Shown: positions 1 through 64,000 of the stretch, piece after piece | Layout: every line of letters begins with the position of its first letter | How positions within the stretch are numbered: position 1 is the stretch's first letter | Assembly: GCA_029210695.1 (NCBI GenBank) | Contig: JARGFH010000014.1 | Location: forward strand, 1-64,000 | Direction: 5' to 3' | Length of the DNA stretch: 64,000 bases | Origin: Acidimicrobiia bacterium | GTDB taxonomy: Bacteria > Actinomycetota > Acidimicrobiia > Spongiisociales > JAHEDJ01 | Translations under genes and position numbers: made by a program | Notes under the pieces: model-generated | What the model was told of the DNA's origin: nothing | Database searches by the model: none | What the model saw: the letters and a program-made list of their open reading frames with translations, nothing else

Positions 1-1
1 G

Positions 2-2803
2 ATCGCCGAGGACACCCTCGGCAACGGGCGACGCTGGAACGAGATCCAGACCCTCAACGCCGGCCGCACCATGAACGGCGGGCACCGCTTCACCGAAACC
101 ACCGACACCCTCACGCCCGGCTGGCAGCTCCTCCTCCCCGCCGACGCCAACGCGACCGACGAGCTGGCGGCGATCGAAGAGGCCACCACCGAGGTGACCG
201 TCGAGGTGGGGGATGCCTTCTGGAGCATCGCACAAACCGCACTGGCCGACGCCTGGGGACGACCGCCGTCCACGGATGAGATCACCCACTACTGGCACGA
301 GCTGGTCGACACCAACCGGGACCGGCTCGCACCCCCATACGACCCGGACCTCATCTACCCGGGACAGGTCTTCGCACTCCCACCCGTCGCCTCCGACCCC
401 CGCACTGAAACTACCGTGCCACCTCCAGCCGAAAGTACTACGAAGGTCACCGTCGCAGGGGGCGACACCTTCTGGAGCATTGCTGAGAGCTCCCTCACGA
501 ACGGGCTCGACAGAACGCCGACGACCGCCGAAGTCGCCGAATACTGGCGCGAGCTGGTTGACGCCAACCGGGAGCGGCTCGCACCCCCCTATGACCCGGA
601 CCTCATCTACCCGGGACAGGTCTTCGAACTGCCCGCCATTCCCGGCAAACCGGTTCCCGCAGCCGAGCCCGACACCGTTCTGGCCGAACCGAGCGTCGAT
701 GTGCCACCACCGTCCACCTCGACACCGGACCCCACACCGCCAGATGCGACGCCGCCAACCACCGTGCCTGCCCCGGCAACGACAACACCGACGGTGCCGC
801 CCGTGGAAGACACCACGCCGCCGCGCCCGATCCAGGCCGACGACATCGAACCGGCCGATAACGAGACGGCTGATGACACCGCCGACGCCGGGCGGTTCGG
901 GGATCTATTCCCAATCGCCGCCCGGCTGGCCGGCCTCGGCATCCTCGGTGTCGGTGTCGTCGCCCTGCTGCGCCGCCTCCGAGCCGGTCAGCTGCGACAC
1001 CGCCAACCCGGGACCACACCCACACCGCCACCCGCAGAGGCACGCGAGACAGAGGCGACGATACGAGCCGCAGCTGCCCCGACGGCCACCGAGTTCGTCG
1101 ACATCGCCGTGCGAGCCATGATCCACGACGTCACCGCTGCCCACCAACAGCCACCGCATGTCGTCGGTGTCCACCTCACCCCACACACCCTCCAGCTCCT
1201 CCTATGGACCCCGCACACCAACCCGCCACCCGGATGGACTATCGACGACGACGGCCGCACCTGGACACTCCCGGCCTCCACCGACCCTGAGCTACTCCGA
1301 CGCAAAGCAGCCAGGGTCCCCGCCCCCTACCCGACACTCGTCACGGTCGGGCACACCGACGACACCCACCTCCTCCTCGACCTCGAATTCGCAGGAGCAA
1401 CCCGCATCGCCGGCGACCCGGACGATCTCCTCGACACGTGCGCCACAATCGCCACCGAGCTCGCCACCACACCCCTCGCCGACGGCATCCAAATCATGTG
1501 CGTCGGATTCGGAGACGGCCTCGAACAGCTCGAACGGATCACCGTCGCCGACAGCCTCACCGACGTCCTTCCGATCCTCGAAGCCAAAACAGCCGCAGTC
1601 GAGGTGACCGCGACCACACCGCTCGATGGTCGGCTCTCGCCAATCAACGACGGCACCTGGGACCCGATCATCGTCCTCGACCCCGCGCAAGAGGCACCCG
1701 ACGGAGCCGAACGTCTCCTCGCCATGGCCCAGGCAGGTCGGGGAGTGGCCGCCCTCGTCGGCTACCCAACCGGCGACCGCTGGCAACTCCAAATCAATGA
1801 CAACTCGGTTCGCATAGAACCGCTCGGCCAGACCTTCGACCGACGCAACCTCACCGCCGACGAGCAGACAGCGCTGGCGGACCTCGTCACCGCAGCCAAA
1901 GACACCGACGGCATACCAGCTGAGTTGGTCGACGACCCGCTGGCAGACACCGCAATAGCCGACGACCCGATCGAGGAAGCCGACGAACCCGTCGAACAGA
2001 CCCTATTCCACGCCGATTCACCCGCCGTCGAAGGCGAGCTGCGCGAGTTGCCCGAGATGAAGCTGCTCGGGACCCTCCGAGTCGAAGGCAGCGACCGCCC
2101 GTTCCCGCTCCGCAAATGCACCGAACTCGTCGCCTACCTCACCTTCCACCGCTCCGGCGTGGAACCCGACACCCTGATGGAAGCCCTCTGGCCAGAACAG
2201 CCACCCGACAACGAACGACTCAACCGGCACACGTCCCGAACCCGAACCACCCTCGGCACCGGTCCCGACGGTGAGCCCTACGTGCCCTACATCACCGACG
2301 GGCGGTACCGGATCAGCAAGCACCTGCGCAGCGACCTCGAACACTTCACCAACCACATCCGCCAGGCCGACAAGGAAACCGGGGACGAACGAGCAGGTCG
2401 TCTCCACGCCGCCCTGGAACTCGTCGAAGGCGCACCGTTCTCAGGTGCTGGCAACGCCTACACCTGGGCCCACATCGACGGCATCATCACCCACAGCATC
2501 GTCGCCATCGACAACGCCGCCCACCGCCTCGCCGAACACGCCCTCGACAACGACGACCCAGACGAAGCCAGATGGGCCGCACGCAAAGGCCTCCTCGCCA
2601 CCGGCGCCTGCGAAGCCTGCTACCGCAACCTAATGCGAGCCGCCGCCGCCGAAGGCAACCAAGTCGCCTTCGAAGCCACCTACAAGGAACTACTCGCCGT
2701 CCTCGACGCCGACGACGGCCCCGACGCATCTGCCTACCTCGACCCCGAAACCATCGACCTCTACGAACAAGAAAGGCGCAGGGGGCGACGCCAGGCCGGT
2801 TGA
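2..2803 (+). CDS. LysM-repeat membrane protein with C-terminal BTAD domain (5' end outside window)
   Basis: The reading frame is open from base 2, before the first in-window ATG at 71, and those first residues already look like part of a LysM module, so the gene starts upstream of the window. Two further LysM-like modules follow (about 185-390 and 440-640), near copies of each other ending in a shared YPGQVF motif. A Pro/Thr-rich linker leads to one hydrophobic segment (around 900-980) with a basic stop-transfer side. The C-terminal quarter (from about 2030) is a winged-helix plus tetratricopeptide-like BTAD module as in SARP/AfsR regulators. Inference: a cell-wall or membrane-anchored protein whose BTAD part faces the cytoplasm. 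Such fusions occur in actinobacterial mobile regions, but the target is unknown. Confidence 0.8.
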   Translation: MAEDTLGNGRRWNEIQTLNAGRTMNGGHRFTETTDTLTPGWQLLLPADANATDELAAIEEATTEVTVEVGDAFWSIAQTALADAWGRPPSTDEITHYWHELVDTNRDRLAPPYDPDLIYPGQVFALPPVASDPRTETTVPPPAESTTKVTVAGGDTFWSIAESSLTNGLDRTPTTAEVAEYWRELVDANRERLAPPYDPDLIYPGQVFELPAIPGKPVPAAEPDTVLAEPSVDVPPPSTSTPDPTPPDATPPTTVPAPATTTPTVPPVEDTTPPRPIQADDIEPADNETADDTADAGRFGDLFPIAARLAGLGILGVGVVALLRRLRAGQLRHRQPGTTPTPPPAEARETEATIRAAAAPTATEFVDIAVRAMIHDVTAAHQQPPHVVGVHLTPHTLQLLLWTPHTNPPPGWTIDDDGRTWTLPASTDPELLRRKAARVPAPYPTLVTVGHTDDTHLLLDLEFAGATRIAGDPDDLLDTCATIATELATTPLADGIQIMCVGFGDGLEQLERITVADSLTDVLPILEAKTAAVEVTATTPLDGRLSPINDGTWDPIIVLDPAQEAPDGAERLLAMAQAGRGVAALVGYPTGDRWQLQINDNSVRIEPLGQTFDRRNLTADEQTALADLVTAAKDTDGIPAELVDDPLADTAIADDPIEEADEPVEQTLFHADSPAVEGELRELPEMKLLGTLRVEGSDRPFPLRKCTELVAYLTFHRSGVEPDTLMEALWPEQPPDNERLNRHTSRTRTTLGTGPDGEPYVPYITDGRYRISKHLRSDLEHFTNHIRQADKETGDERAGRLHAALELVEGAPFSGAGNAYTWAHIDGIITHSIVAIDNAAHRLAEHALDNDDPDEARWAARKGLLATGACEACYRNLMRAAAAEGNQVAFEATYKELLAVLDADDGPDASAYLDPETIDLYEQERRRGRRQAG

Positions 2804-2923
2804 GCGACATTCCAGGCATGAAGAGACGCGCACGAACGACCAATGGATCGGTTCGCCCGGAGTGTGCGAGTCGGCATCCGTCTGCGGCCATGACATCAGG
2901 ACACGTCGCCACAAGGAGAGGCA

Positions 2924-3127
2924 TTGATTAGCGCATCCGACGACGACGTCCGGCTCATCTCGGCCGGTCAGGCAGCGGAGCTCCTGCTCATCAGCTACCC
3001 GATGATGCTACGCATCATCAGTGACGGGACACTCCCAGCCGAATGCATTATCGCACGACGCCCATACCAGATATCTCAGGACAAGCTGCTCAACTGGTTA
3101 CGGAAACACCCCATACCCAACGACTGA
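2924..3127 (+). CDS. Small helix-turn-helix (excisionase/MerR-like) protein
   Basis: A 67-residue protein starting with TTG at 2924, supported by an AAGGAG ribosome site 5-10 bases upstream. The order AGQAAELLLIS ... ISDGTLPA ... RRPYQIS ... LLNWL is the usual pattern of small HTH_17-type DNA-binding proteins (DNA-binding recognition helix, wing, then a short C-terminal helix). It lies 120 bp downstream of the LysM-BTAD gene on the same strand and could be co-transcribed. Role: either a recombination directionality factor or a small transcription regulator of the element. No integrase is adjacent, which favours the regulator. Confidence 0.65.
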   Translation: MISASDDDVRLISAGQAAELLLISYPMMLRIISDGTLPAECIIARRPYQISQDKLLNWLRKHPIPND

Positions 3128-3189
3128 CATGACACGTCAGAGACGTCCCGGATACAGCGACTGATTCCGGCCGTGGGACGTAGCGGAGT

Positions 3190-4026
3190 TCAACTGCGAG
3201 CGTTGGCGGCAGGGTTGGTGGTCGCGGCGTCGAGTCGGCGATGGAGCATCGAAGCCAGGGTCAGCATGTCGAGCGCCTCGGCCTGGTCGGTGGCCCAGAG
3301 CACCTTCGGGGCGTGTGCCGTCGGGTTTCGAAAGGTGCCGAAGAGGCCCTTGAGGAGAGTTGCCAGGCCGTTCTGTTCTGATCGCTCCCAGGCCGTGGAC
3401 AGACTGTTGAATGCGAGGATCGGACCAGACGCGAGGGAGCAGGTGGCATCGACGAGGGGGGCGCCATCGCCAGCGTGACCGGTCAGATCCCGGAGCTTTT
3501 GGGCGACGCTCTTGCACGCCTCCAGGACGGCGTGAAAGTAGTTCCTCTGCAGGAGCTCGGCGCGGCAGAAACGGAGCACATCGGGGTGCACGCCGCGACG
3601 GGAAAGCTCAGTACGGAGGGCGTCAGCTCGCTCCTGGGCTTCGGCGAGGGTACGGGCGGCCCGCACCCGACCCACCTTGCCATCCTCTCGCACCATGTAC
3701 CCCGACAATACGAGGCGCTCGTTGACCGCTGTCCGGTGTGCCTCGAAGTCCTCGGGCGAATCGAAGCGAACCGGCTGCATCACATCCCCAATGAGTCGTA
3801 GCAGTGGCCGTCCGTCCCTCTGTCGGTTCTGTGCCTCAGCGACGGCGTTGAAGAGACGCTTCCATTTGGTGTTGCGCTCCTCCCCTGGCGGCTCGGAGAC
3901 CTTGAGCCGAGCTATAAGGTTAGGAATCTGACCCCCGGTCACAGCCTGGCCGAGCGTGCGGGTGATCATTTCCACGGTCTCAGCGGTGAACGCCACCGGC
4001 GGTTGGTTCGTCTCCATGGCGACCAT
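3190..4026 (-). CDS. TIGR02391-family protein (HEPN-like)
   Basis: A 278-residue protein resembling the TIGR02391 (Ymh-like) family. The C-terminal third carries FRNPTAH (R233 to H238), an Rx4H motif of the HEPN type, followed by the family's typical leucine-rich ending with LHRRLD. The N-terminal part is helical and charged. The start is ATG at 4026; a second ATG nine bases further in is possible. Family members are scattered in mobile and defence regions and their function is not established; a HEPN fold suggests RNA cleavage or nucleotide-dependent toxicity. It sits alone on the minus strand between two plus-strand genes. Confidence 0.7.
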   Translation of the reverse strand: MVAMETNQPPVAFTAETVEMITRTLGQAVTGGQIPNLIARLKVSEPPGEERNTKWKRLFNAVAEAQNRQRDGRPLLRLIGDVMQPVRFDSPEDFEAHRTAVNERLVLSGYMVREDGKVGRVRAARTLAEAQERADALRTELSRRGVHPDVLRFCRAELLQRNYFHAVLEACKSVAQKLRDLTGHAGDGAPLVDATCSLASGPILAFNSLSTAWERSEQNGLATLLKGLFGTFRNPTAHAPKVLWATDQAEALDMLTLASMLHRRLDAATTNPAANARS

Positions 4027-4219
4027 TATCGACTGGCTGGTGCTCTGGATGATGGCAATGTCCCTACGACTCTGTCCATCATCGCTGACTGCGGACTACC
4101 GCGCCTGACCACGGGGTCGCGTAATTTGCCAGTGAAGACGTTTGTCGCGCTTCGTATCGGGCTGACGTGGTCGTCGGGTATCGTCCGAAGGCAAGGCAAG
4201 GTAACGTCCGGGGGGCGGG

Positions 4220-5494
4220 GTGATGACCGATCAGGACCGGCCAGCGAACCATCCGGTGTTTGACCATCCGTGGCTGAGTGAGTCGCTCGATGAGGCTCAC
4301 TACTTCCTTCATGAGTGTGTCGAGCACTACCACGACGCGGAGCTGGTTCGATTCAATCTGAACGCTGCTATTCAGGCCCTCCGCAACGTCACATTTCGCA
4401 TCCAGGCGCACAAAGACGAGATCCCTTCTTTCGATGATTGGTACGAGCCGTGGCAGAGATGCCTGGGCGCTGACAGCTCGCTCAGGTGGGTGAAGGACGC
4501 ACGCACAACCGTCGTTCACAAGAAGGGCCTTGAGACGGCAAGCCGTGCGAGTGTCGAACTCATCTACTCGTACGAGCAATCGCCGATACAAGAGTTTGAT
4601 CTACCTGCATCATTGCCCACGCACGTGCTCGTCACGCGGGCGCTTGAGTCGGTACCGGAGGCTCTCGCCAAAAACTCGCTCGTCGAGGTCAAGCGCCGAT
4701 GGATATCCGGATTGTTTCCCGATGCGAACGTCCTCGATGTCGCCGGGCGAGCCCTGTCGGTGCTAGGAGCAATGGCGTTCGACCTGAGCCGGTACCTGTC
4801 CGAGGGTGGACTAGTGGACGTCGCTAGCTTGGCTGATGGTGCCGCGCTGCCAGATTGCCTCGAGAACATCGAGGAATCGACGGCGATTCGTGTCACCCCC
4901 GGAAGCGGCGAGTATTACGAGCTTGTCTCTCAAGGAACGATGCGGCCGACCGAGGACGAACTCGAGGAAGCCGAATCGCGTTATGGGGTCGAAGCGTTGC
5001 TGGAGGCGATCGACCCGAAGAGGGTTCACGACCCGTTCTACTTCGTAGAGGCATTTGTCCTGCCGCAAGCGAGGGCCATCATTGCCCTGGACGGCCACCA
5101 TGTAACGGTCGTCTTCCTCCGGATCAGGGGAGCCTGGGTACCTCAGGAGTTCCGGTCCGAGAATCGACTGGAGAAATACCTGATGTGGCGGTCTATTGCC
5201 AAGACCGTGGCGAAGACGAAAGCCGATGGGGTGATACTTGTCGCTGAGGCTTGGTTCGCTCATGCAGATGCATTCAACGGCGAGCTATACCCCGACATCG
5301 CCAATGCGGAGGGTCGGATCGAGGGGCTCCACATCTACGCCGAATCCGAGGATGGACCACATCGCTCGTGGGTCCTTTTCTTCCGACACGTCAACGGTCG
5401 CACTGTGGTGGATGAACCAATCATCGATGACGTAGCAGGCATGTTTCTTGAACCCGTCCGGGAGGTGTGGAGGTCGACCTCCGCAGACTGCTAA
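4220..5494 (+). CDS. Unknown protein with HEPN-like motif near N-terminus
   Basis: A 424-residue protein with strong coding bias that I do not recognise. Residues 20-130 are mostly helical and include ARTTVVH (R95 to H100), an Rx4H motif in a position compatible with a HEPN-like helical bundle. The remaining 300 residues are mixed alpha/beta and acidic with no motif I can name; no signal peptide or membrane segment is seen. The start is GTG at 4220 immediately followed by ATG at 4223, either of which could be used. It stands as a single gene in a block of accessory genes, so a defence or toxin role is plausible but unproven. Confidence 0.6.
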   Translation: MMTDQDRPANHPVFDHPWLSESLDEAHYFLHECVEHYHDAELVRFNLNAAIQALRNVTFRIQAHKDEIPSFDDWYEPWQRCLGADSSLRWVKDARTTVVHKKGLETASRASVELIYSYEQSPIQEFDLPASLPTHVLVTRALESVPEALAKNSLVEVKRRWISGLFPDANVLDVAGRALSVLGAMAFDLSRYLSEGGLVDVASLADGAALPDCLENIEESTAIRVTPGSGEYYELVSQGTMRPTEDELEEAESRYGVEALLEAIDPKRVHDPFYFVEAFVLPQARAIIALDGHHVTVVFLRIRGAWVPQEFRSENRLEKYLMWRSIAKTVAKTKADGVILVAEAWFAHADAFNGELYPDIANAEGRIEGLHIYAESEDGPHRSWVLFFRHVNGRTVVDEPIIDDVAGMFLEPVREVWRSTSADC

Positions 5495-5689
5495 GCCGAT
5501 GCGTCACCTCTGAGGCAGTGAACGAGCGACCAACGGATACGGTCGAGCGGCACAGAAGCGATACCCAAACATCAGATGAAGAGATATCCACCAGGTCGCT
5601 CCCCTTTCAGAATTGTCCTTGTGATGGTGCTCGATTCTGCCGACGACAGTGTGTGAGCTCGTGCCCTAAATATCCAGCCGGTCAGACCA

Positions 5690-7111
5690 TTGAGAGCCGC
5701 TGAGCGACGTCGCCGGGGGTGGGTCTCCAAGTCAGATATTGCTCGCTACGAGCGGTGCGCGTATGGCTGGTGGGCGTACGAGAACGGCCTGATGGTGCAC
5801 TCGCCGCTTGCGTTGGCACTCCTGGACAGAGGTAACAGGCTAGATCGGCAAGTAGCCGAGGATTCCGATCCAGCCGCACAGCAGCTCTCCTCGTTGGCTG
5901 GCGGCGGCCCGGTTACCGTCGGCAGCGCGAAGCTCCGAGACCGGAAGCGGAAGATCTACGGTATCCCCGACGGGTCCGTTGCTCTGCCCGATGGAACGAT
6001 CGCTGGTCTGGAGGTGAAGTCCCATGGGCAGCCCCGGCGCAGCGACGACCTCGAACTGGCCTTCTACAACATGCTGTTGTCGGGACACCACGGCACCCCG
6101 ATCGCTCAATGCGGATTCCTTGTGACCGTCGCCTTGGACGGCTCGCAGCGTTGTCACCTCCGCCAACTGACTCAGGCGCATTTCGAGCGTGTCGACGAAC
6201 TGATCGGAATGGTGAGAGCGGGTCGACGTAACCCACCGTCTGATCGCTACTGCGGGTGCGCGACCTGCAAGGCGCGTTTGACGGACAAACAGGAGCGGAG
6301 CCGCCTCGAGCGAGAGGAGCTAACCATGCTGTGGAACCTCGGCCCGGCCAAAGCAGATGGTCTGGCCAAGGTCGGCATCACCACGATCACACAGCTAGCT
6401 GAGGCTGACCCGAACACCCTCCTGGGTGAGCTGACTGATGCCGGGATCCGCCACAGCATGGAAGACCTCCGTGGGTGGCAGGCCCACATAGCCGCCTACC
6501 GGACCCAAGCGCCGGTGGTCTTCAACCGGCTTGAAGTCCCGGAGCCCCCCTACTACCTCCTCGACACCGAGTACGACACCACCAACCCGACGTCAAACCC
6601 AATCTTTCTGCTGGCGATCGGCACAGTGCCGCCCTCGGGAGATCTCGAGAAGCCACGGACGTGGTGGGCCCCAACACCCGAACTTGAACACCAAGCGCTT
6701 GTCAACCTCAGAGAGGTCATCGACGACAACCCCGACTGGCCGATCGTCACCTACCATGGCAGCAACGCCGACCTCCCGAGGCTACGTGAAGCTCAGCATC
6801 GGTTCGGCATCGTCGACATCACCGAACAGATCACCGTCCGTCATGTCGACATGTTCCTAGCGGTCAAGGCGGCGCTCCGCCTCCCCACCGCTCAGCTCAG
6901 CCTAAAGGCTGTCGAACCCTTTGCCGGCATCGAAAGGGAAGGTAGCCTCGCCGACGCCGAATCAGCCCTCGCTGCCTACAAACGAATCAGACGCCGACCA
7001 GACCAAGGAGCAATCGCCGCGCTGGTGACATACGCTGCGGAAGACATTGTCGGGCTTGCAGAGGTCCTAACTTACCTACGCGAGATCTCAGGATCTGTGT
7101 GCTCGCCGTAA
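5690..7111 (+). CDS. RecB/Cas4-like nuclease fused to DEDD exonuclease (TM0106-like)
   Basis: A 473-residue protein with three parts. Residues 10-200 are a PD-(D/E)XK nuclease with D94, E108 and K110, and four cysteines (C23, C188, C190, C193) placed like the Fe-S cluster ligands of Cas4 and AddB-type nucleases. Residues 210-260 look like a helix-hairpin-helix region (LGPAKADGLAKVG). Residues 280-470 are an RNase H-like DEDD exonuclease: DTEY, then NADLPRL, then YAAED as the final YxxxD. This order matches the TM0106/YprB-type proteins. Start is TTG at 5690. Likely role is DNA end processing in repair or defence. It is an isolated gene with no Cas1 or Cas2 nearby. Confidence 0.8.
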   Translation: MRAAERRRRGWVSKSDIARYERCAYGWWAYENGLMVHSPLALALLDRGNRLDRQVAEDSDPAAQQLSSLAGGGPVTVGSAKLRDRKRKIYGIPDGSVALPDGTIAGLEVKSHGQPRRSDDLELAFYNMLLSGHHGTPIAQCGFLVTVALDGSQRCHLRQLTQAHFERVDELIGMVRAGRRNPPSDRYCGCATCKARLTDKQERSRLEREELTMLWNLGPAKADGLAKVGITTITQLAEADPNTLLGELTDAGIRHSMEDLRGWQAHIAAYRTQAPVVFNRLEVPEPPYYLLDTEYDTTNPTSNPIFLLAIGTVPPSGDLEKPRTWWAPTPELEHQALVNLREVIDDNPDWPIVTYHGSNADLPRLREAQHRFGIVDITEQITVRHVDMFLAVKAALRLPTAQLSLKAVEPFAGIEREGSLADAESALAAYKRIRRRPDQGAIAALVTYAAEDIVGLAEVLTYLREISGSVCSP

Positions 7112-7609
7112 CGTGATGGCTGACACCCCGGCGCAGCCAGGTTCACCCCTATCGGGGAGTGACGAGGATCGGTGCGAGATCCTGAACGGCGGACGCTCTC
7201 GAAGCGGCAAGCAAATGGTGCCATCGATCCGGTCAATGCTCTACGCCCGCCTGATGGCCATGCGGTGGGGTGCACCTTCCGGCATCGTGCACCCTCGCCG
7301 TGGTGGCACCGCCGTCGACGATGTGTCAGACCGGACCGGCGCAATGTCGCCATGAGCTGCATGCACGTGATCCGATCACCCAGGCGATACTCGACGATCG
7401 TGCCGTTTCGTCCTGCGAGGGGTGGGGTAGGGGAGGACACCCCCTGCCCTCGGGCTTAGGTTGCGAAGGTCAACAACGGAATCGGAGCTGGAGCGGCCGC
7501 CGCCGGATCTCCACGCTGGAGTGGACCGCAATCCCCCTTCACACTGTGATCTCCGGGTAACCCGTCCGGAAAGGACGCCGTAGCCTCACCCGACCTGATC
7601 GACGGCGGG
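7112..7609. other. Intergenic, about 500 bp, no gene supported
   Basis: Open frames here are short, overlap one another on both strands and have no recognisable protein pattern. The only notable feature is a G-rich tract around 7418-7440 followed by a C-rich run, not a clean inverted repeat. It probably holds the promoter of the gene starting at 7610. Confidence 0.5.
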
Positions 7610-8887
7610 GTGTGGAACACTATCGACGTGGAAGAGCAGACAATTCTCCCGTGCGTGTTTGTTCCGAGCTGTCAAACCCCGGTGCTCGTGTGTCCTGGTG
7701 ACCCGCGGTGCGCCGACGCGACTGCTTGTACGCATGTGGTGCGGGGCTGCTTCGCCCGCCGCAGGGATCCGAACGAGCTCGTAGTGGAGCCAGGTGCGAT
7801 CCGCCTCGTACGTCTCTACGAGTGTCGTTCTGATCTCGGTCAGCGGCGTCGGGCCGTATGGAGCCCGCACGGCTATCCAAACATTGAAGTCGTTCTTGAG
7901 ACAGGTCCGATGCAGTTACAGATGGAGGCCGCGCTCAGACGGACGGTTCACAGCTACGGGCTCGGAACGATGCATGAGTTCCTTTCGAGCACGAGCGTCG
8001 CTGACTCTCCCGAGATCACTGCCAGCATCGAGAGTCGTGCATCCGAGGTGATATCTCACGTGTCCCTCAGCATCGAACTCACGCTCAGAGACGAAGCAGT
8101 GGCAATGCAGAGAATCCTGTGGTGCGCAGACCACCTCAAACACATCTACGGATCGCTCCTCGACGCGGCCGCTGCGATGGCCGCCGCTCATATTCCTGAG
8201 CCGTTCGTCTCGAATGGGATGAAGGAACAGCTCTTCCTGCGACACAGCGAGGATGACAAGTGGATCTGCACACTGACAGAACGGGCACCGTCCCTGACGC
8301 TTTCATCTCGGTCGTCCACCATCGAGGCGGACATGACGCTCCTTGAGGCCGCACTTGCCTGCCTACACATCGAGCTACCGATCCTTCACCGATCGACATC
8401 AGAACTCACAAGTGGCGACACCAAGGACCAGAAACGGCTCGAGCAATCACGAACCTATCGACGCTTCGCCCTTGTCGCCTACCACTCAAGCCTGCAAGAA
8501 CGGGCTCCTTGGTGGCGGCTTCTCACGGCCTACGTTGCCGTCGAGAACCTAGCACGGTCCGCAACGATTGAGTTGGGGCGAGACGGCTTCGAAGCAAACA
8601 TTGTCCAAGCCTTGAAGGCTGTCGAGGAACGATCGGGTTACGCCCGCAAGCCGGACCATGACAACTGGGTATGCCGAGAGAGCCTACCGGTCGACGTCCA
8701 AGTGGCGCTGGCACTACATGTGGCCGGGATCGACGATGTAGGCGAACGAATCGCAGCGCAGTGCGCCGTCACTCGAGCTCGCAACTCAATCGCTCACAGG
8801 TTCGAGCGCGATACGGCTGAGATCGCGGCAGCTGCAGTTGAGATCGCGGCCCTTCTGATTCGCATCGGCTCTGCAGCGGGCTCGTAG
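7610..8887 (+). CDS. Unknown protein with C-terminal HEPN-like motif
   Basis: A 425-residue protein starting with GTG at 7610. The first 60 residues have several Cys and His (CQTP, CPGDPRCADATACTH), possibly a metal site. The middle is helical. The last 110 residues contain a WWRLLTAYVAVENLAR helix and RARNSIAH (R391 to H396), an Rx4H HEPN-like motif, followed by an alanine-rich helix. No family could be named. It is flanked by a repair-nuclease-like gene and a uracil-DNA-glycosylase-like gene. Inference: a HEPN-domain protein, possibly a toxin or abortive-infection protein. Confidence 0.6.
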   Translation: MWNTIDVEEQTILPCVFVPSCQTPVLVCPGDPRCADATACTHVVRGCFARRRDPNELVVEPGAIRLVRLYECRSDLGQRRRAVWSPHGYPNIEVVLETGPMQLQMEAALRRTVHSYGLGTMHEFLSSTSVADSPEITASIESRASEVISHVSLSIELTLRDEAVAMQRILWCADHLKHIYGSLLDAAAAMAAAHIPEPFVSNGMKEQLFLRHSEDDKWICTLTERAPSLTLSSRSSTIEADMTLLEAALACLHIELPILHRSTSELTSGDTKDQKRLEQSRTYRRFALVAYHSSLQERAPWWRLLTAYVAVENLARSATIELGRDGFEANIVQALKAVEERSGYARKPDHDNWVCRESLPVDVQVALALHVAGIDDVGERIAAQCAVTRARNSIAHRFERDTAEIAAAAVEIAALLIRIGSAAGS

Positions 8888-9122
8888 AGCGGCGGTCGTT
8901 GGCTCAACGACAGCTGACGAACCCGCACGGCGGCGACCCTCTGGCTCGCGTTTCGTACGCGACCGGCAGCCAAAGGCGGTGTTTCGGAGGGCATCACGCA
9001 CGCCGCTCGCCGAATCCGGTTGCGTGGTCCATGTCACACGCACGCAACGATCGCCCTTCGCTCCGGCGTCCCGGTTCAGCGAATCCACGCCACAACTTGC
9101 AGGGTGGTCGGTTGTTCCCTCT

Positions 9123-9686
9123 CTATCCGAACCCCGCACCCTGCCGCGCTCTGACCAGAGCGTCACGAATGAGCTGGCGGTGGTCCGGGCGACTGTTGAG
9201 GTTCACGGGGGAGGGGTGGGGTGCTTCGATTGAGGGCACGTCGAGCTTCAACCGAGCCCATCCCTTGGAGGCCTTCCTCCCGAGTAGCAGCACGACTCGG
9301 AGATCCGGGAGAAGACGAGTCACCAGCTCTTCAACATAGGGTCTCGCCTCATCCAGATCTCCAACCCTGACTCCTCTGATCCTGTGGTCGTCACCGACAT
9401 ACCACGGAACCACATTCCAAGTCGCAACCTCAGACCGGCGGTCAACGCCGGCTTCACGAAGCAGCCACCACATGTTCTCCGCTGTGGCGTCGTTGTTGTC
9501 AGGAGAGACGAAGCCCGACCCACCGCGCTCCCGAGTTGCTCTTGGTCCGGGTGCTTCTAGCAGCAGCAAGACCCGCGCCTCGACCCCAGCTTCTGTCGGA
9601 TCGAAGTCAGGAACCCTGTCCGTGCCTCGCTCGCCACGTATCTGTTCAACGTGAGCAACCAATGGCACCATGCGCGGCGCCATCAT
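9123..9686 (-). CDS. Uracil-DNA glycosylase superfamily protein
   Basis: The final 187 residues of a long open frame match the UDG superfamily: LLLEAPGP near the N-terminus, NMWWLLREAG, WNVVPWYVG, LLLGRKASKGW and a terminal APHPSPVN, the equivalent of the HPSP substrate-binding loop. I place the start at the double ATG at 9686 (MMAPRM), because residues upstream look non-globular and overlap another gene remnant. An ATG at 9971 in the same frame, overlapping the TGA of the upstream ImmA-like remnant, is an alternative that would add 95 residues. Family role: removal of uracil or a related base from DNA; some members act in mobile-element or phage conflicts. Confidence 0.65.
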   Translation of the reverse strand: MMAPRMVPLVAHVEQIRGERGTDRVPDFDPTEAGVEARVLLLLEAPGPRATRERGGSGFVSPDNNDATAENMWWLLREAGVDRRSEVATWNVVPWYVGDDHRIRGVRVGDLDEARPYVEELVTRLLPDLRVVLLLGRKASKGWARLKLDVPSIEAPHPSPVNLNSRPDHRQLIRDALVRARQGAGFG

Positions 9687-9967
9687 CAGGTTTCGTTTTC
9701 TGTGGAGTTCCCCAGAATCGCGATTCGTCCTCGAGGAGTCGGTGCGCGGCCCTTGCATCTCCTCACAGAGCGTAACCGGCGGCCTACTCGATTGCTCGCC
9801 GAGGACCGACTCCACGTCAGTGGCCAACTCAAGGGGGTCCCGGAGCCTAACCACCTCGCCCCCGCTCGGTCTCTTCTCCACCTGTCGAGACCCGGCACGC
9901 GTCGTCGAAGAGGTCGGCGGCAGCCTCATCAGCCCGTCGACGAGGTAGTCGTTAGCGTCGAAAGCGA

Positions 9968-10330
9968 TCATGGTCTGAGCCTGGCCAGGCCCCGCAGAGG
10001 GGGGATCGGGTCGAGCCGGTTGGTTCGGGCGTAGTCGCGGAACCACTCCTGTCGTTGCTGGCACTGATACACGGTGTCCAACAGGTCGGGTGTGGACCGG
10101 CTGACTTGTTCGTCGGCGAAGGTCAGGAAGTCGGGGATGGGAACAGCCTCGCGAGGTGGCTCGGTGAGGAAGAAGAATCCGACAGGGGTGTGTGTGGCCT
10201 TGGCGTACTTCTCTAGCTGCTTGAGGGTCGATGCCACCTCCCCGCCTTCCCATGCCGCAAGGCGGGGAACCGTCCAGCCAGATCGTCGAAATCGGCTCCG
10301 GCGACCGCTGGCAGCGGTGCCAGGTTCCGA
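9968..10330 (-). pseudogene. Broken ImmA/IrrE-family gene remnant
   Basis: The frame at 9968-10270 carries a typical mid-section of HTH-ImmA/IrrE proteins (AAWEGGEVASTLKQLEKYA, then GFFFLTEPP, then PIPDF, then DLLDTVYQCQQRQEW). The preceding part (PAVAGADFDDLAGRFPAL) is in a different frame, so a single-base shift lies near 10265-10285. Translation also ends at 9968, before any HExxH zinc-protease motif. The gene is therefore shifted and 3'-truncated. It overlaps the 3' end of the ArdC-primase gene. It may be a relic of a regulator like the intact one at 48797. Confidence 0.65.
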
Positions 10331-10342
10331 GCGCGGCTGACG

Positions 10343-12265
10343 TCACCCAATGCCGATCTCGCGGACCGGGTGGCGGCATCGAGCCGACCGGGCCTGTGCG
10401 AGTGCCATTTCGATGATTGCCGGATCTCGGCCGGTGGTGCGGGCGAGGTGTTCGGTGGCTTGAGCCCGGTCGCGGGGCTCGGTGACACGTGCGATTACCG
10501 ATGATGCCTGTCGGATCGCCCGAGCGGTTGCCTCTGGCTCCTTGAGGTTGTGAGCCCCGACGATCTGTTCGATGAGGTGGTGCTCTATTGGGATGGCGCC
10601 GGCGAGGGCCTGCTGGAACGACCGCGTATTGTCGATGAGGAGGTCGGCGGGATCACGCTCCGGGGGCAGCCGGACGACCGACATGCGCAGTTGGCGGCCG
10701 GCGAGATCGAGTTCGGCCACGCGCTCCACAGCACGCAGTCCGGCGTTATCGCCGTCGAACGCAAGCGTTACCTTGCCGGCGATTTGCCCGAGCTGGTGGA
10801 GGTGCTCTGAGGTGAGGGCGGTGCCGGCTGTGGCGATGGCGTTGGTGAATCCGGCTTGATGAGCGGCGATGACATCGAGGTAGCCCTCTACCACGATGGC
10901 GTTGCCGATCTCTCGGATGGGTTCTTGGGCGAGGTGAAGGCCGTAGAGGAGCGACCGCTTCCGGTAGAGCTCGGTCTCGGGGGTGTTGAGATACTTGGGC
11001 CCTTCGCCTTCGAGGAGGCGGCCGGCGAAACCTCGAGGTCGTCCGCTGGGGTCGAAGACGGGGAAGACGACCCGGTTGCGCATCCGGTCGTAGAGGCGTC
11101 CAGTCCGAGCCCGGCCGGCGACACCAGCTTCGATGAGGATGTCCTCGCTGAACCCTTGATCGAGGAGAGCGGTGGTCAAGGCCCGCCAGGAGTCAGGAGC
11201 CCATCCCAGATGCCACACCGACGTCGCTTCCTCCCCGATGCCGCGGGAATGCAGGAACCTGAGAGCCCGCTCTCTGCTGTCGTTTTCGAGTTGGTGGCGG
11301 TAGAACGTCACCGCAGCTTCGAGGACCTCCATGAGCTCGGAACTTGGCGGTAGCTCCACGGCAGGAGAAGGCTGCGTCTGGACCAGCGACTCGTTCGATG
11401 CCGGGTCGAGCTGAAGTTCGCGGTGGTGTTCGATCTCGGTGAAAACGGTGCGGGCGCAGCCGATGACCCGATTGGCGGTAGCTGTGACCTTGGTGACGTC
11501 GCCTCCACTCCACGATGCCACGTAGGGCAGGCTGTAGCCGGCGCTGTCGATTCCGAGGGCTGCGCAGACCACATAGGCGACGGATTCCGCTTCCACTTCG
11601 ACGATGCCACGACACGCCGGCCGGTCTCCTGACTCTGGTTCGTGCAGCCGCACGTGGGCGAGTTCGTGCACCGCGGTCTTAAAACGCTGTGCGCCGGGCA
11701 GGCTGGCACGAACAACGACATCCCGATGGCGCCAATCGGTGATGCCGTTCGCTTCCCCAAGTCGTTGATCATCGGCGACCTGGAATCCGAAACCGGCCTC
11801 GGTGATCAGGTTGGTGACGTGGTTCCAGTCGGCAGGCAACTCACCATCCACCAGGGCTGCGGTGACCTCGGGGAGCGGTTCGCCGTCGGTCTGGGCGATA
11901 TCGAAGACGTGGACGACCCGGTAGCCGACCACCCGCCGTTCCTCTTCCTTCTCCTCGCCGTCTTCGGCTGCGACCTTGCGGACAACCGGAGCGAGGATCT
12001 GCAGACCCTTCTCGCCCTTACGTACCTGGCGGCCGAGCCCCTGCCAAGCCCGGTAGCCGGCCACCCGCCTGGGCGTGAAACCTCGGGCGAGTGACTGCGC
12101 CCAGATGAGCCGGGTGTTGGAGAACGAATAGTCGTGGAACCGGGCCGCCACCGCCAGGGCTCGCTGCCAGTCGTCCGAGGTGACCAGCTCGGCGAGCGAA
12201 TCCCGGAGTTGATCGTGGAGATAATCCACGACATCGCTGCGGTCGGTGGTTCGCGTGCTTTCCAC
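10343..12265 (-). CDS. ArdC antirestriction domain-DnaG-like primase fusion
   Basis: A 640-residue protein. Residues 10-130 resemble the ArdC single-stranded-DNA-binding domain (DDWQRAL, FSNTRLIWAQ, YRAWQGLGRQVRKGEKG). Residues 140-280 form the ArdC-type metallopeptidase with HELAH (200-204) and a downstream EVEAES helix. Residues 310-640 are a DnaG-like primase: catalytic core (YDRMRNRVVFPV, GRPRGFAGR, PKYLNTPET) and Toprim centre with EGYLD (460-464) and DGD (504-506). The DnaG zinc finger is absent. Start is GTG at 12265. Divergent from the relaxase across a 470-bp control region. Likely role: binds and primes the single strand that enters a recipient and protects it from restriction. Confidence 0.88.
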   Translation of the reverse strand: MESTRTTDRSDVVDYLHDQLRDSLAELVTSDDWQRALAVAARFHDYSFSNTRLIWAQSLARGFTPRRVAGYRAWQGLGRQVRKGEKGLQILAPVVRKVAAEDGEEKEEERRVVGYRVVHVFDIAQTDGEPLPEVTAALVDGELPADWNHVTNLITEAGFGFQVADDQRLGEANGITDWRHRDVVVRASLPGAQRFKTAVHELAHVRLHEPESGDRPACRGIVEVEAESVAYVVCAALGIDSAGYSLPYVASWSGGDVTKVTATANRVIGCARTVFTEIEHHRELQLDPASNESLVQTQPSPAVELPPSSELMEVLEAAVTFYRHQLENDSRERALRFLHSRGIGEEATSVWHLGWAPDSWRALTTALLDQGFSEDILIEAGVAGRARTGRLYDRMRNRVVFPVFDPSGRPRGFAGRLLEGEGPKYLNTPETELYRKRSLLYGLHLAQEPIREIGNAIVVEGYLDVIAAHQAGFTNAIATAGTALTSEHLHQLGQIAGKVTLAFDGDNAGLRAVERVAELDLAGRQLRMSVVRLPPERDPADLLIDNTRSFQQALAGAIPIEHHLIEQIVGAHNLKEPEATARAIRQASSVIARVTEPRDRAQATEHLARTTGRDPAIIEMALAQARSARCRHPVREIGIG

Positions 12266-12300
12266 CCTCGGATGATCCGATTCGACCCTGTTGTTCGAGT

Positions 12301-12328
12301 GTCAGAAACCCTGTCAGAAACCCTCCAA
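12301..12328 (-). repeat. Tandem 12-mer operator-like repeats upstream of primase gene
   Basis: Two direct copies of GTCAGAAACCCT at 12301-12312 and 12313-12324. The 20-mer CCCTGTCAGAAACCCTCCAA at 12309-12328 is repeated without change at 43703-43722. In both places it lies about 45-60 bases upstream of a minus-strand start codon, in the same orientation. Confidence 0.75.
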
Positions 12329-12672
12329 CTTGCGGTCGGCGAAAACTCGGGTGACGGATCACCTTCAGGTGGCCGGCTGTAGATGCCCTATCCATGGGCT
12401 CGTTGAGCGGTGGCTGGCCGTAGGTGGCGTCACCCCGCATCGGCCCAACTCCCGGGAGCGCCGGTGCCCGCCCCGCCTGATTACCTGCCAATCGCACCGG
12501 AAATGACCTCAGAGACGCTCGAAATGACCGTCGACTGACAGGGTCCCCCCTCAGGATCGACGACATGAGCAAGTTCAGGTCAATGGACACAAGGCAGATC
12601 CATCGCCCAACTCAGGCGACCGCAGCCAAGGACCTCGTCCACGCGTGCACCCGCCTGTCATCCAACTGCCCT

Positions 12673-12704
12673 CAACACCACACGCACGTGCAACAGGTTG
12701 TTGC
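12673..12704 (+). repeat. 23-bp repeat plus adjoining inverted repeat, candidate oriT/nic region
   Basis: Bases 12673-12695 are identical to 63535-63557 (starts CAACACCACACG, ends ACGTGCAACA). Only the copy here continues into the second arm of the inverted repeat GCAACA-GGT-TGTTGC. It lies 34 bases before the relaxase start codon. Confidence 0.55.
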
Positions 12705-12737
12705 GGGTGTATCAGTTGACCGGATCGGGGGGTCTGG

Positions 12738-15700
12738 ATGCTGAGCATCGCCAAGGCCCACAAGGACTATTACCTCCAGAAACTGGGCGAGATCACACCC
12801 CGGGAGGACTACTACCTGCGAGGTGGAACCGCCACTGGTCGTTGGCACGGCAGCGGCGCCGTGGAGCAAGGACTGGAGGGCATCGTGTCGGCGGAGGGCC
12901 TGGTGCGGCTCTTCGACGGTCAGCACCCGGCGACGGGGGAGCAGCTCGGGCGTCAGCTTCGCAAGGACGGCGTGGCGGCCTGGGATCTGACGTTCTCGGC
13001 TGACAAGTCGGTGTCGCTGCTGTGGGCCTTCGGGGACGACCAGGTTCGACGCCACGTGGTCGAGGCGTTCGAGGAGTCCACCGCCGAGGCGCTCACCTAC
13101 TTGGAATCGGTTGCGTCGTCGACGCGGGGAGCATCGCGAACCCCGGTTCGCGACGTTGAGGGCCAGCCGATCCTCGGCGACAACGGAAGTCCTCGCTATC
13201 GGGTCGAGACATGGCCGATTCGAACCCACGGATACGTCTCGGCGTGGTTCACTGAGTTCACGAGCCGGGCGGATGATCCTCAGATGCACACCCACGTGGT
13301 TGTGGGGAACCGGGTGAAGGGTGTCGACGATACGTGGCGGGCGATTGATGGACGTCTCTTGTATCGGCACAAGCTGGCCGCTGGCTACCTCCACGAAGCC
13401 GAACTGCGCCACCGCCTCACCGAACGGCTCGGGGTCCGCTGGCAGCCGGTCCGTAGCGGTGTGGCGGACATCGAGGGCTTCACCCGGGAACAGATCATGA
13501 CCTTCTCGAAACGCCGCCAGGCAATCGAGGAGTGGCGTGACTCCCACGGCTACGCCGACACCGCAGCCGCCAACGAAATCGCCACGCTCGCGACACGAAG
13601 TCCCAAACAAGACCACCCCATCGACAGCCTGATGCCCGTGTGGCTGGAGCGGGGCGCCGAGATCGGACTCACCCCCGAGTCGGTGACAGCCGTGCTGGAG
13701 CGCAACCGGGAGGTCACGGTGCCCGACCCCGACACCATCCACGACCGGATGGCATCCGCCGACGGGCTCACCGCCCAGGCGTCGACCTTCGGACGAGGTG
13801 ACGCCATCAAAGCCGCAGCAGAAGCCCTCCCCGAAGGCGGACGACGAAGCGACGTCGAGGCCATCGCCGACTCATTCCTCCGTCGCTCGGACGTGGTCCC
13901 TATCCTCCCCATCCACCCCACTGACCCAGCGAGCGACCTGCCGATCGAGCTCGACACCGCCGAACTGGACCGGCTGCTTGAGCTGGTCAACTCGAGGAAA
14001 CCACCGACCATGCGGCGTAGCAACGGCGACATCTTCCCCGGGCTGGTCAACGAACGCCGCTACACAACCACTGAACTCCTCACCATCGAACAACGAGTCA
14101 TCGACCGCGCCCAGGAAGGTATCGCAGCCGACCGGTGGACTATCCCTGAGGCGAAGGTCGAGGCCGCCCTCGCGGCGCACACGGACCTCACCAACGGCCA
14201 ACGGGCGATGGTCCACCGGTTCACCGGGTCAGGAAACACCATCGACATCGGCGTGGGGGCAGCCGGGACCGGCAAAACGACTGTCATGGCCATCATCGGG
14301 GAACTCGCCACCGAGACCGGGACACCCGTGGTCGGAACGGCATTGGCGGCACGGGCCGCAGCCGGATTCGAAACCGCCACCGGCATCCCATCCGCCACCA
14401 TCACCCGCTTCCTGTGGGAAACCAAGGCAGCCGGTGGTCTCCCAACCCGCGCGATCGTCGTGGTCGACGAGGCAGGTATGGTCGGCAGCCGCCAGCTCGC
14501 TGCGGTCTCCGACCTGGTCGAAGCAGCCTCCGGGAAACTCATCCTGATCGGCGATCATCGCCAGCTCGCCGAGATCGACGCCGGCGGCCTGTTCGCCGCG
14601 CTGACGGCTCGCCTCCCCGCCATCGAGCTGACTGAGAACGTCCGCCAGGACCAGGAATGGGAACGCACCGCCCTGGCCGAACTCCGCCACGGCTCGATCT
14701 CGCGGGCGGTGGCCATGTATGACCGGCGCGGACTGATCAACGTCGCCGCTACCCCCGATGACACCATCGTCCAAGCCGTTGATGCCTGGTACAGCGACGT
14801 CCAAGACACCGGTGACCTTGCCCAGGTGCTGCTCATCGGACATCGCAACACCACCGTCGATCAGCTCAACCAGCGGGCTCGGGCTCTCATCGCCCAATCC
14901 GGCTTGCTCCACGGACCGGCGGTAAACGCAGGCGATCGCCTATTCCAGGCCGAAGACAGAGCTGTGTGCCTCAAGAACCGTTCGCGGCTGGGTGTGCTCA
15001 ACGGTGATCTCGCAACCGTAATGGCTGTGGACACTGAACGGCGCACGATTACGCTCAGACTCGACCGCACTAACAACACCGTCACCGTTCCCCATTGGTA
15101 CCTCGACGAAGGAAACCTCGACTGGGGCTACGCCCTCACCGGCCACAAGGCTCAAGGCGCAACCGCCCGGCGCGCGCACACGGTCGCCGGAGACGGCGTT
15201 GACCGGGAATGGCTCTACGTCACGATGAGCCGAGGCCGGGAGGCGAACACGATCTACCTCACCGATCCGGACGTCAAAGAGAGCGAATGCACGCACCTAA
15301 CCCACCAACACCCCGAACGGTTGCCTGCCCTCATTACCGCCCTTGGTCGCACCGCAGCGGAGCCGGCGGCTTCTGACTCCGGGCGAGGACCTCGCACGAT
15401 CACCGATGCACAGCTGCAGGCCCGTTTGGCGGACCTCGAGAGCCAGCTCGAATTCGGAGAGGCAAGAAGACCCGTCGACGGTCGGGACGACCTTCTTGCT
15501 GAATACATCGCCCTCCGCCAGGAGACACGCGCCCGACATCGAGACCGGCTCGACGCCATCGCATACGAGCCACCCGGATGGATAGTCGATGTCATCGGCG
15601 AGCGGCCCACCGAACCCGATCGACGAGCTGCGTGGGATCGGATCGTCGATCGAGCGGTTCACGTCCGAATCGAACTTGAAGTTCCCAACGATGCCAGCCA

Positions 15701-15836
15701 TCTTCTGGGACCCGAGCCTCCCAGTCGGGACGTCGCCCGTCGCACAACATGGATGGTCGCCCGCCGGAATATGGACGAGGATCTTCGAGCACTGAACGGT
15801 CCAAGCGATCGAAGCCTTGGTGCAGTCGCTCGCTGA
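12738..15836 (+). CDS. traA: MobF conjugative relaxase-helicase (TrwC/TraA-like)
   Basis: A 1032-residue protein. The N-terminal 300 residues are a MobF relaxase with tyrosine pairs Y11/Y12 and Y25/Y26, the motif FSADKSVSLLW (85-96) and the metal site DPQMHTH (H184, H186). The first metal-site histidine, expected 11 residues before H184, is instead E173. Residues 490-850 are a RecD-type helicase with Walker A GAAGTGKT (507-514), Walker B VVVDEAGM, GDHRQL, and late motifs LTGHKAQG and VTMSRG. The C-terminal 170 residues are charged and less conserved. It nicks oriT, stays bound to the 5' end and pilots and unwinds the strand. The 3' end is intact just before an IS insertion at 15853. Confidence 0.93.
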   Translation: MLSIAKAHKDYYLQKLGEITPREDYYLRGGTATGRWHGSGAVEQGLEGIVSAEGLVRLFDGQHPATGEQLGRQLRKDGVAAWDLTFSADKSVSLLWAFGDDQVRRHVVEAFEESTAEALTYLESVASSTRGASRTPVRDVEGQPILGDNGSPRYRVETWPIRTHGYVSAWFTEFTSRADDPQMHTHVVVGNRVKGVDDTWRAIDGRLLYRHKLAAGYLHEAELRHRLTERLGVRWQPVRSGVADIEGFTREQIMTFSKRRQAIEEWRDSHGYADTAAANEIATLATRSPKQDHPIDSLMPVWLERGAEIGLTPESVTAVLERNREVTVPDPDTIHDRMASADGLTAQASTFGRGDAIKAAAEALPEGGRRSDVEAIADSFLRRSDVVPILPIHPTDPASDLPIELDTAELDRLLELVNSRKPPTMRRSNGDIFPGLVNERRYTTTELLTIEQRVIDRAQEGIAADRWTIPEAKVEAALAAHTDLTNGQRAMVHRFTGSGNTIDIGVGAAGTGKTTVMAIIGELATETGTPVVGTALAARAAAGFETATGIPSATITRFLWETKAAGGLPTRAIVVVDEAGMVGSRQLAAVSDLVEAASGKLILIGDHRQLAEIDAGGLFAALTARLPAIELTENVRQDQEWERTALAELRHGSISRAVAMYDRRGLINVAATPDDTIVQAVDAWYSDVQDTGDLAQVLLIGHRNTTVDQLNQRARALIAQSGLLHGPAVNAGDRLFQAEDRAVCLKNRSRLGVLNGDLATVMAVDTERRTITLRLDRTNNTVTVPHWYLDEGNLDWGYALTGHKAQGATARRAHTVAGDGVDREWLYVTMSRGREANTIYLTDPDVKESECTHLTHQHPERLPALITALGRTAAEPAASDSGRGPRTITDAQLQARLADLESQLEFGEARRPVDGRDDLLAEYIALRQETRARHRDRLDAIAYEPPGWIVDVIGERPTEPDRRAAWDRIVDRAVHVRIELEVPNDASHLLGPEPPSRDVARRTTWMVARRNMDEDLRALNGPSDRSLGAVAR

Positions 15837-15852
15837 TCTGATTCGTAGGCGC

Positions 15853-17444
15853 CTAGCTACTTCCCCCTGAAAAACTCGGGTGGTGGTCCTCGCGTTTTGG
15901 GGGCGGGGTGACGATGATGGCTCCAACCCGTAGGGCTAGTACGGATTGGAGCCATCATGTTGCGGACGGTAGGTGATCAGGCGACGTTGTGGGAGTCGGT
16001 GTTGCCCGAGGGGGTGGTGCCGATGTCGGCGGAGTTGGCTCGGGTGGACGAGTTGTTGGACGATCCCCGCTTTTTCGAGCCGTTCAAGAGGCACTTTGAC
16101 TCGTCGTGGGGGCGGCCGTCGATTCCGATGGAGACTTACCTGAGGCTCATGTTCTTGAAGAACCGGTACCGGCTCGGCTTCGAGACGTTGTGCCGGGAGA
16201 CGGCTGATTCGATCAGCTGGCAGCGGTTCGCTCGGATCGGGGTGGGAGGCCGGGTGCCGCATCCGACCACGCTGCTGAAGATCACGACCCGCTGCGGGTC
16301 AGCGACAGTGGACCAGCTCAATGAGGTGTTGATCACCAAGGCAGTGGAGGCCCGGTTGGTGAAGACGAGCCGGGTCCGGGCGGACACCACGGTGGTCGAG
16401 GCCGACGTCAAGTATCCGACCGATTCGGGGTTGCTGACTAGAGCGGTCGGCAAGGCATCCCGCCTGATCGGACGGATCCAAGCAGCCGGGGCGGCGAGGC
16501 GGACCTCGGTCACCGATCACGTCACCGAGGTGCAGCGTCATGCCCATTCGATAGGGGTGTGGCTGCGTCGCCGCAGTGGCGAAGCCAAAGACGAAGTGTT
16601 GGCCATCACCGGCCAGATCGCGGACCTCACGACCGAAGCGATGGCTGATGCTGCCAGGATCGTGACCAACGCTCGAGCCCATCTGCGACGCCACCCAGAC
16701 ACTCCCGAAGCCGGAAGGGTCGCAGCTACGATCGACGATCTCGAAACGCTGATCGAACGGGCCGGCCGTGTCATCGACCAGACCCGACAGCGCCTCGCCG
16801 GTGACACCCCGCCAGGGTCAAACAGGCTGGTGTCGCTCCATGACCCCGATGCCCGCCCGATCCGCAAAGGGCGGCTCGGCAAACCCGTCGAATTCGGATT
16901 CAAAGCCCAGATCGTCGACAACGAAGACGGCATCATCTTGGATCACACCGTCGAGATCGGAAACCCATCTGACGCGCCGCAGCTCATCCCCGCCATCGAA
17001 CGAGTGAAACGGCGCTGCGGGCGGCCTCCCGATCAGGTCACTGCCGATCGGGGCTACGGCAAAGCCTCGGTCGACAAAGCCCTCATCGACGATGTCGGGG
17101 TCAGCTACGTCGCCATCCCCAGACCCGGCACACCAACCCAGAAACGTAAGACCGAAATCGACACCGACGAGTTCCGAGAACTCGTCCGATGGCGCACCGG
17201 AGCCGAGGGCCGCATCGCCTGCCTGAAACGACAACACGGCTGGTCCCGTAGCCACCTCACCGGCATCGAAGGCGCCCGAACCTGGTGCGGACACGGTGTC
17301 CTAGCCCACAACCTCACCAAAATCGCCCGCCTCAACCCCTAACCAGCCCGCCCATCGACCGACCACCGAACAAGCCGCTACCGCCTCAGAGATCCTCGCA
17401 ACCACCATCACCCCGGACCCACTTCTTCAGGGGCAAGTAGCTAG
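15853..17444 (+). mobile_element. ISNCY-type insertion sequence flanked by CTAG
   Basis: Terminal inverted repeats CTACTTCCCCCTGAA (from 15857) and the complement of TTCAGGGGCAAGTAG (to 17440) bracket a single transposase gene. CTAG is present just outside both ends (15853-15856 and 17441-17444), consistent with a 4-bp target duplication. The element sits 17 bp after the relaxase stop, and its right CTAG forms the TAG stop of the neighbouring GIY-YIG gene. Confidence 0.85.
15957..17342 (+). CDS. ISNCY-family transposase
   Basis: A 461-residue transposase of the type annotated ISNCY, with a DUF772-like N-terminal region (GRPSIPMETYLRLMFLK, YRLGFETLCRE) and a DDE domain with RADTTVVEADV, TADRGYGK and, near the end, GAEGRIACLKR supplying the D-D-E residues. 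A long alpha-helical insertion occupies the middle (about 180-290). Full length, no frameshift. ATG at 15957. Confidence 0.88.
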   Translation: MLRTVGDQATLWESVLPEGVVPMSAELARVDELLDDPRFFEPFKRHFDSSWGRPSIPMETYLRLMFLKNRYRLGFETLCRETADSISWQRFARIGVGGRVPHPTTLLKITTRCGSATVDQLNEVLITKAVEARLVKTSRVRADTTVVEADVKYPTDSGLLTRAVGKASRLIGRIQAAGAARRTSVTDHVTEVQRHAHSIGVWLRRRSGEAKDEVLAITGQIADLTTEAMADAARIVTNARAHLRRHPDTPEAGRVAATIDDLETLIERAGRVIDQTRQRLAGDTPPGSNRLVSLHDPDARPIRKGRLGKPVEFGFKAQIVDNEDGIILDHTVEIGNPSDAPQLIPAIERVKRRCGRPPDQVTADRGYGKASVDKALIDDVGVSYVAIPRPGTPTQKRKTEIDTDEFRELVRWRTGAEGRIACLKRQHGWSRSHLTGIEGARTWCGHGVLAHNLTKIARLNP

Positions 17445-18025
17445 TCGCTCGAAGTGATCCGCCTGCGAAGGCTCGTCAACAGGCGACGGGGGGGTGTGTT
17501 CGGACGGCCCTCGAGATTCACGGGTGGGTCGAGCATGTCGAGCACCGCTGCCTCGATGCGCCCCAGCGAATCGCGGTCGTCATAGGCAACGATCGCTACT
17601 TCGAGGTGCTTCTTGATCCAGTCGGAAACGACCCTGTTGTCGTCTGGTGCGAGCCGACCGGGCCTAAGCACCGTCAGACTTAGTGGGTCCAGCAGCAACC
17701 CTGAGAGCGTCAGTCGGAAAGTCGATGACGATGCGTTCCCGTTGATGTGGTTGCCGCGGATTCGGCTGGCCAAGGTTGCGGTTGATATTTTCCCGGAGGG
17801 CCAGCGTGTGGCGCCGGCTTGACCCGCGTATACGAGTGACGGGATAGTGGTCCCGAGTTGAGTGCCGATCATCGACCGGGCTTCCTCATCCCCCCACCAC
17901 GAGTAGAGACCTGGGTGCGAGGCAAGCTGGCGATCGCATGGGAAACCGGAGGGCGACTCCGATCGGCGACTGTCCGTGAGGACCTTGGCCAGGTGTTCGG
18001 CGATACGTACATCACGGCTTGTCAC
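17441..18025 (-). CDS. GIY-YIG-like nuclease, last gene of defence operon
   Basis: Starts with GTG at 18025, overlapping the TGA of the upstream gene (GTGA), giving 194 residues. It carries HPGLYSWWGD and SLVYAGQAGAT, the GIY...YIG pair, then RIRGNH, a STFR arginine, a glutamate in DSLGRIEAAVLD and DPPVNL near the end, matching the order of GIY-YIG catalytic residues. The TAG stop is formed by the CTAG that flanks the ISNCY element, so the coding end is preserved. Tight coupling to the YaaA-like gene suggests the two act together, for example recognition plus strand cutting (inference). Confidence 0.75.
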   Translation of the reverse strand: MTSRDVRIAEHLAKVLTDSRRSESPSGFPCDRQLASHPGLYSWWGDEEARSMIGTQLGTTIPSLVYAGQAGATRWPSGKISTATLASRIRGNHINGNASSSTFRLTLSGLLLDPLSLTVLRPGRLAPDDNRVVSDWIKKHLEVAIVAYDDRDSLGRIEAAVLDMLDPPVNLEGRPNTPPRRLLTSLRRRITSSD

Positions 18026-18957
18026 TGGCGTGTGATCTCCATCTGCAGGCCATCCGAACTTGTCCGGCTCTCGGGCAGGCGCCCCCTCTCGGCAATGGCT
18101 GTCATCCATTCCCCCTGGGCGCGCGGCGCTTTCACCATCGCACCCGGTGCTGACCGCGGACTGGCGAGAATCACATCCTCGACGTGCTTCGGCCATCGGG
18201 TTCGTCGGAACACAGTGGAGTAGCCGGTAGTGGCCGACAGCACCCCAATGACCTGTATCACTTTGTTCGCTTCAGCGAAGCCGGCAAGGCAACGTTCGAT
18301 CAGCCGGTTCGGCCACATCGCTGGACGGAACACTTGCTCGTACATCCCGATTGGCTCGTCTGGGAGCACCAGTCCGTACCCACCGGAGATGATGACAATG
18401 CGCGCCGCTTGATCTGCCAGTTCTCGCAGTGCAGACCGCCCAGCTTTGTAGAAGGTCCCTTCGTATCGCTGAGCAGCAGGGAGGAGCGTCGACTCGTCGA
18501 CACCCGCAGAAGCTGCGTTGTGGCGCCTTCGATCTGACAACTCTCTGTGGAGGTCCCGTGGTAGCGCGTCAAGAATCGAGGTTTGCGTGGGTGGTGCGTC
18601 GCCCCTCCTCTTCGATCCAGAACACGGCACCACGATCAAACAGCCGGCAAGTCGGAGCGTTGGGACCGGAGGCTTAGGACGAAGCCGTGAAGCTTCTAGT
18701 CTCGATCGGGTCGGAGTCTGCAAGGAGCGCTGCGCTGGTGGTGGGATCGAAGGCGCTTCGATCGTCTCCGCTTCGGGCAGGTTGAGTATTCTTCCCTTGG
18801 GTCCCGTGACTCGCTTGGTAACTCCAGCGGAGGCCAGCGACCGGCAGATTTGGTTGACCTGCTGATGAGGTTCGATGCCGGTTCGCTTCCGGATTTCGCC
18901 ATCCGTGAGCCCCGGAACGGACTGGATCAGTTTCAGGATTCGCTCTCGATTGGTCAC
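18022..18957 (-). CDS. HTH plus YaaA/DUF6884-like protein
   Basis: I choose GTG at 18957 (311 residues), preceded by an AGAGAG purine stretch; the longer frame would overlap the upstream gene. Residues 1-60 form a winged-helix-like region (ILKLIQSVPGLTDGEIRKRTG). Residues 110-311 match YaaA/DUF6884-type proteins: CLIVVPCSGSKRRG, LLPAAQRYEGTFY, IVIISGGYGLVLPDEPIG and a terminal GEWMTAIAERG. YaaA proteins bind damaged or modified DNA. In this setting it may read modified bases and pass the site to the GIY-YIG partner with which it overlaps; that is inference. Confidence 0.65.
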   Translation of the reverse strand: MTNRERILKLIQSVPGLTDGEIRKRTGIEPHQQVNQICRSLASAGVTKRVTGPKGRILNLPEAETIEAPSIPPPAQRSLQTPTRSRLEASRLRPKPPVPTLRLAGCLIVVPCSGSKRRGDAPPTQTSILDALPRDLHRELSDRRRHNAASAGVDESTLLPAAQRYEGTFYKAGRSALRELADQAARIVIISGGYGLVLPDEPIGMYEQVFRPAMWPNRLIERCLAGFAEANKVIQVIGVLSATTGYSTVFRRTRWPKHVEDVILASPRSAPGAMVKAPRAQGEWMTAIAERGRLPESRTSSDGLQMEITRQ

Positions 18958-19042
18958 CAGGCCTCTCTTCTGCCCTGTCGATTCTTCAACTTGACATTGG
19001 CAATTTCTGCTGGTCCGACCGGTCAATCTGGCTGGTCGGTTG

Positions 19043-20773
19043 TCAAGACGGCCATCGCCGGCCCTTGCAGAGTTCGGCGGTTGCCTTGGCGATGAGTTCG
19101 GCTCGGGCATCAATGAACGCTCCGTAATCGGCCCGAATGTGATCCGCCCGTTCAGTCTCATCGGCGAAGCTCGAATAGCCACCGACATTCAACTGATCGT
19201 ATGGGATGACGTGAGTGGCGAGCCGATTGGCAAGGTCTTGTTCGCTCAGGTCTCCTCGGTCGATGCGATCACGCAAATAGCGAACGGGCTCCTTCGCTGA
19301 TATGTCTCGATTGGTCTTCCACGTGATCAGGGCGCAGTTCAGGGCGCGGAAGCTCTCCGCTTCCGAGACCTGGCCTTGGTTGACCAGTAGCGAGTTAGGA
19401 AACAGGTGGTGATACTCGCGTCGCGGGAGCTGCTCTCTGGTGGCAGGCGTGTCGTCAGCAATGTCTCGCCCGCCAGCGCGAAGTGACACGGCCAGGATGC
19501 CGCGGGCGAGGATCTCTTTCGTGCTCGGCCAGCCGGCTCGCTTGAAGACCTCTACCGTCGGGAGCGGGAAGAGGTCCTCGTTGAATATCGGTGCCTCCGG
19601 GGCGTCCTCCCCACGCAAGCGTGCGCGCAACCCGCGAAGGTCCTGCAGCTGACGCGTCGCCGCCTGGTTCTCGTATCGACTTGTGAGGAACGACCTCCAG
19701 ACGTAGCTGCGGAGAAGCGATCGTGCTTTGCCGTGCTCGTCGGAATCCTCGGGCACGTGCGGGTGGAGGGCAGAGAGGATTGGTAGCACTGCGGTGGTTG
19801 GGAGACGCCTGCCGTCGTATACCGATTCGTCCTCGAGGAAGGAGATGGCCCATCTAATGCCTGCTGCGATGTTCGACCACTCGTTGACAACCCGATCGAG
19901 ATCCAACTTGAAGTAGCTGGCCTGAGTGGGCGCACGATCATCACGTAGCGCGGCGGTGTCCAGCACGAGGTCTTCGGCGTCGATGTAGGCGCCCACCATC
20001 GGAACGGCGGCGTGGACTTCGCCGATGAGATCGTGCAGGGACTGACCTGTAGCGGCTTCAAGTTGGGCGACGATGATGTCGTAGGCGGTCAATCTGACGG
20101 ATGTCGTATTGAGCTTGACGAAGACGTTCAGTGCGACGTCCCTGGGGGTCTCCGAGGGGAGAGCAAGAAACGGGATGTTGTAAGCGGCTATGGATTCGCG
20201 GAGCGCGTTGATTTGCCGCTCCAGGGCGCGGCTGGCGACAACATCATCGGTGGTCGCTGAGTCGCACCAGCGGCCTATCTCTTGGTGGATATCGCCGGGC
20301 CGAAGCAGACGCAGTGGAATGAAGCCCCGGCCCCAGACCTGAACTGGATCGTCCGCCCATACGGGGTACCGCTTGCCGTTGCGCGACCAGCGGGCCTGTG
20401 AATGCATCCGGGGGACACGGACGCCGCCGTGCTCCTCATCCGGCTCGAGGGAGAGCAGGTATGTGCGGTTTTCATAGTCGTCGTGGAATGACCGCCAGAG
20501 GGCAGTGAGGCGCTGCTGACCGTCTAGCAGGTGCTCGGTGGGTCGTTCGACCGGATCGGGGGAGCCGATCATCTGTCTGCTTATGAATGGTTCCTCGCTG
20601 CCTAGCTCAAGGACGAGCGTTGAGCCTGCGGGTAGACCGTTCAACACGGCCTCGATGAGGTTCGAGATCTCATTGTGGCCCCACGCTTCGAAGCGCTGGA
20701 ACCGTGGCAATCGGATCTGTCCTGTCCGGATCCGATTGAACCATTCTGGCAAGTTCCGATTCCTGGCTTCCAC
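19043..20773 (-). CDS. DUF262/DUF1524 GmrSD-like type IV restriction protein
   Basis: A 576-residue protein, GTG start at 20773. The N-terminal DUF262 part has IRLPRFQR and HLLDGQQRLTALW (DGQQRL at 84-89), the ParB-like NTP-binding core of GmrS. The C-terminal part has YHHLFPNSLLVN with a later NCALITWKTNRDIS, the HNH-type DUF1524 nuclease of GmrD. Single-chain fusions of this kind act as modification-dependent (type IV) nucleases against glucosylated or otherwise modified phage DNA. It lies 58 bp downstream of the DUF499 gene and 86 bp upstream of the HTH-YaaA gene, all on one strand. Confidence 0.85.
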   Translation of the reverse strand: MEARNRNLPEWFNRIRTGQIRLPRFQRFEAWGHNEISNLIEAVLNGLPAGSTLVLELGSEEPFISRQMIGSPDPVERPTEHLLDGQQRLTALWRSFHDDYENRTYLLSLEPDEEHGGVRVPRMHSQARWSRNGKRYPVWADDPVQVWGRGFIPLRLLRPGDIHQEIGRWCDSATTDDVVASRALERQINALRESIAAYNIPFLALPSETPRDVALNVFVKLNTTSVRLTAYDIIVAQLEAATGQSLHDLIGEVHAAVPMVGAYIDAEDLVLDTAALRDDRAPTQASYFKLDLDRVVNEWSNIAAGIRWAISFLEDESVYDGRRLPTTAVLPILSALHPHVPEDSDEHGKARSLLRSYVWRSFLTSRYENQAATRQLQDLRGLRARLRGEDAPEAPIFNEDLFPLPTVEVFKRAGWPSTKEILARGILAVSLRAGGRDIADDTPATREQLPRREYHHLFPNSLLVNQGQVSEAESFRALNCALITWKTNRDISAKEPVRYLRDRIDRGDLSEQDLANRLATHVIPYDQLNVGGYSSFADETERADHIRADYGAFIDARAELIAKATAELCKGRRWPS

Positions 20774-20831
20774 GGTCTACCTCGTTTGGTTGGCTTTCGT
20801 CTGATTGGTGCCTGATCCTGCGATCTATTTG

Positions 20832-23800
20832 TCATTCCTCGAACTCGTGGGACTCGAATCCCAGTTGGGTCGCGTTCTCGCTGACCGTTCGACGGGTGCG
20901 ATCATCAAATCCGTCGGATTCGGCATTGATCTCGACGGTGATGGACACCTTGCTGCCCTCTGCGTTGCCGAGGTGGGAGGCGACCTCGTTGATGAGATCT
21001 CCGAAGTCTCGGATTGCCCGAACTGGGTCCAGGTGCTTGCGACCGTAGAAACGGGTCGGCACGACGAGCCCCGGGGGCTTGGGCTGATCCCCACCGTCGT
21101 CCTCGTTGCCGCCCACCGCTCCGGGTTCATCGACGGTCTGCTCGTCAAGCTGACGCCGAGCCCGATCGGGCTTGACGACGACAGCGGTCTGGCTCATCCC
21201 CACTCCGACGTGCTCGCCGGTTTTGAGTCCTCGATAGCGGTCGGTTGACTCGTCGTGCGCATCTGCGAAAGCGAATGTGTCTTGCTCCCAGTTGATCTGG
21301 GCTGCTCCATCTGAGACGGCAGCGGCGAAAACTCCGAAGTTGGCGAGCCTCGGCATGTACAGGTACTGGGAGTAGTAGCCCCATAAGCGGCGGACTCCGA
21401 TGTGGTCGCCGTCCCACAGGCTTGCCTCGGGCCGATCGAGATCCATCCGTATCCGAATCCCGCCGTAGGAGGAGATCAACTCCTCAGATGATTCCAGCTT
21501 CTTGGCCGTCTTGGCAGCTAGGTCGCCATTTCCTGCCGCCCGGATCGCTTGCCACGAGATCTCCGCCTTGCCGGGCTGCTGCTTAGGTGTGAGGACATGT
21601 TGGAACGTCTCACCGATCCGCTGCCGGATGGTGTCGTCGGCCTCCTGCAGCTTGGTTTCGGCCTGCTTGATCTCCGACCCAGACAAATCGAGTCCGTCGG
21701 CGCCTCTCTCGTCGAGAATCGACTTCCACGCCATCCAGTCCCATACCGCCGATCTCAGTTCGGGAACTCGGTTGGGGTCGGCGGCGAGGAAGGCGAGGAG
21801 GTTGCGGTTGATCCGTGGCCCGCCCTGCCTTTGCTCGAGGATCGCGGCGGCTGCTTTCACGGCGGGTGACTCGTCGGTGGCGCCTCGGTGGGGAGAAGTC
21901 GCGGGCAGGATCACCAGCCTGACACCGTCGTCCTCGTCGGGGACGTCCCCCGGGCCATCGGGAAAGACGTGCACCGCTGCGAACGGACCAGTGGACCGGG
22001 CGGCCTGCACCCGGTTGCGGATCTCGATGTCGGCGTCATCGTCGGTGAAATTCGATTCGGCCCGATCGCCCGCCAAACGAGTGAGGGTGGGTTTGGTGTC
22101 GTACCAGTACTGGGCGCCCTGGCTGTATAGGTATGTGGCCTCCGACGACAAGTGACGGAGAGCGTCCTGTATCACTCCCGGTTTCTCTCCCGGCTGGACA
22201 CAACCCAACACGATGTGCTTCAGATCGACCCCTCGACGATCCTCCTGGCGTGGAGCCGACCCGACATAGGTAGCACGGGCCACCCGTCGAGTCGCCGAAT
22301 ATTTCCCGAGATTCGGCCGAGCCTGGTCAATGCGGAGGGGCAGCGAGTTAGGTCCGTCGACATCGGTACGGATGATCGGCTCCCACCGGTCATCGAGATA
22401 CTTGGTGAGCTCGGAGACGACCGCACCCGAATCCATCGGGATGGTCCCTGGCATGATCATCAACGACGAGTCGCCCCGTTTCCACAGCTCCGAGATGACG
22501 GTCGCCATCAATCGCAGCATCCCGCGGGTACGTTGGAATCGCTCCAGGGTCGACCAGTCTTGATAGAGTCGGTCGAACAGCTCAGGATGGATCGGGTAGG
22601 CCGCCGCCATCCGCCGTTGATACTCGCCCTCCTTCGACTCGGATGGAAAGTCGGCGGGGCTATCCAAATACAGGTTGTGGTAGGCGCGGATCACCGCGTC
22701 GCGTTTCTTTGCCTCGGACGCCGGGACTGGTTCGAACAGCCGGCGACGCACGATCTCAAACGACTCATCAGTCGACGCCGGTCGCCACTGGGCTGCTTTA
22801 CGGGAAACAACGTTCTTGAGCTTGGCGAGGGCAAGCTGACCTTTCTCGCCACCAACCTCCAGATCCGAGGAGGGTATCGACACCAGCACCAGGGTGTTGT
22901 CCACTGCTGAAGCGGCCTCGGTGAGCGCCTGGGCAAACGTGAACTGCGTGTCGAAGTCGCCGCCCGGAAGTCTCATCTCGTCGGTCTTGGTGGGAAGGTC
23001 GCGGGCGTAGGCGACCCATTCGTCGATGAGCACCAGTGCGGGCCCGAACCTCTCGAAGAGCTCGATCAGTTTGGCGCCAGGGTTGGTCGCGTTCTGGTCG
23101 TCCTCGGCAAGGATCTTGTAGCCCTCGACGCCGCCGAGCTGCCACGCGAGATCACCCCACAGGGTGTGAACCTTGGTCCCGTCTGGCTTCTCCTGCGGTG
23201 TTGACGGTGACACCATCTGCCCGACGAACACCGCCCGCCGTACCTCACTTGGGATCGACAGGTCGTCATCCGCAAGGACGTCGTCGACCCCGGACAACAC
23301 AGATGTCGGTACGCCGGCGACGAGGTGAAAGAGGGCGATGAGGCTGTGCGTCTTCCCGCCGCCGAAGCTGGTCTGCAGCTCGACGATCGGGTCGCCGCCC
23401 CTGCCCGAGAGCCGCGAGGCAGCGATCCTGATCAGGTCGCGGAGCCCATCGGTGATGTAGGTGCGGGCGAAGAAGGCCGTCGGATCCTGATACTCCTCGT
23501 CAGCCTTGCTGTGAAGCACTTGGTAGAGATCAGCAGCGAACTCGGCCTGTTCGAAACGGCCCTGCGCGACATCTGGATGGGGAGCGACGATCTCGCGCCA
23601 CGGCGCCAAACCCGCGGCTGGCTCGCCTTTGGTTGCTTCTGCGGCCAGCTTGCGTTGCTCGCCTCGTGCCTCTTCGGAGAACACCTGTCGCTGCAGACCC
23701 TTGCGAAGATCCTGCACTTGCTCGACGTGTTCACTTGCGTGGAAGGCCTTCAGGAGGATCTCGCAGAAGTCGAGAATGCGGTAGGTCTCGTCAGAGCTGA

Positions 23801-24095
23801 ACTTCTTGTTGTGCGCCCAGTCGTTCCGTGCGTCCCTCAGCAGGATGACGTAGCTGCGTTCAGATTTGGAAAACACTTGTTTGAAGAACTGATTCCAAGT
23901 GGCTTCCATCCCCTTCAGCAAGAAGGCGAGATCATCGGGATCGGGATTCCGGTCCGGCTGGTACAACGCGTCGTTTACCGACTGAGTCCACCCGTTGCCG
24001 TACATTGATTGCCAGGCCTTCTCCAGCCCAGGCCGGATCCCATCCCGGAGGAGGGTAAGGGCCTTTCCAACACGTTCGTGATTCGACATCGCCAT
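20832..24095 (-). CDS. DUF499 ATPase with N-terminal Swt1-type HEPN domain
   Basis: A 1087-residue protein. Residues 5-140 are a HEPN region of the Swt1 type with DARNDWAH (R90 to H95). Residues 180-700 are the DUF499 (COG1483) AAA+-like ATPase: TSFGGGKTHSLIAL (Walker A at 245-250), ALVLIDEW (Walker B) and a later TRGMLRLMATVI region. The C-terminal 200 residues are mixed. In defence islands DUF499 proteins travel with DUF1156 methylases and large helicases, as here. It begins 8 bp after the methylase stop. Likely role: energy-dependent effector or sensor of the system, with HEPN as a possible RNase. Confidence 0.85.
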   Translation of the reverse strand: MAMSNHERVGKALTLLRDGIRPGLEKAWQSMYGNGWTQSVNDALYQPDRNPDPDDLAFLLKGMEATWNQFFKQVFSKSERSYVILLRDARNDWAHNKKFSSDETYRILDFCEILLKAFHASEHVEQVQDLRKGLQRQVFSEEARGEQRKLAAEATKGEPAAGLAPWREIVAPHPDVAQGRFEQAEFAADLYQVLHSKADEEYQDPTAFFARTYITDGLRDLIRIAASRLSGRGGDPIVELQTSFGGGKTHSLIALFHLVAGVPTSVLSGVDDVLADDDLSIPSEVRRAVFVGQMVSPSTPQEKPDGTKVHTLWGDLAWQLGGVEGYKILAEDDQNATNPGAKLIELFERFGPALVLIDEWVAYARDLPTKTDEMRLPGGDFDTQFTFAQALTEAASAVDNTLVLVSIPSSDLEVGGEKGQLALAKLKNVVSRKAAQWRPASTDESFEIVRRRLFEPVPASEAKKRDAVIRAYHNLYLDSPADFPSESKEGEYQRRMAAAYPIHPELFDRLYQDWSTLERFQRTRGMLRLMATVISELWKRGDSSLMIMPGTIPMDSGAVVSELTKYLDDRWEPIIRTDVDGPNSLPLRIDQARPNLGKYSATRRVARATYVGSAPRQEDRRGVDLKHIVLGCVQPGEKPGVIQDALRHLSSEATYLYSQGAQYWYDTKPTLTRLAGDRAESNFTDDDADIEIRNRVQAARSTGPFAAVHVFPDGPGDVPDEDDGVRLVILPATSPHRGATDESPAVKAAAAILEQRQGGPRINRNLLAFLAADPNRVPELRSAVWDWMAWKSILDERGADGLDLSGSEIKQAETKLQEADDTIRQRIGETFQHVLTPKQQPGKAEISWQAIRAAGNGDLAAKTAKKLESSEELISSYGGIRIRMDLDRPEASLWDGDHIGVRRLWGYYSQYLYMPRLANFGVFAAAVSDGAAQINWEQDTFAFADAHDESTDRYRGLKTGEHVGVGMSQTAVVVKPDRARRQLDEQTVDEPGAVGGNEDDGGDQPKPPGLVVPTRFYGRKHLDPVRAIRDFGDLINEVASHLGNAEGSKVSITVEINAESDGFDDRTRRTVSENATQLGFESHEFEE

Positions 24096-24103
24096 AACTC
24101 AGA

Positions 24104-26869
24104 TCATTCTCCCAATCTCTGCTGCACTGGGGTTTCAGATCGGCTGGCGAGTTTGACCAAATCGGGCCACGCCTGAACGAGGGTGTTATAGGCCACAGCC
24201 TCCTCGGCCCATCCACGCCGATCGGCTGCTTGATAGAGAAGGTAGGCAAGCTGCCTGGCACGCTCGCCGATCCCTGTACCGATCCAGCGCAGGAGATTTG
24301 CTGCGACCAGCTCCGACTCGTCGAGGGATGCGATGAGGTTTTGCGTGACCTCCCAAACGGTTAGACGAGTGTCGGCAGAAGGGTCCCAGTCTGCGACGAG
24401 ATCATCCCGATCGACCAGGTACACCTTGCCGTCCTGCTGGACTGCGATACCGGCTTGAACTACGCCGCCTACCGATGTGTTCTTCGCTTTCGACAGCGTC
24501 TCTGCATCCCCGAAGAGTCCTGGTTTCATTCCGTTCTGCTCATACCACGTCAAGGCCCATCGCGTATCAGCGTCGAACTCGGTCTCCTCCTCGGAGAGCA
24601 CCTCCTGAAGCACTTCGTTTATGAGCGTCAGAGCGTGGCGAACGGGCATATCGGTACCATCGGATTCGATGACTTTCGAAAATCGAGAGAAGACGGCCAT
24701 TCCGGGTCCGATTGCCGATTGAGCCATGTCCACGGGTGCGATGGACTCTCGTTGGAGAAGTCGGATCGCCGGCGGCAGTTCCCGGCGGAGAGCGGCCAAG
24801 AATTCGCCGCGAGTCGCCAGCGGGGCCATCGGGTGTTGGGGGCGACAGGCTATGACAATCGAGGATGCGAGTGCTGCCTTCTTCATCGCTAGCGGACGAT
24901 TGACCAGTTCCGTCCTCACGGGCCATGTCGACGTAATGGCGAGGCCCGCAGACCTCAAGCCTTGCAAGAAGGTCTCCCAGCCCGTCGACGCGGTTCCGCT
25001 TGCGTCCGTCTCGGCCTGCTTAAACGCGTAGAACACGACGGATGGGAAGTCGGGATTCTGGTGCGCGGCGACGGACGAGAACACCTCCTTCATCCCGGCC
25101 TCGAAGTGTGCCCTTGCCTCTGGATTGGAGCCATGGCGGTAGGGGTCTGCGATGAGTTCTTCGGCCTTGGGAGTGAGCACAGTGGATAGCTCGTCGGGCC
25201 AGACGTCGCGAAGGCTCGTTCTCAGCCATACGTAGAAGAAGTCGGAGAGATCGGAGTACCCAATGTTGTCGTAGTAAGGAGGATCAGTGACTACAACTGG
25301 GTTCGCAATCTCCGCGACCCTCGCCGTCGCATCTCGTTGGGCCACCGACGCGGCCCCGACCGCCGGCAGATGTTCGATCGCCTTCGCAACCCAATCCAGC
25401 ATCGACCGCCAACTCCCAGTTGATCCCGAGAAAGGGTTCACCTCGGCGAAATCCCACGTCATAGGAATCGCTTGGCGAGCGAACGTGTTCCTGATCAGCT
25501 CCTTTGAATTGTGCCAGGTACATACCGTGGACCAATAGTCGGCACACTTGTCCAGAACGAAAGCAAGGTACGTCATCACGGCGTCCGCGTATGCCGTCCC
25601 TTGGTCACCGCCATCACGGAGTCGGCGGCCATCGATTGTCAAGCCAGCCGCTTGAGCGTCTCGTTCGATGACCATCCGAACTTCTTGAAGCTGGTCCGAG
25701 AATGTCGTAAGTGCGAGGAGTTGGCGGTCTGTGAACAGGTCCTTCCAATGGCCGAGCCCGTACCCCGGCGTCTTGAAATCGCGCGGGTTCCGGGGAAGCT
25801 CTGCTTCGAGGGCTGATGGAATGTGCACGGCGGGTAATGCGGGCGTCTCAATGCCGGCGACATACTCGCGACCGCGGGGACCCTGCGCTACGGCCGCCAT
25901 CGCATGGCGACCGAAGCCCGTCGTTCGGCCTTGCTGACGTACGTAATCGAATCCGAATGGCGTTCCCGTTGCTACGCAGCGCCCGGCTGTGCTCCGGCCA
26001 ATGGTTCCTTCCGGTGGTTCCCCTCCCTCGCGTATCGCGTATCGGATCTCCTGGCGGTGTCTGTCAATGATCGGCTCGATCCATATGGAGGGCTTTGACT
26101 TAGTCGCTGAACGAAGCGTCCAAGAGCGAACAAGGGGTACATCTCCGCTCCATGCTGGATCTGGAGATGCCACCGTTCGCGCCCAGATCCACGCAATCGC
26201 GGTGGCGTCCTCGCTTCCCTTGCTGGCTGGCAACCGCACCTTGGGATAGAGGCTTCCGATCCGCTCGAATGCTTGTTCTTGAATCCGAAGCCCGTAGTAG
26301 CGGACGTCTTCTGCCAATCCTTGGGCTCCGCGCCAGCTCTTCAGACCCGACCCCTGCCGGGCTTCGGGGTTCATCGGTGGCTTCCGGTCGAACCGAGGAG
26401 GGATCTCGATCATCGCCTTCGAGACCAACACGGCAACAGGGTTCAGATCGCCGCCGAACGCGGGCAGCCCAAGTCGCTGCGCCTCTAGCGGTATCGATCC
26501 GCCTCCACAGAAAGGGTCAAGAACAGTGGGTAACTCGCCGTCGCACGAGTCCAGTATCTCCTTCGTTGCCTCGTCGAGTATGTGCTGATTGTCCGAGTTC
26601 TCCCAACGCACGAGTTGCTCAAGGATCCGGAAGAGCCGTTGTCGCTCCGTCTCCTGCGCCTCAAGGGTCGGGAATAGCTCAACGTCTGCCGAAGGGTCGT
26701 TGACCAAGGACGCCCACAGAACAGCTCGCGCTGCAGCGAGCGGACGACGCGCCCACCAGAGGTGCAGAGTTGAGGGATGGCCGTGCCGGATGGATTTCTC
26801 CCTTGCAGCCTCCCGATTGATGGCGTCGAGCGGCAGCGCCACCTCGATCAACTTCTTCTTGTACGTCAT
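24104..26869 (-). CDS. DUF1156 adenine-specific DNA methyltransferase
   Basis: A 921-residue protein of the COG1743 type. The N-terminus has LIEVALPLDAINREAAREKS and GHPSTLHLWWARRPL, diagnostic of DUF1156. LDPFCGGGSIPLEA (from 117) is the SAM-binding motif and VTDPPYYDNIGYSDLSDF (about 530-547) is the catalytic DPPY motif of N6-adenine or N4-cytosine methylases. The ATG start overlaps the TGA of the helicase gene (ATGA at 26866-26869), so translation is coupled. It probably marks host DNA so that the rest of the system spares it. Confidence 0.9.
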   Translation of the reverse strand: MTYKKKLIEVALPLDAINREAAREKSIRHGHPSTLHLWWARRPLAAARAVLWASLVNDPSADVELFPTLEAQETERQRLFRILEQLVRWENSDNQHILDEATKEILDSCDGELPTVLDPFCGGGSIPLEAQRLGLPAFGGDLNPVAVLVSKAMIEIPPRFDRKPPMNPEARQGSGLKSWRGAQGLAEDVRYYGLRIQEQAFERIGSLYPKVRLPASKGSEDATAIAWIWARTVASPDPAWSGDVPLVRSWTLRSATKSKPSIWIEPIIDRHRQEIRYAIREGGEPPEGTIGRSTAGRCVATGTPFGFDYVRQQGRTTGFGRHAMAAVAQGPRGREYVAGIETPALPAVHIPSALEAELPRNPRDFKTPGYGLGHWKDLFTDRQLLALTTFSDQLQEVRMVIERDAQAAGLTIDGRRLRDGGDQGTAYADAVMTYLAFVLDKCADYWSTVCTWHNSKELIRNTFARQAIPMTWDFAEVNPFSGSTGSWRSMLDWVAKAIEHLPAVGAASVAQRDATARVAEIANPVVVTDPPYYDNIGYSDLSDFFYVWLRTSLRDVWPDELSTVLTPKAEELIADPYRHGSNPEARAHFEAGMKEVFSSVAAHQNPDFPSVVFYAFKQAETDASGTASTGWETFLQGLRSAGLAITSTWPVRTELVNRPLAMKKAALASSIVIACRPQHPMAPLATRGEFLAALRRELPPAIRLLQRESIAPVDMAQSAIGPGMAVFSRFSKVIESDGTDMPVRHALTLINEVLQEVLSEEETEFDADTRWALTWYEQNGMKPGLFGDAETLSKAKNTSVGGVVQAGIAVQQDGKVYLVDRDDLVADWDPSADTRLTVWEVTQNLIASLDESELVAANLLRWIGTGIGERARQLAYLLYQAADRRGWAEEAVAYNTLVQAWPDLVKLASRSETPVQQRLGE

Positions 26870-29800
26870 CTCGGCTCCACGGCTTCTGAGAGCAGCTTGG
26901 GTAGTGAGAGATTGACCGACACCGCTGCGAATGGAAGCTCTGTGCCCTGAAATGGTCGCAACAGGTATCGCACTGTCGGATCCGCAGCTCGATCTTCTGG
27001 GACGGAGACAAGAGCGAGGATGAACCGGTCGGGGGTGTTTTGTGCTTGCCGAACCTGGCGGGCTTTCACTGTGACGGTGTCGGATCCTTCGATACGACCT
27101 TTGACCTCGATGAAGTAGAGGTCGCCGCTCTCGAGGTCGCGGCTTTCGATGTCGTAGCCTGGTTGGTGGTGGGGCATCTCCTGCGGTTCCCTTTGGAGAG
27201 CCCGCTCTGCTGAAAGCACGGCTGAGACTGCCCTTCGGTCGACCTCCTCGACATCCTTCGCGTAGGTGTGCGGGGGCTGGGTGCGTTCGCCGGCGAGCCG
27301 GTCGAGAAGACCTTGGGGGATAACGATGGCCCCGCCGACGACCGTCGGAGGTTGGTTGGAGAGATCGAGTTCTTGGTCGAGTTGGCGGTTTCTGCGTTCT
27401 AGACGCGCCTGCAGGTCGTCGGCGATGTTGCGAGCATGCCCGGACGTGAAGCCTCCCTTTGGCTTCTTACCTTGGAGTTCTTTGGCCTTGGCGTCGGCGG
27501 CTCGTGCGTCCCAATAGTTGATCTCGCTGGTGAGCCGGTCTACGACAGCGGCTCGTACCCGGGCGACGCGGTCTTCTGTAATGCGACGGACTTCCTGGAT
27601 GTGGGGTCCGGCGAGGTTCTCGATGGCGTGGCTTCGGGCGGTCGTTGACAGCGCGGCTGTGATCCACTCACCTCTGAGAGTGTCGGACAGGATTGGGCGT
27701 TCTTCGTCTGCTGGCCGGTAGTCGAGGTAGGGGGCATAGCCGGCATCGCTCGGGTCGCTACTTTCAGGGATCTCGACGAACTGGTAGCGGCGAGACACTG
27801 TCCGCCTACCGCCATCTTCTCCGGGCCGTCCGTCTTTCACGGCATGTTCGAGGTAGACGAGTGCCCGGGGGGTTTCGGTCGGATCGTCGGGGTCGATGAA
27901 CACCGTTCCGCGTTGGAGCAGTGCGCCATGCCGGTCTCCAATGGTGTCGATGACTGCCGTAAGGAGTGGGTGGCCGGGGCTGAGCAGTTCCGCCGGTGGC
28001 TTGCCGTCGACCTTGATGAGTTCCTTCTCGAAGGTGACGCGCTCGTAGACCGGCTGCAACGGGGATCCGACCTTCGCTTCCCGCTCGGTGGATCGGACTG
28101 CCGAAGGGACGCGGGTGATTTCAAACCGTCCACCTTCCCGTTCGGTGATACGACCGCCCAGGAGTCGGAAGGCGTCGAGGAAGAACGCTCGGATAAACCC
28201 GGGTTGGAGCTTGCGGGCCTTTGCCCGTTCCATCATGTCTCGGATCTCATCGACGCGGGCCTTGCCGAGGATGTCGACTGCCAGTGCGCGCTCAGCAACG
28301 ACATCTTCTAGTCGCTTGCCGATGCCCTCGTCGATGATCCGCATTTGTCGAGCCCGAACTTCGGGATCATCGCCGTAGCGGATCGCCTCGATAAGGAGTT
28401 CACGCAGCGAGCGGTCGATGAATGAGTCACCCAGGACGTCGTAGACCTGGTCGCCCAGCGCTTTGCGCTGTTCTTCGATCTTGTCGAGGAGCCGCTCGAA
28501 TACGGCACCTTCTCTGGTGTTGTGGGCGACCATGTTCCATAGGTGGCACACTTCTTGCTGTCCGATGCGGTGGATGCGACCGAAGCGTTGCTCGATGCGG
28601 TTTGGGTTCCACGGCAAGTCGTAGTTGACCATCAGGTTGGCCCGCTGCAGGTTAACGCCTTCACCGGCTGCATCCGTGGCTACGAGCACCTGGATGTCTG
28701 GGTTGGTGATGAAAGCATCCTGGGTGCGGCGTCGGTCTGCCCGTCGAAGGCCCCCGTGGATTACACAGATGACTTCTGGTTTGCCAAGGAGGCTCCGGAT
28801 GCGACGCTCTAAGTAGTGGAGAGTGTCGCGGTGCTCGGTGAAGATGATGATCTTGCGTTTTGTGCCGTCGGGTGCGTTCATAGCGTCGGATTGGAGAATC
28901 GAGGACAGCTCCTCCCACTTCTTGTCGGTACCTGATGCTCGGACTGCGGCAGTGAGCTTCTCCAGTTTTGCCAGCTTGTCGATCTCGTCCCGGAGCTCGG
29001 GGACGGTCGCGGCTGCTGTGGCCTGGTCGATGGCCTCGTCTTCCAGTTGCTCGAGTTCGACGTCGTCGTAATCGTCAAAATCGAAGTCCTCGAGGTCAGT
29101 CTCTGAAAGGCCTTTCGGAATGGTGGCACTATCGCGAGCTGTTCCATCGAGGATCGCTTCCAGCTCGATGAGCCGCTTCTGGAGGCGCTCCTTGCGGCGC
29201 TGCACCGAGCGGTAGATCGCCTCCGGCGAGGAAGCGAGTCGCCGCTGAAGGGCGGTAAGAGCAAAGCCGACGACAAGGCCACGTCGTCGGTCGCCGCCCT
29301 CTTCGATCGCCTTGGCCTTGTCCATCTCCTCGCGGACGTAATGGGTGACTGCCTTGTAGAGGCTGTCCTCCAGCGGCGACAGGTCGTACTTGACGGTCCG
29401 GGCGATCCGTTCCGGGAACAATGGTCTGCCGTCGAAGGTGAGGAGGTTCTCCTTGACGTAGCGGCGCATCAGGTCGGATGCGTCGGGTGCACGCCCGTCG
29501 CGCAATCGGCCCGCAAAGCGGTCGGGGTCGAGAAGGGCGAGGAACTGTTGGAAGTCCTCTTCCTTGCCGTTGTGTGGCGTGGCGGTCAACAGCAGGAGGT
29601 TGCGGGTGATTCCCCGGAGTTGTTCGCCTACCTGGTAACGCTTGGTCTTCTCCAGCTTGGAACCGAAGTAGCGGGCGGCCATCTTGTGGGCCTCGTCCAC
29701 TACGACCAGATCCCACTCGGAGGCACGGAGCTTGACCTGGAGGTCTTCGTTGCGTGCGATCTGATCGACTCGGGCGATCAGGAAGTTCCTTTCGATGAAA

Positions 29801-30384
29801 GGGTTGCCGGTCCTGGCGTTCTCCACCATGTCCCGAGACAGGATGTCGAACGGCAGTTGGAACCTCTGCCAAAGCTCGTCCTGCCACTGCTCCACCAGCG
29901 AACCGGGGGCGACCACAAGGACCCGTTCGGCGTCACCCCGGATCGCCAATTCCCGAATGTAGAGGCCTGACATGATTGTCTTGCCGGCCCCGGGGTCGTC
30001 GGCCAAAAGGAACCGGAGAGGTTGACGGGGGAGCATCTGCTCGTAGACAGCTTCGATCTGATGTGGCAGCGGGTCGATGTTGGCTGACTCGATCGCTACA
30101 TACGGGTCGAACAGATGTGCCAGCTCGATTCGACGGGCCTCCGACGCCAGCTTGAACAGCTCGCCATCGGCGTCGAGCGTCCAATGGCGCTCTTCCGAGG
30201 CGATAGTCAGACGTGCCTCATCGGATCGGGAGAGGAGGCGATTATCTACAGCGCCGCCCGAGGTGCGGTAGACAACCTCGACCGTGTCCGTGCCATGCCA
30301 GGTGGTCGCCACGATGGCGACCGGCTTGCCAACGACGAGGCCCTCAACGATCGATTCCGGTTTGAGGTCCTCCAATGTTGCCAA
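26866..30384 (-). CDS. SNF2-type helicase with DUF3883 domain, first gene of defence operon
   Basis: A 1172-residue SNF2/DISARM-like helicase starting with TTG at 30384. Motif I ADDPGAGKT (128-136), motif II DEAH (230-233), LLTATPHNG, and the C-terminal helicase motifs IIFTEHRDTL, VLVATDAAGEGVNLQ and NRIEQRFGRIHRIGQ are present. The last 150 residues hold YDIESRD ... YFIEVKGR, a DUF3883 nuclease-like region. It heads six same-strand genes ending at 17441. Related helicases accompany DUF1156 methylases and DUF499 proteins in defence islands, and resemble DrmD of DISARM. Likely role: translocating on invading DNA that lacks the methyl mark. Confidence 0.9.
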   Translation of the reverse strand: MATLEDLKPESIVEGLVVGKPVAIVATTWHGTDTVEVVYRTSGGAVDNRLLSRSDEARLTIASEERHWTLDADGELFKLASEARRIELAHLFDPYVAIESANIDPLPHQIEAVYEQMLPRQPLRFLLADDPGAGKTIMSGLYIRELAIRGDAERVLVVAPGSLVEQWQDELWQRFQLPFDILSRDMVENARTGNPFIERNFLIARVDQIARNEDLQVKLRASEWDLVVVDEAHKMAARYFGSKLEKTKRYQVGEQLRGITRNLLLLTATPHNGKEEDFQQFLALLDPDRFAGRLRDGRAPDASDLMRRYVKENLLTFDGRPLFPERIARTVKYDLSPLEDSLYKAVTHYVREEMDKAKAIEEGGDRRRGLVVGFALTALQRRLASSPEAIYRSVQRRKERLQKRLIELEAILDGTARDSATIPKGLSETDLEDFDFDDYDDVELEQLEDEAIDQATAAATVPELRDEIDKLAKLEKLTAAVRASGTDKKWEELSSILQSDAMNAPDGTKRKIIIFTEHRDTLHYLERRIRSLLGKPEVICVIHGGLRRADRRRTQDAFITNPDIQVLVATDAAGEGVNLQRANLMVNYDLPWNPNRIEQRFGRIHRIGQQEVCHLWNMVAHNTREGAVFERLLDKIEEQRKALGDQVYDVLGDSFIDRSLRELLIEAIRYGDDPEVRARQMRIIDEGIGKRLEDVVAERALAVDILGKARVDEIRDMMERAKARKLQPGFIRAFFLDAFRLLGGRITEREGGRFEITRVPSAVRSTEREAKVGSPLQPVYERVTFEKELIKVDGKPPAELLSPGHPLLTAVIDTIGDRHGALLQRGTVFIDPDDPTETPRALVYLEHAVKDGRPGEDGGRRTVSRRYQFVEIPESSDPSDAGYAPYLDYRPADEERPILSDTLRGEWITAALSTTARSHAIENLAGPHIQEVRRITEDRVARVRAAVVDRLTSEINYWDARAADAKAKELQGKKPKGGFTSGHARNIADDLQARLERRNRQLDQELDLSNQPPTVVGGAIVIPQGLLDRLAGERTQPPHTYAKDVEEVDRRAVSAVLSAERALQREPQEMPHHQPGYDIESRDLESGDLYFIEVKGRIEGSDTVTVKARQVRQAQNTPDRFILALVSVPEDRAADPTVRYLLRPFQGTELPFAAVSVNLSLPKLLSEAVEPR

Positions 30385-30544
30385 CGGCCCACTCCAATAC
30401 CCTTGCGCTGTCTGGGCCAGACTACCGGATGGGTCTGACAGAGACGCTCGGTCACCAATCGGCGCCGACCTGATCCGATCGTCGAGATAGGGCTGAGCGG
30501 TCTAGATTCGCCGTGTGGGAACCCACCGAGAGTTGCGAACACAC

Positions 30545-32317
30545 CTAGGTGGCTGCCGAAGAAGTGGCCTTCGGCGAGTGGTCGGGGAGGTTGGTTGTCG
30601 TGTCGGGGGTTGATGGTGACGTTGGCGTGTCGGGGGTGGGAGGGCGCGCTGGCGCGTCGGGGTGTTCAAGCATGTTGCAGTCTTCCCGGTTCGTCGAGCA
30701 GAGCGAAGAGCCGCTTCATGTTCAACAAGCCGGCGGTCACACGCTGTTGGAGGAGCACTTTGCGTGTTCCGCGGTAGCGGGCCTTGCCCATCCCGTGGCG
30801 TTTGCCTTCGGCGAGTTTGCGTTCGACCAGGGCCCGTCGTCGGAGCTTTCGGCGGGTTGACGGTCGGGCCTGTTCGGCTCGGGCGGCTTGGAGACGCGCC
30901 TCGTGGAAGTTCAGGGTGATGCTGCGGCCGTTCGAGTTCGTGGTGCAGCGTTGGCGCAGCGGACACGCGTCGCACAGGTCGGGCGCGAACTTCATGACCA
31001 TGACCCTTCGGCCCTTGTGGTCGGTGCTCCAGCTGTGACGGGTCGTGGCGTGACCGGCGGGACAGGTCGCCGAGGGTGTGTCGGGGTCGACGACGAAGTC
31101 GGTCTTGACGAACTTGCCGGTGGACGCTGGCGGCTGGGTCTTTGCGGTGACTTTGACCCCGATCTCCTCTGCGGCGACCCGGGTGTCGCCGTCGCCGTAG
31201 GCGGTGTCACCGAGCATCTCACGCACCGGGACACCGGCTGCCTGTGCGGTGGCCACCATCGGAGCCGCCTCGGGCCCATCGGGGGCGTTGGCCCCGGTGA
31301 CACCCACGGCCAACACCAGTTCGGTGTCGTGGTCGGTGAGGAGGTGAGCCTTGTAACCGTCGACCCGCTTGGAGGGGCTCTTTCGCCCGTGACGCATGTC
31401 GGGGTCGACGACCGACACGATCCGGTCGCGGGCCACACCCCGGCGGATACCCGGCCCACCGCCGTCGTCGGGGGCCTCCTCGATGTCTTGGTCGACGATA
31501 CGCTCCAGCAGGTCGCGGGCTTCAGCGAGGTCGTCGACCCCGGCGGTGGCTGCCAGCACCGCCCGGGCCACCTCGACCAGCTCACCGAGGTGGGTCCGCC
31601 TGGCGTCAGCGTCGGCCCAGTCGATGCCGGCCTTGTTGACACACACACGGTCGATGGCCCGGCGCAGCCGCTTGGCCAGCCGGTCAGAAGCGGCGCTACC
31701 CAGCTTGGCGATGGCCTGACGCAACAGGCTGTAGGTGTCAGAGACCGCAGCCGCTCCCATCACCCCGGTCGAGTCGGCGATGGCGAGCACCCGCTTCGGG
31801 AAGAGCCCGGCCTCGACGGCGTGGACCAGAGTGGCTCTCAGCACCCGTTCGTCGGCGTCGTTGAGGAGCAACCGGCTGCGGAACACCGCCAGTGTGGTGT
31901 GGTGAAACGGCACCTGATCGGCCTCCACGCCGAGGGCGCGCTTCCAGTCGAGATCCTTGGCCGCCCGCCGCGCCGCCTCCCGGTCGCTCACGTCGTCGCG
32001 CACCTGCAGCAGCACTGTCTTCATCAACAGCGCAGGGGGGATCGAGGGGCGTCCCATACCCATCGAGTAACAATCGGCGAAGTCCTCGTCCCTGACGAGG
32101 CCGTCACCGTGGGCTGCCATGCGGGCATAGAACGACGAGTCGTCGCCCTCAAACAGCGGCGCCAAAAGCGACTCCACCCCCAGCAGGCTCCCTTGCCGAT
32201 CAGTAGTTCCAAGCATCACAACCTCGCAGAGACACCATGGAACGAGTATCGACGAAAACGACCCCGATCGCGAGCACCCTCGGCCCCCACCCACCGACTT
32301 TTTCGGCAGCCACCTAG
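30545..32317 (-). mobile_element. IS1182-family insertion sequence flanked by CTAG
   Basis: Inverted repeats GGTGGCTGCCGAAGAAGT (from 30549) and the complement of the sequence ending TTCGGCAGCCAC at 32313 enclose one transposase gene. CTAG lies outside both ends (30545-30548, 32314-32317), as for a 4-bp target duplication. The element splits the gene described at 30515-33231. Confidence 0.88.
30666..32216 (-). CDS. IS1182-family transposase
   Basis: I place the start at ATG 32216 (516 residues); the upstream extension runs through the terminal repeat. The N-terminus has a GRPSIPPALLMKTVLLQ region and YARMAAHGDG. DDE-type catalytic motifs lie in LAIADSTGVMG, MLGDTAYGDGD and near the C-terminal ARYRGTRKV helix region. 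A cysteine cluster (CPAGHATTRH, CDACPLRQRC) and KLRRRALVERKLAEGKRHGMGKAR-type basic ending are typical of IS1182 transposases. No frameshift; likely active. Confidence 0.88.
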   Translation of the reverse strand: MLGTTDRQGSLLGVESLLAPLFEGDDSSFYARMAAHGDGLVRDEDFADCYSMGMGRPSIPPALLMKTVLLQVRDDVSDREAARRAAKDLDWKRALGVEADQVPFHHTTLAVFRSRLLLNDADERVLRATLVHAVEAGLFPKRVLAIADSTGVMGAAAVSDTYSLLRQAIAKLGSAASDRLAKRLRRAIDRVCVNKAGIDWADADARRTHLGELVEVARAVLAATAGVDDLAEARDLLERIVDQDIEEAPDDGGGPGIRRGVARDRIVSVVDPDMRHGRKSPSKRVDGYKAHLLTDHDTELVLAVGVTGANAPDGPEAAPMVATAQAAGVPVREMLGDTAYGDGDTRVAAEEIGVKVTAKTQPPASTGKFVKTDFVVDPDTPSATCPAGHATTRHSWSTDHKGRRVMVMKFAPDLCDACPLRQRCTTNSNGRSITLNFHEARLQAARAEQARPSTRRKLRRRALVERKLAEGKRHGMGKARYRGTRKVLLQQRVTAGLLNMKRLFALLDEPGRLQHA

Positions 32318-33204
32318 ACCTCGCGATACGAATTGACGAGGCTATTCGTCGTTCGGCAACACCGGAGGTGCTGACGGTGCCCGCCGTGGATGTCGGAGGG
32401 TGGGCAGCTGTCCTCGCTCCTGGTCGAGCACGTCTCACCGAGAATCTCTGGCTTGCCCGCCGCACCTATTCGACGGTCCACTTCTTGATGCATCACACCG
32501 ATACCGTCGACACCCCGGCTGGCGACTTCACGGAGGACGCAGGCGTTCTCATGAGAAGGTTGCTCGAACTCCTCGCCCAGACTTCATGGCTCACGGACTA
32601 TGAACCCCCCGCTGACCTTGCCCTACCTGCAAACATCGGAGAACGAGCAGACCACGAGGCGCTGGCAAGGACGGCACCATGGCCCGACGAGGAAAGCCTC
32701 TCATTCGTCCTGGCCTACCTTGCGGCCGCTGTCGACTGGATCGACGTCCAGGCGCTGAGAGCGGATCGAGCTGAGCTTGCGCAACAACTCAAGACGGCTC
32801 GCGCCCTTGCGGGCGGCATCGCTGGTGAAAAGGCGTCGGAACGTCATGCAGCCGGAATCGCACTGATCGAGAACAGAGATGCGTTGATAGAAGCACGGCT
32901 CGATACGATCGGGGCGCCGAGAACGCCACGGTCGGACACGACCGGGATACTCACGAGACTCGGCGGCCCTTATGTAATGGCATGGCGGTATGAGTCAGAC
33001 GCGGCGCACGCCATGGCGATGGGGCGCTTGCACCAGCGTGGCCTAGACGAGGAGCCAATGCTCGGCGCACCTTCGCCCCCGTGGCGACGGGAGATGGTCG
33101 TGTCGGTGGCCAACGCGACGATGCTCGAAATGGGATCCCGAGTCCTCGGTGCCTTAGAGGCAGATACCTCGGAACTTCAAGCAGCAACTGCCGACCACCG
33201 TGAG

Positions 33205-34896
33205 CTACTGGAAGCCCGAGCCTCCAGATAGTCGCGCCTGCAAGCCGCCAAACCATGCTCTCTGGTGGCTCGGCACACGTAGGTCTATCCGTGCAGGGTG
33301 GAGGTTTCCGTAGACCAGGACTCCGGTGCCGGTATCTGCGCGTCTCAGGTCGGCGGTGGGGGCGAGTGGTCGGTGTCGGGTGGATTCGGTGGTGCTGGTT
33401 TTGCCGTCGGGGCTGCGGCTGCGGGATTCCTCAGTGACCTGTTCATCGCCGATGAGGCGGCTGATGTAGTCGAGCGTGGGTGTGTCGGAGATGCCGGCGA
33501 GGACGACTTTGGCGCGGTGATTGTTGATGACCGTTTGGGCGAACGTGCCGTAGCGGGCCTGGATCTGGGCGAAGTCTTGCCAGATGGTGACGAGTTGGAT
33601 GCCGACGCCGCGGGCGGTGGAGGCGATCTGAGCGAGGTCGGGGAGGGGGGCGATGTTTGCTGCTTCGTCGATGGCGAGCAGGAGTGGTTTCTGGAGGCGG
33701 TCGGTGGTGCGGTTGGCTCGGTCGTAGATGCGGGCGATTGTCTGTTCGATGAGGGCGGTGAACAGCGGGCGGAGGCGGGCTTGTTCGTGGAGAGGTCCGC
33801 AGATGTAGAGGGTGTGGTTGCCTCCGTCGAGGAGCCGGTCCGGGTCGATGGCCGGTTGGCGGTTGGTGGTGGCGAGGACGCCGGGGTCGGCGAAGGCGGC
33901 GAGCACCGTCTCGGCGGTGGTATAGGCGGAGGAGCGGGAGCGGTCTTCTCGGTTGATCGTGGCGGCGAATGCTTGGACGGCGTCGACGCTGCGGGCTTTG
34001 TGCAGGGCCTTGATCGGTTCCTGCTCGTCTTGGAGGTCAACCCAGCGGAGGACATCGGCCATGGTGGCCCCGCTGGTGGCGGCGGCGTAGAGGAGTGGGG
34101 CGAGGAGCTTCTGAGCGACGGCGTACCAGAAGTCTGAGTCTTGGAGTCCGCCTCGCTCTCCGGCGCGGGCTGTGGAGGCGAGCCATGCGGCCATCCGTAG
34201 GGCGCCTTGCCAGTCGGTGCAGGTATGGAGTGGTGACCATCCTGCGGTCGGTTCACCTGTGGAGGCGACGGGGTCGAAGACGTAGGTGTCTCCGATGGTT
34301 CGGCGGTGGTCGATGGTGTGTTCGAGGAGGTCGCCTTTGACGGAGGTGGCGATGACCGGTCCGTCCCATTCGAGGAGGGCGGGGATGGCGAAGCCGGTGG
34401 TTTTGCCGGTGCCGGCTGGTCCGATGACGGCGACGGAGTGTTGGGCTTCGGTGGCGATGAGGCGCCGGTGGACGGTGCCGAGGGTGAGCCGTCCGGGTTG
34501 GGGCTTGCGGATGAGGAGGGGTTTGAGGTCGCGTGGTTTGGCCCAACGCGCCGAACCAGACTCGGCCTCTGTCTGGCGCTGGTGCCAGCGGTAGCCGAAT
34601 GTGGCGACGGCGAGGAGCGCAAGGGTGATGACCGTGAGGGTGGTGTAGTAGGCGAGAGGTCCGGGGAGGAGGCTCCGTGCCGGTGCCGGCCAGGCATTCG
34701 CGGGATCGGTGGGGTCGACGATCAGTTGCCAGAGAACGATCGGGCTGTCGAACAGCGGTGTGGGGAGCCAGGTGCCCTGCCAGAGGCGGGCCGCAACCTG
34801 GCCGGCGCTCCACACGAGCGTACAAGCGGCAACCAGGACGCTGGCGGCGACGGTGAGGAGCTTCTCGGCGTCTGGTTGGGTCGCGGGCGGGGTCAC
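33205..34896 (-). CDS. VirD4/TraG-type coupling protein
   Basis: A 563-residue type IV coupling protein. Two hydrophobic segments (about 12-34 and 80-102) anchor the N-terminus. Walker A is GPAGTGKT (159-166), Walker B is LLLAIDEAAN (about 385-394), and the conserved QLVTIWQDFAQIQARYG follows. It delivers the relaxase-DNA complex to the secretion channel, with the ATPase facing the cytoplasm. It is the last gene of the minus-strand transfer operon; its ATG overlaps the previous stop (ATGA), while its own 3' end overlaps the convergent split gene by 27 bp. Confidence 0.93.
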   Translation of the reverse strand: MTPPATQPDAEKLLTVAASVLVAACTLVWSAGQVAARLWQGTWLPTPLFDSPIVLWQLIVDPTDPANAWPAPARSLLPGPLAYYTTLTVITLALLAVATFGYRWHQRQTEAESGSARWAKPRDLKPLLIRKPQPGRLTLGTVHRRLIATEAQHSVAVIGPAGTGKTTGFAIPALLEWDGPVIATSVKGDLLEHTIDHRRTIGDTYVFDPVASTGEPTAGWSPLHTCTDWQGALRMAAWLASTARAGERGGLQDSDFWYAVAQKLLAPLLYAAATSGATMADVLRWVDLQDEQEPIKALHKARSVDAVQAFAATINREDRSRSSAYTTAETVLAAFADPGVLATTNRQPAIDPDRLLDGGNHTLYICGPLHEQARLRPLFTALIEQTIARIYDRANRTTDRLQKPLLLAIDEAANIAPLPDLAQIASTARGVGIQLVTIWQDFAQIQARYGTFAQTVINNHRAKVVLAGISDTPTLDYISRLIGDEQVTEESRSRSPDGKTSTTESTRHRPLAPTADLRRADTGTGVLVYGNLHPARIDLRVPSHQRAWFGGLQARLSGGSGFQ

Positions 34897-35345
34897 AGTC
34901 CGATGCCTCGCTGCCGGTCGTGGCGCCGTTGTTCTCTGTCGAGGCTGCGGAGGCGGGGTAGCTGGCAGGCGCCGCAGCGGCAGGCCCGTGGGGTGGGTTG
35001 GGTCCAGCCGTCGGGCCAGTAGGGGATGGTGGTGACGCAGCTGGTGCAGAGGGCGTGGCTGCCGAGGAGGGGGATGAGGGTGTATTCGCCGTTGACGGGG
35101 ATCTGGTTGTTGCAGAAGTCGCAGATCCAGAGGCTGTTGTCGTTGGGGACGCTGGTGATGACGACCACGCCGAGTCGTTCCATCTCTGCTCGGAGGTTGG
35201 CTTCTGCGGCGACGCGTCTTCGGTACGCCTCACGATGAGCGACCGGCCGGACGACGAACCGCAGCTCCCCACGACACGGCGCACAGAGGCCTTGGGCGTC
35301 GACCTGGGTCTCGTTGTCGCAGCTGACGCACGGTTGGGTGCTCAT
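34893..35345 (-). CDS. Zinc-ribbon protein of transfer operon
   Basis: A 150-residue protein from ATG 35345. It has CVSC...CAPC near the N-terminus, CDFCNN in the middle, CTSC, and CRCGAC near the C-terminus, so at least two zinc-binding knuckle pairs, plus an arginine-rich tail. No membrane segment or signal peptide. Start and stop overlap both neighbours by four bases, so it belongs to the transfer operon. Its role in transfer is unknown; a nucleic-acid or protein adaptor is possible. Confidence 0.7.
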   Translation of the reverse strand: MSTQPCVSCDNETQVDAQGLCAPCRGELRFVVRPVAHREAYRRRVAAEANLRAEMERLGVVVITSVPNDNSLWICDFCNNQIPVNGEYTLIPLLGSHALCTSCVTTIPYWPDGWTQPTPRACRCGACQLPRLRSLDREQRRHDRQRGIGL

Positions 35346-35644
35346 CGTTGCACTCCCAGGTCGTGGGCCCGGTGACGCCCGTGGGTGGTGATCTCGGCGA
35401 GGAGGAGCAGCCCGGCGACTTGGTCGTCGACGGCGAGGCCGTCCCATTCGTCGAGGATGGTGTGGGCGAAGGCGGCGAGATGGTGGTCGGAGCGGTCGAC
35501 CGCCTGGGCGATGCTGTGACGCTCGCCCTCATCGAGGCGCACTCGGGGGCCGTCTGGGCCGGGGCTGGCGAGGGTGGCGAAGGCGTCTGCGATACGCTGC
35601 CGGGTGAGGATCTCCTCGATCGATGGTTGAGGGCTTGCGGGCAT
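35342..35644 (-). CDS. Small acidic protein of transfer operon
   Basis: A 100-residue helical protein (MPASPQPSIEEILTRQRIAD...) with no motif that I recognise. It overlaps the next gene by four bases and follows the lytic transglycosylase gene by 12 bases, so it is translated as part of the transfer operon. The ribosome site GAAAGGAG lies just before the ATG at 35644. Confidence 0.65.
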   Translation of the reverse strand: MPASPQPSIEEILTRQRIADAFATLASPGPDGPRVRLDEGERHSIAQAVDRSDHHLAAFAHTILDEWDGLAVDDQVAGLLLLAEITTHGRHRAHDLGVQR

Positions 35645-35656
35645 GGGCGGCTCCTT

Positions 35657-36856
35657 TCAGTGGGTGCAGCCGGTGGTGGGGGCGGTGACCGGGCTCAGCC
35701 CGATGCCGCTCCACCAGGCTTCGAGAAGTTGTTGTGGGCAGACGAGAGTTCCGGCGGGGTTGCGGATCTGGAAGTGGAGGTGGGGGCCTTCGGCGTTGCC
35801 GGTGGCACCGGAGGTCATGATCAGCTGCCCGGCGGCAACCTCGACTCCGGTCTCGACGGTGAGCTGGGTGCCGTGGCAGTAGGTGTAGCGGTGGTTGTCC
35901 GCTCCGGTGATGGTGACTCCCCACCCGCATTTGCAGGTGGGGCACGGCTGGTAGACGTTGGTGACGGTGCCGGGGTGGACGGCGTAGACGGGGGTGCCTT
36001 CGGGGGCTGCCAGGTCGGAGGCGGGGTAGTCGTGGTGGCTGGCCCGGATTTGATCGAGGGTGACGGTGTCGTGGGGGAGGGGGAAGGCGTAGAGGCCGTC
36101 GGCGGTGACCGTGCCGTCGGTGAGGGTGAAGGCGCGGTAGTAGTCGATCCAGCCCGTGACGGTGGTGACGTAAACGTCGGAGTTGTTGTAGCGGTGGAGC
36201 GCCGCTGCGAGATCGGCCTGTTCTGTGTAGTCGCCGGGGGCGGTGAGACAGAGGTGGGCGACGGTGGCAAGCGCGGCGTCGTACACGTTCTGCGGGTCAG
36301 CGATGCCGTCGCGGTTGGCGTCCTGTCCGTAGGCGCGCCACGAGTCGGGGAGGAACTGGGCGGGCCCGACGGCACGGTCCCAGGTCGCATCGCCATCGAG
36401 CAGTCCGCCGTCGCTGTCGGGGATGACGGCGGTGCCGGGGACAGATCCGTCGAGGATCGGGCCGTACAGCGGTGGGGTGACGTCTCCGGTCTGGGTGATG
36501 GTGCGGCCGCCGGTGGTGGCGTGGCCGGATTCGACTTTCCAGATACTGGCGATGATCGGCCAATCCACCACGCAATCAGCCGCGATCGTCGAGGCGTTGG
36601 TTTCGGCCGAAAGGTAGGCGGAGAACACGACCGGGGGGATACCGATCGCTCCACTGGCCGCAGCGGCGGGGGCACCGGCACCGAACGCGACCGCGCCGAG
36701 CAGCACGATGGCCAGCACGAGCGTGAGCGGGCTGGTGGCGACGGCGATGACCAGGACGAGCCGCCACCACCGCGGCCCGGATCCTTCGGTGAGTGTGTCG
36801 GCGATTCGTTTCTTGGCGAGTTGCCCGGCGGCTTTGGTAAGGAGTTGCCAGCTCAT
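35657..36856 (-). CDS. Bifunctional lytic transglycosylase-M23 peptidase of transfer system
   Basis: A 399-residue protein from ATG 36856 (the open frame upstream is a shadow of the TrbL gene). One membrane segment (about 31-60) places the rest outside. Residues 95-240 resemble an SLT lytic transglycosylase (WKVESGH with the catalytic Glu, AVGPAQFLPDSW, LHRYNNSDVYV). Residues 275-375 form an M23 metallopeptidase (APEGTPVYAVHPG, YTYCHG, GPHLHF). It opens the peptidoglycan for the transfer channel. The start overlaps the TrbL stop (ATGA). Confidence 0.9.
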   Translation of the reverse strand: MSWQLLTKAAGQLAKKRIADTLTEGSGPRWWRLVLVIAVATSPLTLVLAIVLLGAVAFGAGAPAAAASGAIGIPPVVFSAYLSAETNASTIAADCVVDWPIIASIWKVESGHATTGGRTITQTGDVTPPLYGPILDGSVPGTAVIPDSDGGLLDGDATWDRAVGPAQFLPDSWRAYGQDANRDGIADPQNVYDAALATVAHLCLTAPGDYTEQADLAAALHRYNNSDVYVTTVTGWIDYYRAFTLTDGTVTADGLYAFPLPHDTVTLDQIRASHHDYPASDLAAPEGTPVYAVHPGTVTNVYQPCPTCKCGWGVTITGADNHRYTYCHGTQLTVETGVEVAAGQLIMTSGATGNAEGPHLHFQIRNPAGTLVCPQQLLEAWWSGIGLSPVTAPTTGCTH

Positions 36857-38355
36857 GCCGTGCTCCTGCGTCGGGCGTGTTGCCACGCCGCCGCAGCGTC
36901 GGCCGGTGTCGGCTGGTGTTTGCGGCGGGGCATGTTGGGTACCTCGTTGGTGATTTCTCTGATGGTGTGGGTGACGCCGAGGCTGGTGAGCCCGCCGGAT
37001 TGGTAGGGGCGGATCCAGGTGGCGCCGTGGGCGCCGCCGATGCGGTTGCCTTCGAGACGTTGGAGGGTGGAGTCGGCGAAGCGTTGGGAGATGTCGAGGA
37101 GTTGGCGGCGGCCGACGGTCATTACTGCCATGAAGAAGATGACGAGCAGGAACCTGGTCCACATCCCCCCGGCCACCGTGAGGAGTCCGTTGAGTCCGGT
37201 GACGAGGAGGGCCAGGAAGATGCCCATGACGATGACGAGGGCGACGACCCGGACCAGGGCGGCGACCCAGTGCCACAGTAGGGAGCGTCCGGCGCCGGGG
37301 AACAGCCCGGCGTAGAGGGCAATGGGGAGCAGGGCGATGAGGAACAGGGCGAGGCCCTTGGCGACGACGAGGGTGAAGGCGGTGAGGACGAACAGGGCCA
37401 ATGCGGCGGCGGCGACGATGAGGTACAGGAACGCTCCGACGAGCCGGGAGACGGTGGCGTCGTTGTTGAAGGTGGCCTGGGCGTCGCAGCCTGCGGTTTG
37501 CATGAGTTGGCGGGGGGTGTCGTCGAAGCCGTGCGGCCCCGATGCCAGCGCCTCGTTTCTCGCCGGGGCGCAGCTGGTGTTTTGGAGGGTTTGGCCCCAG
37601 TTGATGGTGTCGTAGGGGTCCCTGACGAACCCGGTCATCAGCGCGGTGCTCACCTGTCCGGTGGCGTCGCCGTCGGAGCCGGTGTTGGCGGAGAGGGCGA
37701 CGATCTCGGTGGAGATGCCACCGGCGGTCTGGATCGCACCGGTGACGGCTCCCCCGAACCCCGACCCGGTCGAGACTGCGACGAGGACGGCGTAGACGAT
37801 GAGGGTGAGGGCGAACTCGCCGGCTCCTGCCCCGAAGCGGCCTTTGAGGAACTGCCAACCCATGTAGAGGGCGGAGACGACCAGCCCGAGATGGGATAGC
37901 CGCATCGGCCCCAAGATGCGGGCGTCGAGCAGGTTGCCGACGGTGGCGGCAGCGTCGGTGAGGGCACCCTCGATGACGAACCCGGTGGCCGCCTCCAGCA
38001 GCCATATGGCGACGGCGACGAGGATCTTGGCGAGCGAGAAGACCAGGTTGGTGGCGGTGCCGACGGTGACACATCCGATGTCGCCGACGAACCCGTCGTT
38101 GGCGCAGCCGATGTCGTAGCGTCCGATCTCGACCACACCGTCCGCTTGGTTGGTGGGGTAGTCGGTGGGTGGGTACAGCTCCTGACCCATCTCGGTCGGT
38201 GGAGCGGGTTCGTCGACCTGTGCCTCGGCGGGGGTCGCAGCGAACAGCTCGATTGCGACGATGGCGGCGAGCAGCCAGACGATCGCCCACGCCCAACCAT
38301 CCAGGGAGCTCGATCGGAGTCGGGGGCGGCGTGGCCCGCCATCAGGCTCGTTCAT
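36853..38355 (-). CDS. TrbL/VirB6-like polytopic channel protein
   Basis: A 500-residue protein from ATG 38355. A signal-like hydrophobic stretch near residues 20-42 ends in ATPAEAQ, a plausible cleavage site. Six or more further hydrophobic segments follow, with a 100-residue extracytoplasmic loop containing paired cysteines (NTSCAPARN, TAGCDAQ). The arrangement matches TrbL/VirB6 inner-membrane channel components. Four-base overlaps with both VirB4 upstream and the transglycosylase downstream. Confidence 0.82.
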   Translation of the reverse strand: MNEPDGGPRRPRLRSSSLDGWAWAIVWLLAAIVAIELFAATPAEAQVDEPAPPTEMGQELYPPTDYPTNQADGVVEIGRYDIGCANDGFVGDIGCVTVGTATNLVFSLAKILVAVAIWLLEAATGFVIEGALTDAAATVGNLLDARILGPMRLSHLGLVVSALYMGWQFLKGRFGAGAGEFALTLIVYAVLVAVSTGSGFGGAVTGAIQTAGGISTEIVALSANTGSDGDATGQVSTALMTGFVRDPYDTINWGQTLQNTSCAPARNEALASGPHGFDDTPRQLMQTAGCDAQATFNNDATVSRLVGAFLYLIVAAAALALFVLTAFTLVVAKGLALFLIALLPIALYAGLFPGAGRSLLWHWVAALVRVVALVIVMGIFLALLVTGLNGLLTVAGGMWTRFLLVIFFMAVMTVGRRQLLDISQRFADSTLQRLEGNRIGGAHGATWIRPYQSGGLTSLGVTHTIREITNEVPNMPRRKHQPTPADAAAAWQHARRRSTA

Positions 38356-40871
38356 GTGGCCACCCCTTCCGCTAGCTCGGATTCGTTTCCGAGGCTCGCT
38401 ACCGAGGGCCAGGGTCCAACCATCAGTCGCCCGGCGGTACCGGGGGTCGTCGAGAAGGCGTCGGCGACCGCCGGATCCTCCGGCGTGGCGATACGGACCA
38501 GCCCGAGCCGTCCCCTCGGGTCGCGCATCAGACACTCACCAGTCCCGAGCGAGGTGACCGTCGCGAGGTTCTCGTCGCGGTCGTCGGAACCGAGGAACCG
38601 CAACGCGGCCGGAGCGGCCTGGTGCGGTTGGCGGAACACCATCCGGTACCCCAACAGCGCATCAACATCCTCACCGTCGCCGGTGAGGTCGGTCGGGAGC
38701 TGGCTGAACGCCCACACCGCGGCGTAGTGTTTGCGGCCGTCCCGGATCAGATCCATCACCAACCCGTGCCCCTGCGTGCTCGCGGTGAGGGCGTGGGCTT
38801 CGTCGAGCAGTAGTGCGGCGAACCGGTCGCTGCTGCGGAACAGCATCCGCCTGGAGAACGCCGCGACCAGGTACAAGATGGCCTGACCGAGCAGCTCCTC
38901 GGGAAGCTGGTCGTCTCGGGGTGTGCCGGTGCGGGGGAGGCGGAGTCCGGGGATGTGGAAGCACACATAGTCGCCGCTCAGGTTCACTACGGGTCCGGGG
39001 TCGTCGAAGACGAGCCGGCCGTACGAGACCCCAGCGAGAGCGGACAGTTTCTCGGCAACCTCGCTCCCGGGTCCGCCGCTCGACTCGAGGTGGGCGATCA
39101 GATCTCGGAGACGTGGCTGCGTCCCGGTTTCAACGGCCGACTCGAGGGTGTGTTGGGCGGCCCGGTAGCAGTGGGCGGCGGCAGCGGAGCCCGGTGGGGT
39201 GGCGGTGAGCAGGGTGATGAACCCGACGCCGTAGCGGAGCCGCAGCTCGTCGCTGTCGAACACCTGAAACGGGTCGAGCCCGACCTTTGCGTCGGCGGAG
39301 ATCTCCACGATCTGTGTCTCGCCGGTCAGGATGGCGGCGAGTTGTCCGTATTCGCAGGTGTCGGTGCGGTCGACCACGACCACCTGGCCGCCCATTGCCA
39401 CCGTGTTGTAGGCGAGGGTCTTGGCCAGGAAGCTCTTACCCGACCCGAGCTCCCCGATCGCCGCCAACGACCCGGACCGGTTCAGATCACGCGGCCCATG
39501 CGCCGGATCGAGGAACACCGGCACCGGGTATTGGGCGTCGAGCGAGTGGCCGAGCAGCATCCCACCCGGGTCACCGACACCGGACCCGGCGAACGGCATC
39601 GCCGACGCCAACCCATCCGGCAACAGGTCCTGTGCATACTCGCGCACCACCGGCGGCGACGCCGACCCGGGGAGCATGGCGGTGAAACAGGAGAGCTGGG
39701 CGCCGGTGGGTCGGTAGAAGTTGAACTCCGCCCCCCGGAACGAGGCTTCGAGGATCCCCACCCGCCGTTCCACCTCACCGAGATGCCGGTGCGCAACGGC
39801 GACGATGGTGGTGGCCCGGAACGCAGGCAGCGCCGGGTTGGATTCGAGGCGTGCCCGGTGTTCGTCGACCATGTCAACCGAGCTGGCCAGGGTGGTGGCG
39901 GGACCGGCCGGGTCGCCACCCGGTTCGGTCAGCTGCCCCACCAGGTTCCGTTTGGCCCGCAGGGCGCGCCGGCGGGCCGCCTGGTTGTCGATCTTCTCGA
40001 TCCGGAGTGCCCAGTCGACGGGGAAGGGGAGTTGGTCGTCGAGATGCCACAGCCACTCGCCGGACCCGTATGGGAACGACCACGACGCCGGAAGCTCGGC
40101 GAGACACGAGAACGCCTGATGGGCGGTCCCATAGTCGGGGTGCTCGACGGTGAGGTAGCGCCGATGCGACAGTCGGTCAGGGTCGCTGCGGCGGCCTCCC
40201 TCGAAGTAGACGGCGTCCCGATCCAGCCGCACCACCGACACCCGATCGCGCTCGCTGTCGACGGAAGTGGGAGGTTCGATCAACCCGCGCAGCACGGCCC
40301 GCTCGAACAGCCACCGCAGCTCTGGTGATCGGAGCGGCCGCAACCCGAGATGTTGGCCCAACTGATCGGCCAGCGATCGGCTCGCCGCCATCGCCGCCGC
40401 CACCCGCCTCGAACCGGGAGTCGCCGCCGGAGTACCGAACGTCGCCGCCACCTCTCCCGCTGCCGTGCGCAGCCGATCCACCACACGGCGAGTCCCGCCC
40501 GGTTCGGGAAGCTGGATAGCGAGGAACCAGCGTCGCTCGTACACCGGCTCACCAGCGAGACGGAGCGCGGTACGACGTGCCAGCCCAACCCAGCTCGCCG
40601 ACCTCTCTACCGCGTCGCCGCTGATGCGTCGCTCCAGCTCGTCAGCGGACAGCTCGACAGCCACGGACAGGACGAGCGAGTGGGCCGGGAGACCGAGCAG
40701 GGCGGCCACGGTGCGGGCGTGGGCGTCCCTGGCATCGCGGGTCGACCGGTGCGGGTAGGCGAACGGACCCACCTCAAAGCACACCCACGCCGTACCGTCG
40801 GTGCCCCACACGAGATGGTCGTTGATGCCGTGGACCGGGAGCGGGCTACCCATCCGACACCTCGCCGTCAT
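38352..40871 (-). CDS. VirB4/TraC-like secretion ATPase
   Basis: An 839-residue protein with the two-part VirB4 layout: an N-terminal half that docks to the membrane complex and a C-terminal RecA-like ATPase with Walker A GELGSGKSF (around 470-480), Walker B ALLLDEAHAL and an AVWAFSQLPTDL arginine-finger region. It powers assembly and DNA transfer. The start may be ATG 40871 or ATG 40853 (MGSPLPVHG); the second gives a smaller overlap with the upstream gene. Confidence 0.92.
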   Translation of the reverse strand: MTARCRMGSPLPVHGINDHLVWGTDGTAWVCFEVGPFAYPHRSTRDARDAHARTVAALLGLPAHSLVLSVAVELSADELERRISGDAVERSASWVGLARRTALRLAGEPVYERRWFLAIQLPEPGGTRRVVDRLRTAAGEVAATFGTPAATPGSRRVAAAMAASRSLADQLGQHLGLRPLRSPELRWLFERAVLRGLIEPPTSVDSERDRVSVVRLDRDAVYFEGGRRSDPDRLSHRRYLTVEHPDYGTAHQAFSCLAELPASWSFPYGSGEWLWHLDDQLPFPVDWALRIEKIDNQAARRRALRAKRNLVGQLTEPGGDPAGPATTLASSVDMVDEHRARLESNPALPAFRATTIVAVAHRHLGEVERRVGILEASFRGAEFNFYRPTGAQLSCFTAMLPGSASPPVVREYAQDLLPDGLASAMPFAGSGVGDPGGMLLGHSLDAQYPVPVFLDPAHGPRDLNRSGSLAAIGELGSGKSFLAKTLAYNTVAMGGQVVVVDRTDTCEYGQLAAILTGETQIVEISADAKVGLDPFQVFDSDELRLRYGVGFITLLTATPPGSAAAAHCYRAAQHTLESAVETGTQPRLRDLIAHLESSGGPGSEVAEKLSALAGVSYGRLVFDDPGPVVNLSGDYVCFHIPGLRLPRTGTPRDDQLPEELLGQAILYLVAAFSRRMLFRSSDRFAALLLDEAHALTASTQGHGLVMDLIRDGRKHYAAVWAFSQLPTDLTGDGEDVDALLGYRMVFRQPHQAAPAALRFLGSDDRDENLATVTSLGTGECLMRDPRGRLGLVRIATPEDPAVADAFSTTPGTAGRLMVGPWPSVASLGNESELAEGVAT

Positions 40872-41265
40872 GCTGGCCTCGAGTGATCACGACACGCACA
40901 GGGCGCGCCCTCACCGGTCGAGGGATTGGAACGGGCGCTCCGTTGCGGACCCCGCGGCGACACCCCGGCGACACAAGGACGGTGGCGACGCCGACCGCCA
41001 CCAGGAATGGAGAGCGTCCCTCGATCCGCCAGTGCCGTACCGCCCACGCCGAGCCGGCCACCGCCAGAGCGAAGACCGCCAGGTTGCCGACAGCACCCAG
41101 ATGCGCCCACATCGGACGAGTGATCAGCAGCAGACCGCTGGTAGCGGCGACCGCACCCAGCTGCGATGCCGACAGCGCCCACGGCAAACGCCACCCGGCG
41201 ACGTGGCCGATGATCACTGGATGCCGCAGCGCCTGCGTGTACGAGAAGTAGACGTCGGTGTCCAT
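40846..41265 (-). CDS. Small membrane protein, TcpE/PrgI/VirB3-like
   Basis: A 139-residue protein from ATG 41265. Residues 15-110 hold HPVIIGHVAGWRLPWALSASQL and two or three hydrophobic stretches, the common pattern of small membrane partners encoded directly before the VirB4-type ATPase (PrgI/TcpE/VirB3). It starts 5 bp after the upstream stop and overlaps the VirB4 gene. Assignment rests on position and topology. Confidence 0.7.
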   Translation of the reverse strand: MDTDVYFSYTQALRHPVIIGHVAGWRLPWALSASQLGAVAATSGLLLITRPMWAHLGAVGNLAVFALAVAGSAWAVRHWRIEGRSPFLVAVGVATVLVSPGCRRGVRNGAPVPIPRPVRARPVRVVITRGQHDGEVSDG

Positions 41266-41270
41266 GGCGG

Positions 41271-41531
41271 TCACACCGATCCGGCGGACACCACGACGAC
41301 GTGGGCAGGTGGCGCGAGGGCGCCGACATCCTCGGCGACCTTGTTCTGGAGCCAGTCGGTGGCGTTGATGGCGAATAGGACGATCGCCGCCAGGATGATC
41401 ACCCCGATCACGGCCGAGACGGTGCGTTTCACCAGCCACGACCACAAGATCATCCCGATGGCGATCAGTACCGCCGCCGCAATGGCCAGATTGGTCAGAT
41501 TCCCGACCACGTTCTGTGCTGTGTCAATCAT
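41271..41531 (-). CDS. Two-segment membrane protein, pilin-like position
   Basis: An 86-residue protein with two hydrophobic helices (about 13-35 and 38-58) separated by a short basic turn (VKR). Size, topology and position between the VirB8-like and VirB3-like genes recall TrbC/VirB2 pilins or TcpD, but there is no signal peptide and no diagnostic motif. Ribosome site AAAGGACG precedes ATG 41531. Confidence 0.65.
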   Translation of the reverse strand: MIDTAQNVVGNLTNLAIAAAVLIAIGMILWSWLVKRTVSAVIGVIILAAIVLFAINATDWLQNKVAEDVGALAPPAHVVVVSAGSV

Positions 41532-41544
41532 GTCGTGCGTCCTT

Positions 41545-42471
41545 TCAATCGGTGTCTGTTGTTACGAGAAGGGGAGCGGGGAGGAGATCGGAAACTTCCC
41601 AGCGGCCGTCACGCTGAGAGACCATCAGCGAGTACTCAAGGAGCTGTGCCCGGCCGTCGGAATCGGTCCCACGGACGAGGACGGAGATGGGAGTGACGCC
41701 GTCTGATGGTTCGGCCGATCCGGCTGCTGCGACCTCGATCTCGACAAAGGGTGGAGGCTGGACTGCGACGATCTCGAGCGCAGGAGCGACGTACCGGGTC
41801 AGGTCGCCCTCACTCGCGAGGTAGGCGGCGAAGAACTCGGCCAACAGCTCGGCGACCGCCGGCTCGACATCGAGACCATCGAGACGGTCAACCAGCAACG
41901 CGGGTGCTTCCACGTTGGGCGGCGCTGAGATCAGCGAGGGGAGACCGGTTGCTGTCCAGCCGTTCCTGGTCTCGGCAACACCCACAGCGAAGAACCGGGT
42001 CCCCGTCGGCACCGTGGCGGGCGCCCGGCCCGGCTCGGTCACGTGCGCAACGACCTCGGCTGCAACCGTCACCGCGTAGTAGCCCGGGGCCACTTCTTGC
42101 GCACCCAGGCTGACGGTGCTGGTCGCCGACCACGCTCCATCCTGGACACTTGTGGGGGAGTCCGCGCCGAGTATTGATTCGGCACCGCCGGACGACTCCG
42201 CACCCGCTGCCACGTACGAGGCAATGAACAGCTCAGCGAAACCCTCCGCCCCGGATGTGTCGATCGCAGTTGCGGTCGCGGGTTGAGCGGCAGCCGCATC
42301 GACACGGGCATCCAGTGATGCCAGCTTGCCGGCGATGATGAGCGCGGCGGCGGGCCCGGACACCACCAGAAGCCACAACACGACGTGGAGGATTCGCACC
42401 GTGACCGCGGGGCTCAACCAGTCACGGACGCTTCCCTCGGAGGAAGCCACACGGTCGGTGCCGGTGTTCAT
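41545..42471 (-). CDS. TcpC/VirB8-like transfer protein
   Basis: A 308-residue protein with a short cytoplasmic N-terminus, one membrane anchor (about 28-48) and a large outer domain made of two similar NTF2-like halves (AELFIASYVAAG ... and AELLAEFFAAYLASEGD ...). This is the layout of TcpC in Gram-positive conjugation, the relative of VirB8. It is a scaffold of the channel. Its ATG overlaps the upstream stop by four bases. Confidence 0.8.
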   Translation of the reverse strand: MNTGTDRVASSEGSVRDWLSPAVTVRILHVVLWLLVVSGPAAALIIAGKLASLDARVDAAAAQPATATAIDTSGAEGFAELFIASYVAAGAESSGGAESILGADSPTSVQDGAWSATSTVSLGAQEVAPGYYAVTVAAEVVAHVTEPGRAPATVPTGTRFFAVGVAETRNGWTATGLPSLISAPPNVEAPALLVDRLDGLDVEPAVAELLAEFFAAYLASEGDLTRYVAPALEIVAVQPPPFVEIEVAAAGSAEPSDGVTPISVLVRGTDSDGRAQLLEYSLMVSQRDGRWEVSDLLPAPLLVTTDTD

Positions 42472-42785
42472 GCGAGCCCCATCGATCGGGCCGGCTGCCG
42501 ACTGTCCCGGCGAGTAGTTGATAGCTGTCGCCGAAGAGCCTCGGTACGAGCCGCCTCAGCCCGCCAGTAGCCGTCCTCGAAGAACGCCGTCACCCGACCC
42601 GCCAGATCACGAGGCGGCAACATGCCGCCGGTGTTCAACAGGTCATCGAGCAGATCGCACCAAACATCCCATCCAGTGCGGATGCGCCGATCCAGCTCCA
42701 CATCGCTCAGCTGACGGGCGTCAGGGTCGGGCTCCGGCTCGACTGCAGCCAGTTTCCGGGGACTCGGTAGGTTTGAGGTGGTCAT
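42468..42785 (-). CDS. Small hydrophilic protein of transfer operon
   Basis: A 105-residue protein with a clear ribosome site (AGGTAAGGA) before ATG 42785. Helical, rich in Arg and Asp, no membrane segment. No family recognised. Its stop overlaps the start of the TcpC-like gene, so the two are translationally coupled. It is separated by 97 bp from the regulator gene upstream. Confidence 0.6.
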   Translation of the reverse strand: MTTSNLPSPRKLAAVEPEPDPDARQLSDVELDRRIRTGWDVWCDLLDDLLNTGGMLPPRDLAGRVTAFFEDGYWRAEAARTEALRRQLSTTRRDSRQPARSMGLA

Positions 42786-42882
42786 GGGTTCCTTACCTTC
42801 CTGTCGTGCCGTGTTTGGTCGATCGAACCGGTAAGGGGCAGGCCGATGACCGGGACGCGACGGCTTCTTTCTCTTCCACGGG

Positions 42883-43659
42883 TCACAGCGCCAGACTCAG
42901 GCTGCGGCGCACCCGACGTTCCGCCCGCAACCGTCGCTGCCGCAACGTCTGAGGATCCACATGCTCAGAAGACGCCAGCTCGTTGATCGAGAACCCAGCA
43001 GCGCGCGACATCACAACCAGACGCGCCGCGTCCTCCCGCAGATGTGCCCGCTGCTGCACCCACTCCACGAGCGTCTCGAGCCGCTGCTCGTCAGCTGATG
43101 CGTCGATGACCTCCGAGCTAGCGTCGAGGTTGCGGTAGTCCTCGACGAAGACCAACGGCTCCGAGCGCTCCCGGACAGCCGACCGCAGAACCCGGCGCCT
43201 CGTATTGCTGTAGATCCGGAAGCTCGGCTGCGTACCTGCCGGCTCAGTCGCGCACCACGAGATCACGTCCAGCGCCGTCGCCACGACCCGCGCTGAGCGC
43301 TCCTCGACATCCCATCCGCGGATCCCGACGATCAGGCTCTTCAGCCCTGGGAGGACCACCTGCAGCGCCACCCGCCTGGCGAGGCCGTCGTCAACGGCTC
43401 GCTCGAGCAGTGTGGACAGGACCTGGTCCCGCTCCGCCCAACTCGCGACATCCCGCCGCTGCGCAGCCGACACCAGCTCATCACCGTCGGTGAAGGCCAG
43501 CCGGTCGTCGCCTGTCGACCAGGCGAGGAGGCGGTCACGCAGGCACGTCGACTGGGACAAGACCCGCCACTCCGCATCAAGCCGGCGAATCAACTCACTA
43601 TCCGCCGCTTGTGACGGGCGGCCTCTCAGCCACGCGGTGCTCCTCTCGTGTGCCTTCAC
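42883..43659 (-). CDS. Sigma-factor-like HTH protein heading the transfer operon
   Basis: A 258-residue protein from GTG 43659. The last 70 residues (LVEWVQQRAHLREDAARLVVMSRAAGFSINELASSEHVDPQTLRQRRLRAERRV in outline) have the shape of a sigma-70 region 4 helix-turn-helix. The N-terminal 170 residues are helical with no clear region 2. It is preceded by two TGACAGGGT sites (minus orientation) and the 20-mer shared with the primase promoter. Likely role: transcription activator of the transfer genes. Confidence 0.65.
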   Translation of the reverse strand: MKAHERSTAWLRGRPSQAADSELIRRLDAEWRVLSQSTCLRDRLLAWSTGDDRLAFTDGDELVSAAQRRDVASWAERDQVLSTLLERAVDDGLARRVALQVVLPGLKSLIVGIRGWDVEERSARVVATALDVISWCATEPAGTQPSFRIYSNTRRRVLRSAVRERSEPLVFVEDYRNLDASSEVIDASADEQRLETLVEWVQQRAHLREDAARLVVMSRAAGFSINELASSEHVDPQTLRQRRLRAERRVRRSLSLAL

Positions 43660-43914
43660 GTGAGGAGCGTCCGCGCGAACCCTGTCACCAGAATGTCATC
43701 AACCCTGTCAGAAACCCTCCAAACCTGGGAACGTCGCTTGGAATGTCGCTTGGTTGGCGACGCCAGAGGAGTTTGCTTGTGAACGCAGTCCAGCTGCGGC
43801 TCGCCACAGATTCCGACGAACTGCGTTCTCGATCGGACTCCCGTGGTGTCGATTCCCGTGTGCAGGGTGTCAATGCCTTGCGCACGCAGCCGATTCCAGT
43901 GGCCCTGTCAGTTG
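43660..43914. promoter_or_regulatory. Upstream region of transfer operon with repeated operator motif
   Basis: This 255-bp gap carries ACCCTGTCA at 43679-43687 and 43702-43710, the second inside the 20-mer CCCTGTCAGAAACCCTCCAA (43703-43722) that also precedes the primase gene. A weaker copy lies at 43903-43910. All read in the direction of the minus-strand transfer operon. No gene is supported here. Confidence 0.65.
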
Positions 43915-45705
43915 TCAGGTTGCCTTGTAGGGGATGAAGTAGTGGCCGCCACCGTCGGGGCCTCGGGCATGGCTTGCCTCGATCAGATGGGTGCCGGGCG
44001 CGGAGCTTCCAAGGTGACCAGCGAGGAGGCTGACAAGCGAGCCGGCAAGACATGCGAGATCGGCCGCCGATCCGTGGAATGTTGGAGTTGAGCAGCCGAG
44101 GGCAGGCACGAGTTGGTCGGTCTTCCTTGGTGGTGTCCAGAATCCATGGAAGCGTTCAAGGGTCGGATCGGTGTGCACTGCGAGCCAGGTGGCGTCGTCG
44201 ATGGTGGCCGGCCCGAACGGGGCGGCGGGATCCGCAACGGCGAGGATGCCGAGTGTTGCGCTTCGCGGATCGGTGGCGACTTGTGCGATGAGGGGTCGGC
44301 CAGAAGCGGCCCGCGCCCACTCATCGAGCCGCGCTCCGACTGTGACGTTGATCGTTGCGTCGATCAGGATGTCGGTCGTCGGGACATATCCGTCGGCGAG
44401 CACGTCGAGTGCACTAGACGGCTCGGCGGACACCTCAAGGTCGTCGGAGATCGCGCGGAGCCGCATTGCGAGTTGGGTTGCCTTGGGGAGGCCGACGTCA
44501 TCCTCCGTGTAATTCTGTCGCACCAGGAGCCCGCCAGCCACAGCTCCTGTGTCCCGGAGGACGAAGCGTCGGGCACCCGCACGGGCAATGAACTCGGCCA
44601 TCCATGAACCGAGGCCACCGCAGCCCCAAATCTCGATGGTCTTGTCTGTGTAGGCCGATGTAGGTCGTTGGTGGTCGCGACGAGTGGCGATTTCAGTCCG
44701 TTCATCAGACACGGTGATCCATCCGATCGGCAGGTTGTGTAGGTGGCTAGCGATGGTCGCTCGCTGTGTGGCGATGCGTGGCACGGGTGCCATGGCGCAG
44801 GCGACGTAGGTAAGAGATTCGACGGCTGGGTGGGCAACCTCGACGATGATCCGAAGGGTCCCGTCGGTGAGATGAGGCAGGAGTCGTTCAACAGCTCCGA
44901 GGACTGCTACCACCGGTGGTCCCTTTGCAGCCTCGACACGGGCGAGGAGATCACCCAGGGTGGACGTACGCCCCAATCCGAGCACCATTGGCTCTTTGGT
45001 GCGAACCACGAGTGCGCTCGTCGTGCTGGCTGGGTCGTCGCCGGATCGTTTCGCCCAGCGGACCAGGTCGCTGCGATGTGGGGCGCGGCTCTCGATTGTG
45101 GCGAGGCTGATTGGCTTTCGGGGCGGGGCTGGCGTCGATGGTCGAACGATCAGGGTCCCGGCAACGCGGGGGCTGGGCGGGAGGCCTCCGATAGGGTGGT
45201 AGAGCGCAGTTCGGCTGTCGAATCGGTCGGCAGCAGCATCTTCGAGCCACTCGACCAGGCGGGCGACTACGCGATCGAGACCGAAGGCGGGGTGCCATTC
45301 GCGAGCGACATCGAGGTAGATGCAGATCGAGCAGAAGAACACATCAGGGAAGCGAACACATTGTGCCAGCACGTGGGGATAGCCAAGAAATCGCTTGTGC
45401 CGGACGACGACGGAGGGAGGCTTGTCGGGGTAGTCACGTCCGAACCAGAGTTCGAACTCCTCGCTGTTCGGCGAGATCGGCAATCCGGAGCCGACTCGAT
45501 CCAGTGTCTGCGTGGATAGGCGCAGGAGCGCGCCGTACTCGCCCTTCCCAGCCTCTAGATGCTTGGCGGCCAGAACCAGGGGGTGGCGGTTGGGGAGTTC
45601 GCGCATTTCCGCGGCTGCTCTCGTCTGCCCGGGCGTGTGCCGTCCGGCGGGCGCGGCGGCCTGCTGTCTGCGCTTCGGTCGGCGTCGCTTCGCCTTGCTC
45701 GACAT
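43915..45705 (-). CDS. cap2: CBASS E2-E1 fusion (Cap2-like)
   Basis: A 596-residue protein. A basic, probably unfolded N-terminus (1-33) precedes an E2-like region (about 34-170) with C116, C125 and C128 as candidate thioester cysteines. The C-terminal half is an E1/ThiF-type adenylation domain: IWGCGGLGSWMAEFIARAG (about 357-375, nucleotide-binding), LVRQNYTEDDVGLPKA, and ALGCSTPTFHGSAAD with the candidate E1 cysteine. Such fusions in type II CBASS attach the C-terminus of the CD-NTase to targets and prime the enzyme. It begins 9 bp after the CD-NTase stop. No Cap3 (JAB) deconjugase gene is adjacent. Confidence 0.85.
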   Translation of the reverse strand: MSSKAKRRRPKRRQQAAAPAGRHTPGQTRAAAEMRELPNRHPLVLAAKHLEAGKGEYGALLRLSTQTLDRVGSGLPISPNSEEFELWFGRDYPDKPPSVVVRHKRFLGYPHVLAQCVRFPDVFFCSICIYLDVAREWHPAFGLDRVVARLVEWLEDAAADRFDSRTALYHPIGGLPPSPRVAGTLIVRPSTPAPPRKPISLATIESRAPHRSDLVRWAKRSGDDPASTTSALVVRTKEPMVLGLGRTSTLGDLLARVEAAKGPPVVAVLGAVERLLPHLTDGTLRIIVEVAHPAVESLTYVACAMAPVPRIATQRATIASHLHNLPIGWITVSDERTEIATRRDHQRPTSAYTDKTIEIWGCGGLGSWMAEFIARAGARRFVLRDTGAVAGGLLVRQNYTEDDVGLPKATQLAMRLRAISDDLEVSAEPSSALDVLADGYVPTTDILIDATINVTVGARLDEWARAASGRPLIAQVATDPRSATLGILAVADPAAPFGPATIDDATWLAVHTDPTLERFHGFWTPPRKTDQLVPALGCSTPTFHGSAADLACLAGSLVSLLAGHLGSSAPGTHLIEASHARGPDGGGHYFIPYKAT

Positions 45706-45714
45706 GGTCTTGTA

Positions 45715-46731
45715 TCAGCCGCCGCGCCCGGCCCCGACGGCAGCGAGCCCTGCACCGGCGGTGCCGGCGTTGGAGGAGCCGCCACCACTCGACGTGGCCG
45801 GGAGCTTGAAGTCCAGGCCGAAGACCTTCTGCCACAACTCAAGGCTGTGTTCAATCGACGTGTCGTCCTCATACGCGACCTTGGTATCGGCCGCGATGGA
45901 CGAGATCTTCTTCCGGAATGCCTGGTAGGTGTCCTCTGTCCAGCGGTGGTCGAAGGTGATCGGGTTACCGTCGGGGTCGGTGGCACCTGAGGGATCGGCG
46001 ATGGAGGGCTTGGTTGGGTTGGCCTGGAGCCATTCGTTCAAGTCGGTGATTAGGTGGAAGAAGGTGGTTGGCAGATCCTCGTAGTAGGACGGGTCTGCGA
46101 TCTTGCTAGCTGCGTCGACTCGTTCGCCGAGCATCGCCGTGAGCAGGACGGACCGGGTGCGCCTGAAGCTATCGCGATGGTCGCGAAGGTACTTCAGCAG
46201 GCGGATGACCCGCTTGAGGTGGCCGCCGGTGGTGTCGTTCTTCTCTTTCATCCACGCGGTGAAGCCGGCGGGGTCGGTGTCTTCCCACTCGTCGCCGTCA
46301 CCGTTGACGATGACTTGACGGCCATCGCTCAGCACGACGAAAGGTACAACATCGACGTGGTAGTCGCCGGCGTACACGACGCGTACGCATCGGCACTTGG
46401 GCGGCTTGACCAAGTCCTTGTAGGTGCCGTTCCGGGCGAGTGCCGCGTGGACCACAGTGATGTACGTCTTGGGGCTATGGGCCCAGGCCTCCTGCTCGTC
46501 CATGACGAGCATGAAATCAGCGTCGAACTCCACACCGTCCGCCGGCTTGATGATCGTCCCGTGTGGCCACGAACCCTGCGGGTCGTAGTCGAGGACGATC
46601 GAGCCGATCTCACTATCGGCTTGGAGAGCGTCGAAGATTGCGGGGACACTCACGTCCAGGTTGTCGATTCGCGTCTGGTTGATATTGACCGTATTGGTCA
46701 TGAACGCGTTGAAGCTTGCAGTCATTCTCAT
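45715..46731 (-). CDS. CBASS CD-NTase (cGAS/DncV-like nucleotidyltransferase)
   Basis: A 338-residue SMODS-type nucleotidyltransferase. The GSW motif (53-55), D70 and D72 of FDADF, and D127 in HVDVVPF give the triad for two-metal catalysis. A helical C-terminal domain follows, and the last 28 residues are a flexible Gly/Ala/Ser tail ending in Gly-Gly. The tail fits the rule that Cap2 joins the CD-NTase C-terminus to targets. On phage infection the enzyme would make a cyclic oligonucleotide for the SAVED effector upstream. Its ATG overlaps the TGA of the effector gene; a second ATG lies at 46725. Confidence 0.88.
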   Translation of the reverse strand: MRMTASFNAFMTNTVNINQTRIDNLDVSVPAIFDALQADSEIGSIVLDYDPQGSWPHGTIIKPADGVEFDADFMLVMDEQEAWAHSPKTYITVVHAALARNGTYKDLVKPPKCRCVRVVYAGDYHVDVVPFVVLSDGRQVIVNGDGDEWEDTDPAGFTAWMKEKNDTTGGHLKRVIRLLKYLRDHRDSFRRTRSVLLTAMLGERVDAASKIADPSYYEDLPTTFFHLITDLNEWLQANPTKPSIADPSGATDPDGNPITFDHRWTEDTYQAFRKKISSIAADTKVAYEDDTSIEHSLELWQKVFGLDFKLPATSSGGGSSNAGTAGAGLAAVGAGRGG

Positions 46732-47906
46732 TGTGCGCTGACCTCCAGTGCAGGGTGGTAGGAGCCGTCGTCGCGTCGGTCGTAGACGACGAGGCGGGGA
46801 TGGATGCCCCAGCCGACGGAGCGGCCGAGGGTGACGCCGACCGAGACCGGTGCGGCTGGGAACACGTGGATGCGCCGGACGGTCTTGTCCGACTGCTCGA
46901 GTTGGCCGAGCATCTTGCGAACCGCTCGCTCAAACGAATCGCGCACACGACGGCTACATACCGAATCAGTATGTGGTGTGCCGTCCAACTCGACGAAATA
47001 GGTGGGAAGGCCAGCAGTCTCTGCCGGCAGCTCGGCGGGGTGGATCGTCCCTGAGGCATTGATGATTAGGACAGCGTCGGTGGCCGGACGGGGTCCGGGT
47101 GCGTGCGACGGGTCCTCGCGCCGGGCCACGAACTCAGGGTCATCGTCGGCCGCTGCCGGCCAGATCCAGTTCTCCGTGGCGCGGTGTCGTTGGAACACGT
47201 CGACGGTGAGGGCGTCATCGATGCGCGAACCGAGGTAGACAAGCAGGGGGAAGCGGGCAATCGCGAATACGCTGAGATGCGGCACGATGCCCTTCTCGAC
47301 GGCGGGCCGAAGGCGTTGAGCGATGACCTCGTCGATCCGGGAGGCTGCTGCTTTGTAGTAGCTATCGGCGGCGGTGAGTTCGCCGGAGATCTGGCGAAGG
47401 TCGATCTCGACGCCCCGGCGGTCGAAAGACAGAGCGAGTTCGGGAAACCGGTTCGAGGAGCGAAGTACTGCCTCCGTCGCAGCCTCCACGCCAAGGTCGA
47501 CAGTTGCCCCGCGCACGTGCCCCTGCATGCGGAGCAGCACCGTACGTCTGCGACCAACGGTCTCGGTAGCCTCGAAGACCCGACGCTCGTGTTCCTCCTT
47601 CAACGTGCTGATCTGCTCCACGGTCAGTAGATCGAGTTGCGCACGCTTGTCGGCGTCGGGGTGATGGAGGCCGCAGAGCAGCAGCAGGTTGTCCGCCGCA
47701 TTTCGCTGGTCGCCTGGAATCTGATGATCGCCTCGGGGGCCCGCAGCACTTGCTGCAACGTTGTGGGCGACCTCGCCGAGCAAGACCGGTCGCAGGGTCA
47801 GATCCGACTCCAGCAGGTACGCATTGCAGAAAGCGCACCGTCCACCCGAGCGTACCCACACTCTTAGTCGTTCGTTCTCCGGAACCTTGCCTCGACGTCC
47901 AGCCAT
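46728..47906 (-). CDS. cap5: CBASS effector: HNH endonuclease-SAVED (Cap5-like)
   Basis: From ATG 47906 with a GAGGTGAAG ribosome site, 392 residues. Residues 10-110 are an HNH nuclease (CAFCNAYLL, GEVAHNVA, NLLLLCGLHHPDAD). Residues 150-392 are a SAVED domain, with PATDAVLIINASG, and RRIHVFPAAPVSVGVTLGR near the end. In Cap5 effectors the cyclic nucleotide bound by SAVED drives assembly, and HNH then degrades cellular DNA. It is the first gene of a three-gene minus-strand operon and is divergent from the HTH-metallopeptidase pair. Confidence 0.92.
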   Translation of the reverse strand: MAGRRGKVPENERLRVWVRSGGRCAFCNAYLLESDLTLRPVLLGEVAHNVAASAAGPRGDHQIPGDQRNAADNLLLLCGLHHPDADKRAQLDLLTVEQISTLKEEHERRVFEATETVGRRRTVLLRMQGHVRGATVDLGVEAATEAVLRSSNRFPELALSFDRRGVEIDLRQISGELTAADSYYKAAASRIDEVIAQRLRPAVEKGIVPHLSVFAIARFPLLVYLGSRIDDALTVDVFQRHRATENWIWPAAADDDPEFVARREDPSHAPGPRPATDAVLIINASGTIHPAELPAETAGLPTYFVELDGTPHTDSVCSRRVRDSFERAVRKMLGQLEQSDKTVRRIHVFPAAPVSVGVTLGRSVGWGIHPRLVVYDRRDDGSYHPALEVSAQ

Positions 47907-48339
47907 CTGCTTCACCTCGCCAGTATGAATGCACGGTGTGACACTTCTCGCGACACACCGACTACGTGCGGCGCTCGCCACGAACCTTCGCCTGCCCGAG
48001 GCTCAGTGCGCTCGCCGACACGCAGCTTCTCCGCTCGGGGTCCCGGATCCTGAGGCATCACGCCGCCCGTACGGCTCACGCGCCGCCCGTTCATCTCCGC
48101 TTCTCTCCGGCGTCGGACCGCTTGCGCCGCCAACGACCTGACTTGGTCCGTGACCGTGGCTGCTTCCCGCCGCCCTGCTCTGGCACATGGGGGACCTTCC
48201 CCGCTCGTCGGTCTGGCATCTACTTCTCCTCAACTGTCACAAGATGGCCTCCTGCCGTCTCTTCTCACAGAATACTATACCATAGGGAGAGATGGACAGC
48301 GACTATGCTCAGAGGAGAGCGTTCCTCTATGGAGGTGTC
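47907..48339. promoter_or_regulatory. Divergent promoter region of CBASS and its regulators
   Basis: A 433-bp region between the effector and HTH genes. Near the HTH gene it holds an AT-rich patch with CTATACCATAG (48275-48285, arms CTAT/ATAG, TATACC as a possible -10) and a second inverted repeat AGAGGA-N6-TCCTCT (48311-48328) just before the ribosome site. Both are natural operator candidates for the HTH protein. No gene is supported inside. Confidence 0.55.
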
Positions 48340-48795
48340 ATGCGGGATTCGTTGGGTTCGAGGTTGCGGGCTCGGCGCACAGAGCGGGGTCTGAAACTGA
48401 CTGATGTGGCGGACGCCACCGGGCTATCGATGCAGTACATCTCCAATCTGGAGCGCGACCGTGGGAACCCGACCCTCAAGGCGTTAGCTGCCATCGCCGG
48501 CGCGCTCGAGACGACAGTCGCGGCGCTGGTGGGGGACGACGTGGATGTCGAGGACGAAAGCGATGAGCTCGTTCTGGCCGCCCTTCCAACGTCGCTCATC
48601 ACCTTCAGCCGGACGGACCGCTTCGAGTCTGTAGTCGAGCAGCTCGGGATAGCGCAGGGCGTCAGCCGTGAGGACATGCGGCGTCGGGTTCTCGTTGGGA
48701 TGGCATCGGCGCCGCGTCGCAGTGCTGGTGAGCCAACGCGAGACGATTGGCAGCGGCTCCTCGACGCCTACCGGTTGATCCTCGACGAGGCGTGA
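48340..48795 (+). CDS. capH: XRE-type repressor (CapH-like)
   Basis: From ATG 48340, preceded by GGAGGT, 151 residues (an ATG at 48292 would add 16 residues but would run through a candidate operator). Residues 5-65 are an XRE helix-turn-helix (SLGSRLRARRTERGLKLTDVAD ... MQYISNLERDRGNPTLKAL in outline). The rest is helical and probably dimerises. It is followed after one base by a metallopeptidase gene and divergent from CBASS, exactly the CapH-CapP arrangement, in which CapP cleaves CapH after DNA damage and releases CBASS transcription. Function by analogy. Confidence 0.78.
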   Translation: MRDSLGSRLRARRTERGLKLTDVADATGLSMQYISNLERDRGNPTLKALAAIAGALETTVAALVGDDVDVEDESDELVLAALPTSLITFSRTDRFESVVEQLGIAQGVSREDMRRRVLVGMASAPRRSAGEPTRDDWQRLLDAYRLILDEA

Positions 48796-48796
48796 C

Positions 48797-49825
48797 ATGT
48801 CATCCCGTACGCAGATCGATGCTGCGGATGCCGTGCTGCTCGAGCTTATCGACCCTGCGATCCTGAGCGATTTGGCGAGGGATCCCCGATCTGTCATCGA
48901 GGCGCGCTTTGGGCCCATAGGCATCCAGCCGCTTCCATCGGCTTCGATGACAAATGACGAATGCTCATGCGACGGCTACTACGAGACGCTCCTCAACCCG
49001 GCGAAACCCTGGATTCTGTACGACTCTCGCGTCTCGGCCGAACGTCGCTCCTTCACTCTCCTCCACGAGTTGGGCCACCATCTCATAGCCTCGCGAGTCC
49101 CGGAACTCCTCGATGTGATCGATGAGATAGCTGGTCCCCGCGGCGATCCAGCGGCCGTTGAGGAGGTGCTGTGCCACCGACTCGCTGGCAAGCTGCTCAC
49201 GCCCGACACTCTGCTCGATGAGGTGGTTGGCAGCGACGCCCCAAGGCCAGGGCATCTACTGGAACTCAAGGAGAAGGGTCACGCCTCGTGGGAGGCCGCT
49301 GCCGTTCGACTCGCCGATCGGATCAGCGGTCCCGGTGCAGTCGTGTTGTTGCGAGAGCCCGGGCTCGTCTCATTCGCAGCTACGTCGACCGGCGCCAGGT
49401 TCGGGTGGCCGCGCAACAGCCGGCTTCGCCCCGGAGGCGCATTGAGTCGCGCATTCTCGGTCGACGCTCGGACCAAGGAAGATCGATACCGGTGGGGACT
49501 GCCTTACGAGGAGGAGCTCTTCTGCGACACGGTCAAGGTCCACGACGAACTCGTCGTTGCGGTTATGTCTCGGCATCGCAGTACGAGGGGTCTCAGCTTT
49601 CTCGAGGAGGTGGAGCCCGTTTGGAAGAGAAGGCTTGAGCTTTGTATCGCTTGCAACGGCGAGCGAATCGTCGGATGGTGCGACAAGTGCAAGGGGCGGT
49701 TCTGCCGTGATTGCGGCAGATGCGGATGCTATCGGCCAGCGGCCACGAATCGTCACTGCGAAGGGTGCGGCCTCATCAAACCCTTCCGACCCGGGTCGGG
49801 ACTTTGCCGAGACTGTGAATCGTGA
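48797..49825 (+). CDS. capP: ImmA/IrrE-like metallopeptidase (CapP-like) with zinc-cluster tail
   Basis: A 342-residue protein. HELGHH (from 90) with a glutamate helix near 122 (VEEVLCHRLAGKLL) gives the M78 zinc peptidase site. Residues 170-260 form a putative sensor domain. The last 70 residues hold ten or more cysteines in CxxC pairs (CIACN, CDKCKGRFCRDCGRCGC, CEGCG, CRDC), a RING- or zinc-ribbon-like ending. Position beside the HTH gene fits CapP, which cleaves CapH when single-stranded DNA accumulates. The start is ATG 48797, one base after the HTH stop. Confidence 0.78.
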   Translation: MSSRTQIDAADAVLLELIDPAILSDLARDPRSVIEARFGPIGIQPLPSASMTNDECSCDGYYETLLNPAKPWILYDSRVSAERRSFTLLHELGHHLIASRVPELLDVIDEIAGPRGDPAAVEEVLCHRLAGKLLTPDTLLDEVVGSDAPRPGHLLELKEKGHASWEAAAVRLADRISGPGAVVLLREPGLVSFAATSTGARFGWPRNSRLRPGGALSRAFSVDARTKEDRYRWGLPYEEELFCDTVKVHDELVVAVMSRHRSTRGLSFLEEVEPVWKRRLELCIACNGERIVGWCDKCKGRFCRDCGRCGCYRPAATNRHCEGCGLIKPFRPGSGLCRDCES

Positions 49826-49986
49826 CTGCCTATGAGTTCGAGGCTGAGGTCGGCTGGCCTGCCCCGGGGGTTCTGCTTCAGGAGCTCCTCGAGAGCGTGG
49901 TCAGCGTACGCGAAGCCGTCAAGGCCTGGGCAGGCCAACCATCCCGCAGCGAATCACGCGGATGCTGTCAACCACCTCAAGACTGA
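49822..49986 (+). CDS. Short 54-residue protein coupled to metallopeptidase gene
   Basis: A GTG at 49822 overlaps the TGA of the metallopeptidase gene (GTGA). The frame encodes 54 residues with high G/C third positions up to codon 40 (VTAYEFEAEVGWPAPGVLL, then an LLESVVSVREAVKAW helix). Its TGA stop at 49984-49986 falls inside the 14-bp direct repeat at the edge of the 7-kb element. It may be a small protein or the surviving start of a longer gene. Confidence 0.45.
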   Translation: MTAYEFEAEVGWPAPGVLLQELLESVVSVREAVKAWAGQPSRSESRGCCQPPQD

Positions 49987-49989
49987 ACC

Positions 49990-50023
49990 GGGAAGGGAGA
50001 TAGAGGAACGAAAAACCGGAATC
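49990..50023 (+). repeat. Left terminal inverted repeat of the 7-kb element
   Basis: Starts GGGAAGGGAGATAGAGGAAC and ends ACCGGAATC. It pairs with 57006-57039 at 31 of 34 positions; the three mismatches are clustered at 50001-50003. Confidence 0.85.
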
Positions 50024-50086
50024 GGGGAGCGATCTGTCCCCGCCCAGTGACGATAGCAATCCTCGGTCTACGTGCGTCGCTCAAAC

Positions 50087-52237
50087 CTACCTGCGACCGG
50101 GCGCTCGCAACTGTCGTAGTTCTGCAAGGCGTCCCGATGCTTCGAGAGCGTAGATGGCCCCTCGCGCATGGCGGGCATCACCCAGGAGCGACTCGGCGCG
50201 TTGAGTTAGCTCCCCGCCTTCAACAACGTCAAGGGGGTCAAGGAACACAAGGTGCGCTATCTCCCAGCGATCCTTCCCTGCACCGAATCTGTACAGGTGG
50301 CGTTGGTGGAACTGCCGTTCAAGCGCGGCGCGGTCCTTCTTGTACTTGAGGTGAGCGTAGAAGTTCAGGTCCCTTCCGTATCGGAGGTTGAACGCTGCAC
50401 CCAGGAACGGCCACCGATCCTTATAGAACGATCGTGATCCAAGGCCCAGCTCTTCTCTCGTCTCGCGGTACATAGTCGTCCGAAGGGAGCGACGGAATAG
50501 TCCTCTCCGCCACCAACGGAGATCCCCCCAATCTGCCGCGCCTCCGCTGCTGCAGCCGACCCCACCCCTAGCTGCCTGCACACGGTCGGAGCGTCGCTGG
50601 AGAACGATGAAGCCGTCAGCTGTGGTCACTAGCGTCGACACCCCGACCATCATTGAGTAGTACGCCGCGGCGTCTTCGCCCGAGGGCAGGTCAACTTGAC
50701 GGAGCGTCCACGCCGAACCCTCGAAGAACTCGCGCAGATATGGAAGCTGCCCTGGGACTTCGAGGTGAACGGACCCCTCGGCCAGTAGGTAGTCCTCGTA
50801 CTTCACCTTGGCACACCGCATTCTCAGGCCCGCACGCGTCTTGACGCCCGACATCTGAGGTAAGTCTGCAAGCCGGACCTTCGCACCCCAGTTGAGGCCG
50901 GGTCCGTAGTAGCTCTTGCGCAGCTCGCGTCCGCGCCAGCGGGCATAAGCGTCCCAGCTAAAGGGTAGTACGTCGGATCGTTCCGAAGCTTGTGCAAGGT
51001 CTGGTTTCGGCGCCTTCCGAGCCAGGCTGCAATGGACGTCGAATTGAAGATCCTGCTCCGGGTGGATGAGGAACGAGATGGGCACATGGGCGTACGGCAT
51101 TGACGCTTGGAGTACGGTCGGGTTCTTAGCTCGGCGGCGGTACTCGCTGGAAAGCTCCCGGTTGGTGCGATCGACCACCACGGTAGGCCCAAACCGAGGG
51201 TGGACGCCCGAGCGAACCACGCTCCACGCGTCCCGAATGCCTGTTCGGAGAAACTGGTACAAACCAAAGAGAATCCCTGTCGCGCCAGCCCCAGCAAGAA
51301 GACTCTCCGCCAACTGGAGCATGGTGCCTGAATCTCCCGTCGCGGGCGGGGTATGGCGGAGCAGAACGCTGAGACCAGACATGCTCAGCGATAGGGCGAG
51401 CAGGAAGACAAGGCCCACGCCGATAAGATGTAGCCGAGCGCTGAGTCGCGATCGTGGCGAGAGCAGCGGCGCTGTCGTTTCGGATGGTGCGACGCTTCGT
51501 GTGGCGGTGGGTGCCGAATACATGCTTGCCCGTACCCAGTCCTCCGGTTCCGCAACCGACCTCGCATGGCGTACGTATTCGAGGATTCTCTCGACGCATT
51601 GCTTGCAGCGCGCGCCCTCATTCTCGTGGTCGACCGCGCATTCAGAAGTGTTGAGGAAGAGTCCGCCCCCGTAGTACGGGAACGACCTAGCTTCGGCCCG
51701 CACCTGGGACTCAGTCAGATCGACGGCAGGGTGGCTCGCACGGCGCTCGCGAAACCTTTGCGCGGCGTCCTCTGCCGAGACGTAGCACTCAACCAGGAAG
51801 AGCTTCGCTCTGTGTTTCTGAGCGATGCCAACGATTCCCGAACGGTGATACCACGGGGCGTAGGTCGCGTCGACGATCACAGCGACCGCCCTCCCGCTGG
51901 CGAGCTCCATGTCAGCAAGGCGATGCATCTGCCCATAGCTGAGATTGCGAACGCGTTTGCTGTGGTCCGAATCACTCAGAATGTCTCTTCGTATCTCATC
52001 CATCTCAAGGTGCGTTGCAGCCACATCGAGGCCCGCCTGGACCTGGCATGCGAGCGATGACTTCCCCGACAAGGAAGGACCAGAGAACACGATGACCCGC
52101 CGCCCGCCAGGAGCCACCCCCGATCCATCACCGGTCACCGAGGCACCGTCGCGGGGCATTTGACCTTGGCGTCGGCGTACGAGCGAGCGAGCGACGCCAG
52201 CTATCGCTCGCCATATTCTCATTATGTACCTCAACAC
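50087..52237 (-). CDS. P-loop kinase-membrane-Nudix fusion protein
   Basis: A 716-residue protein of unusual build. Residues 46-200 are a P-loop kinase or zeta-toxin-like domain with Walker A GPSLSGKS (53-60). A short Cys-rich stretch follows (GARCKQCVE). Two membrane helices lie at about 265-295 and 310-335. The remainder is mixed, and residues 560-640 carry a Nudix hydrolase box (G...CSSGGAADWGD ... RETREELGLG). GTG 52237 is the longest start; ATG 52222 is also possible. Likely handles nucleotides at the membrane. A defence function is plausible from the setting, but I know of no characterised homologue. Confidence 0.65.
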   Translation of the reverse strand: MLRYIMRIWRAIAGVARSLVRRRQGQMPRDGASVTGDGSGVAPGGRRVIVFSGPSLSGKSSLACQVQAGLDVAATHLEMDEIRRDILSDSDHSKRVRNLSYGQMHRLADMELASGRAVAVIVDATYAPWYHRSGIVGIAQKHRAKLFLVECYVSAEDAAQRFRERRASHPAVDLTESQVRAEARSFPYYGGGLFLNTSECAVDHENEGARCKQCVERILEYVRHARSVAEPEDWVRASMYSAPTATRSVAPSETTAPLLSPRSRLSARLHLIGVGLVFLLALSLSMSGLSVLLRHTPPATGDSGTMLQLAESLLAGAGATGILFGLYQFLRTGIRDAWSVVRSGVHPRFGPTVVVDRTNRELSSEYRRRAKNPTVLQASMPYAHVPISFLIHPEQDLQFDVHCSLARKAPKPDLAQASERSDVLPFSWDAYARWRGRELRKSYYGPGLNWGAKVRLADLPQMSGVKTRAGLRMRCAKVKYEDYLLAEGSVHLEVPGQLPYLREFFEGSAWTLRQVDLPSGEDAAAYYSMMVGVSTLVTTADGFIVLQRRSDRVQAARGGVGCSSGGAADWGDLRWWRRGLFRRSLRTTMYRETREELGLGSRSFYKDRWPFLGAAFNLRYGRDLNFYAHLKYKKDRAALERQFHQRHLYRFGAGKDRWEIAHLVFLDPLDVVEGGELTQRAESLLGDARHARGAIYALEASGRLAELRQLRAPGRR

Positions 52238-52360
52238 AAGGCCGACCTTACTTGTTGATGTTGTACCCCAGCCAACTCTCGTCCAAAGATCAGTCCATGG
52301 CGATCCTCAACGTCCTGTACCTGAGCGCGCGTGGTCGCGGAATGCCACGGTTCTCCCGAC
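52238..52360. other. Short gap between genes, nothing recognised
   Basis: No open frame or repeat stands out; it probably carries the promoter of the kinase-Nudix gene, which starts at 52237 on the minus strand. Confidence 0.4.
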
Positions 52361-52729
52361 TCACGGACGGGTGTAGTTGGCGTTGCAGGTGAACGACCTG
52401 CGCTGCCACGGCGACGCCAAAGTCGAGCTGCTGACGAGGTTGATCTGCCCTTGCCGGTCGTCGAGTGCCCATTCGACGGCGACTTCGAATCTGCCCTCGT
52501 GGTCGAAGTCAGGGAACATCAGGTCTGCAGCACCACCCACGAGGACGGTTCTGCCTTCGACGTCGGCATGAGTACCGGCGATCCCGTCGCGGGAGGCGCG
52601 CCGCCGCGGGCCTGGGGCGATCCGAGCGCCGTGTGACGTCAGTGCCCAGTACGCAATGGTGGTTCGGCATCGCTGGCGGCTGCACTGGAATGGCAGCGGC
52701 GGCGTGGTACGGAGCGGGTCGAGGAGCAC
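52361..52729 (-). CDS. Hypothetical protein, probably a 5'-decayed fragment
   Basis: The last 70 codons (about 52361-52570) show strong G/C third positions and a natural-looking beta-rich sequence (VLVGGAADLMFPDF, GRFEVAVEWALDDRQGQI), so the frame is real there. The first 45 residues look random and overlap other frames, so the true start is uncertain or the 5' end is lost. No family recognised. It is a candidate relic inside the 7-kb element. Confidence 0.4.
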   Translation of the reverse strand: MLLDPLRTTPPLPFQCSRQRCRTTIAYWALTSHGARIAPGPRRRASRDGIAGTHADVEGRTVLVGGAADLMFPDFDHEGRFEVAVEWALDDRQGQINLVSSSTLASPWQRRSFTCNANYTRP

Positions 52730-52858
52730 GTTGGGTTCTGGGTCGTCGATTAGCGCCGCCTCGGCGACGTCGTTGTTACGGAGCCATCGAATTACATCGT
52801 TGACATTTACCGTCTTGCTCGCGACAGTAACCAGTAATCGACCCGGTTATCACAATGG

Positions 52859-53341
52859 ATGCCCGCCCGCAGTGCTGCGACTGCGGCATTTACGTGGCTC
52901 GTGGTCGCAGAAGGACTATGGCGCGACCTAGAGGGGCATCGTACTCGGCAGCCGGACCAAGTCGTTCTTCCGATCTGGGATAAATACAAGGCCAAGCGAT
53001 TCGGGCCTAGCCTACCGTGGCCGGTGGAATCGGTAAGCGCCGCACAGATCGTTCTGAACGCTGCGGATCGAGACATCGTCGACGAGCCGATCCAAGCTGC
53101 CAACACCAACCGCCACGGGTTCCTTCATGGCAATGTCGCAGGGATCATCCGCATCCACCATGCGGTGAAAGTGTTCACACTGGTCGATGCACTCGTGGAT
53201 ATGGCTGAGGAGTACGCGAGTGATCTGCCTGACGAGCGGCGGCTGGAACGGGCGCCGTGGGAAGATTCGCCCGGCAGCATTATCCGCACACCGGTTCGTT
53301 ACGGACCATTGCCCGGCATGTCCGCCTTGAACGACGAGTGA
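52859..53341 (+). CDS. Hypothetical protein with HEPN-like RxxxxH motif
   Basis: A 160-residue protein; ATG 52859. The middle has AANTNRHGFLHG (an Rx4H motif in a helix) followed by KVFTLVDALVDMAEEY, a pattern found in HEPN-like and DUF5677-like proteins. Acidic and soluble. It may be shortened at the N-terminus relative to relatives. It sits between two minus-strand genes inside the 7-kb element. Confidence 0.5.
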   Translation: MPARSAATAAFTWLVVAEGLWRDLEGHRTRQPDQVVLPIWDKYKAKRFGPSLPWPVESVSAAQIVLNAADRDIVDEPIQAANTNRHGFLHGNVAGIIRIHHAVKVFTLVDALVDMAEEYASDLPDERRLERAPWEDSPGSIIRTPVRYGPLPGMSALNDE

Positions 53342-53421
53342 GCAACCTACGCGGCAAGGCAGGCCGCCCCCACTGGCGGGTCCGATTGGTCAGCTCTCTT
53401 AGTCGACCCTTTGCATCAATG

Positions 53422-54162
53422 TCACCGGGATTCTGAACTCGCCGCCCACCAGGTGAGGAGGGCGCGGCGAGCTATGTGCTCAAAGATGTGGAGATACATC
53501 GGGAGGTCTTCAGCCTTCCAGACGCTCTGACCGACAGCTGCGGCGAGACCCAAAGGTCGTTCCTCGGTGTTCGGATATCTGATCGGACCGTCAAGCAGCG
53601 GGCCAGGAAACGCCTTTCCGCCGTGCAGACTCTTGCTGCGGTATCCGTAGATCTGGCTCAGACCATGTCGCAGTTTGCTCCAATCGACCTGCATCGCCGG
53701 TTCTGGTCGGCTCTCCGGCGGAGGGGGTTTGAAAGCATCAAGGAAATCGAGGAACTTCCTTGTCGATCGAGTGACCTGGACAAGCTTCTCAGCCGCGTAG
53801 TCAACCAATTCAGCGCCGCCAGCTTGCTGGAGGCGCTCGAAGAGGCCTTGGTCCCAAGCTTCCAGATGCTCCGCCGGGTCGGCCTGCCCCTGCCACCAAT
53901 GATCAGCGGCAGTCTCGACAGCTGACACGAACTTGAGCCATGCGTACTCGGGGTCGTCTTCGGCAACCCATAGGCCTGCTTGATACGCCCGTGCCGATCG
54001 GATCAGCGCGACCGCCGTCGACAGATCGAGGTCCGGATACGAGCCGAGCAGGTCCGCAACATCATTGAGCTGATGGGTACCCAGAGCCGAGGGCACAGCA
54101 GGTCGGTGAGACGCGGGCGGTATATAGGGCTGAACGTGTTTGTGGGAACGCGGTCGGCCCAT
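53422..54162 (-). CDS. Hypothetical protein with HEPN-like motif, next to IS3 element
   Basis: From ATG 54162, 246 residues. Helical throughout with FVSAVETAADHWW, then RSTRKFLDFLDAF, and IYGYRSKSLHGGKAFP (an Rx4H motif) followed by a final helix (HIFEHIARRALLTWW). The layout resembles ApeA-type HEPN proteins. The frame stays open upstream to the IS3 end at 54208 and has coding character there, so the gene may have begun further upstream and lost its 5' end to the insertion. Confidence 0.6.
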   Translation of the reverse strand: MGRPRSHKHVQPYIPPASHRPAVPSALGTHQLNDVADLLGSYPDLDLSTAVALIRSARAYQAGLWVAEDDPEYAWLKFVSAVETAADHWWQGQADPAEHLEAWDQGLFERLQQAGGAELVDYAAEKLVQVTRSTRKFLDFLDAFKPPPPESRPEPAMQVDWSKLRHGLSQIYGYRSKSLHGGKAFPGPLLDGPIRYPNTEERPLGLAAAVGQSVWKAEDLPMYLHIFEHIARRALLTWWAASSESR

Positions 54163-54268
54163 GGGATCACCGTCTGCGTCGAAAGCGCGTGGCGTCCCAC
54201 CCCTCTGTGTCAACCTGGGGTGAGGCGGGTTGATAGACGGAAATATTGTGCTTTGAGGGCGGGGAGGG

Positions 54269-54733
54269 ATGTTCCCGATGAACACGGAAATGTTGCAGTC
54301 TGAGCAGCGACGCGGCGATGCTGGCGTCATGGAATCATCACATACCGATCCTGATCCTGAGGTTCCGGTGCGGGCCCGGCCGCCGCGGAGCTATTCGGCG
54401 AAGTACAAGGCCCGGATCCTTGCCGAGTATGAGGACCTGTCGAAGGGTGACAAGGGGGCGTTGTTGCGACGGGAGGGCCTGTACTCGTCGCTGATTTCGG
54501 AGTGGCGGAAACAACGTGACCGGGGAGCTCTCGAGGCGTTGTCGAAGTCGTCGGGTCGCCCACCGGCTGATCCGTTGGAGCGGGAGAACGTCCGGCTGGT
54601 CCGGGAGAACCGGCGTCTCGAAACGGATTTGGATAAGGCTCGCAGGGTGATCGAGGTGCAGGGGAAACTCTCGGCGTTGTTGGAGCAGCTCGCCACCGGC
54701 AGCGCCACCGAGACGAGGGGCGAGAAGCAATGA
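54269..54733 (+). CDS. IS3-family transposase OrfA
   Basis: Up to 154 residues; the most likely start is ATG 54329 (MESSHTDPD). It has an HTH ([40 protein letters not shown]) and a leucine-zipper-like helix ([19 protein letters not shown]) typical of OrfA. Its stop overlaps the OrfB start (ATGA at 54730-54733), so OrfB may be made by coupled translation as well as by frameshifting. Confidence 0.85.
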
Positions 54734-55749
54734 TCGATGAGGCGATCGACGAGTTGGCGCCGGTGGTGGGGGTCACCGGGGCGTGTCTGGCGACGGGTCG
54801 GCCCCGTTCGACCCATTACCGCCGGCACCGGCAGAGCCCGCCACCGCCGAAACCCGAGCGGGTCCCGCAGCTCCAACCGCGGGCCCTTTCGGAGGTGGAA
54901 CGCAAAGAGATACTGCGGGTGTTGCATGAACCCGACCATGTCGATGAGGCACCCGCAACGGTGTTCGCCAAGCTGCTCGACGAAGCAACCTATCTGGCGT
55001 CGGTATCGACCATGTACCGGATTCTGCGGGCCGAAGGAGAGGTGGGTGACCGGCGCCGCCACGCCACCCACCCTGCCCACAAGAAACCTGAACTGATCGC
55101 TGTGGCACCCAACGACGTGTGGAGTTGGGATATCACCAAACTGCTCGGCCCCCACAAGTGGAGCTACTACTACCTGTATGTGATCATCGATATCTACTCG
55201 CGGTATGTGCCCGGGTGGATGCTCGCCGACAAAGAGAACGGCCGGCTGGCCGAGCAGCTACTCGCCGAGACCACCGCCAAACAACACATCGAACGTGACC
55301 GGCTCACCATCCACGCCGACCGCGGTTCACCAATGGTCGCCAAACCCGTAGCGCATCTACTCGCCGACCTCGGAGTCACCAAGAGCCATTCCCGGCCGCA
55401 TGTCAGCAACGACAACCCGTACTCGGAGAGCCAGTTCCGTACCCTCAAATATCGGCCCGAGTTCCCCGAACGCTTCGGCAGCATCCAAGACGCCCGCAGC
55501 TACTGCAACTGGTTCTTCGGCTGGTACAACAACCAGCACCGCCACTCCGGTATCGGGTTCCACACCCCCGCCGACGTCCACTACGGCCGGGCCGAAGCCA
55601 TACAGCAACAACGAGCCCAGGTCCTCAACGCCGCCTACGCCGCCCACCCCGAACGATTCGTCCGGAAACCACCCCAACCACCGGCCCTACCCACCGCGGC
55701 CTGGATCAACCCGCCACCCGACAGCGAGGACAACACAACGACACAATGA
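54730..55749 (+). CDS. IS3-family transposase OrfB (DDE integrase)
   Basis: A 339-residue rve-type DDE transposase. An HTH_21 segment ([24 protein letters not shown]) precedes the core, with catalytic residues in WSWDITKL (D), IHADRGSPM (D) and [13 protein letters not shown] (E). The C-terminal [17 protein letters not shown] is the usual IS3 ending. Full length and undamaged. Confidence 0.9.
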
Positions 55750-55782
55750 AACCCCAACCAATCCGTCTCAAAAAGGTTGACA

Positions 55783-56056
55783 GGCACCGGTCGCTCGGCG
55801 AATGGTGCCAGCTGACGCGAAGCACGACCGCTGGAAGAGGGTCCCCGGGTCTATGAGGTTGGATTGGCACTGTATTGAGCAGCGAAAACGGCCCGAGTCC
55901 TCCGAGGATCTCGCCGGTCACGTGAGCGTCCGTGTAAAGCGTGTACTCCTCAACGCCGTGAACTGGTTCGCTCGCACGAAAGGCACGCCAGTTCTCATAC
56001 GCGGTCAGATCTGAAGGGGGCTGCGGCATCTCGCCATCTTCGAACGTTTGGTTCAC
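55783..56056 (-). pseudogene. Gene cut at its 3' end by the IS3 element
   Basis: A GTG at 56056 with GGGGAGG upstream begins a sensible protein (MNQTFEDGEMPQPPSDLTAY, then an EEYTLYTDAHVTGEIL segment) of about 91 residues before the frame enters the IS3 terminal repeat at 55782. The remaining residues to 55706 are element-derived. The missing 3' part is not found in frame on the other side of the element. Function unknown. Confidence 0.6.
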
Positions 56057-56192
56057 GGCCTGCCTCCCCTGCTAATCCGAGGCTCGTCGTCCATGTCATA
56101 TCGAGTCAAGCGTATCCGTCGTTGAAGAGCTGCCACAGCACGAACGAGCCTCTGAGACGTGTGTCGTGTCAGTCTTGATCCCGCCTGCTGGC

Positions 56193-56834
56193 TCAGTCGC
56201 TGGCCAACTCGTCGAGTATGAGAAGGCCGAGCGCCACGAATCGGTCGACCGCGAGGTGTCGAGCGTGGCTCGGATCGACGGCTTCCTCCCTTCCACCAAC
56301 ACGAACGGTGTATGCGGCTGATTCACCGATCATCACACTCAGCGGCACGTGGCGGTGGACGAGAGCGTTGCGAACATCGATGAGTCGATCGACGTGTGCC
56401 GACCCATGCGTCTCGACAACCCACCGCTGCTGAGCGGGCGTCAATGAGTCGAGCACCGCTCGTGTGGTTGCTACCTCGCGGAGGTCAGGCTCTCGTTGCG
56501 TCCGTCCTGCAAGTGCTGCCAATGCAGCTGCACAGAGGTCGATTGAGGCGGCTGCAGACACGACCGTGAGCTGGAACCCACTGAGATACACGAACTGAGC
56601 GTCGTCCTCGAACGCGACGCTCAGCGAGGGTGCCTGGTCGTACATGCGGGCTCCCACCCCCGAGTAGCGAAGGTGAAAGCCCGCCTGAACGATCCGGTGT
56701 CCCGCCTGAGTCCCGGAGTACCCGTGCTTCGCAGACAGATTCGCCAGAAGCCCTGCTGCGAACCGGTGAGTCCGAGGTCCTTCCTCGATGCGGTGACCGC
56801 GGAACTCGTCGGGGATGTCATCAACTGAGAGCAT
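56193..56834 (-). CDS. Hypothetical HEPN-like protein
   Basis: A 213-residue protein from ATG 56834 with AGGAGGT upstream. Helical; SAAASIDLCAAALAALAG, then DRLIDVRNALVHRHVP (R155 to H160, an Rx4H motif) and a final FVALGLLILDELA helix form a HEPN-like bundle. It is the last gene inside the right end of the 7-kb element. No named family; an RNase toxin or abortive-infection role is possible. Confidence 0.6.
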   Translation of the reverse strand: MLSVDDIPDEFRGHRIEEGPRTHRFAAGLLANLSAKHGYSGTQAGHRIVQAGFHLRYSGVGARMYDQAPSLSVAFEDDAQFVYLSGFQLTVVSAAASIDLCAAALAALAGRTQREPDLREVATTRAVLDSLTPAQQRWVVETHGSAHVDRLIDVRNALVHRHVPLSVMIGESAAYTVRVGGREEAVDPSHARHLAVDRFVALGLLILDELASD

Positions 56835-57005
56835 GGATGCACCTCCTGGGCGGCGATTGCGAACAAGCGATCCCTCGGAGGCATTGCGCCTCGGTCTGTC
56901 GCTTGGGGGAGTTCGGCGGTTCGAGCATTGGGCACCAGAGTACGGGTCGGGTGTGACGGGTCGGGTGTAACCCCGTTCGCAGGGGTCGGCGACCGTGGCG
57001 CGCAG

Positions 57006-57039
57006 GATTCCGGTTTTTCGTTCCTATGTCTCCCTTCCC
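57006..57039 (-). repeat. Right terminal inverted repeat of the 7-kb element
   Basis: Read on the minus strand it starts GGGAAGGGAGACATAGGAAC and ends ACCGGAATC, matching the left end. The 14-bp direct repeat follows immediately at 57040-57053. Confidence 0.85.
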
Positions 57040-57053
57040 CTCAAGACTGAACC

Positions 57054-57326
57054 AGGCTTTCGCCCGTCGCTCCGCTTGGTCGATGCCTATCGTTGCGTGT
57101 CGTACTTCCGGCGCTTGGCCCGCCTTACTTGCCAAGGGGCTGGCGGCGACGGGGCTCGGGCCTGACGTGTGGTGAGCATTGCTCCATCGCGCTGTCCGTG
57201 GACTGTCCGTCAAGTGTCCGTCAGAGGACCGAAAACGACCAAAGACTACGAGAGGTGACAACAGACGAAATCCCTTGCCATGTGGGGGTTTTCGCCCAAA
57301 TCGCCTGTGCTGCCAAGACCCTTGTT
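57054..57326. other. Gap between the 7-kb element and the att site
   Basis: About 270 bp with no supported gene. This is the sequence that originally followed the metallopeptidase operon before the 7-kb insertion, and it forms the terminal segment of the ICE. Confidence 0.5.
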
Positions 57327-57373
57327 CTGCCTTCACACGGCAGAGGCCACTGGTTCGATCCCAGTAGCGCCCA
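57327..57373 (+). other. attR: 3' half of tRNA-Val(CAC)
   Basis: The stretch folds as the 3' part of a tRNA: anticodon stem CTGCC/GGCAG with loop TTCACAC (anticodon CAC at 57334-57336), five-base variable loop, T stem ACTGG/CCAGT with loop TTCGATC, then the acceptor 3' strand AGCGCCC and A73. The matching 5' strand GGGCGCT and a D arm are absent upstream. This is what remains at the far end of an element that integrated in a tRNA-Val gene lying outside the window to the left. Confidence 0.8.
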
Positions 57374-57377
57374 CTCG

Positions 57378-57402
57378 GAAACCGTTGCGCCGCAACGGTT
57401 TC
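57378..57402 (+). terminator. Hairpin after the tRNA-Val remnant
   Basis: A perfect 11-bp stem GAAACCGTTGC with loop GCC and its complement, five bases past the tRNA 3' end. It is probably the original terminator of the tRNA gene, which places native chromosome to the right. No long T-tract follows. Confidence 0.65.
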
Positions 57403-57567
57403 TGGCGTTTCTGAGAGCGCGAAATCCAACGGTGGCTCCGCTAGGACGCGCATGGGACGCGTTTTGTCTCGAGCTACTCCTCAACTCTGGCCGCCGCGAC
57501 CGCATCGTGACGACGTCCGGATGCGCCTCGTGGACGGCCTCTCGTGCTCCGTCACATGGACGGTGGC

Positions 57568-60500
57568 ATGATCGAGTTCTCGATACTCGGACCGCTGCTG
57601 GTACTGGCCGATTCTGTTGAGGTCTCGATTACGTCGCCACTTCAACGGGCGTTACTGGTTCGGCTGCTTCTCGAGCCGGGCAAGGTGGTATCAGTGGATC
57701 GCCTCGTTGAGGATCTCTGGGGTGACGCCCAGCCGGCCAATCCTGCAAATGCGCTGCGCTATCACGTGTGGCAGCTTCGGGACGCGCTCGAGCCCGACCG
57801 GCCGCGACGGTCCGAGGGCGGCTATGTCCGCACCAGGGCGCCGGGGTACTACCTCGATCAGGAGCAAGCATCGATTGACGCCGTCGAGTTTGAGCGACTG
57901 GCGGTTGCGGGGCGTGCGATGGTGGAGGACGAGCCTGAACGCGCTGCGGAGCTCCTCGAGGACGCACTCGGATTGTGGCGGGGGGAGGCACTCGCGGACG
58001 TTGCCGACTGCGAGTTCGCCCACGATGTGCGCCTGAGGTTGGAGGAACGCCGGTTATTGGCGGTTGAGGACCGGGTCGCTGCCAGATTGGCGTGCGGTGC
58101 TGCAACGGATCTGGTCCCGGAGTTGGAGCAGCTTGCGGGCAAGCATCCGTGGCGTGAGCGCCTTCGCGGGCAGTTGATGGTGGCGCTATATCGGTCGGGG
58201 CGTCAGGCCGATGCCCTGGCGGCGTTCCGTGACGCCCGCAGGTTGTTTGGTGAGGAGTTGGGTATCGAGCCATCTCCGGAGCTCGCGGCGATCGAGGAAC
58301 GGGTGCTCTTGCACGACACCGAGCTGGCTGCGCCACTCGGGACAGGCCGGCCGGGGTCCAACCTCCCGGAGCCGTTGACGTCGTTCATCGGACGGGACAG
58401 TGAACTCACTCAGCTTCAACGGCTGCTCGGAGAACGACGTCTCGTCACCCTGGTGGGCTCGCCGGGAGTAGGGAAGACTCGCTTGGGTATCCAAGCTGCA
58501 AGGCGCATGACGCACGGAGAACGGCATGTTGCGACGTGGATCGACCTCGTACCTATCCGCAGCAGAGATGACCTCATCCAAGCTATCGCTGACGCGCTGG
58601 AGCTCTCACGTCCGGCCGCCCAAGCAGGCGGGGATGCAACACCCATGACGGAGGTCTCGGTTCTCGAATCGCTTCGTCGGCGACCCAGACTGTTGGTCCT
58701 GGATAACTGTGAGCACGTCGTCGATCTCGTTCGCGACGTGGCTGGGGCCTTGCTGGCCGCTTCGTCCGGGACGCGGATCCTCGCCACCAGTCGTCGACCA
58801 CTTAACGAGGCGGCCGAGGTGATCTTCGAGGTAACACCCCTGCACGTGATTGATCCGGTCGACTTGGGAGACGACGGTTGGCGGCGCCTGCTGGCCACAG
58901 AGTCGGGCGCCTTGTTCATGGAACGCGCCTCGGATGCCGGCGCCCGCTTCACCAAGACGCGGGCATCGGCGGCTCAGATCGCCGAACTCTGCCAACGACT
59001 CGATGGCTTGCCTTTGGCGCTGGAGTTGGCAGCCACTCGCGCCCGGTCGATTGGTCCTGCCGATCTCCTCAGTCATCTCGGCGAACGTTTCGAGCTTCTC
59101 AACGGATCACCCGCTGATCCATCAGGCAAGGGGACGCTGTGGAGCGCCCTCGAGTGGAGTTATGACCTCCTCGAAGCCGACGAGGCGACGGCGCTCTGTT
59201 GGCTATCGGTCTTCGTTGGAGCGTTCGATCTGGAAGCAGGGACTGCGTTGATAGGTGCTGCCGGGGACACGCCGGCGTCTCGGTACAGCCTGGTCTCACA
59301 ACTGGTCGACCACTCCCTGCTGGTGGCCGAACCAGCCGAGGGTGGGAAGCGTCGCTTCCGCTTGCTCGATTCGGTCCGCGACTTCGCCCTCGAGAAAGTC
59401 AAGCAGCGCGGCGAGACATCCGCCGCAGAATCAGCACACACCAGATATGTCGCTCGTCTCGCGGAGCAAGCTTGGGGAGCTCGCGCCGATCGAGAACTTC
59501 GAGAGGAGCTCCACCAGCGGCTCGATTCGGTCAGGTTCGACGTGAGAGCCGTCATTGACCGCCTACTCGCTTCCGGAGACGCCTGCCGTGCGATCGGTGT
59601 GGCCGGGGCCCTTGGTGAGTACTGGCGCGCGAGACGTTCATACGGAGATGCGATTGCCATATGCCGCGCCATCGGCGAAGACTGCCTCGGGGGCGACGTC
59701 CGTCTCGTTGCCCGCTTCTTGAACGGATGGGCTGAAGCTGAAGCGGTGATGATGCAGCCGCAGAAAGCCCAAGACCTTTGGAGGCGGGCCTACCCCCTGG
59801 CCGAGTCGGCCGGGGAGTGGTCCCTTGCTGCCGCTGCGCTCGTCGGAACGACGATGTGGCCGGGCCTCCACAGCCCGTGGGAACCGCGATTCGATGGAGT
59901 GTGGATGCGTGCTGTGGACTGCTATCGCCGGGCTGATGACGTCCTGGGAGAGGCCCGGGCGTACAACGAACGCGGCTTCAGAGAATTGGTAGCCGGCGAC
60001 TTCGACCAAGCGTCGACCCACCTCGAGAGCGCACGTGCGCTCTTCGAGCAGGCCGAGGATGACGATGGAGTCCTAGAAGCGTTGGGGGATCTTGCGATGA
60101 CCGCTCGGAACGCTGGCGACCTCGCAACCGCGCGCGCCACCGTTGAGCGGGGATTGGCGGTCATCACTGATCGGCCGGACGACGCTCGCAGACCGCGCCT
60201 ACTCGTGGAATCAGCAGAGATCGCAATGGAAGAGGGCAAGCCCGACGCTGCCGTGAACCACTTGTTGCTGGCCCTGGCCATTGAGGACGAGTGCGCACCT
60301 GGAACGTTCTTCGCCAACACGCTTCGCTGTCTGCTGGGCTGGGCGCTGAGGGCATGCGGTCGCCACCGAGATGCGCTCGACCACATGACCTCAGCGATCC
60401 GGTTCTGCATCCGCTCGCCGTGGGCCGACCCCGACAAGTCGGGTCACGCTGCATGGCTACTCGAGTCGGTCGCCGGCCTCTGCGCCGAAGCGTTCGCCCC

Positions 60501-60732
60501 GGCCCTCGCTGCGACGCTCTTCGGTGCAGCGGAGGCTGGTCGGCGACGGGTCGGCGCACGAATGCCGGCCTGGGACCGGTCCCGGTATGACGCCGACGTT
60601 GCCCGTCTCAGGAAGCGCCTCAAACCAAACGAGCTCGAGAGCGCCTGGGAGAAGGGCGCGAGGCTGTCGGTCGAGACCGCCGCCCACCTTGCGATATCCG
60701 AACTGACCCCCTTCCTCGCCGTTTCGGGCTGA
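57568..60732 (+). CDS. AfsR/SARP-type regulator with NB-ARC ATPase and TPR-like repeats
   Basis: From ATG 57568 (MIEFSILGPL), 1054 residues; ATG 57556 and an earlier GTG are alternatives. Residues 1-95 are a winged-helix OmpR-type DNA-binding domain, 95-245 a BTAD module (ELAAIEERVL at its end), 270-560 an NB-ARC ATPase with Walker A GSPGVGKT (about 298-305), LLVLDNCEHV (Walker B) and LPLALELAATRA, and the rest is tetratricopeptide-like helices. It senses a signal through the repeats and activates transcription. It is the first gene beyond attR and the likely chromosomal neighbour of the tRNA gene. Confidence 0.9.
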   Translation: MIEFSILGPLLVLADSVEVSITSPLQRALLVRLLLEPGKVVSVDRLVEDLWGDAQPANPANALRYHVWQLRDALEPDRPRRSEGGYVRTRAPGYYLDQEQASIDAVEFERLAVAGRAMVEDEPERAAELLEDALGLWRGEALADVADCEFAHDVRLRLEERRLLAVEDRVAARLACGAATDLVPELEQLAGKHPWRERLRGQLMVALYRSGRQADALAAFRDARRLFGEELGIEPSPELAAIEERVLLHDTELAAPLGTGRPGSNLPEPLTSFIGRDSELTQLQRLLGERRLVTLVGSPGVGKTRLGIQAARRMTHGERHVATWIDLVPIRSRDDLIQAIADALELSRPAAQAGGDATPMTEVSVLESLRRRPRLLVLDNCEHVVDLVRDVAGALLAASSGTRILATSRRPLNEAAEVIFEVTPLHVIDPVDLGDDGWRRLLATESGALFMERASDAGARFTKTRASAAQIAELCQRLDGLPLALELAATRARSIGPADLLSHLGERFELLNGSPADPSGKGTLWSALEWSYDLLEADEATALCWLSVFVGAFDLEAGTALIGAAGDTPASRYSLVSQLVDHSLLVAEPAEGGKRRFRLLDSVRDFALEKVKQRGETSAAESAHTRYVARLAEQAWGARADRELREELHQRLDSVRFDVRAVIDRLLASGDACRAIGVAGALGEYWRARRSYGDAIAICRAIGEDCLGGDVRLVARFLNGWAEAEAVMMQPQKAQDLWRRAYPLAESAGEWSLAAAALVGTTMWPGLHSPWEPRFDGVWMRAVDCYRRADDVLGEARAYNERGFRELVAGDFDQASTHLESARALFEQAEDDDGVLEALGDLAMTARNAGDLATARATVERGLAVITDRPDDARRPRLLVESAEIAMEEGKPDAAVNHLLLALAIEDECAPGTFFANTLRCLLGWALRACGRHRDALDHMTSAIRFCIRSPWADPDKSGHAAWLLESVAGLCAEAFAPALAATLFGAAEAGRRRVGARMPAWDRSRYDADVARLRKRLKPNELESAWEKGARLSVETAAHLAISELTPFLAVSG

Positions 60733-60758
60733 CACCGCCCACTCGCTTTACGATTCGG

Positions 60759-60811
60759 GCCAGATAGCCGCCAGATAGCGGCCAGATGCCTCCACCGCAC
60801 GGTGGAGGCAT
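60759..60811 (+). promoter_or_regulatory. Tandem repeats and a hairpin covering the ribosome site and start codon
   Basis: GCCAGATAGC occurs at 60759-60768 and 60770-60779 with a partial third copy at 60781. They are followed by an 11-bp perfect inverted repeat, ATGCCTCCACC (60786-60796) and GGTGGAGGCAT (60801-60811), loop GCAC. The right arm contains the ribosome site GTGGAGG and the first two bases of the ATG at 60810, so a folded mRNA would block translation of the next gene. Confidence 0.6.
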
Positions 60812-61460
60812 GAAGAGAATCATCGCCTTCCTCATCACAGCGGCTCTCCTCACCCCGGTTGGGGCGCAACCGGCCGCATCGAAAGTCACCGATCCAGCGC
60901 TTGCACTGACACTCACGCCATACCTGACCGAAGCTAGCCACGCATCCGCACTGGAGTTCGAGACAGTACCCAAGGAGCCGGTTCATAGCCCCGTCGACCC
61001 AGAAGCCGCTGCGCTGATGACGTGGGCGCGGACGAGATTCGAAGCCGCCGGCCTGACACTGCCCGACGTCACACTCTTCGTGCACGAGAGCCGCGACTCG
61101 TGCGACGGCAACGTCGGGCTCTTCAAAGGCTCCGACGCTGGCGGCGAGGTTCACCTCTGCACCGAAGACATGAACCTCGTCAAGCGCAGGACGCTGCTCC
61201 ATGAACTAGGCCACGCATGGACCCTGCAGCACCTCTCAGGCGAAGACATCTCGTCCTTCCTGGCGTTGCGCGGTCTCGAGCACTGGAGCGAACCCGCACC
61301 GTGGTATCACCGAGGCATTGAGCACGCCGCCGAGATCATGGCATGGGGTTTGTACGACACAGAACTTCGCGTGGTCACGATCGAGCCCAGCGACCCAGCA
61401 AGCCTGAGGATCGCTTTCCGCTTCCTGACCGGGGCTGATCCCATCTGCGGCGAGAATTGA
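60810..61460 (+). CDS. Secreted zinc-metallopeptidase-like protein
   Basis: From ATG 60810, 216 residues. A signal peptide (MKRIIAFLITAALLTPVGAQ then PAAS) directs export. HELGH (131-135) with a downstream EHAAEIMAWGL helix gives a gluzincin-like zinc site; one cysteine pair (CDGN and LCTED) may form a disulfide. No named family. The start lies within a strong hairpin, so expression may be controlled at translation. It lies downstream of the AfsR-like regulator on the same strand and may be its target. Confidence 0.7.
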   Translation: MKRIIAFLITAALLTPVGAQPAASKVTDPALALTLTPYLTEASHASALEFETVPKEPVHSPVDPEAAALMTWARTRFEAAGLTLPDVTLFVHESRDSCDGNVGLFKGSDAGGEVHLCTEDMNLVKRRTLLHELGHAWTLQHLSGEDISSFLALRGLEHWSEPAPWYHRGIEHAAEIMAWGLYDTELRVVTIEPSDPASLRIAFRFLTGADPICGEN

Positions 61461-61552
61461 CCAGGCAGAACGGCTCCCGTTCCACTCGCGGCTCTTGAGC
61501 CAGCCGCCTCCGCAACACCACCTCGGCGCAGTGGTCGCGAGGCTTGGCAGAC

Positions 61553-62683
61553 TCAGTTGCCAAGACGGAGCACGGTGCTACGTGCATCCCTGCTTAGCGT
61601 GCGTGAAGCCAGCTGGGCCTCAAGGCGCTCTGCTGCGGCCTCGTCGGCGCCTTCGTAGAGATGGCCGTACACGTCCAGAACTGTGCGTACCGAGGTGTGG
61701 CCTAGCCGGTCGGCGATCACCTTCGGGTGTTCGCCCTGGGCGATGAGGAGCGCTACCTGGGATCGGCGCAGCGTGTGAGTTCCCAGGTCCTGGTCCAGGC
61801 CGGCACCGGCGAGGGCGCGCTTCCACACACGACGCATCCACGCCGTTCTCCGGATGGGGCCACCTTCCGGTGCCGGGAATATCCAGGCTTCCGGTCCGGT
61901 CTCATCGAGCCGGGCGATGTGCTCGATGAGTTGCTCGGTTATCGACCGGGGGAGCACGACGGTTCTTATGCTCTTCGTCGTCTTGGGTGGACCGACGATC
62001 ACCTCGCCCCGCACGTCGGACGCCGTTCGGCGAACGCGGATCAGACTCCTGAGAGGATCGAAGTCGCCGAGTTGAAGACCAGCGAGCTCGCCGATCCGAA
62101 GCCCACCAAAGGCGCCGACGAGCACGAGTGCCCTATAGCGAGGGTCGATCGCATCGGCGAGACGCATCACCTCCTCGACCGTGAAGGCAACAGGTTCGCT
62201 CCGCTCGATCTTGGGGAGCCGGACATCGCGGGCGGGGGAGAGGGCGATCAATCGATCTCGCACCGCCAACCGGAACACGCCGGAGGCGATCTGCCATGCC
62301 TTCTGGACGGTGGCCGGCGCCTTGCCCTCCGCCATCAGATCGGCGACCCACGCCTCGAGATCAGACGGCTGCACGCTCCCGACCGGCTTGTCACCGAGGT
62401 GGGGGAGCACGAGCGAGTGGAGATAGGACCGATCTCGAGCTTGGGTGGACTTCCGGAGCGCCACGCGCCCCGCCAACCACCGCTCGGCGACCGACTCGAA
62501 TAGCACTCGCCCCGCCCGGGGGTCCACCCATTCCCCTCGGTCGAGCTTGACCAGTTCGTTGTTCAACCAGCGTTGGGCGTCGATCCGACGATCGAACGTC
62601 CGAGAGCGCCACCTCCGATCGGGAGCCTGATACCGCGCCCGGTACCTCCCGTTTTCGCGTCGGTCGATTGTCGTCCGGGCCAT
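61553..62683 (-). CDS. int: Tyrosine integrase
   Basis: From ATG 62683, 376 residues (the open frame upstream is a shadow of the excisionase gene). An N-terminal arm-binding region (NGRYRARYQAPDRRWRSRTF), a SAM-like core-binding domain (60-150), and the catalytic domain with R196 (GLRIGEL), K234, H303-x-x-R306, H329 and the nucleophile Y339. All residues required are present. It follows a small excisionase gene. It may belong to another element on the right or, as the shared TGACAGGGT sites suggest, be related to the ICE. Confidence 0.92.
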   Translation of the reverse strand: MARTTIDRRENGRYRARYQAPDRRWRSRTFDRRIDAQRWLNNELVKLDRGEWVDPRAGRVLFESVAERWLAGRVALRKSTQARDRSYLHSLVLPHLGDKPVGSVQPSDLEAWVADLMAEGKAPATVQKAWQIASGVFRLAVRDRLIALSPARDVRLPKIERSEPVAFTVEEVMRLADAIDPRYRALVLVGAFGGLRIGELAGLQLGDFDPLRSLIRVRRTASDVRGEVIVGPPKTTKSIRTVVLPRSITEQLIEHIARLDETGPEAWIFPAPEGGPIRRTAWMRRVWKRALAGAGLDQDLGTHTLRRSQVALLIAQGEHPKVIADRLGHTSVRTVLDVYGHLYEGADEAAAERLEAQLASRTLSRDARSTVLRLGN

Positions 62684-62705
62684 GACGCCCTCCCTCGTGT
62701 CTCCG

Positions 62706-62939
62706 TCATCCTCTCCCGCTGACACTACGTCGTCGGGACGACACAAACTCATGCGGTTTAGGCTCGATGCGTTCCTGGATCCACTGTTGCACGTCACGCC
62801 ACCGGTAGCGGAGGTGCCGACCCACCCGAAACGCCGGCGGTCCCTCCCTCCGGTAGCGCCAGGCATAGAGCGTCTTGACCGGCACCTCGAGGTAGGCGGC
62901 GAGCTCGCGGACGTCGACAAGGCGCTCGTCGTGTTCCAT
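62706..62939 (-). CDS. xis: Excisionase-like HTH protein
   Basis: From ATG 62939 (MEHDERLVDVRELAAYLEVP), 77 residues; ATG 62960 would add seven. It has the HTH_17 pattern, VPVKTLYAWRYRREGPPAFRVGRHLRYRWRDVQQWI in outline. Located 22 bp upstream of the integrase gene on the same strand, it is the probable recombination directionality factor. TGACAGGGT sites precede it (62959-62967 and 63079-63099). Confidence 0.85.
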   Translation of the reverse strand: MEHDERLVDVRELAAYLEVPVKTLYAWRYRREGPPAFRVGRHLRYRWRDVQQWIQERIEPKPHEFVSSRRRSVSGRG

Positions 62940-62958
62940 CGCGAAATCATGCCGGGGC

Positions 62959-63258
62959 ACCCTGTCAGACGGATGTCAATTCGTTGCCATTGGAGTTGCA
63001 CATTGCAGATTCAGAGACTCGCCCCGTGGTTCGGGTGCCTCCGGTGGGAGCCTCGATAGAGCCAATGATTCCGGGCGTTGACAGGGTCCCTGACAGGGTT
63101 GCGGACATTCTGCGGAAAGGGTGGTCGACGGCTCCGAGTGTGATCTCGACATGGCCGGGCTGCCGATCCGCCGCTCGAAGTGGCCTCGTGCCTACAACGA
63201 GAACAACACAGGGGTAGAAAGGTCCCCGGCTTGCCGTATGACAGCCCGGTGACAGGGT
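62959..63258. promoter_or_regulatory. Operator cluster upstream of excisionase/integrase
   Basis: TGACAGGGT or its complement occurs at 62959-62967, 63079-63087, 63091-63099 and 63250-63258. The pair at 63079 is spaced by CCC. The same 9-mer marks the primase-relaxase gap and the transfer-operon leader. Confidence 0.65.
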
Positions 63259-63652
63259 CGTCGGGTTGGATGCCGCTCATGAGACGACCAGAACCGACCA
63301 TGCCGACACTGAATCCGATGGAGTGGCGCCGTGGAGGTGGCCATCCCACACGTCGGCTGGAGCGTGACCGCCACTGCAACGCAACACAAACGATGACGAC
63401 AGCAGCGGAATCCGAATGCTTGCAGTCCCCAGGCACTGAACCGCCCCCACGCTCCGGAGAGCAATCGCCTCCAGCACTACGAACGTCGACGAAAGCGCAC
63501 CGCACCCAGATCGCGATTCGCGCTCACCACCCTCCAACACCACACGCACGTGCAACACTTCCTGTGTCAAGCCCTGGGTGGTTTGGTTGGTGTTGTCAGG
63601 GCGCGTGGGAGTGGGGCCGCGGCGCGGCCCGTCAGCGGGTGGGTTGTTGGTT
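63259..63652. other. Intergenic region with second copy of the 23-bp repeat
   Basis: No convincing gene. The 23-bp sequence at 63535-63557 is identical to the one before the relaxase gene. The last 90 bp before 63653 are probably the non-coding end of the IS110 element. Confidence 0.5.
63535..63557 (+). repeat. Second copy of the 23-bp repeat
   Basis: Identical to 12673-12695. Similarity stops at GCAACA, the point where the first copy enters the second arm of its inverted repeat. Confidence 0.7.
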
Positions 63653-64000
63653 CTAGCCGGTTAGGGATTGGAGGTTGCCGTGCCGGTCGGGGTTGTAGGG
63701 GGTGTGGTCGGTCCAGCATCTCCAGATGACCCGGATCCAGGCTCGGGCCAGGACGCGGATGGCGTGGGGGTGGTCACAGCCTCTTGCTCGTGCCTGCCGG
63801 TAGACGTCGTTGGCCCATTGGTTGCCGTGGCGGCTGTTGTTGGCGTAGGTGGTGATGGCCTGTCGGAACCATTTGTTGCACGCCCGTCGGAACAGCACGT
63901 TTCTGTATTTGCCGGATTGTCGGGTGATGGGAGACACGCCTGCTTGTGCGGCGACCGATTCTGCGTCTGGGTAGGCTTGGCGGACGTCGCCCCATTCGGC
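63653..64000 (-). CDS. IS110-family transposase, C-terminal part (continues beyond window)
   Basis: The visible residues match the transposase_20 domain of IS110 proteins: SPITRQSGKYRNVLFRRACNK followed by helices ending in WRCWTDHTPYNPDRH. The frame is open to base 64000, so the N-terminal DEDD part lies outside. Stop is TAG at 63653. Confidence 0.8.
   Translation of the reverse strand, partial: AEWGDVRQAYPDAESVAAQAGVSPITRQSGKYRNVLFRRACNKWFRQAITTYANNSRHGNQWANDVYRQARARGCDHPHAIRVLARAWIRVIWRCWTDHTPYNPDRHGNLQSLTG

Follow-up and report, generated by a model that had tools for sequence, protein, structure and literature searches.

A winged-helix YaaA/DUF6884-type protein coupled to a GIY-YIG nuclease in an Hma operon: a candidate modification- or lesion-directed nuclease

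The window (the whole stretch of DNA analysed, 64,000 nucleotides) contained, on one strand, a gene for a protein combining a winged helix with a YaaA/DUF6884-type core (WH-YaaA), followed by a gene for a GIY-YIG nuclease (Table 1). A purine-rich GAAGAGAGG was located directly upstream of the GTG start codon of WH-YaaA, and the two genes shared the GTGA overlap that had been predicted for them. Further upstream were genes for a DUF262/GmrSD_N protein and for HmaC, HmaB, and HmaA, all three of which gave near-full-length matches to the PADLOC Hma models, the match to HmaC beginning after the N-terminal Swt1 HEPN domain. Because all of these genes lie on one strand with short gaps, the pair appears to form the end of a six-gene HmaABC-DUF262 operon. 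The Hma system is defined by HmaABC, and the WH-YaaA and GIY-YIG pair is not included in that definition. The original prediction was of a two-protein restriction module: the unit and its intact nuclease residues (see below) were retained, but the pair is not isolated, being the apparent tail of this larger operon.

The block lies between a TrwC-type relaxase and a T4SS coupling protein, with a transposase on either side, and was therefore assigned to a conjugative element. Between them, the two transposase genes enclose all of the Hma-DUF262-YaaA-GIY genes; they were 25% identical over the aligned part, and an inverted repeat, at least 11 bp long, was found at the right one only. The same element encodes a UDG-superfamily protein (positions 9126-10379; E 9e-9), and a uracil-DNA glycosylase is annotated on the Rhodococcus plasmid pLW3, which carries a fused form of the pair.

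Table 1. Positions of the pair and of the surrounding genes in the window (L038 is a locus carrying relatives of the pair).
Feature	Position	Strand	Details
TrwC-type relaxase/helicase of conjugative element	12738..15836	+	domain scan
DDE transposase between pair and relaxase	15957..17342	+	DUF772, DDE_Tnp_1
GIY-YIG nuclease, 194 aa, GIY_YIG_2	17441..18025	-	G39-L-Y41, Y66, G68, R88, H93, E158, N170 intact
Stop/start overlap GTGA coupling WH-YaaA and GIY-YIG genes	18022..18025	-	gap -4
WH-YaaA protein, proposed base reader	18022..18957	-	311 aa, GTG start at 18957, TGA stop at 18022
YaaA/DUF6884/DpdC-type core, residues 104-274	18136..18648	-	C112-x3-K116, Y165, S191, G195, Y206, W215, Y246
N-terminal winged helix, residues 1-60	18778..18957	-	AF2 helices; L038 MarR_2 match
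DUF262/GmrSD_N protein	19043..20773	-	85 nt upstream of YaaA gene
HmaC, Swt1-like HEPN and DUF499 ATPase	20832..24095	-	PADLOC HmaC 977 bits; Pfam; gap 58
HmaB, DUF1156 DNA adenine methylase	24104..26869	-	PADLOC HmaB 1051 bits; gap 8
HmaA, SNF2/DEAD helicase with NOV_C domain	26866..30384	-	PADLOC HmaA 1471 bits; gap -4
Second transposase gene	30666-32465		right side of block
T4SS coupling protein, TraG/VirD4-like	33205..34896	-	domain scan

In a Pfam profile scan, the winged helix of the window protein matched HTH_24 at E=0.09, below the cut-off. MarR_2 was above its Pfam cut-off (30.6 vs 27 bits) in the full-length relative at L038 (L-numbers denote loci carrying relatives of WH-YaaA, GIY-YIG, or DUF6884 proteins), and the AF2 model of the window protein had a fitting helix pattern (H3-13/H19-26/H34-43). 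Nine residues of the recognition-helix segment, PHQQVNQIC, were invariant in all three full-length members, and a search for the winged-helix pattern in 217 phylum genomes found the window's own copy alone, a result that does not bear on how widely the helix is used. The core did not reach the cut-offs of the DUF6884 (PF21818; 17.6 vs 30 bits) and YaaA/DUF328 (PF03883; 16.6 vs 29.6 bits) profiles, while fused relatives scored 140-148 bits against DUF6884; the best family match of the window core was DpdC (PADLOC; E=6.7e-4). Of the DUF6884 motifs CxxxK and LSAxxG, the window core has C, K, S, and G (C112-x3-K116 and S191-x3-G195), L and A of the latter being replaced (ISGGYG). In a core alignment of nine rows, including the DpdC-like protein of L049 (adjoining a DpdB-like gene, as recognised by eye), E. 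coli YaaA, and four fused DUF6884 domains, A161, S191, Y206, W215, and Y246 were kept in every row, and C112 and K116 in all rows except E. coli YaaA (8/9). By hhalign, the window core matched the fused DUF6884 domains with E=1.1e-5 (probability 82) and the DpdC-like protein of L049 with E=1.8e-4 (probability 48). Two further hhalign comparisons were not counted as evidence: A3 against E. coli YaaA by itself (E 0.026, probability 1.9) and A8 against DpdC (E 0.0096, probability 4.3). Judged by these profile matches, the nearest described enzymatic relative of the window YaaA is DpdC, which acts in 7-deazaguanine DNA modification, and not E. coli YaaA.

The AF2 model of WH-YaaA was mediocre (pLDDT 64.3). 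Its best structural match was E. coli YaaA (5caj; Z 7.6, rmsd 4.0, 140 aligned), followed by AF0587 (2q07; Z 6.8, rmsd 3.7, 106 aligned), which we take to be a member of an archaeosine-synthase-like group, the next row having a Z of 6.0; since a Z under 8 can mean a common arrangement by the tool's own yardstick, the YaaA match of this model is suggestive by itself. A natural fusion from Asanoa was modelled more clearly (pLDDT 86.5): its middle domain matched the same two structures (5caj, Z 9.7, rmsd 4.1, 140 aligned; AF0587, Z 9.1, rmsd 3.2, 115 aligned; best other row in the region, 6.0), and its C-terminal domain matched R.Eco29kI (3nic; Z 6.6, rmsd 7.2, 141 aligned). The pTM was 0.48 in both models, and therefore they do not fix the relative placement of the domains. 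A Foldseek search against the PDB gave no match at E<=0.001 for either model. Sequence searches of solved structures gave no convincing match with the split-pair profiles, and placed E. coli YaaA at the top, at E=0.18, with the fusion profile. Both domains of the original prediction were thus recovered: the YaaA/DUF6884-type core was sub-threshold by the Pfam profiles, but was supported by DpdC and the two best structural matches, and the winged helix, weak by sequence in the window protein itself, by the relative at L038 and the AF2 helix pattern.

The nuclease was above the curated cut-off of GIY_YIG_2 (PF20815; 55.3 vs 22.4 bits). Loss of its catalytic residues, looked for by alignment, was not observed: GxY, YxG, R, H, E, and N were intact in 25/25 rows, representing 24 distinct proteins because the fusion alignment (A6, 20 rows) and the split-set alignment (A4, five rows) both include the window protein. 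Nine motif positions were invariant in all 20 rows of the former, and the motif positions of the latter were invariant in 5/5 rows except for the middle position of GxY. This conservation points to a predicted active GIY-YIG nuclease.

The same two-gene pair was found in three other genomes, one of which carries a truncated YaaA. WH-YaaA and GIY-YIG genes overlap by TTGA at L038 and abut at L037, where the start codon of the GIY-YIG gene is uncertain; the identity to the window proteins was 38% at both loci for WH-YaaA, and 45% and 48% for GIY-YIG. At L002/L039, a GIY-YIG gene (62% identity) lies behind the C-terminal end of YaaA alone, with an ATGA overlap kept. Relatives were rare: counting the own genome, WH-YaaA was present in 4/395 class genomes, and GIY-YIG in 2/138 order genomes and 3/396 phylum genomes. 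No plasmid match was obtained by tblastn with WH-YaaA, and all three plasmid matches of the window GIY-YIG were single-polypeptide DUF6884-GIY-YIG proteins of Rhodococcus. Scanning genome contigs with GIY-YIG profile A1, which is biased towards fusions because two of its three rows are fused, yielded 24 loci, all actinobacterial by title. A YaaA core occupied the same open frame as GIY-YIG at 22 of these (from the ORFs read; L026 and L032 are disrupted) and an abutting frame at L018, making 23/24 fused or abutting; no YaaA core was seen in the ORFs of L021. The DUF6884-GIY-YIG part was retained in the fusions L019, L010, L022, and L012 despite a swapped N-terminal domain (DUF7662, DUF7669, an unnamed domain, or none). 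The unnamed domain is common to L022, L023, L027, L028, and L030; a ScoMcrA-type head, suspected at the N-terminus of L022-like fusions, was rejected on the basis of no PDB match and a sub-threshold SCO5918 match only. One fusion (L031:5346-7226) contains two GIY-YIG copies, the second with GIN for GIY by eye.

When the DUF6884 domain alone was used as the query, 85 plasmid records were obtained, and 19 from outside Rhodococcus were examined. A GIY-YIG gene was directly downstream of DUF6884 in three (haloarchaeal and Deinococcus), and an HNH gene in one; DpdB preceded DUF6884 in one, and 15/19 had neither GIY-YIG nor HNH directly downstream. On the Natrialbaceae plasmid, DUF6884 overlaps the GIY-YIG gene, after which come DUF1837 and a DEAD helicase, presumably a Hachiman-like system. 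In the archaeon Halalkalicoccus, the order DUF262/GmrSD, DUF6884, GIY-YIG is that of the window, and the GIY-YIG protein seems to contain two copies. The Deinococcus match was weaker (E=0.014; annotated as GIY-YIG in the record). A less biased scan with GIY_YIG_2 gave eight matches in 6/296 genomes; of the three that were inspected, two had a YaaA partner by eye, the window and G309 (with degenerate motifs), and G193 has a different N-terminal domain. The pairing was therefore ascribed to this subfamily and not to GIY_YIG_2 as a whole. A further GIY_YIG_2 match in the own genome (contig C70:5142-5453) has two in-frame stops and is perhaps a decayed copy. Viral scans with the GIY-YIG, WH-YaaA, and A3 queries found no relative; the one find of the viral scan with A1 was a stand-alone GIY-YIG of this subfamily on a phage-like contig (L036:7902-8702), which has no YaaA and lies directly behind a protein-kinase-like gene (by eye). 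Co-occurrence elsewhere, a check proposed with the original prediction, was hence found in three forms: the same two genes, fusions, and neighbouring DUF6884 and GIY-YIG genes. Because the pair and the fusions recur, chance adjacency is very unlikely, and the gene overlap together with the natural fusions supports the view that the two proteins form a unit.

The neighbours scanned were chosen ones at part of the 24 loci, compared with no background rate and with PADLOC models that include generic helicases and nucleases; within these bounds, relatives lay beside BREX (L020, L029, and L037, the last with PglZ and BrxD), DISARM DrmD and DrmMI (L024), Hma genes (L025 and plasmid L004), type I R-M (L016 and plasmid L005), a type IV REase model match (L012 and L031; the same gene in L013 by blastp), NERD-UvrD (L022 and L026), DUF262 HEC-05 (L027; DUF262 also in the window and Halalkalicoccus), PDC-S44 (L010), and PDC-S37 (L023). 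The tested neighbours of L014, L017, and L019 gave no PADLOC match at E<=1e-6, and no HmaABC homologue was found within the sequence available around the split relatives L037 and L038. A TrwC-like relaxase was present in 6/24 loci (L017, L020, L024, L025, L027, and L029). We read the pair as a portable module riding near a conjugative relaxase, beside whichever large defence system is loaded.

Papers are cited here by PMC accession. In DUF6884 proteins, CxxxK and LSAxxG are reported to be conserved, possibly as motifs of an active site, alongside a positively charged cleft like that of YaaA, and an AlphaFold3 model has a DUF6884 protein flipping a nucleotide (PMC11701544). A role in binding DNA and inspecting its bases is credible for the YaaA/DUF6884 family. 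DpdC, which hydrolyses dPreQ0 in DNA, is labelled DUF328 in PMC12839542 and DUF6884 in PMC11888242. Among relatives of the core, a YaaA/DUF6884 gene overlaps DpdA in Halorubrum tailed virus 29 (L062:3013-4138); a 472-aa protein of a Trichormus plasmid carries DUF6884 at its C-terminus (L060:2014-3432) behind an unassigned N-terminal half, for which a DpdA-like TGT domain was rejected because Pfam gave DUF6884 only; and a DUF6884 neighbour on a Halomicrobium plasmid (L059:3616-4458) has a sub-threshold match to AGOG N-glycosylase/DNA lyase (E 7e-4). The own genome encodes a second, bona fide DUF6884 protein (contig C95, L076:3920-5761, plus strand; DUF7662-DUF6884, 146 bits), with HNH_2 as the gene after next. 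From its C-terminal part, a reader-glycosylase version is possible, although the HhH-GPD glycosylase-like assignment was not adopted, at E=0.11 only and with no PDB support. The host genome has one TGT-family gene and a QueC-type match of only 60 residues, which is not convincing, so that nothing in the host points to 7-deazaguanine DNA; neither DpdA nor DpdB was found among the operon genes scanned (Pfam and PADLOC).

With a probability of roughly one half, we interpret the pair as a type IV-like nuclease, encoded by two genes and directed at modifications or lesions, that would serve as an auxiliary arm of the Hma operon and probably attacks foreign DNA with unusual bases. The winged helix would dock on duplex DNA, and the YaaA/DUF6884 core would capture an extruded non-canonical base in a pocket of C-x3-K, S-x3-G, Y, and W, a step proposed from structure and from publications on the family; the GIY-YIG partner, kept beside the core as in the natural fusions, would then cleave. 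HmaABC would deal with ordinary unmodified DNA, leaving hypermodified phage or plasmid DNA that escapes methylation-based restriction to the pair and the DUF262 protein. Since DpdA or DpdB is found next to relatives of the core, C7-substituted 7-deazaguanine is proposed as the most likely class of base, but this leading candidate is a guess. The conserved Cys and Lys could also signify catalysis instead of reading.

Alternatively, the pair may serve DNA repair in a miniature UvrC-like step, with YaaA/DUF6884 finding damaged or ribonucleotide-containing DNA and GIY-YIG incising it, for the benefit of the element during single-strand transfer. YfjM, a member of DUF6884, is reported to bind lesions of the abasic and RNA-base kinds (PMC11701544), and YaaA is part of the oxidative stress response (PMC4834066). 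The HhH-GPD-like part of the C95 protein (E=0.11 only) and the UDG-superfamily gene of the window also fit with repair. However, repair proteins are usually core, and the patchy distribution (4/395 and 3/396 genomes, as above) therefore counts against this role, as do the mobile or defence genes often found beside relatives where neighbours were examined; we regard it as rather unlikely.

It is less probable still that the pair is the sequence-specific nuclease arm of Hma, cutting unmodified DNA while adenine methylation by HmaB protects the host. Its position on the same strand as HmaABC with short gaps is consistent with such a role, and so is the fact that the nuclease domain matched R.Eco29kI best by fold. 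R.Eco29kI is a type II, sequence-specific enzyme that, unlike the pair, has no YaaA partner. Relatives lie beside BREX, DISARM, or type I R-M, and therefore no single cognate methylase seems to accompany them where neighbours were scanned, and two of the split pairs have no HmaABC homologue in the available sequence. The described Hma/DUF499-centred, BREX-related Type-1 system shares the HmaABC genes and the HEPN-fused ATPase with the window, in which the DUF262, YaaA, and GIY-YIG genes are extras; GIY-YIG and YaaA have no mention in the accessible main text of that paper (PMC12839542).

The plan of a sensor joined to a GIY-YIG cutter has precedent, because CMoRE and the wH-GIY-YIG enzymes are known. 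CMoRE is an anti-phage type IV system with a GIY-YIG nuclease and a modification-sensing domain, but is one protein with a C-terminal sensor reading 5hmC/5ghmC, whereas the pair is split over two genes, WH-YaaA being the N-terminal partner; the accessible text does not name YaaA (PMC12923530). Ahi29725I and Apa233I resemble the pair in having a winged helix and GIY-YIG, and differ in being single proteins reading 6mA, as G6mATC; the accessible text makes no mention of YaaA or DUF6884 (PMC11037411). By analogy, the winged helix of the pair might itself be the sensor of a 6mA-dependent type IV enzyme, the YaaA fold being a scaffold. The invariant recognition-helix segment agrees with this, but the fusions conserve DUF6884 and not the N-terminal domain, and HmaB of the same operon, which by its family would make 6mA, would endanger self; this reading is improbable.

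The window core shares the CxxxK and SxxxG residues with DUF6884/YaaA proteins (PF21818, PF03883), and probably also their fold and DNA binding. E. coli YaaA differs in being a stand-alone stress protein without the aligned C and K and without a nuclease partner. DpdC, the nearest described relative of the core by profile, differs from the pair in modifying dPreQ0 to dADG and in sitting with DpdA/DpdB. We know of no DpdC with a winged helix or a GIY-YIG domain. A 7-deazaguanine R-M system, in which the YaaA protein would be a DpdC-like base modifier and the nuclease a distinct restriction subunit, could be supposed from the DpdC match with its common C-x3-K, PA..Y.G, and S.GYG and from the hydrolysis of dPreQ0 (PMC12839542), but is highly improbable in an operon without DpdA/DpdB and a genome with only the TGT-family gene and short QueC-type match described above.

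We therefore return to the two-gene, base-directed nuclease as the preferred interpretation. Modification-dependent GIY-YIG nucleases are already known, and YaaA/DUF6884 as their reader appears new: no published report of this combination was found in the literature covered, subscription journals being mostly outside it. Cytosine and adenine modifications have known readers, while no reader of 7-deazaguanine DNA was met in the same literature. A wider and doubtful proposal is that the DpdC/YaaA enzyme fold for 7-deazaguanine processing has been turned into a reader in a widespread family of defence nucleases, with 7-deazaguanine-protected phage genomes as the trigger and GIY-YIG, HNH, or glycosylase effectors swapped onto DUF6884. 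If so, the very 7-deazaguanine bases that shield phage genomes would themselves trigger attack. If the reader-nuclease unit is true, it would provide a testable function for YaaA/DUF6884, a family whose molecular role is not settled, would be a candidate reagent for detecting modified bases, and would represent a conserved unit that conjugative elements carry among Hma, BREX, and DISARM.

Follow-up and report, generated by a model that had tools for sequence, protein, structure and literature searches.

An IS1182-family element interrupts a likely dispensable accessory gene beside the Hma defence operon of an Acidimicrobiia conjugative element

In the 64,000-nucleotide stretch of Acidimicrobiia DNA analysed here (hereafter the window; contig JARGFH010000014.1, positions 1 to 64,000), a 1,765-bp IS1182-family element at 30549-32313 splits a gene whose start codon is GTG 30515 (Table 1). 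We consider it likely that this gene was a dispensable, element-specific accessory located beside Hma, and that it was knocked out by insertion of a CTAG-targeting IS1182 element. The element entered at codon 11-12 and duplicated CTAG; its target, which may encode a distant DUF5677-related protein, sits in a defence cargo slot between traG and Hma, divergent from HmaA; in sequence, HmaA, HmaB, HmaC and the 130-bp intergenic region were spared. The gene, reduced to a 304-codon remnant, is most likely non-functional, and, if it acts with Hma, it would do so as an element-specific accessory. An IS insertion of this kind, which hits an accessory next to a defence system and leaves the core untouched, is an ordinary event that is cleanly displayed here; the wider value lies in the cargo slot, a single position where Hma, BREX or type IIG modules are found in related conjugative elements of these bacteria.

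Table 1. Features of the interrupted gene and its surroundings (positions in the window)
Feature	Position	Strand	Evidence
TrwC relaxase-helicase, other edge of the cargo slot	12738..15836	+	Pfam TrwC; homologues in L097 and L103
GmrSD_N-domain protein, downstream of HmaC, variable cargo	19043..20773	-	Pfam PF03235
HmaC, DUF499 ATPase with N-terminal Swt1-like HEPN	20832..24095	-	PADLOC PDLC00662, 977 bits; Pfam DUF499 and HEPN_Swt1
HmaB, DUF1156 DNA methylase	24104..26869	-	PADLOC PDLC00660, 1051 bits; Pfam DUF1156
HmaA, SNF2-type helicase, 1172 aa	26866..30384	-	PADLOC PDLC00659, 1471 bits, full length
5' fragment of broken gene: GTG start, 11 codons (MGTHRELRTHL) and one CTAG base	30515..30548	+	sequence; same start and upstream TAG in L009
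Left CTAG target repeat	30545..30548	.	sequence; seven related IS ends in the genome likewise abut CTAG
IS1182-family element, 1,765 bp	30549..32313	-	inverted ends; own-genome relatives
IS1182 transposase, 516 aa, intact	30666..32216	-	NCBIfam NF033551; Pfam DDE_Tnp_1_6 and DUF772
Right CTAG target repeat	32314..32317	.	sequence
3' fragment of broken gene: 304 codons and stop; probable distant DUF5677 relative	32317..33231	+	L009 72%, L011 28-30%, hhalign
TraG/VirD4 coupling protein, tail-to-tail with broken gene, edge of the cargo slot	33205..34896	-	Pfam T4SS-DNA_transf and TraG-D_C; 78-79% homologues in sister elements

The inserted element belongs to the IS1182 family by its transposase (314 bits against NCBIfam NF033551, above the 270 cut-off), its short inverted ends and its repeated 4-bp palindromic target, and nothing about it is unusual for that family. 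The terminus GTGGCTGCCGAA.. begins at 30549 and its inverted copy finishes at 32313; the ends read GTGGCTGCCGAA(G/A)AAGT and match each other at 17/19 bases. Most of the related copies that this genome contains are found at the ends of contigs, and CTAG abuts 7/7 further ends that have a readable outer flank, so CTAG is evidently the preferred target of this element, in contrast to the GGCC reported for the IS1182-family ISPsy36 (PMC8027508). The CTAG is duplicated rather than borne by the element, because retaining one copy when the flanks are joined gives an open frame that aligns gap-free to an uninterrupted orthologue (L009, described below), whereas retaining zero copies gives a frameshift.

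The empty site was rebuilt by a script that joined the flanks and kept one CTAG, and the joined flanks form a single 315-residue open frame that begins at GTG 30515 and whose stop codon ends at 33231. A TAG in the same frame (30503-30505) precedes the start by four codons, and the insertion point falls at codon 11-12 of the 315-codon gene. A sequence-only reading of this DNA had proposed one ancestral gene across the IS1182 element, preceded by an in-frame stop and divergent from the defence helicase; its coordinates, MGTHRELRTHL leader, 304 downstream residues and frame are all correct, the orthologue passes gap-free through the junction, and both the stop and the divergent orientation relative to HmaA recur in L009. 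The 304 codons beyond the insertion contain 0 stops and 0 frameshifts. We sought an ATG, GTG or TTG inside the IS that reads into the gene frame and found none, and therefore the remnant yields at most a product minus 28 residues, from the internal GTG 32368. With only that internal GTG left to it, the broken gene is most likely non-functional; a product shortened to this start might retain activity. The genome is a draft of 181 contigs, and a misjoin is unlikely because both IS flanks match the L009 orthologue.

This orthologue (L009:9965-10909, from an Acidimicrobiia MAG; 314 aa, 72% identical to the broken gene) is the only relative confirmed in the genome-collection scan, and it is an uninterrupted copy beside Hma, of the kind that the earlier reading had proposed to look for. 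Its gene order is that of the window, divergent from the helicase and tail-to-tail with traG, and its start codon and the position of its upstream in-frame TAG are identical to those of the reconstructed gene. The alignment across the junction (marked by a slash) is ungapped, with MGDSRILQAHL/HLAVGVDEA in L009 vs. MGTHRELRTHL/DLAIRIDEA in the window, and cacacctgcacctcgcg vs. cacacctagacctcgcg at the DNA level. Of the 4,359 stop-free peptides that begin at a start codon of the window, none but that of the true start scored as high against the first 11 residues of the orthologue. The joined frame is thus unlikely to be a chance product. A distant homologue (L011, in G239; 28-30% identity) lies outside any Hma context among unrelated genes. 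The window's own genome has a single copy of the broken gene; no homologues were found in plasmids or in viral contigs, nor, besides the window's own, across 397 genomes of the phylum.

The encoded protein is probably a distant relative of DUF5677 (PF18928), a family of unknown function. Searches of Pfam, PADLOC, NCBIfam and PHROGs gave no family for the gene (FnrL and phage-structural matches were far below a meaningful score), and the DUF5677 Pfam cut-off was reached by neither the gene nor its L009 orthologue (0 matches); L011 came to 15.6 bits against a cut-off of 27.1 (E 0.017). The relationship is suggested by an hhalign comparison of the gene profile with a DUF5677 set drawn from the same order (probability 73%, P 3e-5; reversed/shuffled controls P 0.24-0.93), by a match of that set to L011 (E 2.8e-4) and by the R-x3-E and S-x3-H positions of DUF5677, which are kept in order, although the gene is only about 15-24% identical to members. 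No PDB relative was found by sequence, and two structure predictions gave helical models with a mean pLDDT of 46-49, too poor for fold comparison.

Between the broken gene and its L009 orthologue, dN/dS is 0.11, with synonymous sites near saturation, and this is similar to the values for HmaA-C (0.09-0.13); such a value indicates purifying selection on the gene. The insertion had been called recent in the earlier reading, and in qualitative terms this holds, as the intact 304-codon frame, the Hma-like dN/dS and the perfect CTAG repeats all point that way; a date was not obtained because of the near-saturated synonymous sites and because no near-identical IS copy was found (the nearest being own-genome pieces of 81-90% identity and a 71% copy in G224), so that neither a clock nor a sister copy dates it. 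Fourfold-site divergence of the window (12738-40871) from the L009/L103 element is 0.58-0.71 in Hma and the gene vs. 0.30-0.45 on the traG side, with TrwC at 0.53. These differing silent-site values suggest different histories for cargo and backbone; the gene and Hma could have travelled together, or the backbone could have been homogenised by recombination.

The neighbouring operon is, by its gene content, an Hma system, with three core genes together and nearly full PADLOC profiles. Hma (helicase-methylase-ATPase) was defined in PMC8565338 as a candidate system of three genes, and PMC12839542 reinterprets it as a BREX-related system of the type-1 DUF499-centred kind. As in these descriptions, all three cores are present at full length in the order A-B-C, and the DUF499 ATPase is HEPN-fused, as in a described subset; in contrast, the broken gene is absent from the described core components, and here GmrSD_N and GIY-YIG genes follow the operon. 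HmaA and the broken gene are divergent with 130 bp between their starts, and at the sequence level the insertion leaves HmaA, HmaB, HmaC and this intergenic region untouched. Downstream of the GmrSD_N gene, a 388-aa protein (18022-19188) has weak matches to DpdC (E 0.001) and DUF6884.

We asked how often the gene accompanies Hma. In a class sample of 395 genomes, HmaA (counted at E below 1e-200) occurs in 26 and a homologue of the broken gene in 2, the two coinciding only in the window's genome, which leaves 0/25 for the other Hma genomes. Profile searches at 22 other Hma loci, each with 2.9 kb or more of sequence upstream of HmaA, likewise gave no homologue, nor did any other protein family recur upstream of HmaA at these loci, except in runs of closely related chromosomal neighbours; L009 is the sole other carrier found with the gene beside Hma. 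The gene is therefore not a conserved Hma component, being absent from 25 of the 26 Hma genomes and from the 22 other loci, and having a homologue in G239 that lacks Hma. The sequence-only reading had regarded it as a possible lost seventh component of the defence operon, a tempting view that comparison with other Hma loci corrects, and in the window the three Hma core genes have their full length in its absence. The six other components implied by that count are not a fixed set either, because the L009 cargo, which has the gene and HmaABC, lacks the GmrSD gene and the other downstream cargo genes of the window (no match to the GmrSD protein was found anywhere in the L009 genome). This absence elsewhere makes it most likely that the element lineage carries the gene as a dispensable passenger or an optional helper, and not as part of the Hma core. 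A lineage-specific functional link to Hma is nonetheless possible, as the gene lies beside HmaA in the same orientation in both carrier elements. A related proposal, that it was a true lineage-specific Hma part (a divergent regulator or helper) lost from the window by insertion, would draw on its adjacent and divergent position in both carriers, the short intergenic region between the starts, a constraint similar to that on HmaA-C, and a divergence that is higher in the cargo than in the backbone around it, consistent with the gene and Hma moving as a unit; we judge it unlikely, however, in view of the other Hma genomes and loci that do without the gene and of a relative that occurs without Hma. 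We likewise doubt that a DUF5677-like divergent helper acted here as an element-specific Hma accessory whose loss to the IS changes how the locus works or is expressed.

Two further readings would place the gene outside the defence cargo or deny that it was broken. Were it a conjugative-backbone gene unrelated to Hma, its tail-to-tail arrangement with traG in both elements (with overlaps of 4 and 27 bases) would be expected; but three sister elements (G000:C22, G000:C61 and G101:C18) with traG 78-80% identical have no homologue of the gene beside it, other cargo occupies the region past traG, and the gene is single-copy in its own genome, and we regard this reading as very improbable. Scarcely credible is the proposal that GTG 32368 opens the real gene, an ORF of 287 aa, in which case the upstream IS breaks nothing. 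An open frame from that codon does exist, and homologues beginning there had been named in advance as the observation that would overturn the reconstruction; the L009 orthologue instead starts at the reconstructed N-terminus, 28 residues before that point, and reads GTT in place of this GTG, and L011 also extends further N-terminally. The preferred reading is that of a dispensable accessory gene of this element, knocked out beside Hma.

The setting is, judged from its relaxase, coupling-protein and mating-channel genes, a conjugative element (TrwC, T4SS-DNA_transf/TraG-D_C, an AAA_10 VirB4-like protein and TrbL, the last just below cut-off), which could be integrated or a plasmid. Hma lies in its cargo slot between traG and TrwC. 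The sister elements, for all the similarity of their traG, carry different contents next to it, which shows that this space is exchanged: the slot of G000:C61 (L098:2468-14798) holds the BREX genes brxB, brxC, pglX, pglZ and brxL, that of G000:C22 (L097:9238-16691) a type IIG enzyme and an HKD-SNF2 helicase up to its TrwC, and that of G101 other genes beside traG. The L009-element slot runs from the gene through HmaABC, an ATP-grasp protein and a small ORF to TrwC.

One genome carries three related conjugative elements with differing defence modules beside traG, namely BREX, type IIG with an HKD-SNF2 helicase, and Hma (window 12738-34896). The ATP-grasp protein of the L009 element (L103:5761-7277) resembles ribosomal-peptide maturases (TIGR04187, 258 bits, below the cut-off of 350) and is accompanied by a 188-aa ORF. 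Towards TrwC in the window, a 251-aa GIY-YIG ORF (17441-18196) matches, at residues 196-225, a segment beside TrwC in a sister element at 70% (L097:16660-16749), and this partial match perhaps marks the edge of the exchangeable slot; an ISNCY-type transposase (15957-17342; NF033593, above cut-off) separates the GIY-YIG gene from the TrwC relaxase. Elsewhere in the window, a primase (10343-12265) combines DNAG and Toprim domains with an ArdC-N anti-restriction domain in one protein, and beyond the conjugation genes a SAVED-domain protein (46728-47981; PF18145, E 8e-37) is encoded, as in CBASS-type defence.
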